From contig NC_088301.1 in assembly GCF_032854445.1 (NCBI RefSeq), forward strand, positions 44,697,116 to 44,761,115: 64,000 nucleotides of DNA, written 5' to 3'. The translations under genes and the position numbers were made by a program. Positions 1 to 64,000 of this stretch are shown one piece after another (position 1 is the stretch's first letter; every line of letters begins with the position of its first letter). The stretch comes from Liolophura sinensis (Eukaryota > Mollusca > Polyplacophora > Chitonida > Chitonidae). The notes beneath the pieces were generated by a model. It was not told the DNA's origin and ran no database searches. It saw nothing but the letters and a program-made list of their open reading frames with translations.

Positions 1-3000
1 CCCTACCGCAATAGGGTTAACATCGAACAAGGTAACAAAAAGCTATGACGGTCATGCTAGGTTGATTTTTTGATATGTTGTGGAGAAAAGTGCAAGTTGA
101 AAGTGGTGGTTTGGTCTGGTACCATGCCAAAGTTTTGAGTTTGAAATTGACAAATTTACTACATAAATAGTATGGAAAATCAGGAGGCTGGTGCAACTTA
201 CAATGGTCAAAAAAATTCACATATTCAGAGCGCAAATTTCTGTGCCCTCCAGCATGTGAATTTATAAGGCATGTACTCTCTTTACCACTGTCATGTATGG
301 TACTCGAGCGTGGGGAAAACCTCATGATGTAACAGATACAATATGACCTAACAATAAGACAAAAGTTAATTAAAACATCACCTACTTTGCAGAGAAACAC
401 TGCTGTTAATGTTCCAGCAACACAGTTCTTACATTATTGATTGGTAAATAATGTCATGCTGGCTAACTTATTTCATATTTCAAAAATCCCAGTCAAGGAT
501 TTGTCATTGCATTTCACAAAATTTAGAACATAAAAACAAAACAAGGCACAAACTGTGGTGTGCTCTTCTTAGTTGACATAAGGAAAGGGTGTGGGGCTTG
601 TGGGGTGTACTGCTGGCAGTAAATATTGTAGCATTACACATGTATATTAACTTAAGTGACTGTAAAGCTGCTTGAAGACACTTACATACATGTACATGAA
701 CACCCCGCATGAATGGACAACCTGGCACTGTTCCAAACGAATCAGGAACCACATTATGTCCCATCCCAAAGCAAGCAAATGTCATAGAAACCAACCCACA
801 CACAATGAGTTACATTTACAAATCCAATTGACTATCATTTTTCTGGGATTTAATAACTTGCCTACAGCAAACTGGAACTGAGCTACTACCACCCTAGGCT
901 TCTAACCAGCATGCAATGATAAACCCAATATTAAAACTGTATGCCAACAGGTGCTTGTTTCTCAAAGTGGTCTGTGCTATCACACTACAGGGGGGGTCAG
1001 TCCTGATTACAAAAATATTACGTGTCTCAGTCCTCTCTAATTTAACACACAAACAAAAAATATTTAAAATCCTGAGAGACTTTCCTGAATTTGCTCAGGC
1101 CTCATTCAGAAATCACAAGCTAAGACCAACCATGGACAATCTATACATGCACATACACAAGACACATATTTCCACTTTTAATAAGGGATAGAGAGGCTGT
1201 CAGGCAGGTTCATTACTGGAGGTGGCCTGAATGACAGCTACATGGACCACCAGAGGTGACAGGCGGCAAGGCATTGAAAAATGGCATTGAGATACAGTAC
1301 ACCGGTGTCAGACAGTAATAACAGGACAGGTGCATGTCACATACAATGTATATTCATACATTTTCACTTAGGCATGTACCTACAGGGGTCGTAATAACGC
1401 CTGTCTACCTGTCGGTGACAGGTCACAAAAAAAATCACCTGTCACAGTGACAGTTAGGCTCAATAAGTTTACAATAAGTCAATATCCATACATGTATATG
1501 TTTGTGAAGTCTGTATATTTACTTGGAGTTCCCATAATCAAAACATTGTTGCAAGTACTTCAGCACTGAAGAACGCCCTTCAGTAATCATTGCTACGGCA
1601 AAACTAGATCTGCAAAAAGCCGTTTTCCTTAGGCCCTAGGCCCTTCCTATCGCCCAAAAGTGTACTGTTTTAGGGCCGCCTTGTTAACATTTCTCGCTCG
1701 AGGACTACGCATGGCATCACAGGTGTGAAGGGGAGCAACTCAAACCACATATAAATCTAAATGCACACAGACCGGATGCTTTTCCTCAATTGTTTTCCTT
1801 GAATGGGAAGCGTATGCATACACAAGTACAGACTGAAATCTTGCAAGTAAGTCTGCTTTTGTTGATCAACAGAATTCTCAGTATGGACAGAATATTGAAC
1901 ATAAAGGGAAATGCTAATGAAACCAAATATTCTTGTAACACGGTAGGCTGACAGTACTTTGCCAAGGTGGCAATGTTGACAGAAAATTTCACAAAACTGA
2001 AATTATATGTTCGCAAAATGTGACAATGGCGATCGGTAGAGCTAGCAGAGATCATAGACTTTCTAAAAGTCATATTGATGGGGCCAGGTATATACATGTA
2101 GGTGAGAGGTACAAAAAAATTCTACCTGTCTCTGGGACAGACGGTATTTAAAAACATTTCTACCCCTTGAACAATGGCTATGCATACATGCACCTGTACA
2201 TTTGCATTCTTGCACAAGGAATATAGTGGTCTTAGAGCATATAGATGTACATGTATGTTACATACTCTCACGCTTAAAACTGTATTATGTACACAGTCTA
2301 TTTGGTTTTGCTATATACATGTATACATGCACATGAAGATAATTACCAAGTACATGTACAAGTATATGTGCATGTACACATAGCTGACAAATACCTGACA
2401 AGAAGATGGGCCGGATGGGTGTCTGTTTGAATAATTTAGGAACATCAGAAGAAAATAAACACACATTCTGTCTTGCTTTTCGTAAAGTTTAACTGAACAC
2501 TTCATTAATGTGCAGTACATGTACACGTTATCGGGTATATGCATACATTAAATCATGCCAAACCAAGACATAATAGAAGGCAGGTACTTGTATAAATGAA
2601 CATGTACAGTACATGTAAATTTCTAAAGTATTCAGTACATGTGTACATACACAATATATAACCACAATCAAATAAATATATACCAACTGAATCTCGTCTC
2701 ACCCAAGCATTTATTAGTTAAATGTTTATTAGACATATTACATGTTACACATGTATGTAACTATAAAATCTCGAACTAGATGCAAATCAGCAATGCTCTG
2801 ATAAGGCAAAATTATTGGTCAGCCAATTTCTTCCTTCACAGATTTGCATCTTTGTTCAATGAGCTCATTACAGATTTCATGAAATTTCAGTATAACGACA
2901 CAAGAAACTAATGGAGTTTGCACAATACAAGACACTGTGAAGCAAACTGATGACTGTATAAGTATTTCTGTAGGAGATCAGAATTAAAATCATGGCTGAG

Positions 3001-4414
3001 TGTGGTGTAATTTATCTCATTTTCAATTTTGTTCAAAGGCTTTGTAAGCTAAAGCCATCAAGAGTGACCACCACATCCATCCACGCTTCATGCCCCTTGT
3101 TGTACTTTATCCCTGCCCAGTATTCCTTAATCATTCCAAATCCTTGTGACATAAAATACAGGTCTGTATTACAATTTACCCAGCTCTGTAAATATATGTT
3201 TTCCCATGTTCATGACATGTACATGTATACACACATGGGGTTTACTACATGAACTCTGCTCATACAGTACAGATCCTTGCTAACTGTACTTCAATTTGTG
3301 ACTTTCAGGAAAGTGCCTTGAGCTATACACGTACACGGAGATGGTAGATTTCATTAAGGCATATGGGAGATGTCAATATCGGAAGCAATTACCCTCCAAA
3401 TTACTCAATATCACCATTACTGTCTATTTACTGAGAAATTTGGAAAACGAGAACATGTCCATTTGAGACTGACAAACGCATTCAACAGAGGACCTCCAAT
3501 TACATATACTATATGTCCACTGATACACATCAAATCACCTCTGCCACAATATTATCACCCACAATTATAAATATGCCAATACATGTACACGTATAGTATT
3601 TCATTGATATCTACATCAAATCTAGTATACATCTGAAGTATTATTGATAGTGAGTGGAATGGAGCATTGGTATACATGCATGTACATGTGCTGAACCTAA
3701 TTCCAAATTTGCATGCTAAGTTGGTATTTATCAGAGAAAAAAATAAACTTTAACTTAAATGTAATTTATCAGAAAAAAAAAAAAATTTTTACCTCTAGTG
3801 CCATAATTTATGCTATAGTCCTATACTAGTATGAGCCCCACCATTCATTCAACTGGCCTGGTAATTTCATTATATTACATGTACCTACATGTATACAGGT
3901 ACATGTACATGACTTCTAAAACAAAAGTGGTAAAGGAACAATCAGGTCATCTTAGGGGAGGGTGGTAAAATAACTGCAGCGGTCGTTTCGCCTAGAGGTA
4001 ATCAGATAGGATCCCGTGATAAGTCTCCTATTGACATCTTACCGGCTTCGCCTCATTTTACACAAATCGGCCTCAAAGTATTGACAGAGATTGATTTTGC
4101 AACGGACCCTATTAAGTTCTGCACGAATCTGCCTGAAATCTTCAGCCAAAGCCATAACCGATTGACTATTTCCACAGGCTAGAATTTTGGGATTTCTAAC
4201 CTACATGTATCGTTGTGGAGATAACTGGCCTGCAAGTATACCTATTCATTCCATGTACACATTCTAAAATCTGAGAAAACATTTTTAATAAAATACTAAA
4301 ATACAATGTACAAGAATCTTGCATTGGTTCCTTTCTAGATTTATGAACAATTTACATATCTTACAGAATAAAAAGTTGAATACAATCTAATAATTGTGTC
4401 ATTTAGAAATATAT

Positions 4415-4505
4415 AATTTCTTGCTATGACACAGATGGCAGTGTGAGTGGTTTACACATCTCATCAACATTACCACTTTTACTGCAATATGCCATAGCAA
4501 GAAAT
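4415..4505. repeat. Short inverted repeat (hairpin), about 90 bp
   Basis: ATTTCTTGCTATG near 4,416-4,428 is matched exactly by its reverse complement CATAGCAAGAAAT at 4,493-4,505, with about 64 bases between the arms. This could be a tiny foldback element or chance. No coding sequence overlaps it. Confidence 0.45.
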
Positions 4506-6664
4506 AACTCGTGTTTATTCTAATGTATCACAAATTGTACATCTTAACTACCTGCAGTACAAAAAATTAGAATGTTCTTTGACCATGTTCACCATTAGTC
4601 ATTTCTTGGACACAGACAGCCAATCAGAGGTGCTTATTGGTTTTGTCTTCACTATTCTTCATTTTTTTTTTCCATAAAATGTTTTTGTTTTGGCTTATCA
4701 AACCTATCTTTTCTGACAGTGGAACACTTCAAAGAGATTTCATTTTGCCGAATGTTTTTTCTGGATACAAATACTCCTTGGCACTCTCAAAACACATGTT
4801 TGAAAGTGAAGAGTTCATAATTGATTCATAGAGTAAATTTGAATTCACATTTAATTCACATAATGACCTGTTATTTATTCCAATAATAAAAAAATCAGTG
4901 TTCAGCAGAAGTGTTAATATCAGAAATACAAACATACCCTGCAGAGTCTATGTGTAAAAACTAGATTTTATCGACAAAAATGTGCACATTACTAGATTTT
5001 CTGTCACCATCAACCTGCATCATGTAAAAGCAATGAGCATAGCCTAGATCTGACAGAGGTGTTTCTTCTGAAGCCATTACACCCATCAACAAGTGTGGCT
5101 GACAGGGTTCAAGTGTAGGGCCAATTTACCCTTATGCTAACAACCTGTCTGTTTGGTGTCAGTCACAGGAAACTTGATCCTTGTGTTTTGGTGTGAAGGG
5201 TCTTGTATTCCCACTGATGACTTGTACATCCGCACATACATGCAGTTACAGAATACAGACTAAGAAGACCACATGGACCCCAGTCTGCCAACAATGTCTA
5301 GACCAGTTTGATAACTTGTTTGTACTGACAAGTCTGTACTTTTACTTGCAACATGTACCACCATGTACATGCACATGTGTCTTTACTGGCACATTGCAGA
5401 TTTTGGCATCTGCAATGATATTATTTCTAACTATCTGGACATCTGGTCAGAGCATTTCAACCCTATCACATATACAATCCCACAGTGTATCATTAATACA
5501 ATGGCTAAATATAACACTATCACACTGTAACTTTTCTTGAAACCAGGAAAACAAATACATGTACAATGCATATACCCTTTTCTTTCAAAATTATACTGTC
5601 CTAACACTCATCCATACCTGAAACAATAACTGAAGTTCACAGAGTAGATAATACTATAGATAATAATAATGTACATCTTTGTAACATGTAAACTTGTTAG
5701 AATTGTTAAGAATTGCTCCATCATAAAATAATCAAAAAGCTACATAGTACACCAAAATTCTTTCATAGCAGCAATATGTAGGTTGTTGAGCCTTTGATGG
5801 ACAGATGGCATGTGTAATCTGTATCACATGATACGCAGTATCAATGTCAGTATTAAACTATTAGGTTGGTCCAGATTGACCCAAAGCTGCTGCCAGGCCA
5901 CTTGTACATGTAGAACTGATAAGAACCACACATAATAAGGCACACATGCAAAGTGTCTTCTAGGCTATCGGCCACAGCTTGTTGTCAAGTATTGATATTT
6001 GACTACTGGTCAAGCTGGTGTGGGTGTTGTTATCAGCCTCTCCCAGCTTATCCAGATTTCTGTACTGATGGAACAGCCAGAACAAACCATGGCTATCACA
6101 AGATGAACTTTAGATACACCAGATTACATTACCAAAAATCCAGTAATTCCTGATATGTCCAAAACAAATCTGAATGACCTGGGGAGGGAAATTGATAATA
6201 CAGACAGAAAATCCGGCCAGGGTGAGTGTAAAAATGGTCTGATGCACAATGACCTCTTGAAAATAATGAAGCCCACCCATACCAGATGAGACATTCACTC
6301 ATACGGCATATATCTGTTTTCTGATAAAGCTGGCCTCACCCGAACACACCAAGAACTGATTTTCCCTGCGTAAAGAGCATGGGTTACCTAAAATCAGTAT
6401 GCACCGCACTGACAAATTAAGGTTTCACGAAAATTCGCAAGTGATGCAAGCTAACTACATGTATATTTGTTGCATATGTACAACCTTATTACTACATGTA
6501 CACGTATGATGCTCTGTGACGTATGAAAGTGGTGTCCTGCCAACAGTTTAAAGCTGTTCCGACCACTAGAATCGATAAGCCTTTGGTTTGGTTAGGTGCA
6601 TGTATACCTTGCTGACTCTGCTCACAACAATAAGGCAGTGGCCCTGTGTTTCATTTCTTCACAG

Positions 6665-6812
6665 CCCGAGCAAACACCCTATACTGCTGCCCCCGGGGAT
6701 AACAGGCTAATTCTCAGACCAGGACAAAAGCTTCATGTGAATGCAGAGAGACAATTTGTTCCAATGCCTATGCCTGGAAATCTTATAGACATACAAGAAG
6801 AATGCACAGCAG
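6665..6812 (+). other. Candidate orphan exon, weak
   Basis: An open frame follows a pyrimidine-rich acceptor (TTTCATTTCTTCACAG) and reaches a possible donor (CAG|GTGCAC). The translation is mixed in composition and protein-like (it includes PGDNRLILRPGQKLHVNAE). I do not recognise it. It lies on the strand opposite ERC, inside the presumed ERC intron, so it may be an exon of a nested gene, a relic of a mobile element, or chance. A second open frame at 7,004-7,342 on the same strand is equally unassigned. Confidence 0.2.
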
Positions 6813-9800
6813 GTGCACTACATGAATGTTATTTAGTATCCCTTAGCCTTTTATTAATTCCTGTGTGTTACACATATGTATTTATAAGGTCCATGGCTCT
6901 TTCACTTTCAATGTGTCTCAGATTTATAATGTTTTAGTTCTCATTTCAGTTGACTATACTGGCACATTGAAAACTTAGTCAATTTAGTGGCTTAACCATA
7001 TAAATGCAACAATGGATGCTTTATAATGATGTAAAAAATAATCCCAAAGAAATGGAGCAAGTAACAGTGGAAAGACCACTAAAAAGTACATCCAAAGCCA
7101 CTTCATTTGTAACTGCAGTCAAACATCTAAAGTTGGCTTTATGGAGCAAGTCTCTTGGAGCAAAATATGTGTACAGCATGGCTGCACCATGCTCCTCCAA
7201 AAAGGTGTGTGGTTTCCTAGGCATGATGTTTGTTGCAGTAGTCAGGCCAGGGTTCTTTCGCGAGCCAGTGAGTCTGATGAAGGATGGGATGACTGGAGAG
7301 GTCTACCATAACAGGCCTGGGTTTAGGCATGACCACTGGTAAAGTGTAAGTTTCTGGCAATTCACTGAGGTGGCTTTATACACTGTACATTTATATCAGC
7401 AACAGAGCAGGTTGTACATTTCACAGTGCATAAAGACACAACATGAGGCCATCTGAACCTTTCTGACAAATGTTTATTTTAAATGGGCATATGGCACACA
7501 AGCAACTCCAGGCGGTCTTATATGTGTGTGCATGCACACCAGGATAACTCCTTACTGCTCATTACCACATCTCATTTCTGATCTAAAATAAGCATCGCCT
7601 CAATCAATGAACTACAAACAGATGTTGGCTGATGCATATATTATGTTTTTAAGGAAACACTGCATTCCAGGGTCAAACTGTATCACCCAGTTGACAAATT
7701 GGATAATAAGGGGTGGGCTGGTGTTTTCACATACATCCATACTATTCTACAAATATTTAACAATTTGTTGTACAGTGCATTTCATGTTGTACAGTGCATT
7801 TTTATGAGCATAATTTTTAGGCTAGAAATGAAAACCTGCTTTTAATACTTTCCATACCAGTACAGACATACATATATTTCCATACCGGTATAGTCATATA
7901 CTACAGTATTAGTCACCATTACAACAGAATATGAATGGTTCAAAGCAAACATATGTGCATACATTTATACATGTTATGATGTAATATCTGATTATATGAA
8001 CTAATGTCTGTGTAGATTGGAAACTTGCATAAAACATACATTTTGTATAACAATCAATGTTAATTAACAATCATGTTTTTTGACAAGGATTATTAGAGCA
8101 AATGGACACAATATTCTTCAAAATTGTCTTGACAAAATGGTGCAAATGTATAGTACTATCTTTTCTGAAATATGATGACAAATTAATTTTAAAACACGTT
8201 TTACACAAATTGTCAGAGTGTATAGCAATAAAAAGGTTTAAGTCTATTAATAATCAGAAGGAAAGGTGGAATCACCTTCAGAATTTTAGACTAATGGTGT
8301 TTTAAATCAAATCAAGAATAATGGACATGCAAAAAGCTAATCTGGTTTGCTGGTCTAGCTAAAACCTTAACCCACAATAATAACGTACTTGTACATTATG
8401 TGTTTGTCGTCTTCAACCAACTTTAGACTGCATAATCTGTAATATGAGCATATATGACCACAAACAGTATTGTCACCAAAGATCTCATGAAGAACAGTGG
8501 GAACGAATGAATCTACAAATTGCCTGTCCATGGCAGGGATGTACAAAATGATGATTACTTCTCTAAAGCCTTGAAGTTTAAAGTGACACTTTGGTTTTAT
8601 ATCCCAGTGCCACTATGGCCAATATATCTATATTCAGGGTGCATTACAGGGAGTTCTGCCCTCAACCTGCCAAACAGCAAAGAGCATTGGACAAGACCAC
8701 AAAAAGCCGGACAGTCAAAGCAATCCAGTGCTTAAGCTCCTTCGCCAGCCAAGAACCTCTCACTGACACATCATATATCCACATATCCCCCATGTCCAGC
8801 AAAGTACATTCAATTGTGTCCAGAGTTCTGACAGTGGATAATTTATTTGAATATTCCACTCTCTGATTAGGACACCCAACAGAGATATTTAAGTCTTAAG
8901 CTGCCCCAGTGGAGCTGATGCAAGCTGAACCTCACAAAAGTTAGCATCTGGTTTGATGACTTGCATGTGGGAGTTCTGGGACCAGGTGGTTCTTATTTCC
9001 ACTCAACATTGTGGGCAGAGACATACATGTCCCAAGCTCTAACACAGGTCTCAAACTGGGTCTGATAGTGTGTTCACAGCCATCTACATGTACATATGCA
9101 CATAATCTGCAACACCCACAGTTCCCAGTCAAAAACTGTGATCACATTCTTACTCACCTAGTGGCTATGAACCCAGTACTTGTGTGCAGTGTAGATAATC
9201 ACATGGGCAAACCATGTGACAACATGTTACAATGTCCAAAAGCCAAACAGAAACTTAACTTTTCTAAATAATCAAAATTTTTCCTACAGATATTTAATTC
9301 ACTTAATTCAGTGACACTTGGATTTTCTTCAACAAAATCTGTATATAAAAGTCAAAAACAATTCACTTGTGTGCACAAAACTGCAGATGCAATATTCACG
9401 TATACCTCCTTACATGTTCACAGTATGTTTCTGCTGACAGAACAAAAAAAGATGTTGTCCTGGGCACAGTACATCTAATGTTTTAGCGTCCAAATTTTGA
9501 AATCCTAATCAAGTTAAAACATGTGTATGTTTCATTAATAACTAGTATATTTAGTGTTTAGGAGGCTCTGTCTGATGATATGATGATATTATGCAGATGT
9601 ATTACTGTAGCTCTTGTCATCTGAGGTCAGTGTGTGAAATAAGCATGACAATTTGAACTTACGTTATCCACACAACTACTTACTTACTAAGGGTAATCTA
9701 TGTACAACTTTTTTCCCATAAAAAGCACCTTTGTGATTAGGAATCAATTAAATAGACTAGGACATATGAGGTGCAGGTTCAACTCTGGTCTTGGACAGGA

Positions 9801-10496
9801 AATTTGCAGATTTAACGGCTCTAAGTATTCGGGGTTTTTGGTGGCAATAAGTGGCCAATGAAGCTCCTTGGGCGTAGAAAAGTTTGTTGGTAACCTTTCA
9901 AATGTAAGTGGTTTATATCGTGTTCCTGGTCACCATAGTACATGTATAAATTATAGAGCACAGAGTATTTCAAACAACCAATACATAAATCACCATATAC
10001 ATATGGTACTTTTTACGTCCACTATTTTTGGTCACCAAATGCAGATCTGTAGCTTCAAAAAGGAAATAAAAGTTTCATGTATGTGTACATGTATTATCAT
10101 ATGATTAACAAAATCCACTAACATCAACACATTTCGAAACTGCTGCATGTGGTAGACGTCAAACATTATCTCTTTATTAGGCAAATGACAAAAATCCAGA
10201 TAGAGTGGACTGGTAAATTATGAATCTGATCTGTCTTGGTCTGTAAGCTTTCAGTATATGTATGCTGAGAAGTGGTGTGCAACAGTTTGCGACACAAATT
10301 ACTGCCCCTAATATAGTAGACAGGATGAAACTGATCAATGAAAAATATATGCCTTGTCTGTCTGCCACCAGTGCCCACCACCTAAATGAGGCAGGTCATG
10401 GATCAGCTTCGCCCTGATTGCACAGGTCAATGTTTTCCCTGACTGTAAACTGGGGTTCAAGCCATCGCTTATGTACATTTATTTTGGTGGCCTAGT

Positions 10497-10720
10497 GTTG
10501 ACAAAAAAAAAAAAGAGAAATAATGGAAAAATCGTCCTAATATTTGCTATAAAGTTATTATATGAAAAGAATAATAAAACAGTGTGAAAAAAAACAATAA
10601 AATCAAAGATAAAAAAATTAAACAAACCAAGATAAAACTGATAATTCAAATCATATAACAAAATAAAAAAAATATAAATATGACAGTAAGAATAATTACA
10701 AAATAATTTTTTTGAAATAA
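10497..10720. repeat. A-rich low-complexity tract
   Basis: About 220 bases dominated by A and AAT/AAAT runs on the plus strand. No gene signal. The minus-strand open frame through it (Phe/Tyr-rich) is a composition artefact. Confidence 0.7.
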
Positions 10721-13677
10721 AATCCAAGTCAACGTTGCTGGCAGGCCCTAGCAAATCAGTTTTAAATTACTTTCATATCTCTCTTGGTGCCAGTTTTCAA
10801 GGTAAAAGCAGGGTTTTAGCCAAAGTAAAACTTAAAAGTGCACGGTGTGTCCAATTTTAAGCATCTCTGGGAAACCTAACCCTGCAAATAAACTTGAATA
10901 ATAAAAAGAAGATTACAATGTAATGGATGCCTAATTTATACCTGTCATTTAAGTCCAGAGAAATGAGGTGTGTCAGGTCTTCATGCAAATCAAGGCAGGT
11001 GCAGATTTACATGCAAGCCTAACTAGTGACCTTATCCAATAATGCCTAGTTTTCTGAAGACAGCATAATCCATTATTGGCTGCATGACTCACAGAACATG
11101 AGGTGAATTTTTCAATGATTTGTACAATGCTGCAGGGTAATGAGTCAATACTTAGGAGTCAGGTATACGATGATGTACATTTACCTGTATCGGAAAGTGG
11201 TGGTTTGAACTGCCAAAGTGTAAAAAGAACCAATACTGGCTACATACACAATATACAACACATGTGGCTTAATATAATCAGGAATGGAACTGAACCAAAT
11301 CATTATGCAAATGCAAACATTTTAAGTAATTTGAAAATAAGATGCTCACAGAAATATTTATTTTGAATATCAAAACTGACAAAGTCTTACAAACACAGAA
11401 TTTTAGACAATGTTTTCACTGAGTGTTCAAATAACAATCAAGGGTACATAAATGTAAATACTCACAGTTGCATGCAAAGTAACAATACGCCAATTCATAC
11501 TCTGTAACACGTGCTATGAGAAGTCAGCGTTTTTACATGTACATGTACATTGTATGTAAAAGGTGCTGTATGAATAGAGCACATACTTTCATCCATAACT
11601 ACATCTAGCGTAAGTGTATTTTTATCCACATGTGTTTGTTGTCCTCAAGTCATCTGATAGGAAGATGAAACACCCTCCCATCCAAAACATACATGTTGAC
11701 ATGACATGCCATCTTTCCCTATGATATTTATGTCTTGCAGGATTGAAAGATGTTAAATGTAGACAAGCGACACAACATTATCAGCTTAGGCTTGCCAAAC
11801 AAGGAAATATTAACGTTTATTTTGACACAATATACATGTACATGTAGCGTCTTCAAAACCTTGTTTGAAGCATGATGGTGTCAAAATATAACACAGCAGT
11901 ATTCTGGCCACTTAATGTTTAATACAAACAGTTACTATGTCAAGTCTTTTTTTCAAAAAATTTTAAGCTTTGAGGTACATGTAGACTATTCAGTGCTACT
12001 TTTAAAGCCTTTAAAACTTCCTTAGAACACGTATAATGTTACAATCCACAGATGGTTTTAAGCTTAGTTACATGTAGCTACATGTATAGAAAGAATAGAA
12101 ATACTACAGATATTAAATGTCACTAGCCTTCAAAAGCCTAGGTCTTACAGTTTAAATCTCTTCTGTCATACATGTGCTTTCACACAGATACATGTATATA
12201 ACACCACTTGAGGTTCGATTCCCTGCACATATTGTGTAACTTCATCACACTAATCTAGCAACATCTGCCTAAACAAAACCATTTCTAGACAATACTCTCA
12301 GATAAGGTCATGTGCCAATATAAAATGTCAAATAAACAGGCAGGTTTATCCCAAACTGACAGTCCCATGATGATGTGCATGCACATATACAGGTCTGACT
12401 AAATCTACCAAACTGACCCAGATTCAACAGGGTATGTAATGCTATTATCTTCAACACTGACTGATGCATGGTGGTGACCAGCACAATACAGGGATACAAA
12501 TATCTAATTTGGAAAGTGGATTGTGGAATAACTTGTGGAATGCTACTATTTATTACATGCACAATTTGAAAAGGTCATGACAATCTAGTGACTCTCATAC
12601 TATAAGTATGGTGCATGTATCTATTCATAAATATCATGCCGTCCCTTGATATACATACAATATACATCATAAGATGAACAGATGCATTGTACAGGTTTAA
12701 ATGAAGATATATAAGACATAGAACACATACAATCAAGTACAAGACATGGTTCAAATAGACAAAATTAATGTAAACTTCATGTTTACTACTGCATATTGTT
12801 AACACCCATATATGTATAAGAATACTAATAATTTCTCCTTTGGAAAATAAAGACAGACAAGGCTGTGGGTGGGAGAATGGAAGGGTGCTTGCTCGCTATA
12901 GATACAGTACTATACCTCTCCTGTTGATATGCTGAATGATGGAGCGCAACTAAGTGACAGTTAGCAAAATTGGGCAGGTCCACTTAAGCAGTCAAAATCC
13001 AAAATGAGGCAATATGGCTAATGCCTGTTGCAGAAATATTAGCTACATATCTTTTGTAAGGTTTTTTGGATAACTGTAAAAGGTGGTGACCTTGAAGGCA
13101 GTGCAAGACATAGCTTACATTGAAAACAAGCCATTTTATTGAATAATACACTTTCTCCGTTATGTTTGACAAATTATTTGTGGTTGAACATTTACATGTA
13201 CATATAGGTTACCTGCCCAATTTCGCTGCAGCACTCCGTCCATCAGCATATCAATAGGAGAGCATCAGCACTATATCCACATGTATCTTGTCCAAACTTA
13301 AAACTATTATTCTTCCTTTCACCGATAAGCCTCTGAACCAATGAGGTTGCCACTGCTGTCTGCATTGTCAAGATGTTTTTTGCAAAGAATGATAGCCAGA
13401 TCCGGATGTTCTGGATTCTGTCACCCATAAACATGATCATCATCATATATATGAAGCACATGCAACTACCTGAAATATGCTTCAATACTGCATTAGTCAG
13501 CAATCATATAAACAAATAAATAATGAATTACCACATACAGCTCAATTAAAGTACATCCATTACACGTATCATTCAATGATACATGTACCTATATGAAAAC
13601 ATTTTCTGCAGTTGACAGCATGAGTGAAAATTGATTATATTAACTGCTGGTTTACAGTGAAAAAAAATTTACATTAC

Positions 13678-14697
13678 CTGAATCTCTGCTTGAGCCACTT
13701 TATACTGTTCATTCAGAGTATTATATTTGGAGTTTTCCTCTTTCCTTAACGTTCTTTCTTTTTTTAGTTCAGGACTCCAAAAAGTTTTAATACTGTTCAT
13801 ACAGGAGCTGAGTTTTTCTTTGGTAGCATCCAAGTCCCTCATTAAGTTTGCACTTTCCCGATTAGCATCAGATAGTTGTGCCTGGAGTTCATGGACCCCT
13901 AAACGAGCATCAAGATCCCTGTGTGATGATGGGTGAAGCATACTGTTCAGTTCAGCCTGAGACTTTGATGGTAGACTTGTTGAAAGTTGACTAAGTTGAC
14001 TAAGTTGCTGCTCTAAAGTTGACTCCTGCTCTATAGACCTTGATCGGCTGACTTTGTGATGGGCATAGTCGCGTTCCAAAGATCTCGCCCCCATATAGGG
14101 GTAGTCACGGTCCAAAGAACGATCACGTAGAGCGGCTCCACGTCTTTCACGAGGTAAACTCTCACGCACGTATCCATGTCTATCCAGCGATGCTGTACTA
14201 TTTCGCTCTTGTTGCAAGAAAAGGGCTTCTCTTTCAGACAAACGATCAGCTGAACGATCCCTTACCAGATTCTTCATGCTTGCTGTGCTGTTGGATCTAC
14301 TGCTGTGGGTAGGGCTTTGATACGGGCTCCTGCTGGAAGGAGAAGGGATTGGGCTTGTGGCATATCCAGGTTCCAGGTATGTTCCCTGTCCTAGATTGTA
14401 CACTGCACTCAGCGACTGCAATGTCTCCATGGGTAGATCTAAAGGACTGTTGGCACGGCTTCCTTGGCGGCTGCTTGAGGCACTACCGCCAGCGCTACTT
14501 GAGCCCCCTGTACGACGAGTCCTTGCCGTAGGAATAGATCTGGACATGGAAGCACTTTGAGGTACTGGCTGTCCCAGCAGTGTTGAAAGTGCACTCCCTG
14601 AGTGGTGGCTCTGTGTGCCACCTTTATGCTTTGGACTTTGAGTAGATGCATCATGTTTGGTAGGTGAACGAGAATAGGTTTGTGACTGTCCGTGCAT
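13678..14697 (-). CDS. ERC: ELKS/ERC/CAST active-zone scaffold, first coding exon (partial gene)
   Basis: A 340-codon exon with ATG at 14,697 and donor CAG|GTAATG at 13,677. Residues about 296-340 (KLSSCMNSIKTFWSPELKKE, then RTLRKEENSKY and QYKVAQAEIQ) match the highly conserved stretch of human ERC1/ERC2 that starts KLSSSMNSIKTFWSPELKKE. Residues 90-107 (PMETLQSLSAVYNLGQGTYL) match the short N-terminal ERC motif SMENIQSLNAAY..YL. Between them lies a Ser/Arg-rich, probably disordered linker with repeated RDRSLDRDY/RSLERDY units, then the start of a coiled coil near 265. ERC proteins organise presynaptic release sites and bind RIM, liprin-alpha and Rab6; some isoforms act in cortical secretion. 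The frame is fully open. Downstream coiled-coil exons were not found in this window. A likely 5'UTR acceptor lies about 15 bases upstream of the ATG. Confidence 0.93.
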
Positions 14698-14712
14698 TGT
14701 TGTTTGGATACT

Positions 14713-16337
14713 GTTTTTGGGACCTTTTAAAAATATTGGAAGACCTTATTTGCCTTACAAATTTGTGGTGACCTCTAATTTCAAATGAACTCCATGAAAC
14801 CTAAATATGTTACGGTATTCATATGCACTAACAGTCATGATAATCTAAAAAATTTAAATGGGCTCGTGCGTTAGATATTCCTTGACTCAGTTTTTATACT
14901 TTTTCTACGCCACCAAAAAACATTTGCACGTTAAAAGTTGGTGATGAACTCACCACACGAAAACTGGACAATCTTCAATGAAAGCCAGGCAATCATTGGG
15001 AATCTGTACTCAACCACTTCGCGTTCGCTTTAGCTCCTTGTCCTGATTGTCTTTAAAATTTATCGTCTGTTAACATTATCGCCCACGCCCATCACGTGTT
15101 CTTGGCCTACCCCGAAATATGTCTTTCAACAAAATCACATTTTCAAACGAAAACGCCCAGTCTCCTTTGCTCTCCTCCCCGGCATCCCATCCTTCCAACA
15201 TCAGCAGCAAGCGATCAAAATCCGACAGTCCATCTCATGAATATTCAATCTTTGCTTTTCACTTCCGGTCATTTATATATTACAAATACAATATCGTGAT
15301 GTACTACCATGCACAGTAATGTTCTTCTAGATACTCTTATGTGCTATATACAAATCTGATGGATATAACAATGCATCATGACATCAAAGAAAAATCACCG
15401 ATAAGTGTTGGTCCCCTGGTTTAAAAAAATCCGTAGGATCTTTCATGCAAGCGTATCCACAGGCTTTCATATAGGCCTACCTTGGGCGAATTAGAGACAT
15501 AAATATTCAATGGCCAACATGAATATGGTTTCGATTAAATAAAAAGTACATGAAATAAAGATCAAATTTACTTTAATTGTTTACTGGTTGAAATAAGTTT
15601 CCTTGATTTTGCAGATATCAGAATACTGACAGGACCCTCTTCAGGACCTAGGAGGAGACTTGTCTAAATAAAATTGTTTTCCAAGTTTATGTTTTGTTTT
15701 TGATTGTTACTTTATGCCGTACTCAATAATATTTCACTAATAGTGTGTTGGTAAGAATTAAGGTGAGAGAAAAATGAGCAGAGCAAGGCATGACCCAAAA
15801 ATAGTCACAAATCATTTTTCAAATCAAATTAAAAGCTTACAGAAAGTTACTGTGCTATACATTTTAGCTTTACAACCATGATGGTAGTACTAGTAAAATT
15901 CAGAAAGTATTATGATAAAGCAATAAATTATAGAACGTTTAAAATTATTATTACTCTATATATGTGGGACTAATAGAACATTTATCTGTTATATTAGTCT
16001 CAGTATATATGTATTGTGGAATTCCATTAAGGTTAAAATTGACAGAAGTAATATAGGGACAATGAATAAGGTATGCTAAGTAAATGAATAAATACATAAA
16101 TAAAGTTATAACAGACATATCCACGTTAAAAATGGGCATTTTTGAGCTTAGGTACCTGCCAGTTTGCCCACAGCTAAGCGTCCGTTGAGAAAGTTAATTT
16201 CAGGGAGATTATTGTCCTAGGATGAAATTTACGAGGCACAGACGCATTTCTAAGATTTGATTGGCCTGCGTCAAAAAATTGCGCAAATATTCAAACAACG
16301 ATACTGTGCGCAGACATCAAAACACCACTAACGAAAA
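14713..16337. promoter_or_regulatory. Divergent ERC-RAD52 intergenic/promoter region
   Basis: About 1.6 kb separates the ERC start (minus) from the RAD52 start (plus), so the two promoters lie here or partly in 5'UTR introns. Visible motifs include an E-box CACGTG at 15,093-15,098 and an ETS-type ACTTCCGG at 15,261-15,268. The 15.0-15.3 kb part is richer in C and CpG than its surroundings. No TATA box can be assigned with confidence. Confidence 0.4.
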
Positions 16338-16373
16338 ATGATTACAAGCTTTCGTCCAGCTTGTTTCGGACAG
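16338..16373 (+). CDS. RAD52: RAD52 coding exon 1
   Basis: Twelve codons, [12 protein letters not shown], ending at donor CAG|GTAGAT in phase 0. CFGQ matches human RAD52 (VLCFGQCQYTAEE), which decides this start; the next exon then reads [12 protein letters not shown]. The ATG context is AAAAATGA. Confidence 0.8.
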
Positions 16374-19300
16374 GTAGATAGATATTGTTAAGAATATTAT
16401 GTTAATGTGACTTGTGAAAAAGGAATCTTTCCACTTTCGTTGTGAATTGTGGATGATATCTGATTGCATTAGTTCTTATGCCATGTTCAATCCTCATGAT
16501 TTGTTTCAGCTGCAACAACAACATAAGACCGTAATATTTTCTAACTAGAACTTAAAGCAGATATTGTGATAAGCCTAGGGACATGTTACAAGTATAGAAT
16601 GATCAAGAGTTCCAAAAAGTGTTGCTCAAATGTTGCTTGGTTTCATTCAAGCAGTTATTTTATAGTCTTTCTGTAGCCGTCCTAGCCCTGGATGACTACA
16701 CCGCGCTCTATTATATTTGTACTGACGCTCGGCTAGTCCTGTCTGGGTCGCCTTCGCCCTNNNNNNNNNNNNNNNNNNNNNNNNNNNNNNNNNNNNNNNN
16801 NNNNNNNNNNNNNNNNNNNNNNNNNNNNNNNNNNNNNNNNNNNNNNNNNNNNNNNNNNNNNNNNNNNNNNNNNNNNNNNNNNNNNNNNNNNNNNNNNNNN
16901 NNNNNNNNNNNNNNNNNNNNNNNNNNNNNNNNNNNNNNNNNNNNNNNNNNNNNNNNNNNNCCAATCCGACCCGTGCTTGTATTAACCTGACCAAAACTCC
17001 TGTGGCCTTGGACAATCAGACTAATGTTAATTTTCTAACTCTGTATCTCTAATATGCAGTTGTTTGAATGGTATGTACATGTATTTTTTCTTCTTGTTTT
17101 AGGCAGAGTTTACTGAGGAGGAACATGCTGCTATACAAGCCGCACTGCGACAGCGGTTGGGTCCAGAGTTCATTAGCCAGAGGCCTGGGCAAGGAGGTCA
17201 AAAAGTAAACTTCATCACTTATCTCAATTACTTCTATATAATTTATAATCAGTTCAGTTGAGTTATTGTCTTGGAGTCATGGTTTTGATTGATTTACTAT
17301 GATTACAGTGGGTAATCTAAAATCTTGCCCATGACTACATGCCAAGTTGCACATTTTTTCTGGATTCTAAGAGCTCTATAGATCCTCAAAAGGTGTTTTA
17401 AAGTTTGTTTGTAAGGTAGGAAGATTAGATACTGGAAAAGTTTCAGCATCACAAGGAATTTTCGGGGTTATTTATTTCTCTCTGAAATTGCACTATTTTT
17501 GAGCGAAACTTTAGGACATTTACCGTACATGTTCTTCCAATCCTTATGTCTGCCATTGTAGAACTCGTTGTACACAGTTGATAAGTGAAGATCTCTTCTC
17601 TCTATTTGCAGTTAGCATATATTGAAGGATGGCGACTGGTTAACCTGGCAATGAAATGTTTGGATTTAATGGCTGGTCTCACTCTGTTACACAGCAGACA
17701 GTTGGTAAGAGCAGTCTTTTGGTGAACAGCCACCATAAATCTGTCCGCACACTGTGATGGTGAAAATGCTATCAAACCTGGCCTCATGCATAAGCCTGGT
17801 TGTTGTTAAATTGGCAAATCTTGGTACATGTACTTTTTCTGACTTTCCTAATATAGAGAAGGACAGATCAGGCTAGTTTCCTTATTTCTGGGTGTGTCTC
17901 TCACGATGAGTAGCCTCTTTTACATTCTATTGTTCATTGTAAAATCCTGTTCAGTATGAAACGGCTTTGTGGCAGAAATCAACTTTAGAAACAAATGTGT
18001 GAATATTTGTGACTACTATCATGTCCATTTCAATGTTTCAGATTTTGTTGATCATCATAATGGCAGATATTATGTGGGGGTTAGTGCATGTGTTAAAGTA
18101 CAGTTAAAGGTAAGAAAAATGTTTCCTCCCCGACAGCCATTACTACCACCTGTGCAGATATGTGGAGTAACTAATGAGATAATACATGTATATGTAATAT
18201 AAAGTCAAGGGAGATACTGTCAAAAGAAATTCAGAATTTTTGAGTTGGTTCAGCTAAATACAAAAACTCCTGGGACTATGTTTTCTGAAAAAGGGCAAAT
18301 TCGTCACAGGATAGATTGAAAGCAAATTATAAGTATAGTAAACCAGAATTTTTAAGTTACATGGTAGGCCATACAATTACAACACGATACCGTGTCTGTT
18401 ATTTCTGAGATTGCTGAACATCTCCTATCGGGAGGGTGGTGGGTCTTGTAACCGAGTCAAAAAGCCAAAAGTCAGTCTTGTAAATAGAGTGACTTGAGTG
18501 AGTTAATAAAAACTGAACATTTGATTGTTCACTTAAAGCCAGATGCATTTCAGTAGACATTTGGGAAGTGTCAAGTTTATGTTGGATGACGTCTAAACTA
18601 ACTGCACAAGTCTTTCACCATCGTCAGTATGTTTCTTTCAAGGATTATTTTATTACAAGATAGTTTAGCACCCTTAGAATTGAAGGGATGTTTATAAATG
18701 TAACAGTCAATATCTATTATCTGTAGGATGAAAAATGATAGTTACAGTATCTTACATAGTTCAAATTGGTTATTCTTTTTATTTGAAGCCTTTCAGTGAT
18801 GGTGTGTGGGATTTGTATTAAAAACTTTTTAATCATGAGAAGTACATGTAGTATTATTCAGTTACTATTTATGTCAGTGAAGTAAACAAGTTCATTGTGA
18901 AAAATTTGGTTTTTGAGTGCTTGGCCCACTTTCACAAAATTTTGTAAACCAAGATTTTGTATGTTTCCTTGTAAATCACCTCCTCCTTACGGCCATAAAA
19001 CCAGAGTCATTTATAAAGAAAGAAACGAGAAATTTGATTTTTGAAATTTTCTGAAAAGCAGCTTATGATAGTGAGTGAACAGTCAGCCCACATTAGAGAA
19101 ATAGAAATTTTTTTGAAGTTGCATTTGATTCTGTTAACTTTTTCTTTCAGGATGGAGTTTTTCCATGAGGACATGGGTTATGGCAATAGTGAAGGAATGA
19201 AATCAAAATCACTGTCACTGGAAAAGGCTAGAAAAGAGGCTGTGACAGATGGTCTAAAAAGAGCCTTAAAGTAATGTTATATTTTGGTTGATGGGTGAAA

Positions 19301-22300
19301 GCTATATTGGAATCACCTTGTCTGTCCATCTGTCTGTCTGTAGACATGGTTTTGCCAGTGCAAATCCTCCCAAACTACTGAACGGACTTTTATTAAAGAT
19401 ACATCTTGCTTATCATATGACCATGTGCATGCTTAAGTTTAATGACAATTGCATAATAATTTTCATAATAATTTTCATAATTGCCAGCATTCAGGTACTT
19501 AGTGTAACATATTTTGTCCACACAACTCCTGATCAAGTACATGTATAGCAAGAATTTCCCTAGAACTTGCCTACATCTTACCTGTTATCAATTGTCAACT
19601 CTAATGTCTGTCAGATTAATAATGGTTCAAGCCTTCTTCTGGAATCCCTATTGTTTTTGTTAATAGTGTTATTATTCTCCAAAAGTTTGCACTCATTTCC
19701 CAGCTAAAAGCATTATAACCATGCTTTTGATACTTTTTCATCTTATAGTATAGAGTTAAAGCTATCAGAGAAATATTTTTGGTGGATAAAAGATGGGATA
19801 TTACTGTACTTGAACGTAGTACAAAACATCAGTCTTCATTAGCATCTCCTTCACTAAAGAAAGACATAACTAAAATAAGGAAAAACATTTGGTTGTCTTG
19901 GGCAGTAAATGTCCGATGGCGCTGTGGTGGCCGTTTATTTGTAACATGGGAGTTAATTCCATCACTTTAATACCTTCCACCAGTTACTTGTCAAAGGTCA
20001 TGTTTTATTTCAGGCTCTGCTCAACTGTAAAACTGACAGTATTAAAAAATGATCTGGATTACATCTTCGAACCTCTAATAAAAAAACTGGTTCTTTCATA
20101 TGCTTGAAGCTTTAAAGAGCTGCATGTACGGTATGCTACTTCAAAGGGAAGCTAGAATGAATTTTATGAAATTTATGATGGAAGCCTTTTGGAACAGAAT
20201 TGACACCGTGGTTAGTTGTAGTAAAACTTAGTTTTTTAAGATACAAGATTGGACTTGACTTAAATGTATTCCCCTGTCATCCAGTACAGTATGAATTGGT
20301 TCTAATTGAGAATAACAAGACAGACTATCTCCGTTCTTATCATTTAGCCATTTTTTAAAAACACACATGCTTTGGGATTGTGATATCTCTTTAAACATTA
20401 ACTAGTGATTTAAGAACACCTTGCAATGTGTGTTTGTTTCCTACAGTATTATCAGTCAAGAAAATGTTTATGTTTTACAGAAGCTTCGGAAATTCTCTAG
20501 GTAATTGTTTAGGAGACAGAGAATTTTTAAAATACCTTGGGAAGACAGGAAAAGTGGTAAGTCTTTGTATGTCAGAGCCACTATCTCTATGGTACACATA
20601 AGAAACTGTAAAAATGTGAAAAACTCCAATGGGATAACAAGTGATGAAAAGATTACCTACCATTTGTACTTGTCTGTTGAGACCCTCATTTGCTGTGGTG
20701 TTATTGTTAGTTATTGTGATGGTGTCCCATTTTCCTGATGTACTCTTCACACTGTAGAAGACTGCATCTATGCTTGTGTGAGTGAGTGAGTGCTTGTGGT
20801 TTTACGGATCAACCAGTTGTTGCACTATCTCCTAATGCTGAACGCCAAGCGAGGAAGTTATAACTTCCTCTTTTAAGGTCTTCTTTTATTTTATTTTTCA
20901 TCATGTTCATTACCACAGTACATTTAAGTGCTTGATAGGGGTTGGTAGACATAAGTTCCAAAGCCTTTCTTCTAGATTTATAGTAAATATTAGAATGTAC
21001 CATAAAGAATAGGGTGACACAAACATATTAACTCAATACTGCATTTCCTCCTCTAGGCCTCCGTCACATTTAACGCTGAGGATCTTAGGCATTCAGAAGT
21101 TGAGAAGAGCGTGACAGAAGCAAGGTATGAAAGTCTGCGGAAGAGACAAATGATTTGCAAGCAGACAGTAAGTGCAGGCATAATGGACAGTTCAAAGATG
21201 CACAATGCTGGGCCTGGCCCCATCAAGCTCTAACAGTACCTGTAGAAGTGTCAGTCCTTCACCACAGATAATTATCAACAGACAGGTGACAAAGTACCCG
21301 AGGGAGGTGTTAGGGAAGGAAACTGTAGCATTATCTCCAATTGTGTCACACGAAGCCAAGCCAAACCAAAGTGATGGGAACAATATATCACATGTGCCTG
21401 CAGTGTCATTACCAGTTCAGCAGCAAGATACACCATTACCTGCATTCCCTCAGGATAGACCAGATGGGAGGGCTCACTACCGACGCTCTACCGTGGGAAC
21501 GGTGGATAGTGAAGGGATGGTAAAAGCTGTAAATAAGTAAGTCTTGTTAAATGTTCCTACAAAAGCAATTTTCGGAACTATTTTTATACCTTAATATGGG
21601 TGTGAGGTACACTTAATGATGATGACACTGGTTACACAGGCACACTCCTCTCTCTGTGGGTCTTGATGAAGAGAGTTCTTCCCACAGGCCCATTATAATC
21701 AGTGAATACAAAAGTTGCAAAGTCCAGTAATTTATCGGTGATAATTATATACAACAAATGATATTTCCAGTGAACTCAAGAAATAATATATGAATTCATG
21801 TATGGTAGACAATTGAAGACATTAACAACTACATGTACTATATGAATGGATGTTTTTCATCCAATCAAGTTCCTTTTTTTTTCAGTTCTGATAGTTTGAA
21901 AGCTGATGGCAAACCATCTAATATGAGCTCTGAGGAAAACGCAATAAAATTACAGCGAAAACTGAAGCAGCGAAGAAAGCAGATTGAATTTCAGCAAATC
22001 CTTCAACAGAAATTGAATTTTGCAGATCATTCCAGCAAACCAGACAGTGGCTTCAAGCTGCACCAACCTGACATAGGTAAGAGAATGATATATTGACATA
22101 ACTATTGTTACTGTATTAGGGACAGTGAATATATCATGCAGACTGCCAGTCTGATGCTGAAAGTTGGCTGAGACATAGGTTTTGAACCAGCAAACACCAG
22201 CTGAGGTGTACATTGAAGTCAGACTCTTGGCCAACACAAATTTTGCAAGAATAATTGGTATCTGTACATTATAGATGACCGTCTGTCAACTGTATGTATG

Positions 22301-25300
22301 CTGTAAACGCTCCTTTAAACTTGAGAAGCTACGAACCCACCTGGTGATCCACTTCAACATGTATGCAGTAGATGAGTGACTCCTAACCTTTAGGTGGATT
22401 TGGGTTTCTGCCTGGTCTCCCTCTCGATAACCAATAAAATAATCTGACATCGAGAGATCTGGGATCAAACCAGGGTCAGGTCATACCAAAAACTTGTTGC
22501 TACTTCATGTGGCGCTCAGCACTGAGAGGTTAGAGCAAGGAAACCGGACTGTTTGGCCAGTGTTAGTATAATGTCTGGGTGGTGGTGTCATATTTGGTGT
22601 CTTTGGTACGATGCTTCAGTGGCAGCAGCACTTTGGTGGCATGAACTCGCTGTTCCCCATGGCCTTAGAGGGCCTACTAAAATTTGTGTTTTTCTAAGGT
22701 TTAAGCTCTAATTTTACTGATATAAGAATGGTCTCTTGTAAAAGTCAAGGGGGAGATTTGTAGAAATACCACATTGTCCTGATAATGATTTAAATTTTTG
22801 TTGTTGGAGGGGATCATTTGGTCGTTGCTAACCCACCTGCTGCAGGTATAGGGCCTCCAGCAGCTGCTTCCAGTCCAGTCCCAAAACGTCTTCAGGAAGA
22901 GGGTGATGAAGGACATAACAACACAGATGCCAAACAACACACTACCACGAATCAAGTTCTCATGGGAGAAAACAATTTTTGGTACAATTTATTTCATGCA
23001 GAAATACAAACTCTTTTTGTAGTATAAAGCTTAATTAATCCCTACATGTTGGTAGGGTCATCATCTAAAAAAAAAATCAAATAAACAAATAATTAAATTG
23101 TTCAGATGTATTGCTATTAGTAGCAGTACCAAATGGCCATTTAGATTTTTTTTAAATATAAAGAGTATTAGTATAATATTGATAGTTTGCATGTTGACCT
23201 ATTACATTTGGACACTTAAAATTGACTAAGCATGTAGTAGCATCATTGATTATGATGACCTAGCACATCTTTAGTCATTCTGTCTGTAGCAGTTTGGTTA
23301 CAGTTTTCTCTAAGTTCCAGCCAGAAATGCAAGTGAATGTAATGTTAATGATTCACAACTGACATGGTTATATGATCATTGCCATTGTAAAACATATGAT
23401 GTCTGTCACTGTCTGATTTGCATTTGCCAGATGACCCAATGTTCTGGAGTCAGTCCTCTAGATGTGGAGAACATCCCATTAACTCAGGATACAAAGGAAG
23501 TCCAAAAGATCCATATGAACAACATAAGGAATAAAACAGATCAGGGGCACGTCAGCCCCAGAAAAGTAGTGTTCAGTCAAGGTCACCTATGCTCAGAGAT
23601 TTGTCACAAAACATTACCACTCGACCTATCAACAGCCCACTTCCCAGTTGTCAAATCTACAGCATCTACAAATTCATCATGGACAAATTTGAGGAAAAAA
23701 TGCGGACTCTGGTAAGCTACCATTCATCTACTTGTACATAAAAATAACTTATTACTTTCAGATATACAAAGAAACAAGGGCTTTAATGTAAGCCATGTGT
23801 AGCTCGGCAGTTGGACTCAGAAAATGACAACATAGGTATACATTTTTGATCTCTAGAAGATCATTTGTATGTTCCAATTTGCTGACTCAAACCAACAAAA
23901 GAACGTGATTTCCATGTACATTTATTTGGCTTTAATAACCAAGGCCAACCACGGGTCCCTCCTGGAGTGTATATGTATATGTAGAAAAAAATGGCAAACA
24001 ATACAGAAAAAATTTCTTTCACAAATAGTGATACTGGCCAGGTAAAGCTGGAAACCATCCTGAGGACAACACTGGAACCATTTTTCCTTGGCCATGCTGC
24101 CCGACATCTCCAGTCTGGATGGTGGACATCAGCAGGTCAATACTACATTTCACTGCTCAACCAAACCACATATCACTCATACATTATATATATATATTCA
24201 ACATTTGAATAACATGAAATGGTGAATACCACCCGCACGTTGATAATGTCTCGTTGCTTTGACCAACCCACATAATACCACCCATAAGCAATTAACTGAC
24301 AAAATGTTCTATTCCTGTCTGCACTAAACCATTCATCTGTCAGCTCAGTGAACATGTAATATCTTAACTGAAAACTGTTAGGATTGGCCTCAAATATGGT
24401 CTTTACCATAGCATTAAATTTTGGTTTTGCCTGCTTTTGCCCTACTGCTCTTGTCAGTCCATCCTTGCAAGCCTTGATCAATAATTTCCCCTGGTAATAT
24501 ATTTTCTGTCCTATAAATTCACTACTGTCACCAAAACTATAATGTTGTATACATATGTCACAAGAGTACACTTATTTCACTGGTCTACCCCAGTTCCAAA
24601 AACTGGTGGTTTACACCAGCCACTCTAGGTTTCTCCACCCATAAAACTGACTGCCATCATAAACCTGAAAAATTTAGCAGTATGCCCCTAACTAACAATC
24701 AAACAAATAAATACACCTATACTCTAAAGTATTATATGTAGGATAATAACAAATCTTAGCGTTCTTCCTAAGCATTTGATCTGATTACGAGGTACCATGG
24801 GTATTTTGCAAGATCACTTATAAGCAGTTGTGATTCTTTGTTTTCCAGTGTTTCCATATAGGCCATGTTCATCTTTTCTTTAGGGGAGAATACTGTGCTG
24901 AACTCAGGACAATATCTGCACAATGAGGATATATCAATGGGAATTTTCTGTCTCATGAACATGGCCCACTGCAGTGTAGCTGATGCACACGTAGCTTAAC
25001 ATAACATTGCCCCTGAATAGATGAATAAAGTACTGTATTTCACCTAAAGTTTAGCATTTTTCAGGTGACATATTTTGCTTGATTTTGATTTATTTAACAA
25101 AAAATCCACCCGATAATAGTTTTTAGAGGTTAACTAAGTGTTGGCTTCTATAGTATCACTTTAAGGGTAATATGTGCTTATTAAAGTGCATTTGGAAATG
25201 CCAAACTTCGAGTGAAACACAGTTTATGCATGTAGCACATTTCTTCATGCTACTTGGAGTGCCTTCTTACATCAAGTTCTGTTTTCCTGCAGGTGAGCAC

Positions 25301-25345
25301 AATATGGAGAAAAAGAGGAGGAGGACAGAGACTGTGACAAGCTGA
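16338..25345 (+). CDS. RAD52: RAD52 recombination mediator/annealing protein, 11 coding exons, frame broken
   Basis: Spliced gene assembled from exons 16338-16373, 17103-17204, 17612-17704, 18042-18109, 19151-19270, 20481-20556, 21057-21536, 21886-22076, 22810-about 22902, 23431-23711 and 25293-25345. RAD52 forms ring oligomers in the nucleus that anneal single-stranded DNA; in vertebrates it supports RAD51-independent repair. The N-terminal Rad52_Rad22 domain is clearly recognisable: CFGQ, then [44 protein letters not shown], then [20 protein letters not shown]. The ssDNA-binding Lys-Arg pair (human K152/R153) is present in GLKRALK. The C-terminus ends in a basic KKRRRTE cluster, as in vertebrate RAD52 (KKRK). 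All splice sites are GT/AG with matching phases, except that single-base indels break the frame in exons 3, 5 and 7, and exon 10 has no consistent frame. Whether these are assembly errors or real decay is open. A 200-N gap lies in intron 1. Confidence 0.9.
16761..16960. other. Assembly gap, 200 N
   Basis: A run of exactly 200 N, probably a fixed-size scaffold gap. It lies inside RAD52 intron 1 and does not interrupt any exon that could be placed. Open frames called across it are meaningless. Confidence 0.99.
17103..17204 (+). CDS. RAD52: RAD52 coding exon 2
   Basis: Thirty-four codons between acceptor TTTTAG and donor AAA|GTAAAC, phase 0-0. It reads [20 protein letters not shown] then [14 protein letters not shown], against human [20 protein letters not shown]. 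The frame is intact. Confidence 0.93.
17612..17704 (+). CDS. RAD52: RAD52 coding exon 3, with 1-base deletion
   Basis: The exon starts in phase 0 with [13 protein letters not shown] (human VCYIEGHRVINLA). After the Ala codon ending at 17,650 the expected Asn-Glu-Met-Phe continuation is found only one base out of frame: one A is missing at 17,650-17,652. The exon is 93 bases; splice phases of its neighbours (0 in, 1 out) require 94. As written, translation reads into a stop in the following exon. Confidence 0.9.
18042..18109 (+). CDS. RAD52: RAD52 coding exon 4
   Basis: Sixty-eight bases, phase 1 to 0, reading [20 protein letters not shown] then QLK (human [20 protein letters not shown] QLK). 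Acceptor TTTCAG, donor AAG|GTAAGA. Internal sequence is intact. Confidence 0.93.
18318..18650. mobile_element. Second copy of the 54-kb repeat family
   Basis: Shares TACATGGTAGGCCATACAAT, AATTACAACAC, GTGTCTG, GTTCACTTAAAG-type and GACGTC-type blocks with 54,237-54,540 in the same order and orientation. It lies in RAD52 intron 4. Divergence is moderate, so this is an older insertion. Confidence 0.65.
19151..19270 (+). CDS. RAD52: RAD52 coding exon 5, with 1-base insertion
   Basis: Carries the most conserved part of the family, from [20 protein letters not shown] through [17 protein letters not shown], including the DNA-binding Lys-Arg pair. The exon begins GATGGAG and then has five T (19,158-19,162); four are needed to keep Asp-Gly-Val-Phe-His in frame with the phase-0 end of exon 4. 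Length is 120 bases where phases require 119. As written the frame hits TGA within six codons. Confidence 0.92.
20481..20556 (+). CDS. RAD52: RAD52 coding exon 6
   Basis: Seventy-six bases, phase 2 to 0, reading [20 protein letters not shown] then GKTGKV (human [20 protein letters not shown]). Acceptor TTTTACAG, donor GTG|GTAAGT. Intact; it closes the annealing domain. Confidence 0.93.
20770..20880. mobile_element. SINE fragment in RAD52 intron 6
   Basis: GTGAGTGAGTGAGTGCTTGT, then CTGAACGCCAAGCGAGGAAG and TTCCTCTTTTAAGGTCTT, pieces of the mollusc SINE body and end placed in non-standard order. Confidence 0.55.
21057..21536 (+). CDS. RAD52: RAD52 coding exon 7 (linker), with frame break
   Basis: Starts in phase 0 with a segment that contains [14 protein letters not shown] (human EPSVEEARYNSCR). 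That frame stops at TAA 21,231-21,233, while a second frame, open from 21,184, runs 117 codons ([20 protein letters not shown] and onward) to donor AA|GTAAGT. The exon is 480 bases where phases 0-in and 2-out require 479 or 482, so one extra base lies between 21,184 and 21,230. The second part is Ser/Pro/Gln-rich and probably disordered, as expected for the RAD52 middle region. Confidence 0.8.
21886..22076 (+). CDS. RAD52: RAD52 coding exon 8
   Basis: Phase 2 to 1, 191 bases. It encodes a basic, glutamine-rich helix ([20 protein letters not shown]) resembling human RAD52 HQRKLRQKQLQQQFRERMEK. Acceptor TTTTTTTTTCAG, donor ATAG|GTAAGA. Intact. Confidence 0.85.
22424..22660 (+). mobile_element. 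Molluscan tRNA-derived SINE copy
   Basis: A degraded tRNA-like head with a B-box-like GGGATCAAACCAGGGTC near 22,451 is followed by GGCGCTCAGCACTGAGAGGT, TTAGAGCAAGGAAACCGGAC and GTTAGTATAATGTCTGGGTG. I recognise these from a SINE family widespread in mollusc genomes. It sits in RAD52 intron 8, in the sense orientation. Confidence 0.7.
22810..22902 (+). CDS. RAD52: RAD52 coding exon 9 (3' end uncertain)
   Basis: Joined in phase 1 to exon 8 it reads [20 protein letters not shown] then [11 protein letters not shown], Pro/Ala-rich like the human segment after the Gln-rich helix. Two phase-1 donors are possible: CAG|GTATAG after 22,845 and AGG|GTGATG after 22,902. The frame stays open to 23,027, so the end is not certain. 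Confidence 0.55.
23431..23711 (+). CDS. RAD52: RAD52 coding exon 10, frame inconsistent
   Basis: Acceptor TTTGCCAG, donor CTG|GTAAGC. Entered in phase 1 it reads [20 protein letters not shown] and meets a TAA, after which the same frame is open to the donor. Entered in phase 0 it is open for 94 codons ([16 protein letters not shown] and onward). Neither frame joins the last exon, which must be entered in phase 1. At least one indel is needed; the A6 run at about 23,695-23,700 is one candidate. Confidence 0.6.
23990..24571 (-). other. Unidentified open frame in RAD52 intron 10, possibly Bcl-2-like
   Basis: On the strand opposite RAD52 an open frame at 24,173-24,571 encodes a protein-like sequence ([55 protein letters not shown]). 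The second part loosely resembles the BH1 region of Bcl-2 proteins (pattern D-E-x-F-S, then L-I-A), but the NWGR core is absent and no BH3 motif is seen. It could be an exon of a nested gene, a retrocopy fragment or chance. There is no clear start; the frame begins just after a TAA. Confidence 0.25.
24585..24722 (+). mobile_element. SINE 3' tail fragment
   Basis: CCACTCTAGGTTTCTCCACC, ATAAAACTGACTGCCATCAT and an ending CAATCAAACAAATAAATA resemble a dispersed repeat end common in molluscs. The same ending type recurs near 29,075 and 37,115. Confidence 0.55.
25293..25345 (+). CDS. RAD52: RAD52 last coding exon
   Basis: Acceptor TTTTCCTGCAG, then in phase 1 [16 protein letters not shown] and TGA at 25,343-25,345. 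The basic KKRRR cluster fits the nuclear localisation signal at the vertebrate RAD52 C-terminus. Other phases stop early or give no basic tail. Confidence 0.7.
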
Positions 25346-26242
25346 AGAGAGTTGTTTTCAAACTGCTTCCATTTCTGCTGCATCACGCACAGATCTACAG
25401 ACAGCTATGTCAAGGGAATGCAGCAGTTTTGGTACATTGTTAGATGTATTTCTGATGCTTTATCTGGAGTTCTCTGGTTTCTTCTGTTAAAAATTGTCAG
25501 AATTGATACATTCCTTCATAGTGATTACAGCAGTTTTCAAAACACTGATCTGTTACACAAACATATGAAATGGTATGTATTGCAAATAACTGGATCCTTA
25601 ATCAGAAAGTTCCACTCTGATCAGTTAACTCATTTAGGAGATGGGTATCTGTTAATAACATTTATGATCTGAGACCACTGTTTCAGGCAGTAGTTTTCCT
25701 GGCCCAGTTAGGTAGGAGGTTTTTGTGTGAGAAATGATGTTAAAATTAATGGTTGAGCTCTGATATAGTTAACCTGCAGGCTTAATAAGTTATTATGGAA
25801 AAATATTTAAAGAATTCAAACATTATTTAAGCATTTTAATGAAATTAAAAAAATCTGTTCTTAGCACGACAATATCTCAGTTTCTAAGTTACAGTATGGT
25901 TTATTTTTGTTTCCTGTTTCTTCATCTTAATGAATTACATTTGGCTTGGAAATTTGCGTTTCTAATTATATTTTAGATAAAAGTTTTGTACATAAAATAT
26001 CTCCAAACATTGTTAATTTGGACACATTGTGGATGAGTCTGCATGTTGTTTAAACTTGTACCATGTGATAAAAAGTTAATTTAATACAAATTGTTTCATT
26101 TAAAAAAATGAAATCATGTACATCTATGCCTGCAATTAGTCTGTTGAAATCTTTGCTTAATTAAAAAAATGTAATGTGGCAGCTGACATTTTTCATGTTT
26201 ACACTTGTTATTGTTCAAATTTGAAGGCCGTTTGGTGCTTTC

Positions 26243-26248
26243 AATAAA
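26243..26248 (+). promoter_or_regulatory. Candidate polyadenylation signal for RAD52
   Basis: AATAAA about 900 bases after the RAD52 stop, followed by GT/T-rich sequence (TGTCTTTGTGTTTCC). Closer AATAAA words were not obvious in the 3'UTR. Confidence 0.4.
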
Positions 26249-27374
26249 AGAAATGCAATGTGCGCATGTCTTTGTGTTTCCTTGGAATTATGAAAAGGAC
26301 AGTAAAGTATCGAAGTCTTTCACAAGCTTATGTGGTCGTTGACTTCAGGTGAATTGTCAAAGGGTAGAACCTGTTTAAGGTTCCTCTTCCAAAAAGCTTA
26401 CACGGTATAGTGTACTTGCTGGAAGTGATCCAAGGAATGGTAGTTTTGGTAGGTCTTTTTTTTTTTATGTCACACCCGAGAATATTTCGCTTTATACTTG
26501 CATATTCATATAGCTGTCTTGATATTTCATTGGTCGATCTGACTTTTGTGAGGAGTCATTATTTTTCACATTGCAGGTGTACTTCCCAAACATGTTTTTA
26601 GACTTGTTCACCAAAAGTTTAATTGGAGTTTGACAATCTGTATAGCGTGTGTACCTTGCGTCCAATAGAGTGTCAGTCTGTCAGAAAAGTATTTCCTGGC
26701 AGGTTCTTGAAAACAGTTCGCCAACAATTTTTTCCTCTCCCCCACATGATCAATGGCGTCACTGTCGTCACATTGAATAAAGCGATCAAAGAATCAGGTT
26801 AATTTATTGCACCATAGTTAAGCAATACCTTGTCAGCCAAGCTAGCTGAAACATATTTTACCCCACTGTCAGTTGTGGGTCACGTGCAAATATTCATGTT
26901 AGTACAAAGGGCCTTTCAAACGAGTGTATCGCATTGCATTTACTTCCCTGAGAAATGCACCGTCTTGATGTTCATTTCTCCACATAAAAGAATCTGAACT
27001 TGTTTATGTGTTAGGTTTGTTTTGATGATTTATACATGTAGATGAAGTTTCCAGATTTCCTTCTAGACAGTGCTGTTTCATAGTTTATGGATAACACTTT
27101 TGTTATCACAAAACTTATACATTTCTACATTTATGTCATGAAACCACTTCATTCACACGCAGCTTTGACATTTCTAGGTCACAGATTGCTAGTGATAGGT
27201 CTAAAATTGAGCTCTGCAGAGAAGAAAAGGGCAGCATGAAATTTGCTGTTTTTCAATTTCTATATGCCCCTGCCATTAGGTGTAGCATATTATTCATAGC
27301 GATTTTTCAATTTGTATTTGTGTCCAGGCTATAACTCCAACAGTTTTCTGTGTACAATTTTAATTTTTGGTGGA

Positions 27375-27426
27375 TACATACATACATACACACATACATA
27401 CATACATACACACATACATTCATACA
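27375..27426. repeat. CATA/CACA microsatellite
   Basis: About 50 bases of ATAC/ACAC repeats in the RAD52-POLR1G interval. Open frames reading YIHTHIHT come from it and are not genes. Confidence 0.9.
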
Positions 27427-28531
27427 AAGATGAATATGTGTCACGACTCACATTTGTCCATTTTGACCAAAGCTGTCATGGTCAGCCATTTTCCTTATAG
27501 ATGTGATTTCATGTCCAGGCTGCAATTCTGGAAAATGTTTTCCGCATATTTTCATTTTGACACCACGCACAGTTGTTATGGTAACCACATGCCTATTATC
27601 AATGCCCATGAAGATTCTGCTCAGGTATTCCTTTATACATTTCAAACAAATGCATTTGTTGGGACTTATGTTTGCGTTTAGCTAAACTCTTCTTGCTTAA
27701 TTTTTTGGGGTAGAATAGACTTTAACCCCATACAACTATCACAAATTTTTCATCCAAGCAGAAAACTATAGTATTATAAACAATGAATTTTGCAGACAGA
27801 ATGAGCCAATGCAATATGTATGGAACGAACACAACGGTGGTTAGATATTTAATGCTGATAATGCTTTTTTACAATGAAAAAAAAAAAAATTAACTTGAAT
27901 AATGTTTCAGACAAGTGTGAAAACATTTAAATCATAGGTGGGTATAATGTAGTAACTTACCTGTTAAAAGTTCATAATTTTATAAAAAAACACATTTTTA
28001 ACCCTTCACAACCACACATTGCAGGTGATTAAGAATGTACGTAAATTTACGTAGTATTGACTTCAAAACGACAAGTGTTTCTCCATACCCCGTAGAATAT
28101 ACTTCTGAATGTAAGTAATTGGTCCATCGTGTTTGTACAACACCACTTTAACATTAACCAAATGGATTCAACCATGCAACTTCTGGATGAAATCATCTTT
28201 AGTACTTAGAATTACAAGTGAAAAGAAACATCTAGTTCAAGAGAGGTCCTTCTGGCACTTCATATTGATCCTAGAAGGATTTGGCATCAACCAGAGCTTC
28301 TCTGGGTTTGATTAAATCACTTTAAATTTCTGGTCTCATTCTTATGCCAGTAAAATTAGTTCCCACCAGGAAAAGTGAACTTAGGAGTTTTTAATGATAT
28401 TGTCAGTAGTTCCTACATCAGACAATCAACCTTGAACCATAGGTACATGTGGCAGCAGGTCAGCCCAACAATGATCTCAAAACTAATCAACTACACGGAC
28501 TGATGTAGTGACCTGACACAATCTTGTTACA

Positions 28532-28641
28532 CTAATAAGAATGTTCTTTGTGCTTCTTCTTTTTCTTTTTCTTTTTGTGGGCACCTGATGGTTCATGATG
28601 GTCATCAGCTAGGACCTCTGAATAACGGGTTGCCGAAGATT
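28532..28641 (-). CDS. POLR1G: POLR1G last coding exon
   Basis: Phase 1 entry after TTTTACAG, reading ESSATRYSEVLADDHHEPSG then AHKKKKKKKKHKEHSY and TAG. It has the same layout as the repeated exons (acidic part, then lysines) but is longer. It resembles the exon at 33,121-33,222 in its start (ES) and upstream TTTTACAG. Confidence 0.85.
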
Positions 28642-31600
28642 CTGTAAAATAAGTTTGAAATCTAATTTATGAAAAATAAAAAGAAACAACTTTTAAAAAA
28701 TATCTGTGACTTTGCTGATAATAATGAGATTACAATGCCTTGCACAAGGTATTTGCTGAAGACCACTTATCTTTCTCTGATATGGTATGCATATCTATAT
28801 GTTGCTTGTGGGAAAACAAAAATCTTGATAATGGTGTTAAACAACAAACAACCAAATAAATATTAGACATACTCTACACACCAGTAAATTACTACCAGAC
28901 ATAATCGTACGCTGGCAAATTACTAGACATCAAGCTTATGCTCATTTCCTCTCATACTAGGAAGGCCTGCTAGCAACCTGCTGATGGTTGTGGGTTTCCC
29001 CTGGTGTCTGTTTTGTTTCCCTTGCCGTTGTAGAAGTGAAATATTCTTGAGTATGGCAAAAACAGCAATCAAATAAATCTAAAAATTAATACATACAGAT
29101 ACTATCAGACATACACTAACTGATCACAAGAAGAACCTGTCAAATGGCAGCTAAAATGAGAGTGGCCGAAGCCTAAATGTAAGCACTTTGTAGTACTAGA
29201 TTTCAGTATCAGGTTGTTCTGGCAATAAGATACGGAAGCATAACAGAGAGAAATGGCTAGTCTTGTTTATTAATACATACCAGACTGATCTTGACTGTGC
29301 TTTGTTTTTTTCCTTCCAAAAACAGATGGTTCATCATCCACATCTGTATAATAATCTGAAATTTATAGCAAAAAGTCATGCCACGCACCGTCAGTCACAA
29401 GTGGTACTCTTAAGATCTAAAACTTGAAGTTTTTTTGTAAGGATTTAATTTTTTCCACTTTTGCTTACAAAACAAACACCTATGACCACAAGGATGTTTG
29501 GCTATGAAACCATTAACAGAAGACTTCCTAACAACTTTATTTGCACTACCACTATAATCACTAGCCGTTTTTGCTGGCAGTACAATGAGTGAGAAAACGA
29601 ACTGTCTAGAAATGGATGCAATAAGAGTTAAGGTGACTGTAGTTTTATTTAATAATACATACCAGACTGATCTCTGATCTGCTTCTTTCTTTTCCTTTTA
29701 GTAACAGGCCGGCTATCATTCACATCTGTGTAATAACCTGAAATTTATAGTAAAGTCAGGTCTGTCACAAGTGGAAGATAAACTAACGAAGGCTATCAGG
29801 CCAAGAAAAGTTGATTTTCTGTGTCTATGATTCACGACATTCTCCACCAGAAAAAACATTTCTGTCATCCGTGAATGTGTTGCACTGCATGCAGTTGTTC
29901 CCCTTTGAGGAACACTATGGCATTTAAAATCGGGAGAATGATTCTTCCTTTATATATGACTACCCTAATTACTCAACCTTTTCGCAAATGTAAGAGCAAC
30001 TCTCAGTGCAATTTTTACCTATAATACCTTCGATAATACCTTTAGAATATGCTTGAATAAACACTTTGTAAACATGTGAAAATGTTGACGACTTACAGTC
30101 TATATTATACATGTAAGCCAGGTTTAAACTAAGAAAAGTTGGCAGCTCGAGGCAGGTTTATGTTTACATGACTAGCGCAAAAAAGTAACCTGAACTGAGC
30201 CGGATCCATTCCAGAGTTTTTTTTCTGATACACCAAGTGGTCTAAATTATAATGTTCAGTCCGCCGCAAACGCCCAGATGGTAATCAATGTCTCACGTCC
30301 ATAGTAATAACTGATGTGATAGGAGCAAGTTTGTGCCTTCTATAGGCAAATCTTACACTATATATACTGACTGACATGTGAAAGCAAGCAGCCATAAATT
30401 GGTGAAATAAACAAAGCAAGCGTCACACCTAAAGTTAACTTTAGGACAACCATTGCCATCACTGAAATAGGAAGTACCCTAATTCTTCCACCTTTTTAAC
30501 CACCTGTCCAGGCCAATCAATATTTTAAAAGATTGTGAGAACTACTGGGTGAACAGAAATAATTTGCAGTTTTTAATAGGAAGCTTGCATCTTCAATGAC
30601 ACAAACAAATAATTTTAGCTTCAATTCAAAATAAATGAATGTATAAATTTGAAAGAAAAAACTGGTTTAGAGGTTGAAGATTTACAGCAGAGCATATATG
30701 TTATTAATCAAAACAGTTTTATGTAAAGATGTGCTTCTTCATCCACATCTGTATAATGATCTGAAACTTACCTGTATAGTAAAAGTCATTTCACACACAC
30801 ATACACTTCCTTGGTCACGAGTGAATCTCTTAATATCTAGAACTTGTCAGCGTTATTAGTGAGTATTTGGTTTAAATGACTTTCAAAAGAAAAAGCAACG
30901 GCCCCAGAAGTGGGTATGGCAGGTAGTAGTAACCAACCGTGGCGTGATTTTTGGGAGGCTTATAGTGAGGGACACTGCAATTTTCTTTGATAACACACAC
31001 CAGATTGACAGGTGGGCTATCATCCACATCTGTGTAATAGTCTGAAATTTATAGTGAAGGCTCACATCACACACAAATACATTGTGTCAATCACAAGTGA
31101 GTGAGTAGAGAACAGGCCCTTAGCGAGTGGTTGAAGCAGTTGCCTTTCAATTGCCTGGAGACACAAGATACTGGTTCAAAGCCACCCTTGGACAGGGAAG
31201 TCGATTCCACCATTCTCAGTGTGTTTGGTAGGTTTAGTAGGTACAAGTTGCATTAAGTTTTATTGTGACACTTCTTCTCATGTTCAGCAGTTTTCCTGTA
31301 AATTTCCTACCACCATACATCATGACATGTTTACCTATAAATAGAAATGTGAGATTTATTGTTCCTGTGTTTGTATGCACTGGAGTAGGTAGAGCTGAAA
31401 TCATATAGAGAGATCATGGCATACGTCTCTCTACTTATGTATGTGTAATTCTGATTATACATACCAGACTGATGTCCACTATGCTGTTTCTTTTTCCTTT
31501 TAGTAACATCATCCACATCTGTGTAATAATCTGAAATTTAGTTTCAAGTCAGATTACACCTACACAGATGTACACTTTCTTCAGTTACAAGTGGAACTCT

Positions 31601-34600
31601 GAGAGCTACAAGCAGTGAAGGTTATTAGGGGACAATAAGTTAATTTTCTCAAGCACTGCTTGCATGACACTCACCACCAACTTCACAGTTTTGGCACCAT
31701 ATCTTTCTATAAACTTGTACTTTCAAAGGCATTAGATTCATCACGCACATAGATAAGCCTCCTCTCAGTCAAGAAAGCTGTGTCTGCTAAAGTAGGCAAC
31801 AATTTTAAGCCAGTTTTGAGCTACCTGTCCTAACAACCATCGCCATGAATGCACAAGTCAAATGAATAGTTTATAAAAGGAGGTTGTGAAGTACATGCAA
31901 AGAAAAGGTTTCATGCACGCTTAACTTTTGTAATGGAAAATAGAAATAAAATCTTTCACCCAAAAAAATGCCTGAACAACAAAGAAACAAATTTGTGTGG
32001 CCTTACATGATTATATACTTTTTATAAGGAATAAGGAATGGTGACTGTGACATTAAAGTGGCCCATGTTATAATAACGAACAACAGTATTTTCATTTACT
32101 AGTACCACAGGTATACAGGTATGTAAAATATATAAATAATAATATAATATTTCAGACTATATATAGCGTGTTATATGGTGCAGTGCATTTCAACATACAT
32201 ATTCCTTCCAGTCTGTCTAGCAACTGAAACTATGTTTAGAAATGGGTATGGCAGGTGGTTGTAAGCAACTGTGACCTTATAATGGGAAGCGTTACAGGAC
32301 CGGACAACTGTAATTTAATTTAGTAAAACATACCATATTTATCTCGACTATGCTTTTTTTTCCTCCTTTTAGTAACAGATTGGTAATCCTCCACATCAGT
32401 ATAACAATCTGAAATTTATAGTAAAAAGTCACATCACACACAGGCATACACTGTCAGCCACAGATCACAGGTCTCTAACTGCAGAGTGTAAACTGGCGGG
32501 TGTTGTTACAGGTAGTGAGTGGGGAGCGGGCTCTGACCAAGTGGTTAAGATGGTTGTACACGGAATTTGTAGATTTCACCACTCTTGAACGACAAAAATT
32601 GTGGAACTCTTAAAAGCTAGTGAGAATTATTAGTCATTAGGCAGCAGGCCATGAAAAAGTGGTTGAAGTGGTTGCATTTTAATTGAGTCATGGCTCCAAC
32701 TGCAAGTAAAATATGGTTCTCAACTCACAAATGGCGACAGATTGAGACACTGTGGCAAGTACATGTGTATAAAGAAAGGTTACTGCAAGTGTGTCAAATC
32801 TATTGACAAGGCATACATAAAAAGATTATGGTGATTATGTGCAACTTTCAGCCATTGCGTCAGCACTCACTCACCCCAATGGGAGATGGGAGGCTCCTGG
32901 GTCATAGCGCCACGTGGGCGTGCTAACCCTCTCGACCACAGAGGCTCCAAAACCGAATAAAAAGTCACGTCATAATCTGTCCTCAACTAATAGCAACATA
33001 ATAATTTTTAGACCAGCATACAAAAACTCTTTCAAGCATCTGCAATAGAAGACTACAACATGCTTTATAAATTTAATATGTGATTTTTGTTTTACTCAAG
33101 ACGTTTACAACATATCTAACCTCTTTCTTTTTTTCTCTTGCGAACATCTATTGCTTCATGAGGGTCATCCTCCACTGAGGATTCATCAACTATGACCTCA
33201 GTCTGATGGACCATGGGAGATTCTGTAAAATGAAAGTCAGTTTACACCTATACTAAAGCAGAAGCAGATTTCAATAAAACATACAGCATATCGTGTTGAT
33301 GTACCATATGAAATGAATGCAGAATAAGTGACAGAATTATTGGTATTAACAGCAATCTTGATCAAATCAAATCATCTATAAACTGTTAAAATAAGAATAC
33401 TAACAAATCAAAAATGTTCACAAATATGTATAACTGACAGAAGCTTCTAACCAGCACTTTCTTGGATGCATTAGAAGCCAAACTCCTCGGGGACCTTAGC
33501 AAAACTGTAGTTTAAAAGCCATTTTTACATCCTAAGAAGAAAGTTAAGAAGCTTTTATGCACTTGTACATGTTAGGCCACACAATATACTCCATATTAAG
33601 TAAAAACATTTGCCTCAGCCAGCACAGGCCCAATAAGTGAAACTTGATCCAATAAATACAAGGAAATGTATGTAATACATTATGAATTTTCTGGCATGTG
33701 TTTCATCCAGAATTGTGGACTTGATGGGATTTTTTTGACGGGTTACTTATTTGACAGTTTCGCAGCATCAATCTTTAATGAATACGTAAAAAGCTACCAA
33801 GGCAAACTTAAATAAAGACAAAGAAACCTGAAAAACTACCATGTTCATAACTAACAAACCTTACTCTGTGAATTTAAAATACCACATACCAGACAAATGT
33901 CTTTTGTGCTTCTTTTTCTTCTTCTTGCTGTGTTGTGAGCCACTGTTCCTTACGGGAGACCCTGTCAAGGAAAAAAACAAATGCAAATCAGCAAAGATTA
34001 AGATATTCCCTAAAACCTCAAAAACTGAACAGGGAAGAAACTACATTAGGGGGGGTTGTCAATCTTTAAATGTTTCAATGAAAATGTTATTTAGATAATC
34101 CACGCGGAATAATATTCTAAGTGTATGACAATATAAATACCTTCGGTAAATATGAAAATGTTATGTTAAAATTTATAAAACAGTTCATATTGAAACATTT
34201 TAAAAACTTACAATCATTTTAACACTATAGATAGTAAAGTACCAGTCTCGTAAGTACTGCAAAAAAAAAATAACTTGACCTAGTCTTGGGAAAGTACAGA
34301 AAATTTGATTTGATTAGTGAATAGGGATTTGGGGTCAAAAATCTCTAGTGTAGCCTCCTTAAGCACAAAATGTGGTAGTGGCTAAAACATCCTTGCTTAG
34401 AAGTATATTTGTAAGCCAGTTTCATTATATCTTGTAGATACATATATAGTATTCTAAAATAATCCTCAACAAAAGGGGTAAGACTTTACCAGGCCAAACA
34501 CCAGGCTAATTCAAATCACCACATTTTTACTGGAATTACAAATTTATAAGTAACAATTATTAAAACCTCTATGAAATCCTACTTGAACTGAAACAGGGCT

Positions 34601-37600
34601 TCAGAATGACTTATCATTTTAGTCTGAAAGAATGCCAAATCTACATCTACCAAATCACCTGGTGTCCAGCAGGCAGTCCGAAGTTGTCTACTGGAGCCAA
34701 TCAGCGCCCAATCCACCTTAGCATGTTGTGCAAAGACTGCTGAACTGATCTATAAAGTTTACTGGACTATCCAATGAGAGCCAGGAAATGTCCATCATTA
34801 AGAGCATGTCTCCATGTGTTGTACATTCCAAATGACTTACCTGACCCTAAAGGTTGAAATCTAGCTTTCAATCCTTCTGGTAGTGGTTTAGGTGCAGGAA
34901 CTATTGCCGCTGGAATTAAGACTGGAGGGACTGCCACTGACTGGACAATGCTGAGAAGCCCACGGATTTCTGAAACTAACCATGGATTATTTAAGTTTTG
35001 ATGTTGTTATTTGAGATTTACACTCAAATTTACATTACAGGTGTAGAACAGATTCTAGAGCTGAAAATTGGGCTGGGACCATTCTGAGACCAATGATAGG
35101 CACCAAATCTTGATTGAACAACCAAGCTTTTCAAATAGCAATTTTCATTGCAATCTCTTTAAAAACTTATTTAACACATAATGCACATTCTAGAGCTTTC
35201 ATCTTCGTCGAATCCTTAAAACACTATGCATTTTATATTAAATTGTTTCCACTCTGTTTCACAACACATTTATTTAAAAAAAATATTAAAACTGTTTACT
35301 TGAGTTTATTAATGTGATATGCTCTATTCAACAGTCACAAAATCATGTTAATAGCTAAAATGAAACTTATGTGTCACAGAGGAAGAGTGAAACAGGTTCT
35401 GGAAAACCACAGCCAAACAGCAGCATCAGGATTTAGGAGATGGACCTGAACAAACAACTTGTGGTGTTTCAGTCTGACATAACCTCTTCTTAGATTTTAT
35501 GCTCAGTTCAACCGAGTAATCAGTACCAAATCTGACCAATGTTGAGTAGAAGAGTCTACAAATTAGTTTGTAATTTAAAACCATTTCACATTTTTCCCAA
35601 CTATTCTGGTTACATGATGTATCATTAAAGGCAAATACAAATCTATGGACGAATCATAAAAACAGTTAAAATTGACAGAAAACACTTATTTACAACTCTT
35701 AACTGAGACAAGACACACTTATACATTACACAACAAAGTAGCATGACAGTAATCAATCATTTCTGAAGATCCTGTTTAGCACCAATCCATTTTTTGATTA
35801 AATGTGGCCAAATCATAAACACTTTCATTGTCTACTTTTGCAGTGGTCCACTGGGATATAATCACATGGGTATACAACATATTCCCCCAGTTGAAGTGAA
35901 GATCAAATTTTAGAGACCAAACACCCAATACAAGAATAGGCTTTGTACCTGCAACCATCTTCTTACTATTGGATACGACTGGTTGAACGTTGATCATCTG
36001 AAAGAAATCAAAAGATATGCTTAAAAAAAGTTAATAGTCTGAGGGGAGAAACATCTGACCTCTAAATTGTTAAGCTCAATGTTCTGTTCCTGTACATTAA
36101 TATGCAATCCTAAATGTATTAAGCATTCATATTTGTGGTGAATAGCTGGTTAATTCATGCTTCTATAATGAGGCATAATCATTAAATTGAAATTATCAAG
36201 ATCATTCTTATCGGTCCCCCATGGGATCTCATAGAACTCTCCTGTTTACATAACTTAAAAAAATGAGACAAATAACTGTCAAAAAATATTATTTTTGAAA
36301 CTTATTGTTTCCCATGCTTCTTTGCTTGTAAGTTACCATGTTTATTGATACCTTCCAAGATACACTGTAACACCTTTGTAAGATCAAAAGCTCTCAGAAC
36401 CATAAAAAATGAGTAGCTTAGTAATGGACAAAAGTAATGCATCGTTTGAGCTGGAGGCTTATTTCATTGCCAACATATATTGAAAAAGACATGTCAGACT
36501 TACTTCATTAGTTCTTTCTTTTGATGCTTGTACTTCAAATGAGTTGTTCCCCTGTGACAAAAACAATAAAATAAAATAAACAAGACACACAACATGAATA
36601 AACCACTCTTATGAATATATCACCAAATATCACTTAGTAGACAGAAAGATGGAAACAATTCATTACTTGCTTTTGGCGTATACAGTATAACACTGTCTGT
36701 GCAAGACAAAAATATTCTAATCATTACTTTTGCAATACGAAGTGTGCAACAAAAATCACTCTAAATGACAATCATTACCTACAACACCAAATGTGCAAGA
36801 CAAAGTGTACATTACTTGAAATACAAGGACCACTCAGTTTAGTTACAAACCTTCATGTGGAGAATAATGGACAGCATTTCAGTAGCTTACTTATTTTGAG
36901 CTTAATTCAAAACAATTAACAGTGTTAAATCAAGTATTTCCACTGTGAGTTCAAGCCCAGCTCAAGCTGGCTTCTTCTCTGGCCGTACCTGGGAAGGTCT
37001 GTAGCAACCTGCAGATGGTTGTGAGTTTCCCTCTGGGTATGCCGGTTTCCACCGACCATAATGCTTGCCGCCGTTGCATAAATGAAATATTCTTGAGCAC
37101 GGCATGAAACACCAATCAAAAAAAAATACAATAAATACAATGATTATTAGTTACTTCTGTGTATCATGAACAAAATAACTGAACTCGTCTATTGCCCTTT
37201 TAATTGCATAGATCTCCTTGGTTTTAATAGATCTACATATTCCATGGGTTAACACATTTTATCTTTTGTTAACTGCATTCAGCAATGATGGCTAACAGAG
37301 TTGGGCTGCACCAGCTATGTTTGTGTTAATGAACAGTCTCTTATTATTCACAAATACATGAGCCTAGGTCATATGCAGTCAGAATTACTTCTGGAAACCT
37401 ACTTTTGTAGCCTCATGTTTTGACCTGATGAGCACACCAGATGTGAAAAGACTGTGCTGTAGGTTTAATGAAAAGAGTACAGGTGTGTATTTCTGAAAGC
37501 TAAACTGGGAAGTATGAAAAGTTTCAGATCTAGGTTCAAAACAAAATTAAACACCAAGAGAGCCAGACAAAGCCACCTGTACACTAGAAATTTTCAGCCA

Positions 37601-40600
37601 TGTTAGATCTGAGAATATTTCCATTTGTTTTTATTTGCTGTGTACGATATACATGTATCTGTACAAAAGGAAAGACTTAAAGTGAGCACAAAGTCTTCCA
37701 CTAAAGCTGAAGTAATTAATAAAGTAGTATTCCACAAATGTTCTAAAAAATTTTAAAAAATTTTACACTGCTTATCAACAAAATAAATAGCAAATAATTG
37801 GCAGTACCTAGCCACTCATTTGGTGACACAATTTTGCAACAAAATGAATAGTAAACAATCGTCAGTACCTAACCACTCATTTGGTGACGCCATTTTGCCA
37901 TGTTATAGCTATCTAGAGTGACGTCACAAAACCTAGGAGTCCCCCGTACCATCGGTATTATGTGACAATATGACGAGAAGATACAAACAAAAATGCCGGA
38001 TACCCAACCAAAGAGTATCAGCATTGTCCTGTGTTCAAAGGGGTGATGTTTCTTTTAGTCTGGCACTTGGTTGAGGGTTTTCGTGGACACAAGTGTCATG
38101 TTTTAGTGGTTCTGCTCGTCCTCGTCCTGCATGGGTGAAAGCATTTGGTCTAGCTGACTGTAGCCACTTTAGGGAATTTACCGAACATAGCAGGACCTTC
38201 TCATTGATAACACTTTCATTCAGATTTTGGGAAGATGTTTTTGTAATAAATCTGAATTTGCAAGGAAAAATAATACAAAGTCTTAATATTTTTCTTTAAG
38301 CAAAGACTCTTCAGAGGAGGTTTTCTTGCCAGCTCACCCTGACAAGTTACTGCAGTATCCTGCCCAAACATGTACGCATTGTGACCGGAGCAGCAGTTCT
38401 CAGTTCCCTGCTCACAAATGTGTGGTTCATGTGTGCATCAGTTTAACATTTACACTAACTGCAATATCCAATTTATTGCATCGATATCTATCTATCCGCT
38501 ATAACAAACCAAACTGAAAATCTACAGCTAATAGTTTTTTTGACATGACAGCGAATTATCACGTGACGCTTTCAGCAATAGTGGTTGGCCAAGTTCATAA
38601 GGGCTTCTACAACATGGCTGCTCGGAGCGAATTGTTCGTCAGTGCCATATCCTCAATGCTGAACTTCATCTTCTCGGCTTTCAAAACTTTATAGAATTTT
38701 TTATGTATTTTTCTGTGATAGCTGTATCCTATATCAGTTTTCTATATAACGTATATATAATGGCAAACATTACGTTCATTTTAAATACTGAGTGTAAGGG
38801 TCAATTATCTGTAAACAGTCTGTCACTACTATTAAAAAGAAAATTACCAATTCTGATGGTCCTAGTGACTGAACACCTTGGAGAAGCAGAGCTTTCCCTT
38901 TCATGTTGTTTAGGTCAAGCTGAAAAGATAGCAAAGAAAGAAATCTATGACATTTCAATCACTTCTGATACCAGTATACATGATAGTTGGTAATTCCATT
39001 AAATTACAAAGCGGATTTAAATGGAAATCACCATTTTGAATACACTTACATATGCATGTATTAATCATTGTACCTACATGCTTATGATATGTTACACATG
39101 AAATGGAATTCTATCTTTATAAGGAATGCTTTATCATGTCACTGTATAAACGGTATGTACCTGACTGAAATTTAAATAAGCAGTACAGGTATATATCCCT
39201 GAAGAGAGCCCTAGTTCAAAACTGCAATGCAGCTGAACTGTAACAAAAAAACACCATCTTCTTTTGGGGTGGTGGATGGGGGTGGTGGGAGTGGTGGTGA
39301 GTGGTCAAATATCAGTAGTGATGAAAACAGAATATCACATTTCTTTCCAGCTTTTTGGAAAGATATGAGTATGTTGTTCATTAGATGGTCTAAGCATGTG
39401 AGAAAAAAAAAACTGAATATCCCTACAGTCACACGTATCTTGTCTAACAAGAGCAGACCCAAAAATCAGAGAGAGCAAGTGAGTGCTTGGGGTTTAACGC
39501 CGTACTTAACAATCTTTCAGTCATATATGGACAAAGGAGTCCTTCTGGCCAAACATTACAAGAAACAGGGTATGTGATTTTAACCTAAAAGTTCAACAAA
39601 ACTAAAACTGAACAACTTACCCCAGCTGGTGCACGAACTAACCACAAGTCCGTTTTCTCGGAGGAATCCTCTTCATACCACAGGCATCCTTGATGATCAA
39701 TGTTAAAACCTTCGTCCACTTCCACATTTTCATGATTTCCCGTTCTAGAGGGCGCCTGTTCCTGCTGCCTTCTCAACATTTCTGCTTCAAATGTCTTACT
39801 TATGCCAATATCCTCCTCAGAACTGCTGTCACTGCCAGATCCATTGAACTGATAAATGTCTGTATCTTGGGAAGGTGTTGGTGGTTTGGGAGATGACTTA
39901 GAAACACTAATGCTCTGCTTTTCTGTTCTACGCAAGGGGATTTGCTTTCTCATCAGTTCTGCATGAAATGTTTTACTAATCCCTGTATCCTCCTCAGAGC
40001 TGCTGTCACTGTCTAAGTTTACTGCCAAGGTTGATGAAGTGGACGCTTTGTAAGGAGATGCACCATTTGAGCTTTTCTTGACCATCAAGGCACTGGTCTT
40101 ATTATCCTGCACTGAGGTAGGGGAGCCACTAGGTTTGTCCTTGGTTTCTGTGTGTTTTGTTTTAACAGGACTTTCTACATGTGTTCCACTGGACTTTTCA
40201 GGAGATTTATGTTTCAATTTTTTTGTCTTCTGCTTCCCTTTTATGGGTCCACTTTGAACACTGTCTGATGACCTGAACTCTGAAAAGTCCATGACTGAAA
40301 CTTGCATTTTGTCATCTCCTGGCACACACAATGATTTATGATGAAGAGGAGAAGTTTCTAAATCACTTTCCTCAGAACTTCCTCTTCTGTTTCGCTCTGT
40401 TACCCGAGGTACCCTAGAGGATGACTGTTTCCTCTTTACTCTTTCTTTGCTGGGCACATCCCCTGATTTCTGTACATTTCTGTACTTGTTACTGAGCTTA
40501 GATATGCTAGTTCCAGGGCTCAACAAATGAATCTCTGGGTCAGGTGAATGAATTTTCTGGGTTTCAGTTTTGTTGCCCCTTAGTGACATATGCTGACCAA

Positions 40601-40808
40601 CCTTTTTTCTTAGTTTTTCTTGTGAAGATTTTAAGTTCTTCATTTCTCTTTCTGAGTCAGTACCTTTCTTAGTAGATCTATCACTTCTGCTCTTTTTAGA
40701 ATTTTTAGCGGGTCTTAACTGGACCTCAGCTAAGTTACTAGATGCTTTCTCTACCATTGTTTTCCTGAACAATTCATCTAATTCCACATCTGACTCATTG
40801 CTGCTCAT
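28532..40808 (-). CDS. POLR1G: RNA polymerase I subunit RPA34 (POLR1G/CD3EAP), 12 coding exons
   Basis: Exons in transcript order: 40808-39621, 38919-38848, 36551-36504, 35997-35949, 34969-34841, 33961-33890, 33222-33121, 32408-32334, 31530-31465, 29737-29663, 29355-29281, 28641-28532. Lengths sum to 2,061 bases: 686 codons plus TAG, with all phases consistent. Family evidence: TDLWLVRAPAG (residues 386-396) matches ELWLIQAPADF of human POLR1G; NMKGKALLLQGVQSL matches CFNGRHVPLSGSQIV; PEGLKARFQPLGSG matches PPGLRPRFCAFGGN. RPA34 pairs with POLR1E/RPA49 on nucleolar RNA polymerase I and aids rRNA gene transcription. The lysine-rich C-terminal tail is a family trait. Odd points: about 385 residues precede the conserved core (about 40 in human), and part of the tail is encoded by a repeated micro-exon. 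The product name is inferred from short matches. Confidence 0.82.
28960..29085 (+). mobile_element. SINE 3' tail in POLR1G intron
   Basis: GATGGTTGTGGGTTTCCCCT, TGCCGTTGTAGAAGTGAAAT, ATTCTTGAGTATGGC and CAATCAAATAAAT form a dispersed tail also seen at 36,960-37,135. Confidence 0.65.
29281..29355 (-). CDS. POLR1G: POLR1G micro-exon repeat copy 5 (intact)
   Basis: Seventy-five bases, phase 1-1, between AAATTTCAG and G|GTATG. It reads DYYTDVDDEPSV, FGRKKTKHSQDQS. The basic part is slightly changed (GRKKTK rather than TKRKKK). Confidence 0.85.
29663..29737 (-). CDS. POLR1G: POLR1G micro-exon repeat copy 4 (intact)
   Basis: Seventy-five bases, phase 1-1, between AAATTTCAG and G|GTATG. It reads GYYTDVNDSRPV then TKRKRKKQIRDQS. 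Both splice sites match the other copies. Confidence 0.87.
30730..30760 (-). pseudogene. POLR1G micro-exon relic, 5' part only
   Basis: AAGTTTCAG is followed by a close match to the repeat start (DHYTDVDEE), but the basic part and the donor are missing and the frame runs into unrelated sequence. This is a decayed copy of the duplicated exon. Confidence 0.65.
31001..31041 (-). pseudogene. POLR1G micro-exon copy, shortened, frame-shifting
   Basis: AAATTTCAG leads into DYYTDVDDSPPVNL, then a GTGTGT that could act as a donor. It has lost the TKRKKK part and would end in phase 0 rather than phase 1. Including it would bring a stop in the next copy, so it is probably skipped or dead. Confidence 0.65.
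31105..31260 (+). mobile_element. tRNA-derived SINE head in POLR1G intron
   Basis: AGCGAGTGGTTGAAGCAGTT then a B-box-like GGTTCAAAGCC and CTTGGACAGGGAAGTCGATT. A related head is seen at 32,515-32,570 and 48,105-48,220. It may have provided homology for the local duplications. Confidence 0.5.
31465..31530 (-). CDS. POLR1G: POLR1G micro-exon repeat copy 2 (intact, short)
   Basis: Sixty-six bases, phase 1-1, reading DYYTDVDDVTKRKKK then QHSGHQS. It is three codons shorter than the other copies, between the acidic and basic halves. Acceptor AAATTTCAG, donor G|GTATG. Confidence 0.87.
32334..32408 (-). CDS. POLR1G: POLR1G micro-exon repeat copy 1 (intact)
   Basis: Seventy-five bases, phase 1-1, reading DCYTDVEDYQSV then TKRRKKKHSRDKY. 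Acceptor AAATTTCAG, donor G|GTATG. Most upstream copy of the array in the transcript. Confidence 0.87.
32505..32600 (+). mobile_element. tRNA-derived SINE head fragment
   Basis: GACCAAGTGGTTAAGATGGT then GTAGATTTCACCACTCT, related to the head at 31.1 kb. A further partial (AAAAGTGGTTGAAGTGGTTG) lies near 32,650. Confidence 0.4.
33121..33222 (-). CDS. POLR1G: POLR1G coding exon 7
   Basis: One hundred and two bases, phase 1-1, reading ESPMVHQTEVIVDESSVEDD, PHEAIDVRKRKKER. Acidic then basic, as in the repeat copies. Donor G|GTTAGA is weaker than its neighbours. Confidence 0.8.
33890..33961 (-). CDS. POLR1G: POLR1G coding exon 6
   Basis: Seventy-two bases, phase 1-1, reading GSPVRNSGSQHSKKKKKKHK then RHLS. 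First lysine-rich block of the tail. Donor G|GTATGT as in the repeat copies. Confidence 0.83.
34841..34969 (-). CDS. POLR1G: POLR1G coding exon 5 (family core)
   Basis: One hundred and twenty-nine bases, phase 1-1. Hydrophobic IRGLLSIVQSVAVPPVLIPA and then PKPLPEGLKARFQPLGS, which matches the human POLR1G Pro-rich core ending PPGLRPRFCAFGG. Acceptor GTTTCAG, donor CAG|GTAAGT. Confidence 0.88.
35949..35997 (-). CDS. POLR1G: POLR1G coding exon 4
   Basis: Forty-nine bases, phase 0 to 1, reading MINVQPVVSNSKKMVA. Acceptor TTTCTTTCAG, donor CAG|GTACAA. Confidence 0.75.
36504..36551 (-). CDS. POLR1G: POLR1G coding exon 3
   Basis: Forty-eight bases, phase 0-0, reading GNNSFEVQASKERTNE. Acceptor TTTTTGTCACAG, donor GAA|GTAAGT. 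Confidence 0.72.
36960..37135 (+). mobile_element. SINE 3' region in POLR1G intron
   Basis: GATGGTTGTGAGTTTCCCTC, CATAATGCTTGCCGCCGTTG, ATTCTTGAGCACGGC, then CACCAATCAAA. Same family as 28,960-29,085. Confidence 0.65.
38848..38919 (-). CDS. POLR1G: POLR1G coding exon 2 (family core)
   Basis: Seventy-two bases, phase 0-0, reading LDLNNMKGKALLLQGVQSLG then PSEL. It directly continues LWLVRAPAG from exon 1 and aligns to the human POLR1G segment with NGRHVPLSGSQIV. Acceptor TATCTTTTCAG, donor TTG|GTAATT. Confidence 0.82.
39474..39580 (+). mobile_element. Molluscan SINE end fragment
   Basis: GTGAGTGCTTGGGGTTTAAC, GCCGTACTTAACAATC and TTTCAGTCATAT form a well-known dispersed motif of mollusc genomes. 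It lies in POLR1G intron 1, close to the exon 1 donor. Confidence 0.7.
39621..40808 (-). CDS. POLR1G: POLR1G coding exon 1, long N-terminal extension
   Basis: A 396-codon exon, ATG at 40,808 and donor GGG|GTAAGT at 39,620. Residues 1-380 are low-complexity, rich in Ser, Lys and Glu, with basic clusters (about 195-200) and acidic Ser-Glu tracts. The start SSNESDVELDELFRK is acidic. Two near copies of a module occur at residues 266-289 and 326-348: SDSSSEED, then GISKTF, AE and a basic end. The last 11 residues (TDLWLVRAPAG) begin the RPA34 core. The start is the first ATG of the open frame; an upstream 5'UTR exon is possible near 42.05-42.13 kb. Confidence 0.85.
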
Positions 40809-43800
40809 TCTGTCTTTCTACTTGATCGCCAGTTCCACTTTATCCAGTACAGAAAGGGTATTTCTTGATAAATCTTTTCATAAACACTGTGTCAAAATAC
40901 AAAACATTTACAAAACTTCAATATCAATCACTTTTAATAATTGTGATTATAAAACTTGACTGAAAAACACAAGCATACTCAAAACTATTCATTTATGATA
41001 TTTTTAATAGTATTCAAGAATATTTAACATTCTCTTACATGTACACGGCCTTCCTTCAGCAGCAGGAAACCACTCCATTATACATATCAAGGGGGAAACA
41101 AGGACACATCACCATGTTTCACCTGACAAACCTGTGCCATACAATCTCATTAGTCTCAGGGAAGATTGTCTGTTAACGCCTATACAGTGGACTCTCTCAA
41201 CACTGACACCTTAATTAACCGACATCTTGTCAAACCCAACAACATTACGTGATCCGTTTTCTGCTGAACTGGACTGTAATGTTAAATGTCTTCAGTAAAC
41301 TAACTCTTCTCTATTCTCAACACTGACATTTCCAGTGAGTGTTAATCTGTCTTGTCAAATCCGACACAGCGTGTCCCACAACGTCCGACGGAATCCGAAT
41401 TTGGCTTCAACTTGCCTGCTCACCAGGTGACTGAAGGTCAATGGGAAGGTAGATAATCTGCTTATGTGAGCTCCTGCGGAGATCAGAGTTTAGTAACTCT
41501 GTCAGTGGAAGACGACTCTGACACTGAGTAGCTCAGTGACTGAATCAAAATGCCTCACACAGTTGCCATCACAATTTTCCTTGCCATTCCCTGTACGACA
41601 TCCTACCACGACCAGCAGACCGGCAAAGCATCGCCGTATGGAAATGAACTTGAGTGATAAAGTTCGATTTTTTGTAATTATACCTATGTGCAAAAGTAAA
41701 ATACTGATCAGCTTCTTTCCATAGTTTGTTGCTATGCATCACTGTGTGTTTAATTAAACATATATGTATGTACAATATACATGTTGTTGTTGTTGTTGTT
41801 GTAGGCTACTTGCCCATGTTTAATACACCGACATCTTGTCTAAACTGATATTTTTGTTCGGTCCAGAGTGCGGTCGGTTTACAGAGAGTCTACTGTATTA
41901 AACATTGGATGTATCTATAACATCCTTTTTCACATTGCACTTACATGTTTGATCCTTTTATGCTTGACTTGATCAAACTTACTTTCATTGGAAATCCTCA
42001 GTTCAGCTTCAGAAGTGTAATTGATATATTCTGTCAGTTTTCTTACCACTGTAGAGGAATTCAGTCTGCAAATAACTCTTCTCCAACTCTTGATTTCTAT
42101 TTCAGCATGACTTCATCAATATAAGACCAGCTGTACAGAAAAAAAAAACAAGCATTTCTTAGGTATTAATCCAAACAATGTCACGGTGGGATTTGAATCC
42201 CAATATAACTGACTTTAGGGATTTATTTCATTAAAGTCTATATGTGGACCACTATATACAAAGAATTATTGTAAGAATGATTTTGTGTTTATGATTTAAT
42301 GAAGACTAACCTGAAAAACTATTCCACATCTACTGTCGATTTATGTTTCACATCAGACTTATCATTATTAGATGTTTAATTTTATTACACCTGCTAAATG
42401 AGGGCTGCCTGTTCAAGTGTGATTCATACTTGCAACAGCCACTCTAGCTTTACACCCTAAATTTAATAGGCCATTAACTAGCTGCACATGTGTGCCAACT
42501 CATTTGACAATGTACTAACATACCAAGCAGTACAGAGCCACGCTTAAACCTGGCAGACATCAGACTGGACTAAGTAGCACGTCACATGACTTGTGGATTC
42601 CAGTGAGATATGTCATTAGCCGTTATTAAGAATAAGTAGGTGGCTTACGCAGATGTTTATGCATATTCAGGTAACCCAGCAACACACACTCTCAAGTGAA
42701 AACGCTATTGTGGAACAAAACAATATTGAAGAACAAAGCGAACATGTTGACTTGTTTATATTAGTTGTAGCAACTCGGTTAGAACTGTCAGCAGTACAAC
42801 TTTACCAACTTCGTCATTTGCAAACATCTTCGTTCCTTGGTGAGTTACATTTGCAATTCCCTTGTGCAGGGCCTGCGAGCAAGTCAGGTGACTTTACAGG
42901 AGATTACGCCGTTATGTCGTATAGAAACAAGGCTTTTGTTCCCCAAAATGGAGATTCTGGCAGTGAAAACACATGGATTTACTGTATATATTGACTGGAA
43001 ACTACACAGATATACTCAGATAGGTTTGATTTCAACATTGACATGCAAATATACCAGTCAGTGCTTCTTGTAATGCATTGGTGAAGCTTTCTAGTAGGAA
43101 GCATGTTCTTCTGTTTCCAAAACTGGTGATTTCGATGAAGCTGACCTGCTTGGTACGTTGGTACATTGTTAAATCAGATGTCAGCTTCAGTCGTGGAGCT
43201 AGACCATAACATACATGTATTTGATATGCTATACAACACCATCAGTTAGGGAGGGTGGCCAGGAATCCCTGCAGCACATCAGTAAATAACTTACACTGTT
43301 ATTTTCAGTCTTGCTATAGGTCTCTCTGGCTAGTCAACCAGGTTTCCTGACCACCAACTTTTACTCAGTGTGAAACAAAAAAACCCCCACAATTGTTCTT
43401 TGATCCTACATGTGACTTAAACATATAAAAACCTACTAGTACCCAAAAATGAGTAGGCCTATTAGTTACTTGGCTGTGAAAAGTCGGATCCAGCTTAAGA
43501 CTGTCGCATATTTCTGCCGAGATGAACAAATAATTTATTCCACCCTGCTGTTAATTGTGGTCAGTGTGCAAATTATACATATTCAATAGAGATGACCTTT
43601 CAAACAACATCGAGTGTGTCATGCACCGGCCGGTGTGTTTAACTCCCTGAGCAGTATAATTTGATGCGGTTGTGATATAAAGGTGAACTATTGGAATTTC
43701 CTTCAGTGATAAAAGTGTTATTTCACACAGTTTATAGATATCGCTTCTGTTTTCACATTTTTGATAGTTTACACTCAGATGTCATGACATGGAAAAAGAA

Positions 43801-45612
43801 ACATTTGTTTCATGATGTTCCAATTTGAGCTCAGCAGTATCACATCATGATACATGTACACTGCAATTTTACATTCCTACATGCCGTTTGTGCCTTATTT
43901 TCTTCATTTCTGGGGGTAGAATAGACTCCATACCGACAAACCTTGTTTTGTACCTCATCAAATTCCTCGCGTGCTTCGCTTTCTTGAAATTTGACTTGGT
44001 ACGAAACAAGTTTCAGCACTATCAAGTTACACAACGAACACCGCAGCGGCGGTGCTAAACCCTTAATTGTACATGTACATTGTACAGATGTGATCGGCGT
44101 TGGGTATGGAACCAGATACTCAGTGTTGTCGTAAATGTAGTACTGGTAGTAGTACTTGGTGTAGTTGTCGCGTCGACTGTGCATGGGAGTTAAATTACTT
44201 TTAAGTATTGTTGATGAACTTATAAAGGCTTTAAGCGAGCACAAAGTTTCACATGCATTCAATGTAATGTTCTATACCACAGAAACTTCTGATGCTCTCA
44301 TCCTGGCAGCTCTTCCTTAGCCTTTAGTTACGGTACACATGACGTTCAAATGAACCCACCTGGCTCCAAAACGCACATGGTGCAAGTACATTTATTTCAG
44401 ACGGTAAAAATTAAAAACCCATTAAAAACGGAAATACGGACTTTATATTTCCGTATAAGGAATGTTAAAGCCCTTTATCTAAGAGAAATTAACATTAATA
44501 ATTTTACCGGAAACATCAATATGTGTCGTTTATACTCATAAACTAGATAATGAGCGGCGATACAACATATGTCCCTGACTAGCTGCAAGTACATATTTTC
44601 GGACATCCATGATAATCTACATGACCTTTACCCTAGGAATGAGTGAGGTCCTATCAGTGTGTCGATTCTGGGACCGGCCTCGCAGGGCTGCTCAAAGCTC
44701 GGACTGGCCGCCACTTAACGCAACCAAAACACCATACAACTGCAGGTTTTCGTACTATAAATAATTTTTTATTGTGCCTGTCAACATGTATTGGCTGTTA
44801 TATTTAATGATGGATTGCTTCGTACTTTAGGGAATCATATTCAATGGGTGGGGTGCTGCGCAATGTGCTGGGTTTGAAGTAAAAAAAAAACGATGCTCTC
44901 TTTTGTCATTTGGGCCTTCTGTGTAGCTCGTCCTCGAGTCTGAGATCATAACTCTCTTGTACACTGATCATGATACATATTCTGTATACATGTATATTCC
45001 CTGGTGTAATCAAATTTTTGCAAAGGTTTCAGTTAGAAAGGCCCACTTCAAGCTGAAAATTTTATACTTTCACATGAGTAAAAACAAACACTGGTTAATT
45101 GTAAATATAGATGAATTGACATAATAATACATTTTTCTGTTTTAATGTGTGAGACTTCTGGCGTTGGCTACATGTTTTGTTCTGTGTATCAAGAACCTAT
45201 GTATTAAGCCAGGTAAAAGCACATATTAACTACCAGTAACCAGGTATTTACTCACTTGTAATAAAAGTATGGTATATTAAGTGCTGGTACACCAGTTTAC
45301 GTGTAAACATTGAATGCTCAGTACAGTTGTGCTGTTATATAAAGAAGATATAAAGTTATTTCATGACAGCGGCTCACGTGTTGTTATATACAGGCAGTCC
45401 CCTGGTGGAGGTCATTCAGTACATAACCTTTAAATATGAACAGTTAGTGTCCGTGATGTTTGAATCCCCTCAGTCGTTAATTGAGGTCTTATGCTACATA
45501 TATTTATAATAAACTGATATAGAGAAAGATCCCCTGGTGAGGAGAATTTTTTATTGATGTAAGTGACGACCAGTCCCTTGTTGAGCTCTCCAGTCTCCTC
45601 ATACCGGTCCCA
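40809..45612. other. Intergenic stretch, little coding signal
   Basis: No recognised gene. On the minus strand a donor TACAGTG|GTAAGA near 42,047 could end a POLR1G 5'UTR exon. A (TGT)n microsatellite lies at 41,783-41,801. The Tyr-rich open frame at 43.8-44.2 kb is listed separately. Much of 43.9-44.0 kb resembles a dispersed repeat also hinted at near 27.7 kb (GGGTAGAATAGACT). Confidence 0.5.
43840..44184 (-). other. Tyr-rich open frame, unassigned
   Basis: From ATG at 44,184 the first 34 codons are Tyr-rich (NYTKYYYQYYIYDNTEYLVP) and use C-ending codons (GAC, AAC, TAC, ACC) unlike the AT-rich surroundings, so this piece may be a true exon. The rest of the frame overlaps a repeat-like segment and looks non-coding. 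I do not recognise a family; secreted low-complexity Tyr-rich proteins occur in molluscs, but no signal peptide is visible here. Confidence 0.25.
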
Positions 45613-45856
45613 GTGATACCGTCACTGATTGTGATAACATGTTGCAGCGGCGTACGAGTCACCTGTTATGGTATCCTCTTAACAGGGTACGAGGCCAGTC
45701 TAGGAAGAGACTTCCGGTGGGTAAGGGACGGCTTCTGGAGACTGCAGAGGTGGACACTGCTCGGTTTAACACTTTTTAGGCTGTGTCTGGAGGGCTGTAG
45801 CTCAGCGGAGCAAATATGTTCGATAAACTTCTTTCACGGCGTTTTGGAACATGAAG
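45613..45856 (+). other. Possible 5' exon of the downstream plus-strand gene
   Basis: An open region ends at a strong donor GAAG|GTAAGT after 45,856. In frame with the open frame from 45,613 it ends in phase 1, which fits the phase-1 reading of the exon at 58.7 kb (E-L-R-M-Q-L). It may equally be 5'UTR. The sequence from 45.6 kb is richer in GC, as expected near a promoter. The link over 13 kb is inference only. Confidence 0.3.
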
Positions 45857-46730
45857 GTAAGTTGGCCAGTTGACATTCTTGGATTTAGAAGTGTGAAGCT
45901 GTCTTAAAAGCGCCTCGTTGTGATTGATAAAGTCTTGCCATGCTTGTTTAGCCTAGCTAGATGTTAGGCACGTTGGTGGTCACGTTCCACTGGCCTACTT
46001 TGGACTTGCCGATTCACTTGGCACTGTATGTGGTCATTACTGACAGAAGTTGAATGTTTATTTGTAGTGAAGACTTCGCTTCTCTATTCTTAGCGTAAAA
46101 TTAGTAGACATCAGTAGTTGCTACAATGTCTTTTCAGGTAGGTACTCGTTTGCTTTTAGGGAGTGACATAAAAGAGATATTACCGGTGAATAAAAAAACA
46201 TTGTACCAGTATATCAATCAAAACCTGTGAGATCAATTCAGTCCTACCATTCAGTATTAAAATTATGGCATCCATGCTTACAGTTAAATGCACAATGAAT
46301 GTCAGATGTTACACAACTGACCGTCTGTGACAGTGACTTACATTATTAAAAAGAATGAAGAGAAACATTGTGCAAACGATGCTTTAATGTGTACATATCT
46401 TTAAAGTTTGTAAGTTTTTTAATACTGGAACAGGTTGCAAATGACTTGGTATGAGAAATTATAAGTGGTGTGCACTGATTTTGTCATTGTAGCCATTCTT
46501 ACACCTTCACCTGTAGTTTGAATTCTTAACATCCAGACTCATTGTCATATGGGACCTCACTTGCTCAATCCACTAAAGAGTTGTTCTCGATGCAGGCAAT
46601 TGTTAATGTGCCATTGTCTGATGAGGTCCGACATTTAATACAGCTCTTGATTATTTTGCTATGGTTTTGTCAGAAAGTTTGTCAGGTCATGAATGACACC
46701 ATAATAATGTTTACGTATAATTGAACATGT

Positions 46731-46800
46731 TAATGTCAACACAAAATTGGACATAATAATGTGGACACAGAATTGGACATATCAATGTGGACACAAAATT
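46731..46800. repeat. 28-bp imperfect tandem repeat, about 2.5 copies
   Basis: The unit ATGTGGACACAAAATTGGAC with a short AT spacer recurs with small changes. Confidence 0.7.
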
Positions 46801-48104
46801 GGATTAGTGTTTTTGATTCACACACTATGAATCTGACTAAAAGTTGTTGCTTATCACTTCAGAAATCCATGTATTAGCATGTATTTGGTAACTGTCATGT
46901 ATTGGACAATAAGCAGCACATAGGTTTCAGCTTACGCAATTTTTTTACAAGTAGTTTTGCCTTACTGTCCAGTCTAGTTACCATTCTGTTAAAATGGATT
47001 CGTATGTAAGTTTGCCTACATGCACATCCTGAAATATGCAGTTCTGTGCATAATTGTATATATAGTTAGTAATACATAAGGTTCAAGTTGATTAACAGTA
47101 GGAAGGCCAGTCTAGTCTCATCCACATCCAGTGTCGACCCATTTGTGGAAGCTTTTTTTTTTATTAGTTATTGGGTCATTGCTGTTTTGTGTACATGTGT
47201 TGTAGTACATGCACATTGTATAACTGCCTGGATAATAAAGTTAAGTAGGTATAAAATGTATATACACCGGAACAATTAATTTCCTTTTCTAGGGCACTGC
47301 ATTAGTAGTGTAACTGATCTACTGGATTAGTGTTGTTTTCATCCTTCTCGCATGTACACAACACATGCACATTATAATAGCTTGATCGGTACAAGACATA
47401 ATATCAAACTGTCTTTCACTAATTTATTTTATGCAGATGCCTTAATTCTATAATGTTTAATCAGCCCTAGGGCTAATATCCATACATGTACATGTACATA
47501 TGCAAGATAATGTTATGCACTATAAAAGTAAGTACATGAACATGTATGCCTGCAACTTAGTAACACAAAATCAGCTACATGTGTTGATGTCAGTTGTAAG
47601 GAGTCAGTTTTGATATTGGTCATACTTGTTTTATATGTTTATCTTGTACATGTAAAAAGATACATGAAATTAAAATGTTCCTGTGGGCTTTACCTTAACA
47701 TAAAATGTTTATTGTGACAAATAAGATGAACTCGTGTATTTGCATTAGCTATATGCTATGTTTATGCCTTTTAATGCTGTTTTAGAGCAGTCCAAGAATT
47801 GAGTGAAAAGATAGAGTGAAAAATCAATGTGGCTTGCTACATGTAACTACAGACATGGACCCGCAGAATGGGGTGGGCGTAATCAATGGTGTGACAACAC
47901 TATTCAAGGTTTGGAGGACATTAAGTACATGTACATTGCCTTCATGCTCTGGGGGCAGTGACAGCAAGTACATGTACATGCTGTTCTGGATTTGAAAGTG
48001 CATAGTAATTCAGTGAATTATATTGTATGTAACTGTGAATACCAGAGTTAAGAGACATATACAGTATGTGTCTCCGACTGTGAGCATATAATGTGTACTC
48101 CATA

Positions 48105-48335
48105 TGGGGAGCGGCCCTTGTCTGGCAAGTTAAAGATGCTTGTCTATCAGTGGCCATGGAACACAGGTACAGTTTCAAATCCAGCCGTGGTCAGGGATTT
48201 CGAAGAATGTGTGGCATTGGTGACAGTAAGTGGTCAGGGATGATCAGATAAAACTGATTGCCGTGGTATTCGAAAAACTGATTCTTGAGTATGGCATTTA
48301 TTATTAACCATGATAAAATCAATAAATACAGCTTA
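48105..48335 (+). mobile_element. tRNA-derived SINE
   Basis: Head with GTTAAAGATGCTTGTCTATC and B-box-like GTTTCAAATCCAGCC, body, and a tail with ATTCTTGAGTATGGC then AATAAATA. Related to the heads at 31.1 kb and the tails at 29.0 and 37.1 kb, so this copy joins head and tail of the same family. Confidence 0.6.
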
Positions 48336-48951
48336 TGTACTATTTATGATGGAAAGATTATAGTGGATATTGTGTTGCAATTTTAAAATTTATGACTTTC
48401 ATTGGGTGCTGTAAAAACACAACAGTAATGTTTAATGGAAGGAAAAGTTGGTTAACTATTCATTGTTTTTATTATTGTAATTTTTTTATGATTATTATTT
48501 GTCTATATTGTCTGACAAGGAGCTGTCCATTCTGCTAATCTTAGTAAGTCAGGCTAGTAATGTGTTTGATAGATATGCCACTGAATGGAACGATCACCAC
48601 TTACGCCCACATGTCTGATCCTCTGATATCTATTTTTATGTCTGATGAGAGTTAATAGAATCCCCATGATTTGCCATTAAATCTAGGGTGTTGACAAGCT
48701 TGATATGATGATGAGAATAGCATACATGTATATTTTATTAGATATAGTACGCTTTTACATGATCCTGTATTGTTCTATGTACATGTCCTCATGAGAATAG
48801 TGTAGTGTCATCCCCCAAGGGCTTTGTTTGAATATTTAGGCAAGCACTCATATGTTTGCATTTCATCTCACAGATGTTGCCGTACAGCTGCACAGCATGT
48901 ATATCTTCCTGTAACGGACAATGAACCAATCAGAGCATTGTATTCTTTTCA

Positions 48952-49011
48952 TTTCCACCAATATCTTCCTTTCCACCAATACCTTCCTTTCCACCAATAC
49001 CTTCCTTTCCA
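48952..49011. repeat. 18-bp tandem repeat, about 3 copies
   Basis: Unit TTTCCACCAATACCTTCC; adjacent copies are nearly identical. Confidence 0.85.
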
Positions 49012-49218
49012 GGTATTATCAATCAAGCTTTGGACAGGATCCAAAATGAAATCTAAAGGTTATCCCATACCATTAATGGTGGTAAATATAACGGGTCTTT
49101 TTGATGCTGCCAAAAGAAAGCCATGCTGCATGTAAACTTACATGTAGGTTGTACATGCAGGCAACTGCTGAGAAACATGGAAAATGTCACCAACAGGTTC
49201 TGTTTTTAAGCTGTCCAT

Positions 49219-49263
49219 ACACATACATGTACATGTACATATGTATGTATGTATGTATGTATC
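49219..49263. repeat. ACAT/GTAT palindromic microsatellite
   Basis: ACATACATGTACATGTACAT runs into a GTAT repeat, giving a self-complementary block that could form a hairpin. Confidence 0.85.
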
Positions 49264-51802
49264 TTTGTACCGGTATGTAAATTACATCTTTAGTGACACA
49301 TACAAATAATTTTTGGTGTCATTTTCATAATAGTTGTGTGTATAAATTCTACTGAAAAAAGTGCTTAAGAGGTCAAACAGGTTGAAGATTTTGAGTACAT
49401 GAGATTTCAGTTTTTGCCTTATGAGCATGAATTTTCAAATATGAGAAAAATTTGGCACTGTAGATGTATGTAATAAGGGGCAGTAGATTAGCAGCAGTGA
49501 CTCATTGTATTTTTTTTCATTGTATAAAGTTAAAGAATTTGGATGAAGCTTATTTTCGTTACGTGAAGCTTTTATTTAGATGTTTGTGAATTGTTAAGAT
49601 AATTCAAGAGCTATGCAAATGTACAATCTGTGTAAATAGCAATGAAGCATGCCTTTCTTATGTTCAGTTAGAAATACTAAGTGCTTTATGCCTCGGGCGT
49701 ATAAAGTAATATCAGTAGGAATGTTAAGATCCATTGCTATATGTGCTTATCTGTATCTAATAACACTTTTTGTATACCTTCACCTTTTGTTTTTGGTTAA
49801 TTGGAAAAGATTTGTCAGTATATTCGTAATGTTTCTTGTTAAAAAAAAATATGCAGGAAATGAACATTTTTGTTTATGCATGTGGCAATGAGATTATGTT
49901 TCTAAGATTCATACAGTTTCAATTTCCCCTAAAATATAGCATGAATTCATTGAAAAGCATCTTATTTCATTCTAATTGTTAGACTCCTGATGCCTCAAAA
50001 ATAAGCATTTAAATTCTTGGGTTATGATTTTGGGCACTGGGATTGGCGTCTGTACAATTTAAACTGTGTCAGATCTTCCTATAGATGTACATTCAAGCAC
50101 ACACTGTATAGAAATGTGTTCATAATGGCCTATTCTTACATGTAGCTGTCGGTATTGATGAAGGCTTGGTATCAGTTCAGAAGCTGCTCACAGAATTCTA
50201 AGAAGTCCGATGTACATCTATTGATAATACTTGTACACTGATAATACTTGTACACTGCACAAGTTGAAAATAACAGATTGTGACTGAGCCCAAAGGGATC
50301 AGATCTATCGTTTGCTGTTAAAGTGACTCATTTTTCCCCAGCACTGAGCTCAATTTGGCACATTGCCACAGATCATGTTAAGGCAGGTGATACATGGTTA
50401 AAGGCCTCACTTGTGTTCATTCAATCAACAGTGTTTGAAATGTACTTTTTATAGTCTAAATATCAAATCACCAACTCCATGCAAGCAAATTCTCTGTAAT
50501 TATAAAGATCATTAAAATGGCATTTTCCACCGTTTGATACCGTTTTATTGTGATGATGTATTTATAAGCCCTTTAAATGGAAACTTCACAGGTGTTTAAT
50601 CTAAAACAGAAAGTAAATGAAAGGTGATGCTTGTCTATTGATTTATAGCTAAATGTATGGACTGAAATAAACTGAACCAATGAAGATAGCCTATAATAAA
50701 AAAAAAACATTTTGCTGCTTAAATTTGAACAGCAAGATGTAGTTCACATTTAAGTAGCAAGATTTTGCTTGTCTATGATACTTACATGTAGCATATTAGC
50801 TTAATCCAGAATTGCGTAAGGAATAGCCAATGGAGTTACATGTATTTATATTCTGGCATCGTATTGTAGTGATGACTATACCCATGATGAATAGTCAACA
50901 TATTCCCAGTGGAGATTACATGTATTTAATGCAGCACTGATATTTGCTGTAAAATAAGTTCACTGGAAAATGTATTTTTGTGTGGGTGTTTTTTTTGGAT
51001 ATTAATGTATATTTTGCTTTTTTAGGCTGTATTCTTACTCTAGATGTTTTTGGTATCAAACTTTAGTATGTGTACTTGTTTGATTCTTGGAGTAGGTAAA
51101 AATGTTGTGATTAATGGTCACAGAAAGATGATAGATTTTCTCAAGGGTAGATAAGTAAACAACTATGACCCGGATGTACATCTGGAACCTTTTTCAAAAC
51201 CAGGTCAACTTCAGGCATCATTTGCACAGTACACATATCTTTGTACATGACAGTTTTGGACCTTACAGTTAAAGTTTGCCTCCCCTCAGTAACCTACTTT
51301 TGAAATATTTACTGGAAATAAACATCCAACACCCCAATTTGTTTGAATCCATTTCACATAGTTACACATGTGCATGCACTGAAGTCGTGACTTATTTTTG
51401 ACATTATTTACATACTTAGTGTTAGTGTAAACTGTTCATATCAAACACAGAATAAGGGTATTAATTGATACAAAATCACCCCACATATTTTTGTTTCGAA
51501 AAGCACTTAATTTTACACTGTTAGTGGCATGGCTTACATGTACATGTACGGTGGCAACTTCATTGTGGTAATGATGTGATCATTGTCATTGTAATACATG
51601 TGCCTGTTTTCCTGGAATGATGTGAGCTTCTTGCATGTTTTGGTCAGGTCTCTATGGGAAACTTTTAGGATGAGCAATATGAAGTAAGTCAGGTTGATAT
51701 AAATTATGTCATGTGCATTTACAGGCATTTGGTTAGCAGGCAGCACAAGCCTCTTAAATGTCTTTATCCCACAACTGACTGGTGGAAGGCATTTTTGACT
51801 GT

Positions 51803-51890
51803 TTCAGTGGCCTAATGATAAAGTGTCGCCTCAAAGTTGGGAGACTTGGTATCAAACTCGGGTTTGCCCTGCCACAAGAAGACATAGTAT
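51803..51890 (+). mobile_element. tRNA-like SINE head fragment
   Basis: GTGGCCTAATGATAAAGTGT, GGGAGACTTGGTATCAAACT and CGGG resemble tRNA A and B boxes. No flanking CCA or complete cloverleaf, so it is not called as a tRNA gene. Confidence 0.45.
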
Positions 51891-54135
51891 ATTTACATGC
51901 TCACCTTGTTGTTATGTGACTGAAAAATTGTTACTCCAAGTATTCATTCATTTGAAAGCCATTTTGAAAATGCATGTAAGGCAGAATTTACTGATTTGTA
52001 GTTTGGACCAAAAAGTTTCACCATGATAAGGTAGAAAATAGACGTCATGTTCATATCCCAAGTCCACATACCTTTTATATTTTAATCCTATATTTTCACA
52101 TACCTACTGTACATAAGATAAATGAGATAAATGATGCCATCCTTTCTTCATACGTCATGGCCCCCTGATAACATTATATTGTTTGATCTTTCACTTAAGG
52201 CTTGGCTCTTATATATTAAGGAGTGTACATACTCAGTGTTCGTTAGTATTACTGCCTTTTTTTCCTTCTTTTGCACAATCATGTTGTCAAAACAAATATC
52301 TCAGTGTCTTTATACTTAAATGAAAACAAAATAATTTGCTCCTATTATATACGATTTTTGTTAATTGTTAATTATGAGTGCCTGTGAGTGTCCATGCCTA
52401 GCAGCCATAAAACACTTAAAGTAAATCTGTTGCACATGGGTTTGTCTTTAGCCTGGAGCTGTGTGTGAGTGAAGTCCGTCTTTTTGTTGTCAGATGAGTT
52501 ATATGTAGTAAAACCCTCCATATTGAAACAAACAAGCCAATCCCATAATTTCAACAACAGCCATGATTGACCTATTTAAATGTAATTGGCCACAGAGCTG
52601 CTGTCTGGTCTATTAAATTTAAATAGGTGAACGATAGTAATTTTGTGTACATGTTCATACTGTATATGTATGAATAAACATTTCGAAGCTAGTTAATTGA
52701 TTCCGCAGAAATGCATTAGATGTGTGAGCTTCAAAGGCAGAAGTTATATTAATTCTTATATTTTGCAAACATGCGAAAAGGTTGACGGATTACTGTATAG
52801 CCCTTGTGAACCAATTTAGGGCATCACAATGTATCATGCACGTTAAAATAGCAGTAAGCTGTCTAAAGTTTCCATTTCACTTATGTTGTAATTTAGAAAG
52901 CAACAGAAAAGCTGACATCAATGTGTTTTACATGTGGCTAGTTCTGTATCAACTTAAATTTTAATTGTATACTGTCATTTAATTTTTTGAGGTGTTACAA
53001 AGACATTTAAGATACTAATACCCTGATGCGTGTAGCCCACTATATTGTAACAGTAATGTTGCACAATAAAAATACAGTGTGCTGGCCAAATTTTTTAGCC
53101 ATAGGTGATTATTGAAAAAATTTTTGTTCTTGTTAAACAAATTGCATCTAAATAGGGTTGGTAGAAAGAGGTTTTGTTAATTCTGGCTAATGAAAGTGAT
53201 AAAGAAATTAACATTTAGAGAAGAAGAATCATAATAGGAATTCCATTAAAAGCCCAATGAAAAGTTTAGAGTAGGGCCCTTTTCAGAGAATTGGTCTGTT
53301 TACTTTGGATGAACATATTTTTAAACATGACGTTATGAGTATTTTTACAAGTACAAATATCCTTGGTCATTGAAGAATGGCTGTTCCATTTATTTGAATT
53401 CTGACATGTCAGAGGAAGTCTGTCAAAATGCACAACCATGACTGATGTGCCTGTATCTGTATCATAAGATGACACAGTGATGGGGTTTAATGTCACGTCA
53501 AAAAAAGCACTGCCTTTAAACCAGAAGTATATTATTAGATTTCTGCTTTAATGCACTGTTTACAAGTACATGCAGAACAAAATTATATCATTATGTCATG
53601 TACAATGTTTCATTAACTCTGATATGACTCAAACCTTAATCATCTCCTTGTAAAATTAGTAGATATTGTTTTTATAATAAGATAATTCACACCTTAATTG
53701 ACACACCATCACATGCTCCACATCTAAAGAAAGATTTATCCTTTTAAATAGAACATGTTACAGCTACTTGAACTGTTACGAATTTGCAATATCTGTGGCC
53801 TATCTAGGATTCAGCTCCCTCGTTAAGTGTATTGTCCTCGTTAAAAGATTTGATATCAGAAGTTTGACCAGCCAACCAAGATTGAATGAAATCCAGAATT
53901 TTTTAGTTGATTTAGCTAAATGCAAAAATGAGTTGCATTTAACTCTTAAGTAAACCTTGTCAACCTGTGTTTTCCCGGAAATATCTGAAGAGAATTATAA
54001 GAGAATTATAAAGGGAATCCGTCGCGGGTCTAAACTTTCCGCCCAATGAGAAACATGCAAATGATGCAGCACAAAGATTGCAACATTCCAACTTTCGATT
54101 GTGGATAGCAAGTTAACAATCGTAAAAGGAAATAA

Positions 54136-54990
54136 TATGAAAGCAAATCATAAGTCTATTAAAGCAAAAGCAATCTTCCTTACTATCGATATGGTTTTAT
54201 AAAGTATTAGTAAATCCCAACAATCTCTACAGAAGAACTGAAGGTACATGGTAGACCACATAATTACAACACAACACTGTGTCTGACATTTCAGATTTGC
54301 TAAACGTTATCCCGGCGTCGAGACAACAAGGGGAGGTAACTGGCTCAAAAAAGTCCGGCTTTCTAAATTCAGCGACATGAGTGAGTTGTTGGTCGAAACC
54401 CCGAATAAAGTTGAACATTCAGCTGTTCGCTGAAAGTCAAGTTCATGTCAACAGACATCTGAAAGTCCCATCTTTATGTAGAAGACGTCCCAAACAACAG
54501 CACAATTTTTTCGACGTTAGCGGTATGACGTTCATTTAAGAGTAGCTTCTTGCAATTAAAAAATGAGAGGGTGCTGGCCTGGACAATGTATATAATTTTG
54601 TGTGCATAGAAAAGTAGGTCCTGGTATACTCGTATGCGACATTCTTCATTTTGGTTTTAGAAATTAATTTGACAGTATTGAACTACATGTATGTACTTGT
54701 TTCAAGACATCGGAAAATAAGGTTTAGCTACATGTTTAGGTACATGTAAATGAGATGTTTTACATTCAGTCGTCGTCTTTATAACTAAGAGATGCCAAGG
54801 TCACATTAAGTAAACTCAAGAGGGATCATATATCTTAGTAATTTGCCTAATATATCTGTGCACATAGAAGTTTATACATTGTCCAGACCAGCACCCTCTC
54901 ATTTTTTAGTTGCAAGAAGCTACTCTTAAATGAACGTCATACCTCTAACTTCGAAAAAATTGTACTGTTGTTTTAGAGATCTTCTACATA
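54136..54990. mobile_element. Unnamed repeat with long inverted arms
   Basis: Arms at 54,475-54,593 and 54,873-54,990 are about 118 bases long and about 90% complementary, around a loop of about 280 bases. The left flank (54,136-54,540) is homologous to 18,318-18,650, which lacks the right arm. No transposase frame is visible. It may be a foldback/MITE-like element or a composite. Confidence 0.65.
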
Positions 54991-57900
54991 TAACACAAGG
55001 GTTTTGATGAGTTAACTTCATGGGAATGGTTGCTACAGTAACCTAATGTGGCCTCTTGTCACCTAAGCACAAAACTTTCAAAAATTCCATTATTTCAGGT
55101 ATGAGCTACATGTACCTTATCTTCTGAATTAAATCCATTTATTTTTAATGTAGGTTACAAATGTTTCCCGGGCAGAGAATATGTGTCTTGTTAGGCATAT
55201 GGTCTGTTTTCAGACTTATTTGTAATCCATTAACTCTTGACATGATACATGTGATGATACATCCGCCAGTTTCATATACATGTATTTCCCTAGGAGTATA
55301 TATGTGTTAGCCTGTATCAGAAGCTTAGTATACAAGATTACTGTTTGTTTGCTGACTAGCTTCATCTGTCTGGCAATCTGGTGATGACTGGTCCCAATAT
55401 GAAAATTGTCACAGCCAAGAATTTTTGACCATTGCATATATACATGTACATGTTGGCCTGAACTACCTATTTCTTCTAATTTTTGGGACACGTGGTCTGC
55501 TAATTTTTACCAGTACATATGTAATTTTAGCAGGAATATTGAGTTTTTTTTCTCTCACATGGTTAGACCATCTAGTGAACAATATACTCATATCTTAAGT
55601 TTTTGAAAAGCCTGGTAAAGAAATGTGATGTACTACATGTACTTTCATCACTACTGATATCTGTCCCAGAAATGAGGAGAACTAGGCTACCTACCTAGGA
55701 TTTCTGTAAGCAATTAGTTTACTGACAACTCAAGTCATCGCATCCAATGTCATGGCTTATGTTTGTGTATGTATTACAAACTTCGAAAAAAATTAATATC
55801 AGATATTTTATAGTTGGTTTTACAAGCCGTATCTTGAGCTTATTGTGGTACTACGTAATTACACATATCAGTGACCATACATGACGAATTTAATCCATGG
55901 GGACCCATTGTGATTCTGGTAACTGTAGAATCTGCTGACTGAAGCTAACACAGCTCTTGGATTTGTGTGGGTTGACACTCCGGCTCTATTAGCTGGTGAA
56001 CTGCGTCAGCCTTGTGGAAACCTAACACAAACCCTGGAATTGTCACTGCCACATCAGGGTTAATGGACGCCTAAGCTCAAAGCCTGAGATAGTGATTCTA
56101 ACTCATCTGCGTCACTCTTGGCAGTCTTCACTTTGTGTGTCAGTCCCCAATGGCTCAGTCCATATTAGTCAGTAGAAAACGGCTGTGACAGTGATTTAAC
56201 CATGAGGAACAGTTCTAAGGTATGTAGGCATTGTATTGATGGAAAGGAAATGTTGAAAATGCATCTACATTGTAGGATGTATCTCATCATGCCTGATGAA
56301 AGGAGAGAAATTTATGTAAGTACATGTTACATGGCCTGTGCTGTTGTTGTCAGGACTATAAGGATGTACACGTGTTAATTACCAGTATTATTCAAAGGAA
56401 TGATGAACATATTATTCACATTTTAATCAAGATAGAAACTTTCTTTTTCATTCAGGTGAAGGTGTAGTGTGTACATGTACATATACATGTTGGTGTATAC
56501 ATTTGTTCACTGTATTGGAAAACTTTACAGGCACAGTTCATCGTTGAATGATTCTTCCGTTAATGTCTCATTGTTCCAACAATCTGTCAGGGTCCAATAA
56601 TGATACCGAAAGCACTTATCCATCATGAGACCATTACTTCTACCACAAGAAAATACAAACCCATACATCATGCAGTATAGCAGTGCTTTCAACTGATAAG
56701 AAGTACATGTACATTAATTACATTAAGAAAAAAAGCTGTATATACATGTATATGTTATTATTACATGTTTTTTACATAGTTAGGAATGAAGGCCACATAC
56801 ATGTACAGCACTCCATTAGCATCAACTTCTCACACTCTGTGTCAGTAATGGGTTTTTTGTAGCATCTGCATTCTGCATGTAAAAGTCTTGTTACTTAAAT
56901 GTAAAAAAACTATTTTTTCTTGTGTAAATGACATATATGAAACAAAAGATAACACTGAACATTCATGCACATGAATCTGTCAAATGTTGTGTTTTGTTGT
57001 AAATTTAAATGCATTTTGGGCACATCAAATTGGCTGTAATCACAGAATTATTCTTTTCTTTTTAATACTCTATATGTATGTAATAATGTGTGACTTTTTA
57101 CAACCTTTGATGTCATTATGTAAAAAAGTAACTGTATATTTATTTCTTTCATTATAATACATGTAGTTGCACTTGTGTAAATGTTCCTGAACGTAACAGT
57201 TGATCCAGCTGAGTACACCTGAACATTCAGTATAGCTTAGTGATTTGTGTATAGGCCTACAGGTGTAGCCACCATTACTAGTTAGCGTGGCTGTCACAGT
57301 CAGTGGCTGACAATAAATATACTTCCACACTGAGCCGGGTGATAATTGCTACCACATCCACCCTAATGCTACAGTAAGGCTTCTTTTGTTGATGTTTTGT
57401 GGATTCATTTCTATAATTGCAATTACTTGTTAATATTATAGAGTTGTAGATATGAAAAAGTAGAGCAAACCATGATGATCATCGACCTTAATGAATTGGG
57501 CTATATTCCGGACATTATTACCTGTCCCTGTTCAGGTACATTGACGTGTACTTGTATAGGTCTGTTTGACTTGTATTCTGCACTTAATGTGGGTCATACT
57601 TTTACACTTGATCTGCCTGCACCTATCTCACCTGAGCTGCATGCACATGTTGATTTCCCCTGGTTACATGGATACATTGGCGTACATGTTCACGTTAATA
57701 TGCTCACACTGTGCAAACGCAGCCAGTATATCACCCTATAAACTTGTTAACATAGGATTGATGTCATGCTCTGATAAAAGCGCCGTTATTGTCAGGTTTA
57801 GATCATCAGATGTTTATTAAATGAGCTTCACTGGTTCTACATGTTTGTGGATGTGCATGCAGACCTGTGTAACTTTATAATTGTTACCAGTTCTGTATAA

Positions 57901-58697
57901 AATAGGTGTGTATTACAGCGATAACTGACATTAAGAATCACAAATCTATATGTTGTTCACCTGTGAGTGACAATGTCTTGCTTACATGTTATTGAAACTT
58001 GAGCGGGATCATGATAGTAAATGTATATGTAGAGTATGTATTTTTTATATATCAACTTCCCATGTATCATCAGACACCATCTGATGGAGCATTTACATGT
58101 ATAAAACATTTGAAGTTTCAACAGTGTACACTTTCATCCCATAGTAGTATAGGATTTAATAGATTTACATGTGTGAATGGGTGTATAACAAAGTCAGTTT
58201 AAATACAGTGAGATGGAAATTTTGCCATTTAGGTAGTTATTTATTTTCTTAAATATATTTATGAGAGTGTATGTATACATCTACAGTACATTGTGTATTG
58301 TATACATGTATATATATGTACCACTATTACTAGTTTCTGTACATGAAGAAAATTCCCATAAATGTAATAGGCACTGTCATGAATTGTATTTGAACAACTT
58401 TAGTTGGATCTTTTATATTCAGTTAATGCATTACATATACATCTACATCATGTACCTTTAAGCTTACTATCATAGATACCAGTATATACAGATGTATGTA
58501 CTAGTAAGCAGAGCTGTATAGAAAGTCTTGACATATATAGAGCATGTTGAGTTAAGATACTTGCCTGTAATTCTAGCTGATAATACTTATTTCTTGTGCT
58601 ATTACATCTACCTGCAGATTTGTTAGGCTATTCTGTTCTTTGTTCTGTCACGTGTGCGCGTGTAAGCGTTTACCATTTACATTTGGGTCTGTTACAG

Positions 58698-58849
58698 AGT
58701 TGAGAATGCAGCTGACTGGGTCGCAGTTTTACAAGCTTCTTCAGACGCACCCCCAGTCTGTGACTTGGTCTGACCCACGATCCCTTACCCTCAAGAAAAC
58801 ACCATCAGGCAGCCTTGGGCTCAAGATCCGTACTTTTCAACCACCTCAA
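58698..58849 (+). CDS. Exon of an unidentified protein, start of a probable PDZ domain
   Basis: Acceptor TCTGTTACAG, donor CAA|GTGAGT. From ATG at 58,707 it reads MQLTGSQFYKLLQTHPQSVT then WSDPRSLTLKKTPSGSLGLK and IRTFQPPQ. The segment SLTLKKTPSGSLGLKIR fits the first strand and carboxylate-binding loop of a PDZ domain (pattern basic, then G-S-L-G-h-x-h). The rest of such a domain must be in exons beyond this window, as none was found up to 64 kb. It may be an N-terminal coding exon or, with phase 1 entry, an internal one. Tamalin/CYTIP-like proteins have a somewhat similar PDZ start, but this is not enough to name it. Confidence 0.6.
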
Positions 58850-59391
58850 GTGAGTCCCTACTGCAATTAGATATAAATACATACTAAATGCACTTGTATA
58901 AGTGTGCATGCTCTTCTTGTGTACCAAGTGTTCTCTGCTCTTCTTCAGTGTGAGAATCTTTTCCCTCAATTTGGCCAGTAAATATAGTCACAAGCTGGTA
59001 TACTGTACATGTTTGTCTTTATTAACATGTAGTTCAAGACAATAACTTTGAATGTCTGTAGAAACTGTGTCATGTTCTTGTATATAAGGATTTAAGCCTG
59101 GAGGTTTATCATATTCAAGTGTAGCCACCTACATGTACAAGTCTGACAGCTCTTGCATGAGCGAAAAGTACATGTAGTTGATTAAGGCATCTATAGAAAA
59201 CTCTTGACTATTCAAGAAATAAACAAATCATTACTTGGGAGTGGATTTAAGTGAAAAAATGTTGTGTTGGTTTTCTCTTTCAGCTACATGTTAATGTTCT
59301 TTGGTACATGTAGGTTATAAAACTACAGAAAAGGGCACACAGAGGGTGCAAACCTGTCACGGCTAAATGTATAAATTCTGGCACTACATGC

Positions 59392-60598
59392 AGATGGACA
59401 ATACCCTGCATTTCTGTCCTTTCTATAATGTACATGTCTAGGGTGATGAATCAATGGACAATACCCTGCATTTCTGTCCTTTCTATAATGTACCCGTCTA
59501 GGGTGGTGAATCAGTGGACAATACTCTGCATTTCTGTCCTTTCTATAATGTACATGTCTAGGGTGATGAATCAATGGACAATACCCTGCATTTCTGTCCT
59601 TTCTATAATGTACATGTCTAGGGTGATGAATCAGTGGACAATACTCTGCATTTCTGTCCTTTCTATAATGTACATGTCTAGGGTGATGAATCAATGGACA
59701 ATACCCTGCATTTCTGTCCTTTCTATAATGTACCCGTCTAGGGTGATGAATCAGTGGACAATACTCTGCATTTCTGTCCTTTCTATAATGTACATGTCTA
59801 GGGTGATGAATCAATGGACAATACCCTGCATTTCTGTCCTTTCTATAATGTACCCGTCTAGGGTGGTGAATCAGTGGACTATACTCTGCATTTCTGTCCT
59901 TTCTATAATGTACATGTCTAGGGTGATGAATCAATGGACAATACTCTGCATTTCTGTCCTTTCTATAATGTACCCGTCTAGGGTGATGAATCAGTGGACA
60001 ATACTCTGCATTTCTGTCCTTTCTATAATGTACATGTCTAGGGTGATGAATCAATGGACAATACCCTGCATTTCTGTCCTTTCTATAATGTACCCGTCTA
60101 GGGTGGTGAATCAGTGGACAATACTCTGCATTTCTGTCCTTTCTATAATGTACATGTCTAGGGTGATGAATCAATGGACAATACCCTGCATTTCTGTCCT
60201 TTCTATAATGTACATGTCTAGGGTGATGAATCAGTGGACAATACTCTGCATTTCTGTCCTTTCTATAATGTACATGTCTAGGGTGATGAATCAATGGACA
60301 ATACCCTGCATTTCTGTCCTTTCTATAATGTACCCGTCTAGGGTGATGAATCAGTGGACAATACTCTGCATTTCTGTCCTTTCTATAATGTACATGTCTA
60401 GGGTGATGAATCAATGGACAATACCCTGCATTTCTGTCCTTTCTATAATGTACCCGTCTAGGGTGGTGAATCAGTGGACTATACTCTGCATTTCTGTCCT
60501 TTCTATAATGTACATGTCTAGGGTGATGAATCAATGGACAATACTCTGCATTTCTGTCCTTTCTATAATGTACCCGTCTAGGGTGAAGAATCATTTTT
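59392..60598. repeat. 60-bp satellite, 20 copies, with 120-bp and 600-bp higher-order units
   Basis: Twenty head-to-tail 60-base units containing CTGCATTTCTGTCCTTTCTA. Diagnostic sites alternate between neighbours (TCAATGG/TCAGTGG strictly; ACATG/ACCCG mostly), giving a 120-bp dimer. The variant pattern of units 2-10 repeats exactly in units 12-19 and nearly in 20, including a rare GGACT in units 8 and 18, so a 600-bp block was duplicated. It lies after the 58.7-kb exon, presumably in its intron. Confidence 0.97.
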
Positions 60599-63500
60599 AA
60601 AAAATATCTGCTTCCAGATCAACAACAAAAGTTAATAGATTAGTCCTATACCTTATCCCATTGCCTTAGCCCAAACCACACCATAACTTTCTAGTTGCAG
60701 ACAGAAAAAATGGACAACTGCTGACAAACACATAACCACCAGGGTGGGGGTAATAAATTGACACCTGATAAATGTTAAGATAATTTTTCTAGCAGATATG
60801 TCCAAATTTTTGTCATTGATTGAAGTTACAAGAGACCAGCATGCTCTGGCATCTTCATATCAAAGCACTCTATATTATGAATTTGGCAATTTGTCAAAGA
60901 AAATGAATTACATTTGCATTTGCCAGGCAACTGTTAAAATGATCCACAGACCTTCATTTGTTTCAAGCAACATCTGTTGAGAGAAAGCGTTTTATATCCT
61001 CTTTCCGTTAACAAGACTTTATGGGAGTGTTATTGACTTTATGTTCTCGTTTATGGCCTTGATTAAAACAGTGTGCATGGAGCTGTTGGCTGTAATAAAG
61101 TGTTTCACCTTACTTTATGGTGGTATCATTTTCACATCCTTATGTGTGCAATATCTGAAAGCCTTTAATGAGAAAAGTGAACCAAAAACATTAACAGTAA
61201 TTGCAAGAATATGAGCACAGTAAATATGTGTATACATGCATGATTACTGACATTTGAATCCAGTACATTGTACGTGAAAATCTTTGTCAAACATATACAT
61301 ATACGGGGATTTTCAAATGTGTCTCCTTGCTATGTACATTAAATGTACATGCACTCTGACCACCCAGTATGTAAAACTATGTACTTTCTGCTATATGTAT
61401 AGGTTATTGGCGTGTATGGATCACTATGGAAGAGTTCTGCAACTCTGCAAAGGTGTGAGCTTGCAAACCACCAGCAACTTTAAACTTGGGATTTAAAATA
61501 AGATTAATAATAACATGAACATGAAAATGAAAGGCCAAAAAAAAAAACATATCAAATCTTACAAGATGTAGAGAACGTAACACTCAAATTATGAAAGAAA
61601 AAAAAAATGGTTGTATGGATTCATTTCAAAAAGCAAAATGAGGCCCTGTATAGAAATATGGATCAGTACATGTACACATACATACATGTATATTCAAGTA
61701 GAATGATATAAAACAGTTCATCAGAACAAGTAATTTATTTTATATTTGTAAAATTTTGTGTGTTTGTGTGTTCTAAAATATGTTTACAGGAAAATCACAA
61801 TTGAGGTTAAACATGTACTCTGGAGACTAATGTTCCCTGTACATGTTGCTGGTATTGTTATTGAACTGAGCTCAAAAAGATGTTGACCTTTCTTTCTGAA
61901 GTAATTCTTTTGAGATGTACTATTTAAAGATTCTCTCAGTTTTTATCCGTGGGCATTTGGTCTACCCCCTCAGTCTAAGATTAGATGGAGTCTTAAGTGT
62001 GCAGCTCACACAACCTTTGGGAGTTAAGCATCGTGTACTTGGAGTGTGTTATTTTTCTGGTGTAACATGCTTGAATATGATTCCAAAGGTTATAAACATG
62101 TCACCAAGGTGTATAATATGCCATTATTTATGATCTTTGAACAGCTTTGTTCAGTTTGTATTTACACCTCAAAGGTTATAAAATCTGTTCACTTTCGTGC
62201 ATAAATGGAGTACATACATATGAATGGTATTCTGAGGGGAATTCCCTGTCAGTTCAGGTTCATCGCTGTGCTGATAAGACAGTTATCTTTGCCAGTGTAT
62301 GTCAACGGGCACAGCCTACATTCAACTGCCAGATATTTGATATAATCATGTGGGCTAGATCCAAGATGTATTTACCTTCAGTAAAGACCATGTAATGATC
62401 AGATGCAATGTGTACCCCAATCCCAATCTTCAGAAAATAGGTGTGCATTTTATACATTATAGAGGCTAATAATGAAACATTTATGTAGAGATCTGTGCTT
62501 TATGGAATGACATGTTTATTTGTATTCATTGCACATAGCACATAAATATGCAAATGATAGAGGATGCAATTTGAAAAAAACAAAATACAGGAACCAAGCC
62601 GGCTAGAACAGTTGGTAGAGCGTCCACTTCAGGGTCAAGCCTGGGTCAAGTCACACCTAAGACTTTAAAAGAAGAAGTTGTAGCTTCCACGCTTGCCTTT
62701 CGGCATAAGGGGATAGTGCAACTGCTGGTATACCCATGTCAGTATAATTTCTCGGGTGGGGCGGTTTACTTGCCTTCGGTAAGGCATCTCAGTGAGGCAG
62801 CACTAGATAAAAGAGCGGTGGAAATCTGTCCTTCAACCAGGAGGCACATTACATGCATTCTATGGATACCTTCGTCGTTAAACCCCAAGCACTCACTCAC
62901 TCACTCACAAAATACAGGAAAACAGCCATTTTTTTCATTTTTAACCTTAGCTGGAAAGGGTATGAAAGTTAATGCACCCGAAATGACCTGAAATTTTGTC
63001 CATAAGTGACTTGCTCAATTTTACGATATTTGAGCATTTCTAAATATTCTAGAAAAGTGTGTTAAGGCTGGCTTGGAAGGTATCGTGATGTTCTGCTGGA
63101 AATAGCGTTTCTTGGTATTGCGTTTTTTTAATAGCGTTTCTTGGTATTGCCATATATTTCGCAAAAGTTAATGTAGCATACATATATCCTTTCATTCTGA
63201 GTAACCCTACCACAGTCTCCTGTTAATCACTGAAGTCAGGATAAGCGGAATTGATCTGATCCAGTCATTAAGCGTGCCAGTGGTGCTCCCAGTCGCTCTA
63301 GATACATGTGTGAAAACATTATCATTAACTCCCAGCAAGCATTGAACTTGTACTAGGCAATCATACTGGCCTATAACAACTGTCTGCTAGTGACAGTATG
63401 GAAATTTGGTGTGGTATGGAATGATGAAGCGTAAAATATTCAAATCAGAGAGCATTAGCTCATTTCCTCAATTTTATACACCAAAAATGCAATATTTAAA

Positions 63501-64000
63501 CCAACATGTTTACCTGTAAAACCACCACTTTTCAGTCAAAAAAGTACATCTGTCCTCAAGACACCAGTTTTATCTTAAAATGTGACATCTCATTCAAGAC
63601 ACATTTCCTTTCAAGATACAAAAATTCCTTCTATACAAAAATTCTCTTGCTAGGCAAAAATTTTGTCCTAAAATTTACACGAGGAAATTTCATTCAATAA
63701 ATCTTGTGACATCAAAATGGCCGACTGGACAATTGAAGAAGAATAATTTTTATTTTGGAATGATGTGGACTAACTGACTGACCAAGGGAAAAGTAGCTTT
63801 AAACCTTGCGGACACACAAAAATTCAGCTGAGCAAAAGGTTATTCAAGACATTTCCAATGGAATTGCAAAAGAAGAGTTAACAGCATTCCCACGTTGAGA
63901 CCCCTTTTAGAAGGTCACATACGTCTTGAATAGTCACATGAAAGTTATTCTTTATCTTATTTTTAGGTTATCAAGGTTATTTTGCACGTACATGTATATT
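60599..64000. other. Non-coding stretch downstream of the satellite
   Basis: No recognised exon. It holds A-rich patches near 61.5-61.6 kb, the SINE at 62.6-62.9 kb and a 22-bp direct repeat (ATAGCGTTTCTTGGTATTGC) at 63,103-63,151. Presumably intron of the plus-strand gene. Confidence 0.5.
62590..62920 (+). mobile_element. Long molluscan tRNA-derived SINE
   Basis: Head GTTGGTAGAGCGTCCACTTC (A-box region of a tRNA) and GGGTCAAGCCTGGGTCAAGT, then CACCTAAGACTTTAAAAGAA, TGTCAGTATAATTTCTCGGG, TTCGGTAAGGCATCTCAGTG and AGCACTAGATAAAAGAG; it ends CGTCGTTAAACCCCAAGCAC with CACT repeats. Most complete SINE of the window, same family as 22,424-22,660. Confidence 0.75.

Follow-up and report, generated by a model that had tools for sequence, protein, structure and literature searches.

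How the lysine-rich tail of RPA34, a subunit of RNA polymerase I, came to be encoded by a series of small, similar exons is the question raised by the locus analysed here, which lies in a 64,000-nucleotide stretch (the window) of the genome of the chiton Liolophura sinensis. The assembly was published under the species name L. japonica.

The RPA34/POLR1G gene and its tail exons

The gene on the minus strand of the window was identified as RPA34/POLR1G, in agreement with an initial annotation, by a Pfam profile search that found the A34 domain (PF08208) with an E-value of 4.6e-16 (59.9 bits for a cut-off of 31.7; residues 384-580; profile positions 2-183 of 205). With phmmer, the top matches of the gene's protein were the A34.5 chains 3nff and 3nfg (E 0.012), followed by two chance-level matches (E 0.22 and 0.24). 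The gene model comprises 12 exons in a single open frame of 686 residues, with GT-AG at 11 of 11 junctions, all exons and exon copies described here being on the minus strand. The first coding exon, E1 (39621..40808; open frame, GTAAGT donor), encodes a long N-terminal extension of about 385 residues, whose last residues (DLWLVRAPAG) open the A34 domain, and the domain itself is encoded by E2 (38848..38919, phase 0-0), E3 (36504..36551, phase 0-0), E4 (35949..35997, phase 0-1) and E5 (34841..34969, phase 1-1), as placed by the gene model and the Pfam match. After the domain, the lysine-rich tail is present as seven modules in seven exons, each with a K/R cluster.

Four of these exons had been claimed as intact phase 1-1 exons of 66-75 nt, and all were recovered in place with common splice ends: R1 (32334..32408, 75 nt, DCYTDVEDYQSVTKRRKKKHSRDKY), R2 (31465..31530, 66 nt, DYYTDVDDVTKRKKKQHSGHQS), R5 (29663..29737, 75 nt, GYYTDVNDSRPVTKRKRKKQIRDQS) and R6 (29281..29355, 75 nt, DYYTDVDDEPSVFGRKKTKHSQDQS), each supported by the gene model and self-BLAST. 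Every one is preceded by AAATTTCAG, ends in G|GTATG at the donor and encodes an acidic patch resembling YYTDVDD and, after it, a single lysine/arginine cluster, R2 being 9 nt shorter, in frame, than the other three. A micro-exon usually means a very short exon, of about 50 nt or less, and the earlier label of micro-exon does not suit these exons, which are small but above that usual size.

The array holds six copies rather than the four initially counted, the two others, R3d (31,041) and R4d (30,760), being decayed. R3d (31001..31041) keeps an intact acceptor and YYTDVDD with 34 nt of the basic half deleted, leaving 41 nt from the acceptor to a GTGTGT donor, which would shift the frame. R4d (30710..30760, low end approximate) has an altered acceptor, no donor and an in-frame stop. 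The acceptor and YYTDVDD are preserved about equally in decayed and intact copies and, therefore, their conservation cannot separate live from dead copies. This bears on the possibility that R3d has been retained as a poison exon truncating the tail. In its acceptor and first 26 bases it is preserved to about the degree seen in intact copies, and a transcript that included it and continued into R5 would encode a protein ending after DYYTDVDDSPPVNLVITQM; recent death of R3d, however, predicts an identical pattern, and the donorless R4d is equally well preserved in that part, making such a role very improbable.

Partial likeness to the array, which the initial annotation did not mention, was also found in the neighbouring tail exons. 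E6 (33890..33961, 72 nt, phase 1-1, SPVRNSGSQHSKKKKKKHKRHLS) is basic without an acidic part, and its donor half resembles the array exons (nhmmer E 7.1e-4 with the profile of six copies), with a donor-side identity of 28/40 with R5, 26/40 with R2, 25/40 with R1 and 23/40 with R6. E7 (33121..33222, 102 nt, phase 1-1) is acidic then basic, and its first half is identical at 27 of 48 positions to E14 (28532..28641, ESSATRYSEVLADDHHEPSGAHKKKKKKKKHKEHSY), the last coding exon, which contains the stop. The donor of E7 (GTTAGA) and the acceptor of E14 (CTTATTTTACAG) are not of the array type, so that the outer ends of the array do not have the common splice ends. Later mutation of these two sites could also explain their mismatch. 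At the protein level, a relation of E6, E7 and E14 to the array is suggestive only (p 0.0064, 0.046 and 0.024 respectively, in a test whose shuffle kept the basic part after the rest). It is clearer in the comparison of DNA halves, where, among 55 acceptor-side pairs each of exons and introns, the unrelated exon pairs E2-R1 and E2-R6 and the unrelated intron pair E2-E14 also reached p < 0.01.

Homology and probable copying of exons and flanks

Self-BLAST of the 27.5-36 kb interval matched the array copies to each other with E-values down to 7.9e-26, at a difference of about 20%. With this level of divergence between copies, an assembly artefact is an unlikely source of them. In the six pairs of intact copies, the proportion of matches over length was 0.744 for the exon (shuffle maximum 0.624), 0.938 for the donor (0.729) and 0.808 for the acceptor (0.658), while the intron gave 0.618 at 9-83 nt downstream (0.629) and 0.602 at 21-95 nt upstream (0.600). 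The homology expected beyond the exon core is thus present in the flanks; exon likeness is far above background, and that of the introns declines over tens of bases to roughly the background level. The intron block reported at every acceptor is common in part, being diverged at R2 and partly lost at R5, and CACAAGTGG, said to lie beside each acceptor, is not clear at R1.

At more than about 70 nt from the acceptor, similarity at p <= 0.01 was limited to two of 15 pairs (R1-R3d and R4d-R6), and in the distant downstream flank to one of 10 (R1-R3d). The R1 and R3d introns are alike on both sides of the exon (z 8.2 upstream, 18.3 downstream) and those of R4d and R6 upstream (z 6.4); R2-R4d, R2-R6 and R1-R5 failed to match in their distant flanks at p 0.01. 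The earlier proposal that exon and flanks were copied together accordingly stands for the near flanks, which are homologous, and for the distant flanks of R1/R3d and R4d/R6 only. A block, possibly a dispersed element, is common to 31,100-31,153 and 32,632-32,685; no genome match to it appeared among the 40 of 264 candidates scored, which carries no weight, as the known partner was also unlisted there. The best BLAST partner of R1 is R6.

The locus thus holds a tandemly duplicated exon array, with homologous serial exons, symmetric phases and copied flanks. The DNA itself establishes the homology of the exons, their phases, the conservation of their splice sites, the decay of two copies and the A34 identity of the gene. 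Small exons that are copies of each other appear to encode a large part of the charge-rich tail, and it is very probable that the tail was lengthened in part by repeated duplication of one phase 1-1 exon with its flanking introns. Unequal exchange within introns is the probable mechanism, and some rounds may have copied a two-exon block (R3d-R4d and R5-R6), which the comparisons only partly bear out. A different history, in which the repeats once formed one long exon that inserted, introner-like introns later split at a corresponding position in every repeat, would also produce the common donor and acceptor ends of the array exons, as expected from repeated insertion of one element. Insertion, however, predicts that the start of the first intron and the end of the last match the others, and GTTAGA and CTTATTTTACAG do not; the absence of array ends there fits copying of exon plus flanks. 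Moreover, the intron ends beside R6 were found in the RPA34/POLR1G gene only (5/5 matches) and the R1-R3d intron homology covers both sides of the exon, so that insertion is an improbable origin compared with exon duplication.

The four intact exons are presumably spliced into mRNA. Were they instead relics that the mRNA skips, their coding likeness would be the fading trace of an older tail, consistent with the decay of two of six copies, with a pooled pN/pS of 0.66 for the four intact copies (given without a significance test), and with the frame being unbroken when all four are omitted. Against this, four copies keep the frame, both splice sites, no stop and lengths within 9 nt, and the exons were kept although their intron flanks diverged to about background; the relic reading is accordingly considered unlikely. 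In a simulation of neutral survival with an assumed rate (0.2 substitutions per lineage, indel ratio 0.1), the probability of at least four of six copies staying intact was 3.9e-4, ranging from 2e-5 to 0.1 over 12 settings and from 5.6e-4 to 0.61 when 12 former copies were assumed. The basic half of the array exons evolves fast (pN 0.257), and the R5 alignments contain pairs of compensating one-base gaps within the exon.

The claim that symmetric phases preserve the frame holds for R1, R2, R5 and R6 and likewise for E5, E6 and E7, all phase 1-1. Since E6, E7, R1, R2, R5 and R6 are also multiples of three, the reading frame survives the gain, loss or skipping of copies. Symmetric exons would even allow a mutually exclusive choice of one copy per transcript. 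As each of these six exons is frame-neutral, the number of lysine clusters in the tail might conceivably be set by alternative splicing in combination with the birth and death of exons, a tentative and rather doubtful proposal. If true, the nucleolar contacts of polymerase I would be tuned by tissue, individual or species through a tail-length dial not available to a tail encoded in a single exon. According to the available parts of the reports, other chiton genomes and RNA-seq for Liolophura sinensis have been published (PMC11068029, PMC12005716), the RNA-seq covering digestive gland, foot, gill, gonad and heart (SAMN35319765-69), making the gain and loss of modules, and any control of tail length by splicing, directly testable.

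Occurrence of the unit elsewhere

A profile built from the six copies retrieves those six, by construction, with E <= 1.3e-27, and over the whole 64 kb it found, besides them and the E6 half, nothing better than E 4.5. The 21-nt core with up to 3 mismatches occurs at six sites in the window, all on the minus strand and in the array; at 5 mismatches two sites are added (12,821 and 5,686). In the genome, all five DNA matches to R6 with its flanks fall inside the RPA34/POLR1G gene, as do 11 of the 12 protein matches, the twelfth being at E 1.5. No second locus of the unit was found at the sensitivity of these searches, nor any retrocopy of the gene that could have revealed its splicing, in a search where two short exons of the gene itself reached no better than E 1.9 and 2.1.

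These searches do not bear out the origin of the unit as a dispersed mobile element exonised several times in the gene, which is highly improbable. A dispersed repeat, tRNA-like by eye, is indeed present in the E7-R1 intron (32887..32948, minus strand), where it lies outside the array unit. It has at least 59 genome matches among the 40 of 264 candidates scored, 58 of them non-self and over about 32887..32948. For the 2,251-base stretch from R3d to E7, however, the off-gene matches among the 40 of 272 candidates scored cover this repeat alone, R6 and its flanks matched the RPA34/POLR1G gene in all five candidates, and the acidic-to-lysine module encoded by the exon is of a type known from A34 tails. 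In the 27.5-41 kb interval, Rfam gave 0 matches at the gathering threshold; phage records gave none to R6 with its flanks, as expected, and a PDB search with the tail gave one chance-level match only (E 0.38).

Comparison with known tails and exon arrays

The repeats of human POLR1G probably lie within one long exon, in which case their likeness to the chiton tail might be convergent; their exon layout was looked for in literature passages and not found there. In the accessible portion of PMC11765491, A34/PAF49 (RPA34, POLR1G) tails are described as repeats of an acidic stretch and a subsequent lysine cluster, with nine repeats in human, and as longer from yeast to human with more numerous acidic-lysine repeats. 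The chiton tail is alike in having acidic-then-lysine units following a dimerisation domain and arm. It differs in that its seven modules lie in seven exons, with E6 lacking the acidic part, and in that the four intact array modules together contain only two prolines, whereas prolines are regularly spaced in the human repeats as described in that portion. By term search, "exon", "intron", "tandem" and "duplication" are absent from the text of PMC11765491. Judging by titles and abstract openings, with subscription papers mostly outside, no paper among those listed describes such an array for A34. Symmetric exons are known to undergo tandem duplication, and this array is a new case of that process; the locus offers a visible record of one route of tail lengthening, in which whole exons were duplicated and decayed copies persist among them.

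Titin PEVK exons are typically of one phase. As far as described in the available text of PMC6469411, human titin exons 112-224 form the PEVK region, which serves as a spring, and resemble the chiton array as many small repeated exons whose number is altered by duplication and loss; the chiton array, on the other hand, has six copies and lies in a polymerase subunit gene.

The KKE/D tails of yeast Rpa34, Nop56, Nop58 and Cbf5 are, in the accessible part of PMC11528048, lysine-rich with alternating charge blocks, as in the chiton. There, the KKE/D tail of Rpa34 binds those of Nop58 and Pxr1 by two-hybrid. Yeast without the Rpa34 tail alone grew with no marked defect, its rRNA modification was not significantly altered, and the authors' data gave no support to KKE/D-KKE/D contacts being critical for snoRNP targeting. 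By analogy with other A34 tails, the chiton tail may be a lysine-rich region that makes nucleolar contacts in the vicinity of polymerase I. Unlike the RPA34 gene, two Nop-family loci of the chiton genome have no array of small one-cluster exons, their K-rich tails with at least two lysine clusters being encoded in one exon.

The RPA34 gene and its array exons

The chiton RPA34/POLR1G gene runs along the minus strand (40,808 to 28,532) and was modelled as 12 coding exons with GT-AG at 11 of the 11 junctions of the model, joined in one open frame of 686 residues. Pfam assigned residues 384-580 to RNA_polI_A34 with a score of 59.9 bits (cut-off 31.7). A PDB sequence search with the product gave four matches up to E 10, namely the A34.5 chains 3nff and 3nfg (E 0.012) and two at chance level. 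Introns 1-3 are in phase 0 and the other eight, from E4-E5 onward, in phase 1. The first coding exon, E1 (39621-40808), a long N-terminal extension, bears the motif SDSSSEEDxGISKTFxAExxRxQ twice, and a repeat is found in introns of the gene in two copies (28957-29093 and 36989-37139, 73% alike).

The four intact copies of a 66-75-nt exon proposed in the initial annotation were recovered on the minus strand as R1 (32408-32334, 75 nt), R2 (31530-31465, 66 nt), R5 (29737-29663, 75 nt) and R6 (29355-29281, 75 nt). The splice sites said to be common to them are so, as AAATTTCAG precedes and G|GTATG ends each of the four exons, which code for [DG][YC]YTDV[DEN]D, then a spacer, then a basic run. Two additional, decayed copies sit between R2 and R5 on the same strand. 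R3d, from 31,041, has kept its acceptor and YYTDVDD and has lost 34 nt of the basic half, leaving 41 nt up to a GTGTGT donor; its inclusion followed by R5 would end the predicted protein after DYYTDVDDSPPVNLVITQM. R4d (30,760 onward) lacks a donor and reads into a stop, DHYTDVDEEAHLYIKLF; extra bases in its acceptor (30761-30774) make a donor-like CAG|GTAAG directly ahead of its AG. A profile made from the six copies recovered these six, its own input, together with the donor half of exon E6 (E 7.1e-4, 64 kb searched), and no further match with E below 4.5 in the 64 kb.

Searches were extended to the genome (609,464,459 bases, 632 contigs), the DNA search skipping very common words. R6 with its flanks gave five matches from five candidates, all of which were scored; every match lies inside the RPA34 gene, and R4d was not recovered. 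A 300-residue query (DLWLVRAPAG to the end) gave 12, of which 11 lie in the gene and one has E 1.5. At the sensitivity of these DNA and protein searches, no paralogue or retrocopy of RPA34 was found in the genome. The intron between exon E7 and R1 contains a dispersed repeat (32887-32948) that by eye resembles a tRNA and that elsewhere in the genome also forms rows spaced about 49-54 bases (contigs C11, C8 and C6, among the matches listed).

Similarity between copies and origin of the array

Similarity was expressed as matches per length, summed across the six pairs of intact copies, and compared with the maxima of 100 shuffles. It reached 0.744 in the exons (shuffle maximum 0.624), 0.938 over the 8 intron bases that follow them (0.729) and 0.808 over the 20 intron bases that precede them (0.658). 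The adjacent 75 intron bases gave 0.602 upstream (0.600) and 0.618 downstream (0.629), and the following 75 gave 0.540 and 0.571 respectively, both inside the shuffle range. The likeness among the array exons exceeds chance.

Under insertion of introns into a repeat that already existed, the outermost introns of the array, first and last, would be expected to bear the shared ends. E7 ends |GTTAGATATG and the sequence before the last exon, E14, is CTTATTTTACAG; in ungapped tests neither of the two paired with an array exon at p below 0.01. Since these outer ends lack the shared splice ends, duplication of the exon with its flanks fits better than intron insertion. The initial claim that exon and flanks were duplicated together was borne out by R1 and R3d, with intron sequence in common upstream and downstream (z 8.2 and 18.3), and by R4d and R6 upstream (z 6.4). 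The acceptor cores of R3d-R5, R4d-R6 and R2-R6 each differ at 3 of 35 sites. These shared flanks and alike acceptor cores suggest that a two-exon block may be present in two copies, as R3d-R4d and as R5-R6. The scheme does not hold in full for R1-R2: R2-R4d, R2-R6 and R1-R5 gave no distant flank match at p 0.01, and the closest BLAST partner of R1 is R6 (81%, 113 nt). The first halves of E7 and E14 are identical at 27 of 48 positions and the donor half of E6 matches R5 at 28 of 40, so that the rest of the tail may have been made in older rounds of the same process; at the protein level, the kinship of E6, E7 and E14 with the array is only suggestive.

Probable constraint and significance of the tail

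Among intact copies, pooled pS was 0.315 and pN 0.207 (ratio 0.66, given without a significance test), the acidic half being slower (pN 0.107, pS 0.217) than the basic half (pN 0.257, pS 0.372). By Jukes-Cantor, this pS translates into roughly 0.4 substitutions per site separating two copies, or 0.2 per lineage. In a neutral simulation at 0.2 per lineage and an indel/substitution ratio of 0.1, the probability that at least four of six copies stay intact was 3.9e-4; it spanned 2e-5 to 0.1 across 12 settings, and 5.6e-4 to 0.61 when 12 original copies were assumed. Constraint on the intact array exons is likely, not proved.

A34 tails are described in PMC11765491 as predicted to be disordered and highly prone to phase separation, and as built of repeats, of which human has nine, in which an acidic part comes before the lysines, and the KKE/D tail of yeast Rpa34 as interacting strongly in two-hybrid assays with those of Nop58 and Pxr1 (excerpt of PMC11528048). 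We infer that in the chiton the tail serves as a multivalent region of nucleolar contact, the length of which would matter at most quantitatively. A splicing-tuned tail length is possible, because E6, E7, R1, R2, R5 and R6 could, from their phases and lengths, each be skipped in frame. Small repeated exons that are duplicated and lost are known, as in titin PEVK (excerpt of PMC6469411), which the RPA34 array resembles in this respect; the array is a fresh case of a known process, its mechanism unsurprising. No exon array in an A34 gene was reported in the titles and abstract openings surveyed. The case is clean and informative, and public data suffice for testing it.

Nop-domain loci and other sequences

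A Nop-domain search of the genome gave 12 matches at three loci, in each of which 10 kb was read from the domain end onward, without full gene models. Lysine clusters lie in one exon-like stretch at L043 (3932-4171, with another cluster in a later exon) and at L044 (about 1034-1317, reverse strand), whereas L045 has short basic runs only in the same scan. L043 and L044 thus carry at least two lysine clusters per exon-like stretch, unlike the RPA34 array with one per small exon. The clusters of the L044 tail fall in two overlapping frames, which may stem from a misassembly, from an intron that escaped notice or from a genuine change.

Elsewhere in the window, 59314-60618 is minisatellite-like, its unit judged by eye at about 20 codons, with long open frames of 428 and 431 residues on both strands, and the frame scan gave a minus-strand open frame at 13669-14745, which we take to resemble an ELKS/ERC-type protein.

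The mitochondrial contig has 15,209 bases, and COX1 alone among its genes was named by Pfam. From translated frames, we take the gene order to be COX3, ND3, ND2, COX1, COX2, ATP8 and ATP6 on one strand and ND1, ND6, CYTB, ND4L, ND4 and ND5 on the opposite strand, an order of a kind known from chitons and vetigastropods. The species of the Liolophura assembly was renamed L. sinensis in a published correction (PMC12441733). The initial annotation was correct in speaking of a mollusc. Contig C99 carries seven matches to COX1 at a spacing of about 15.5 kb (8348-102844), apparently mitochondrial genomes in a head-to-tail row, which arose either in assembly or by insertion into the nuclear genome.
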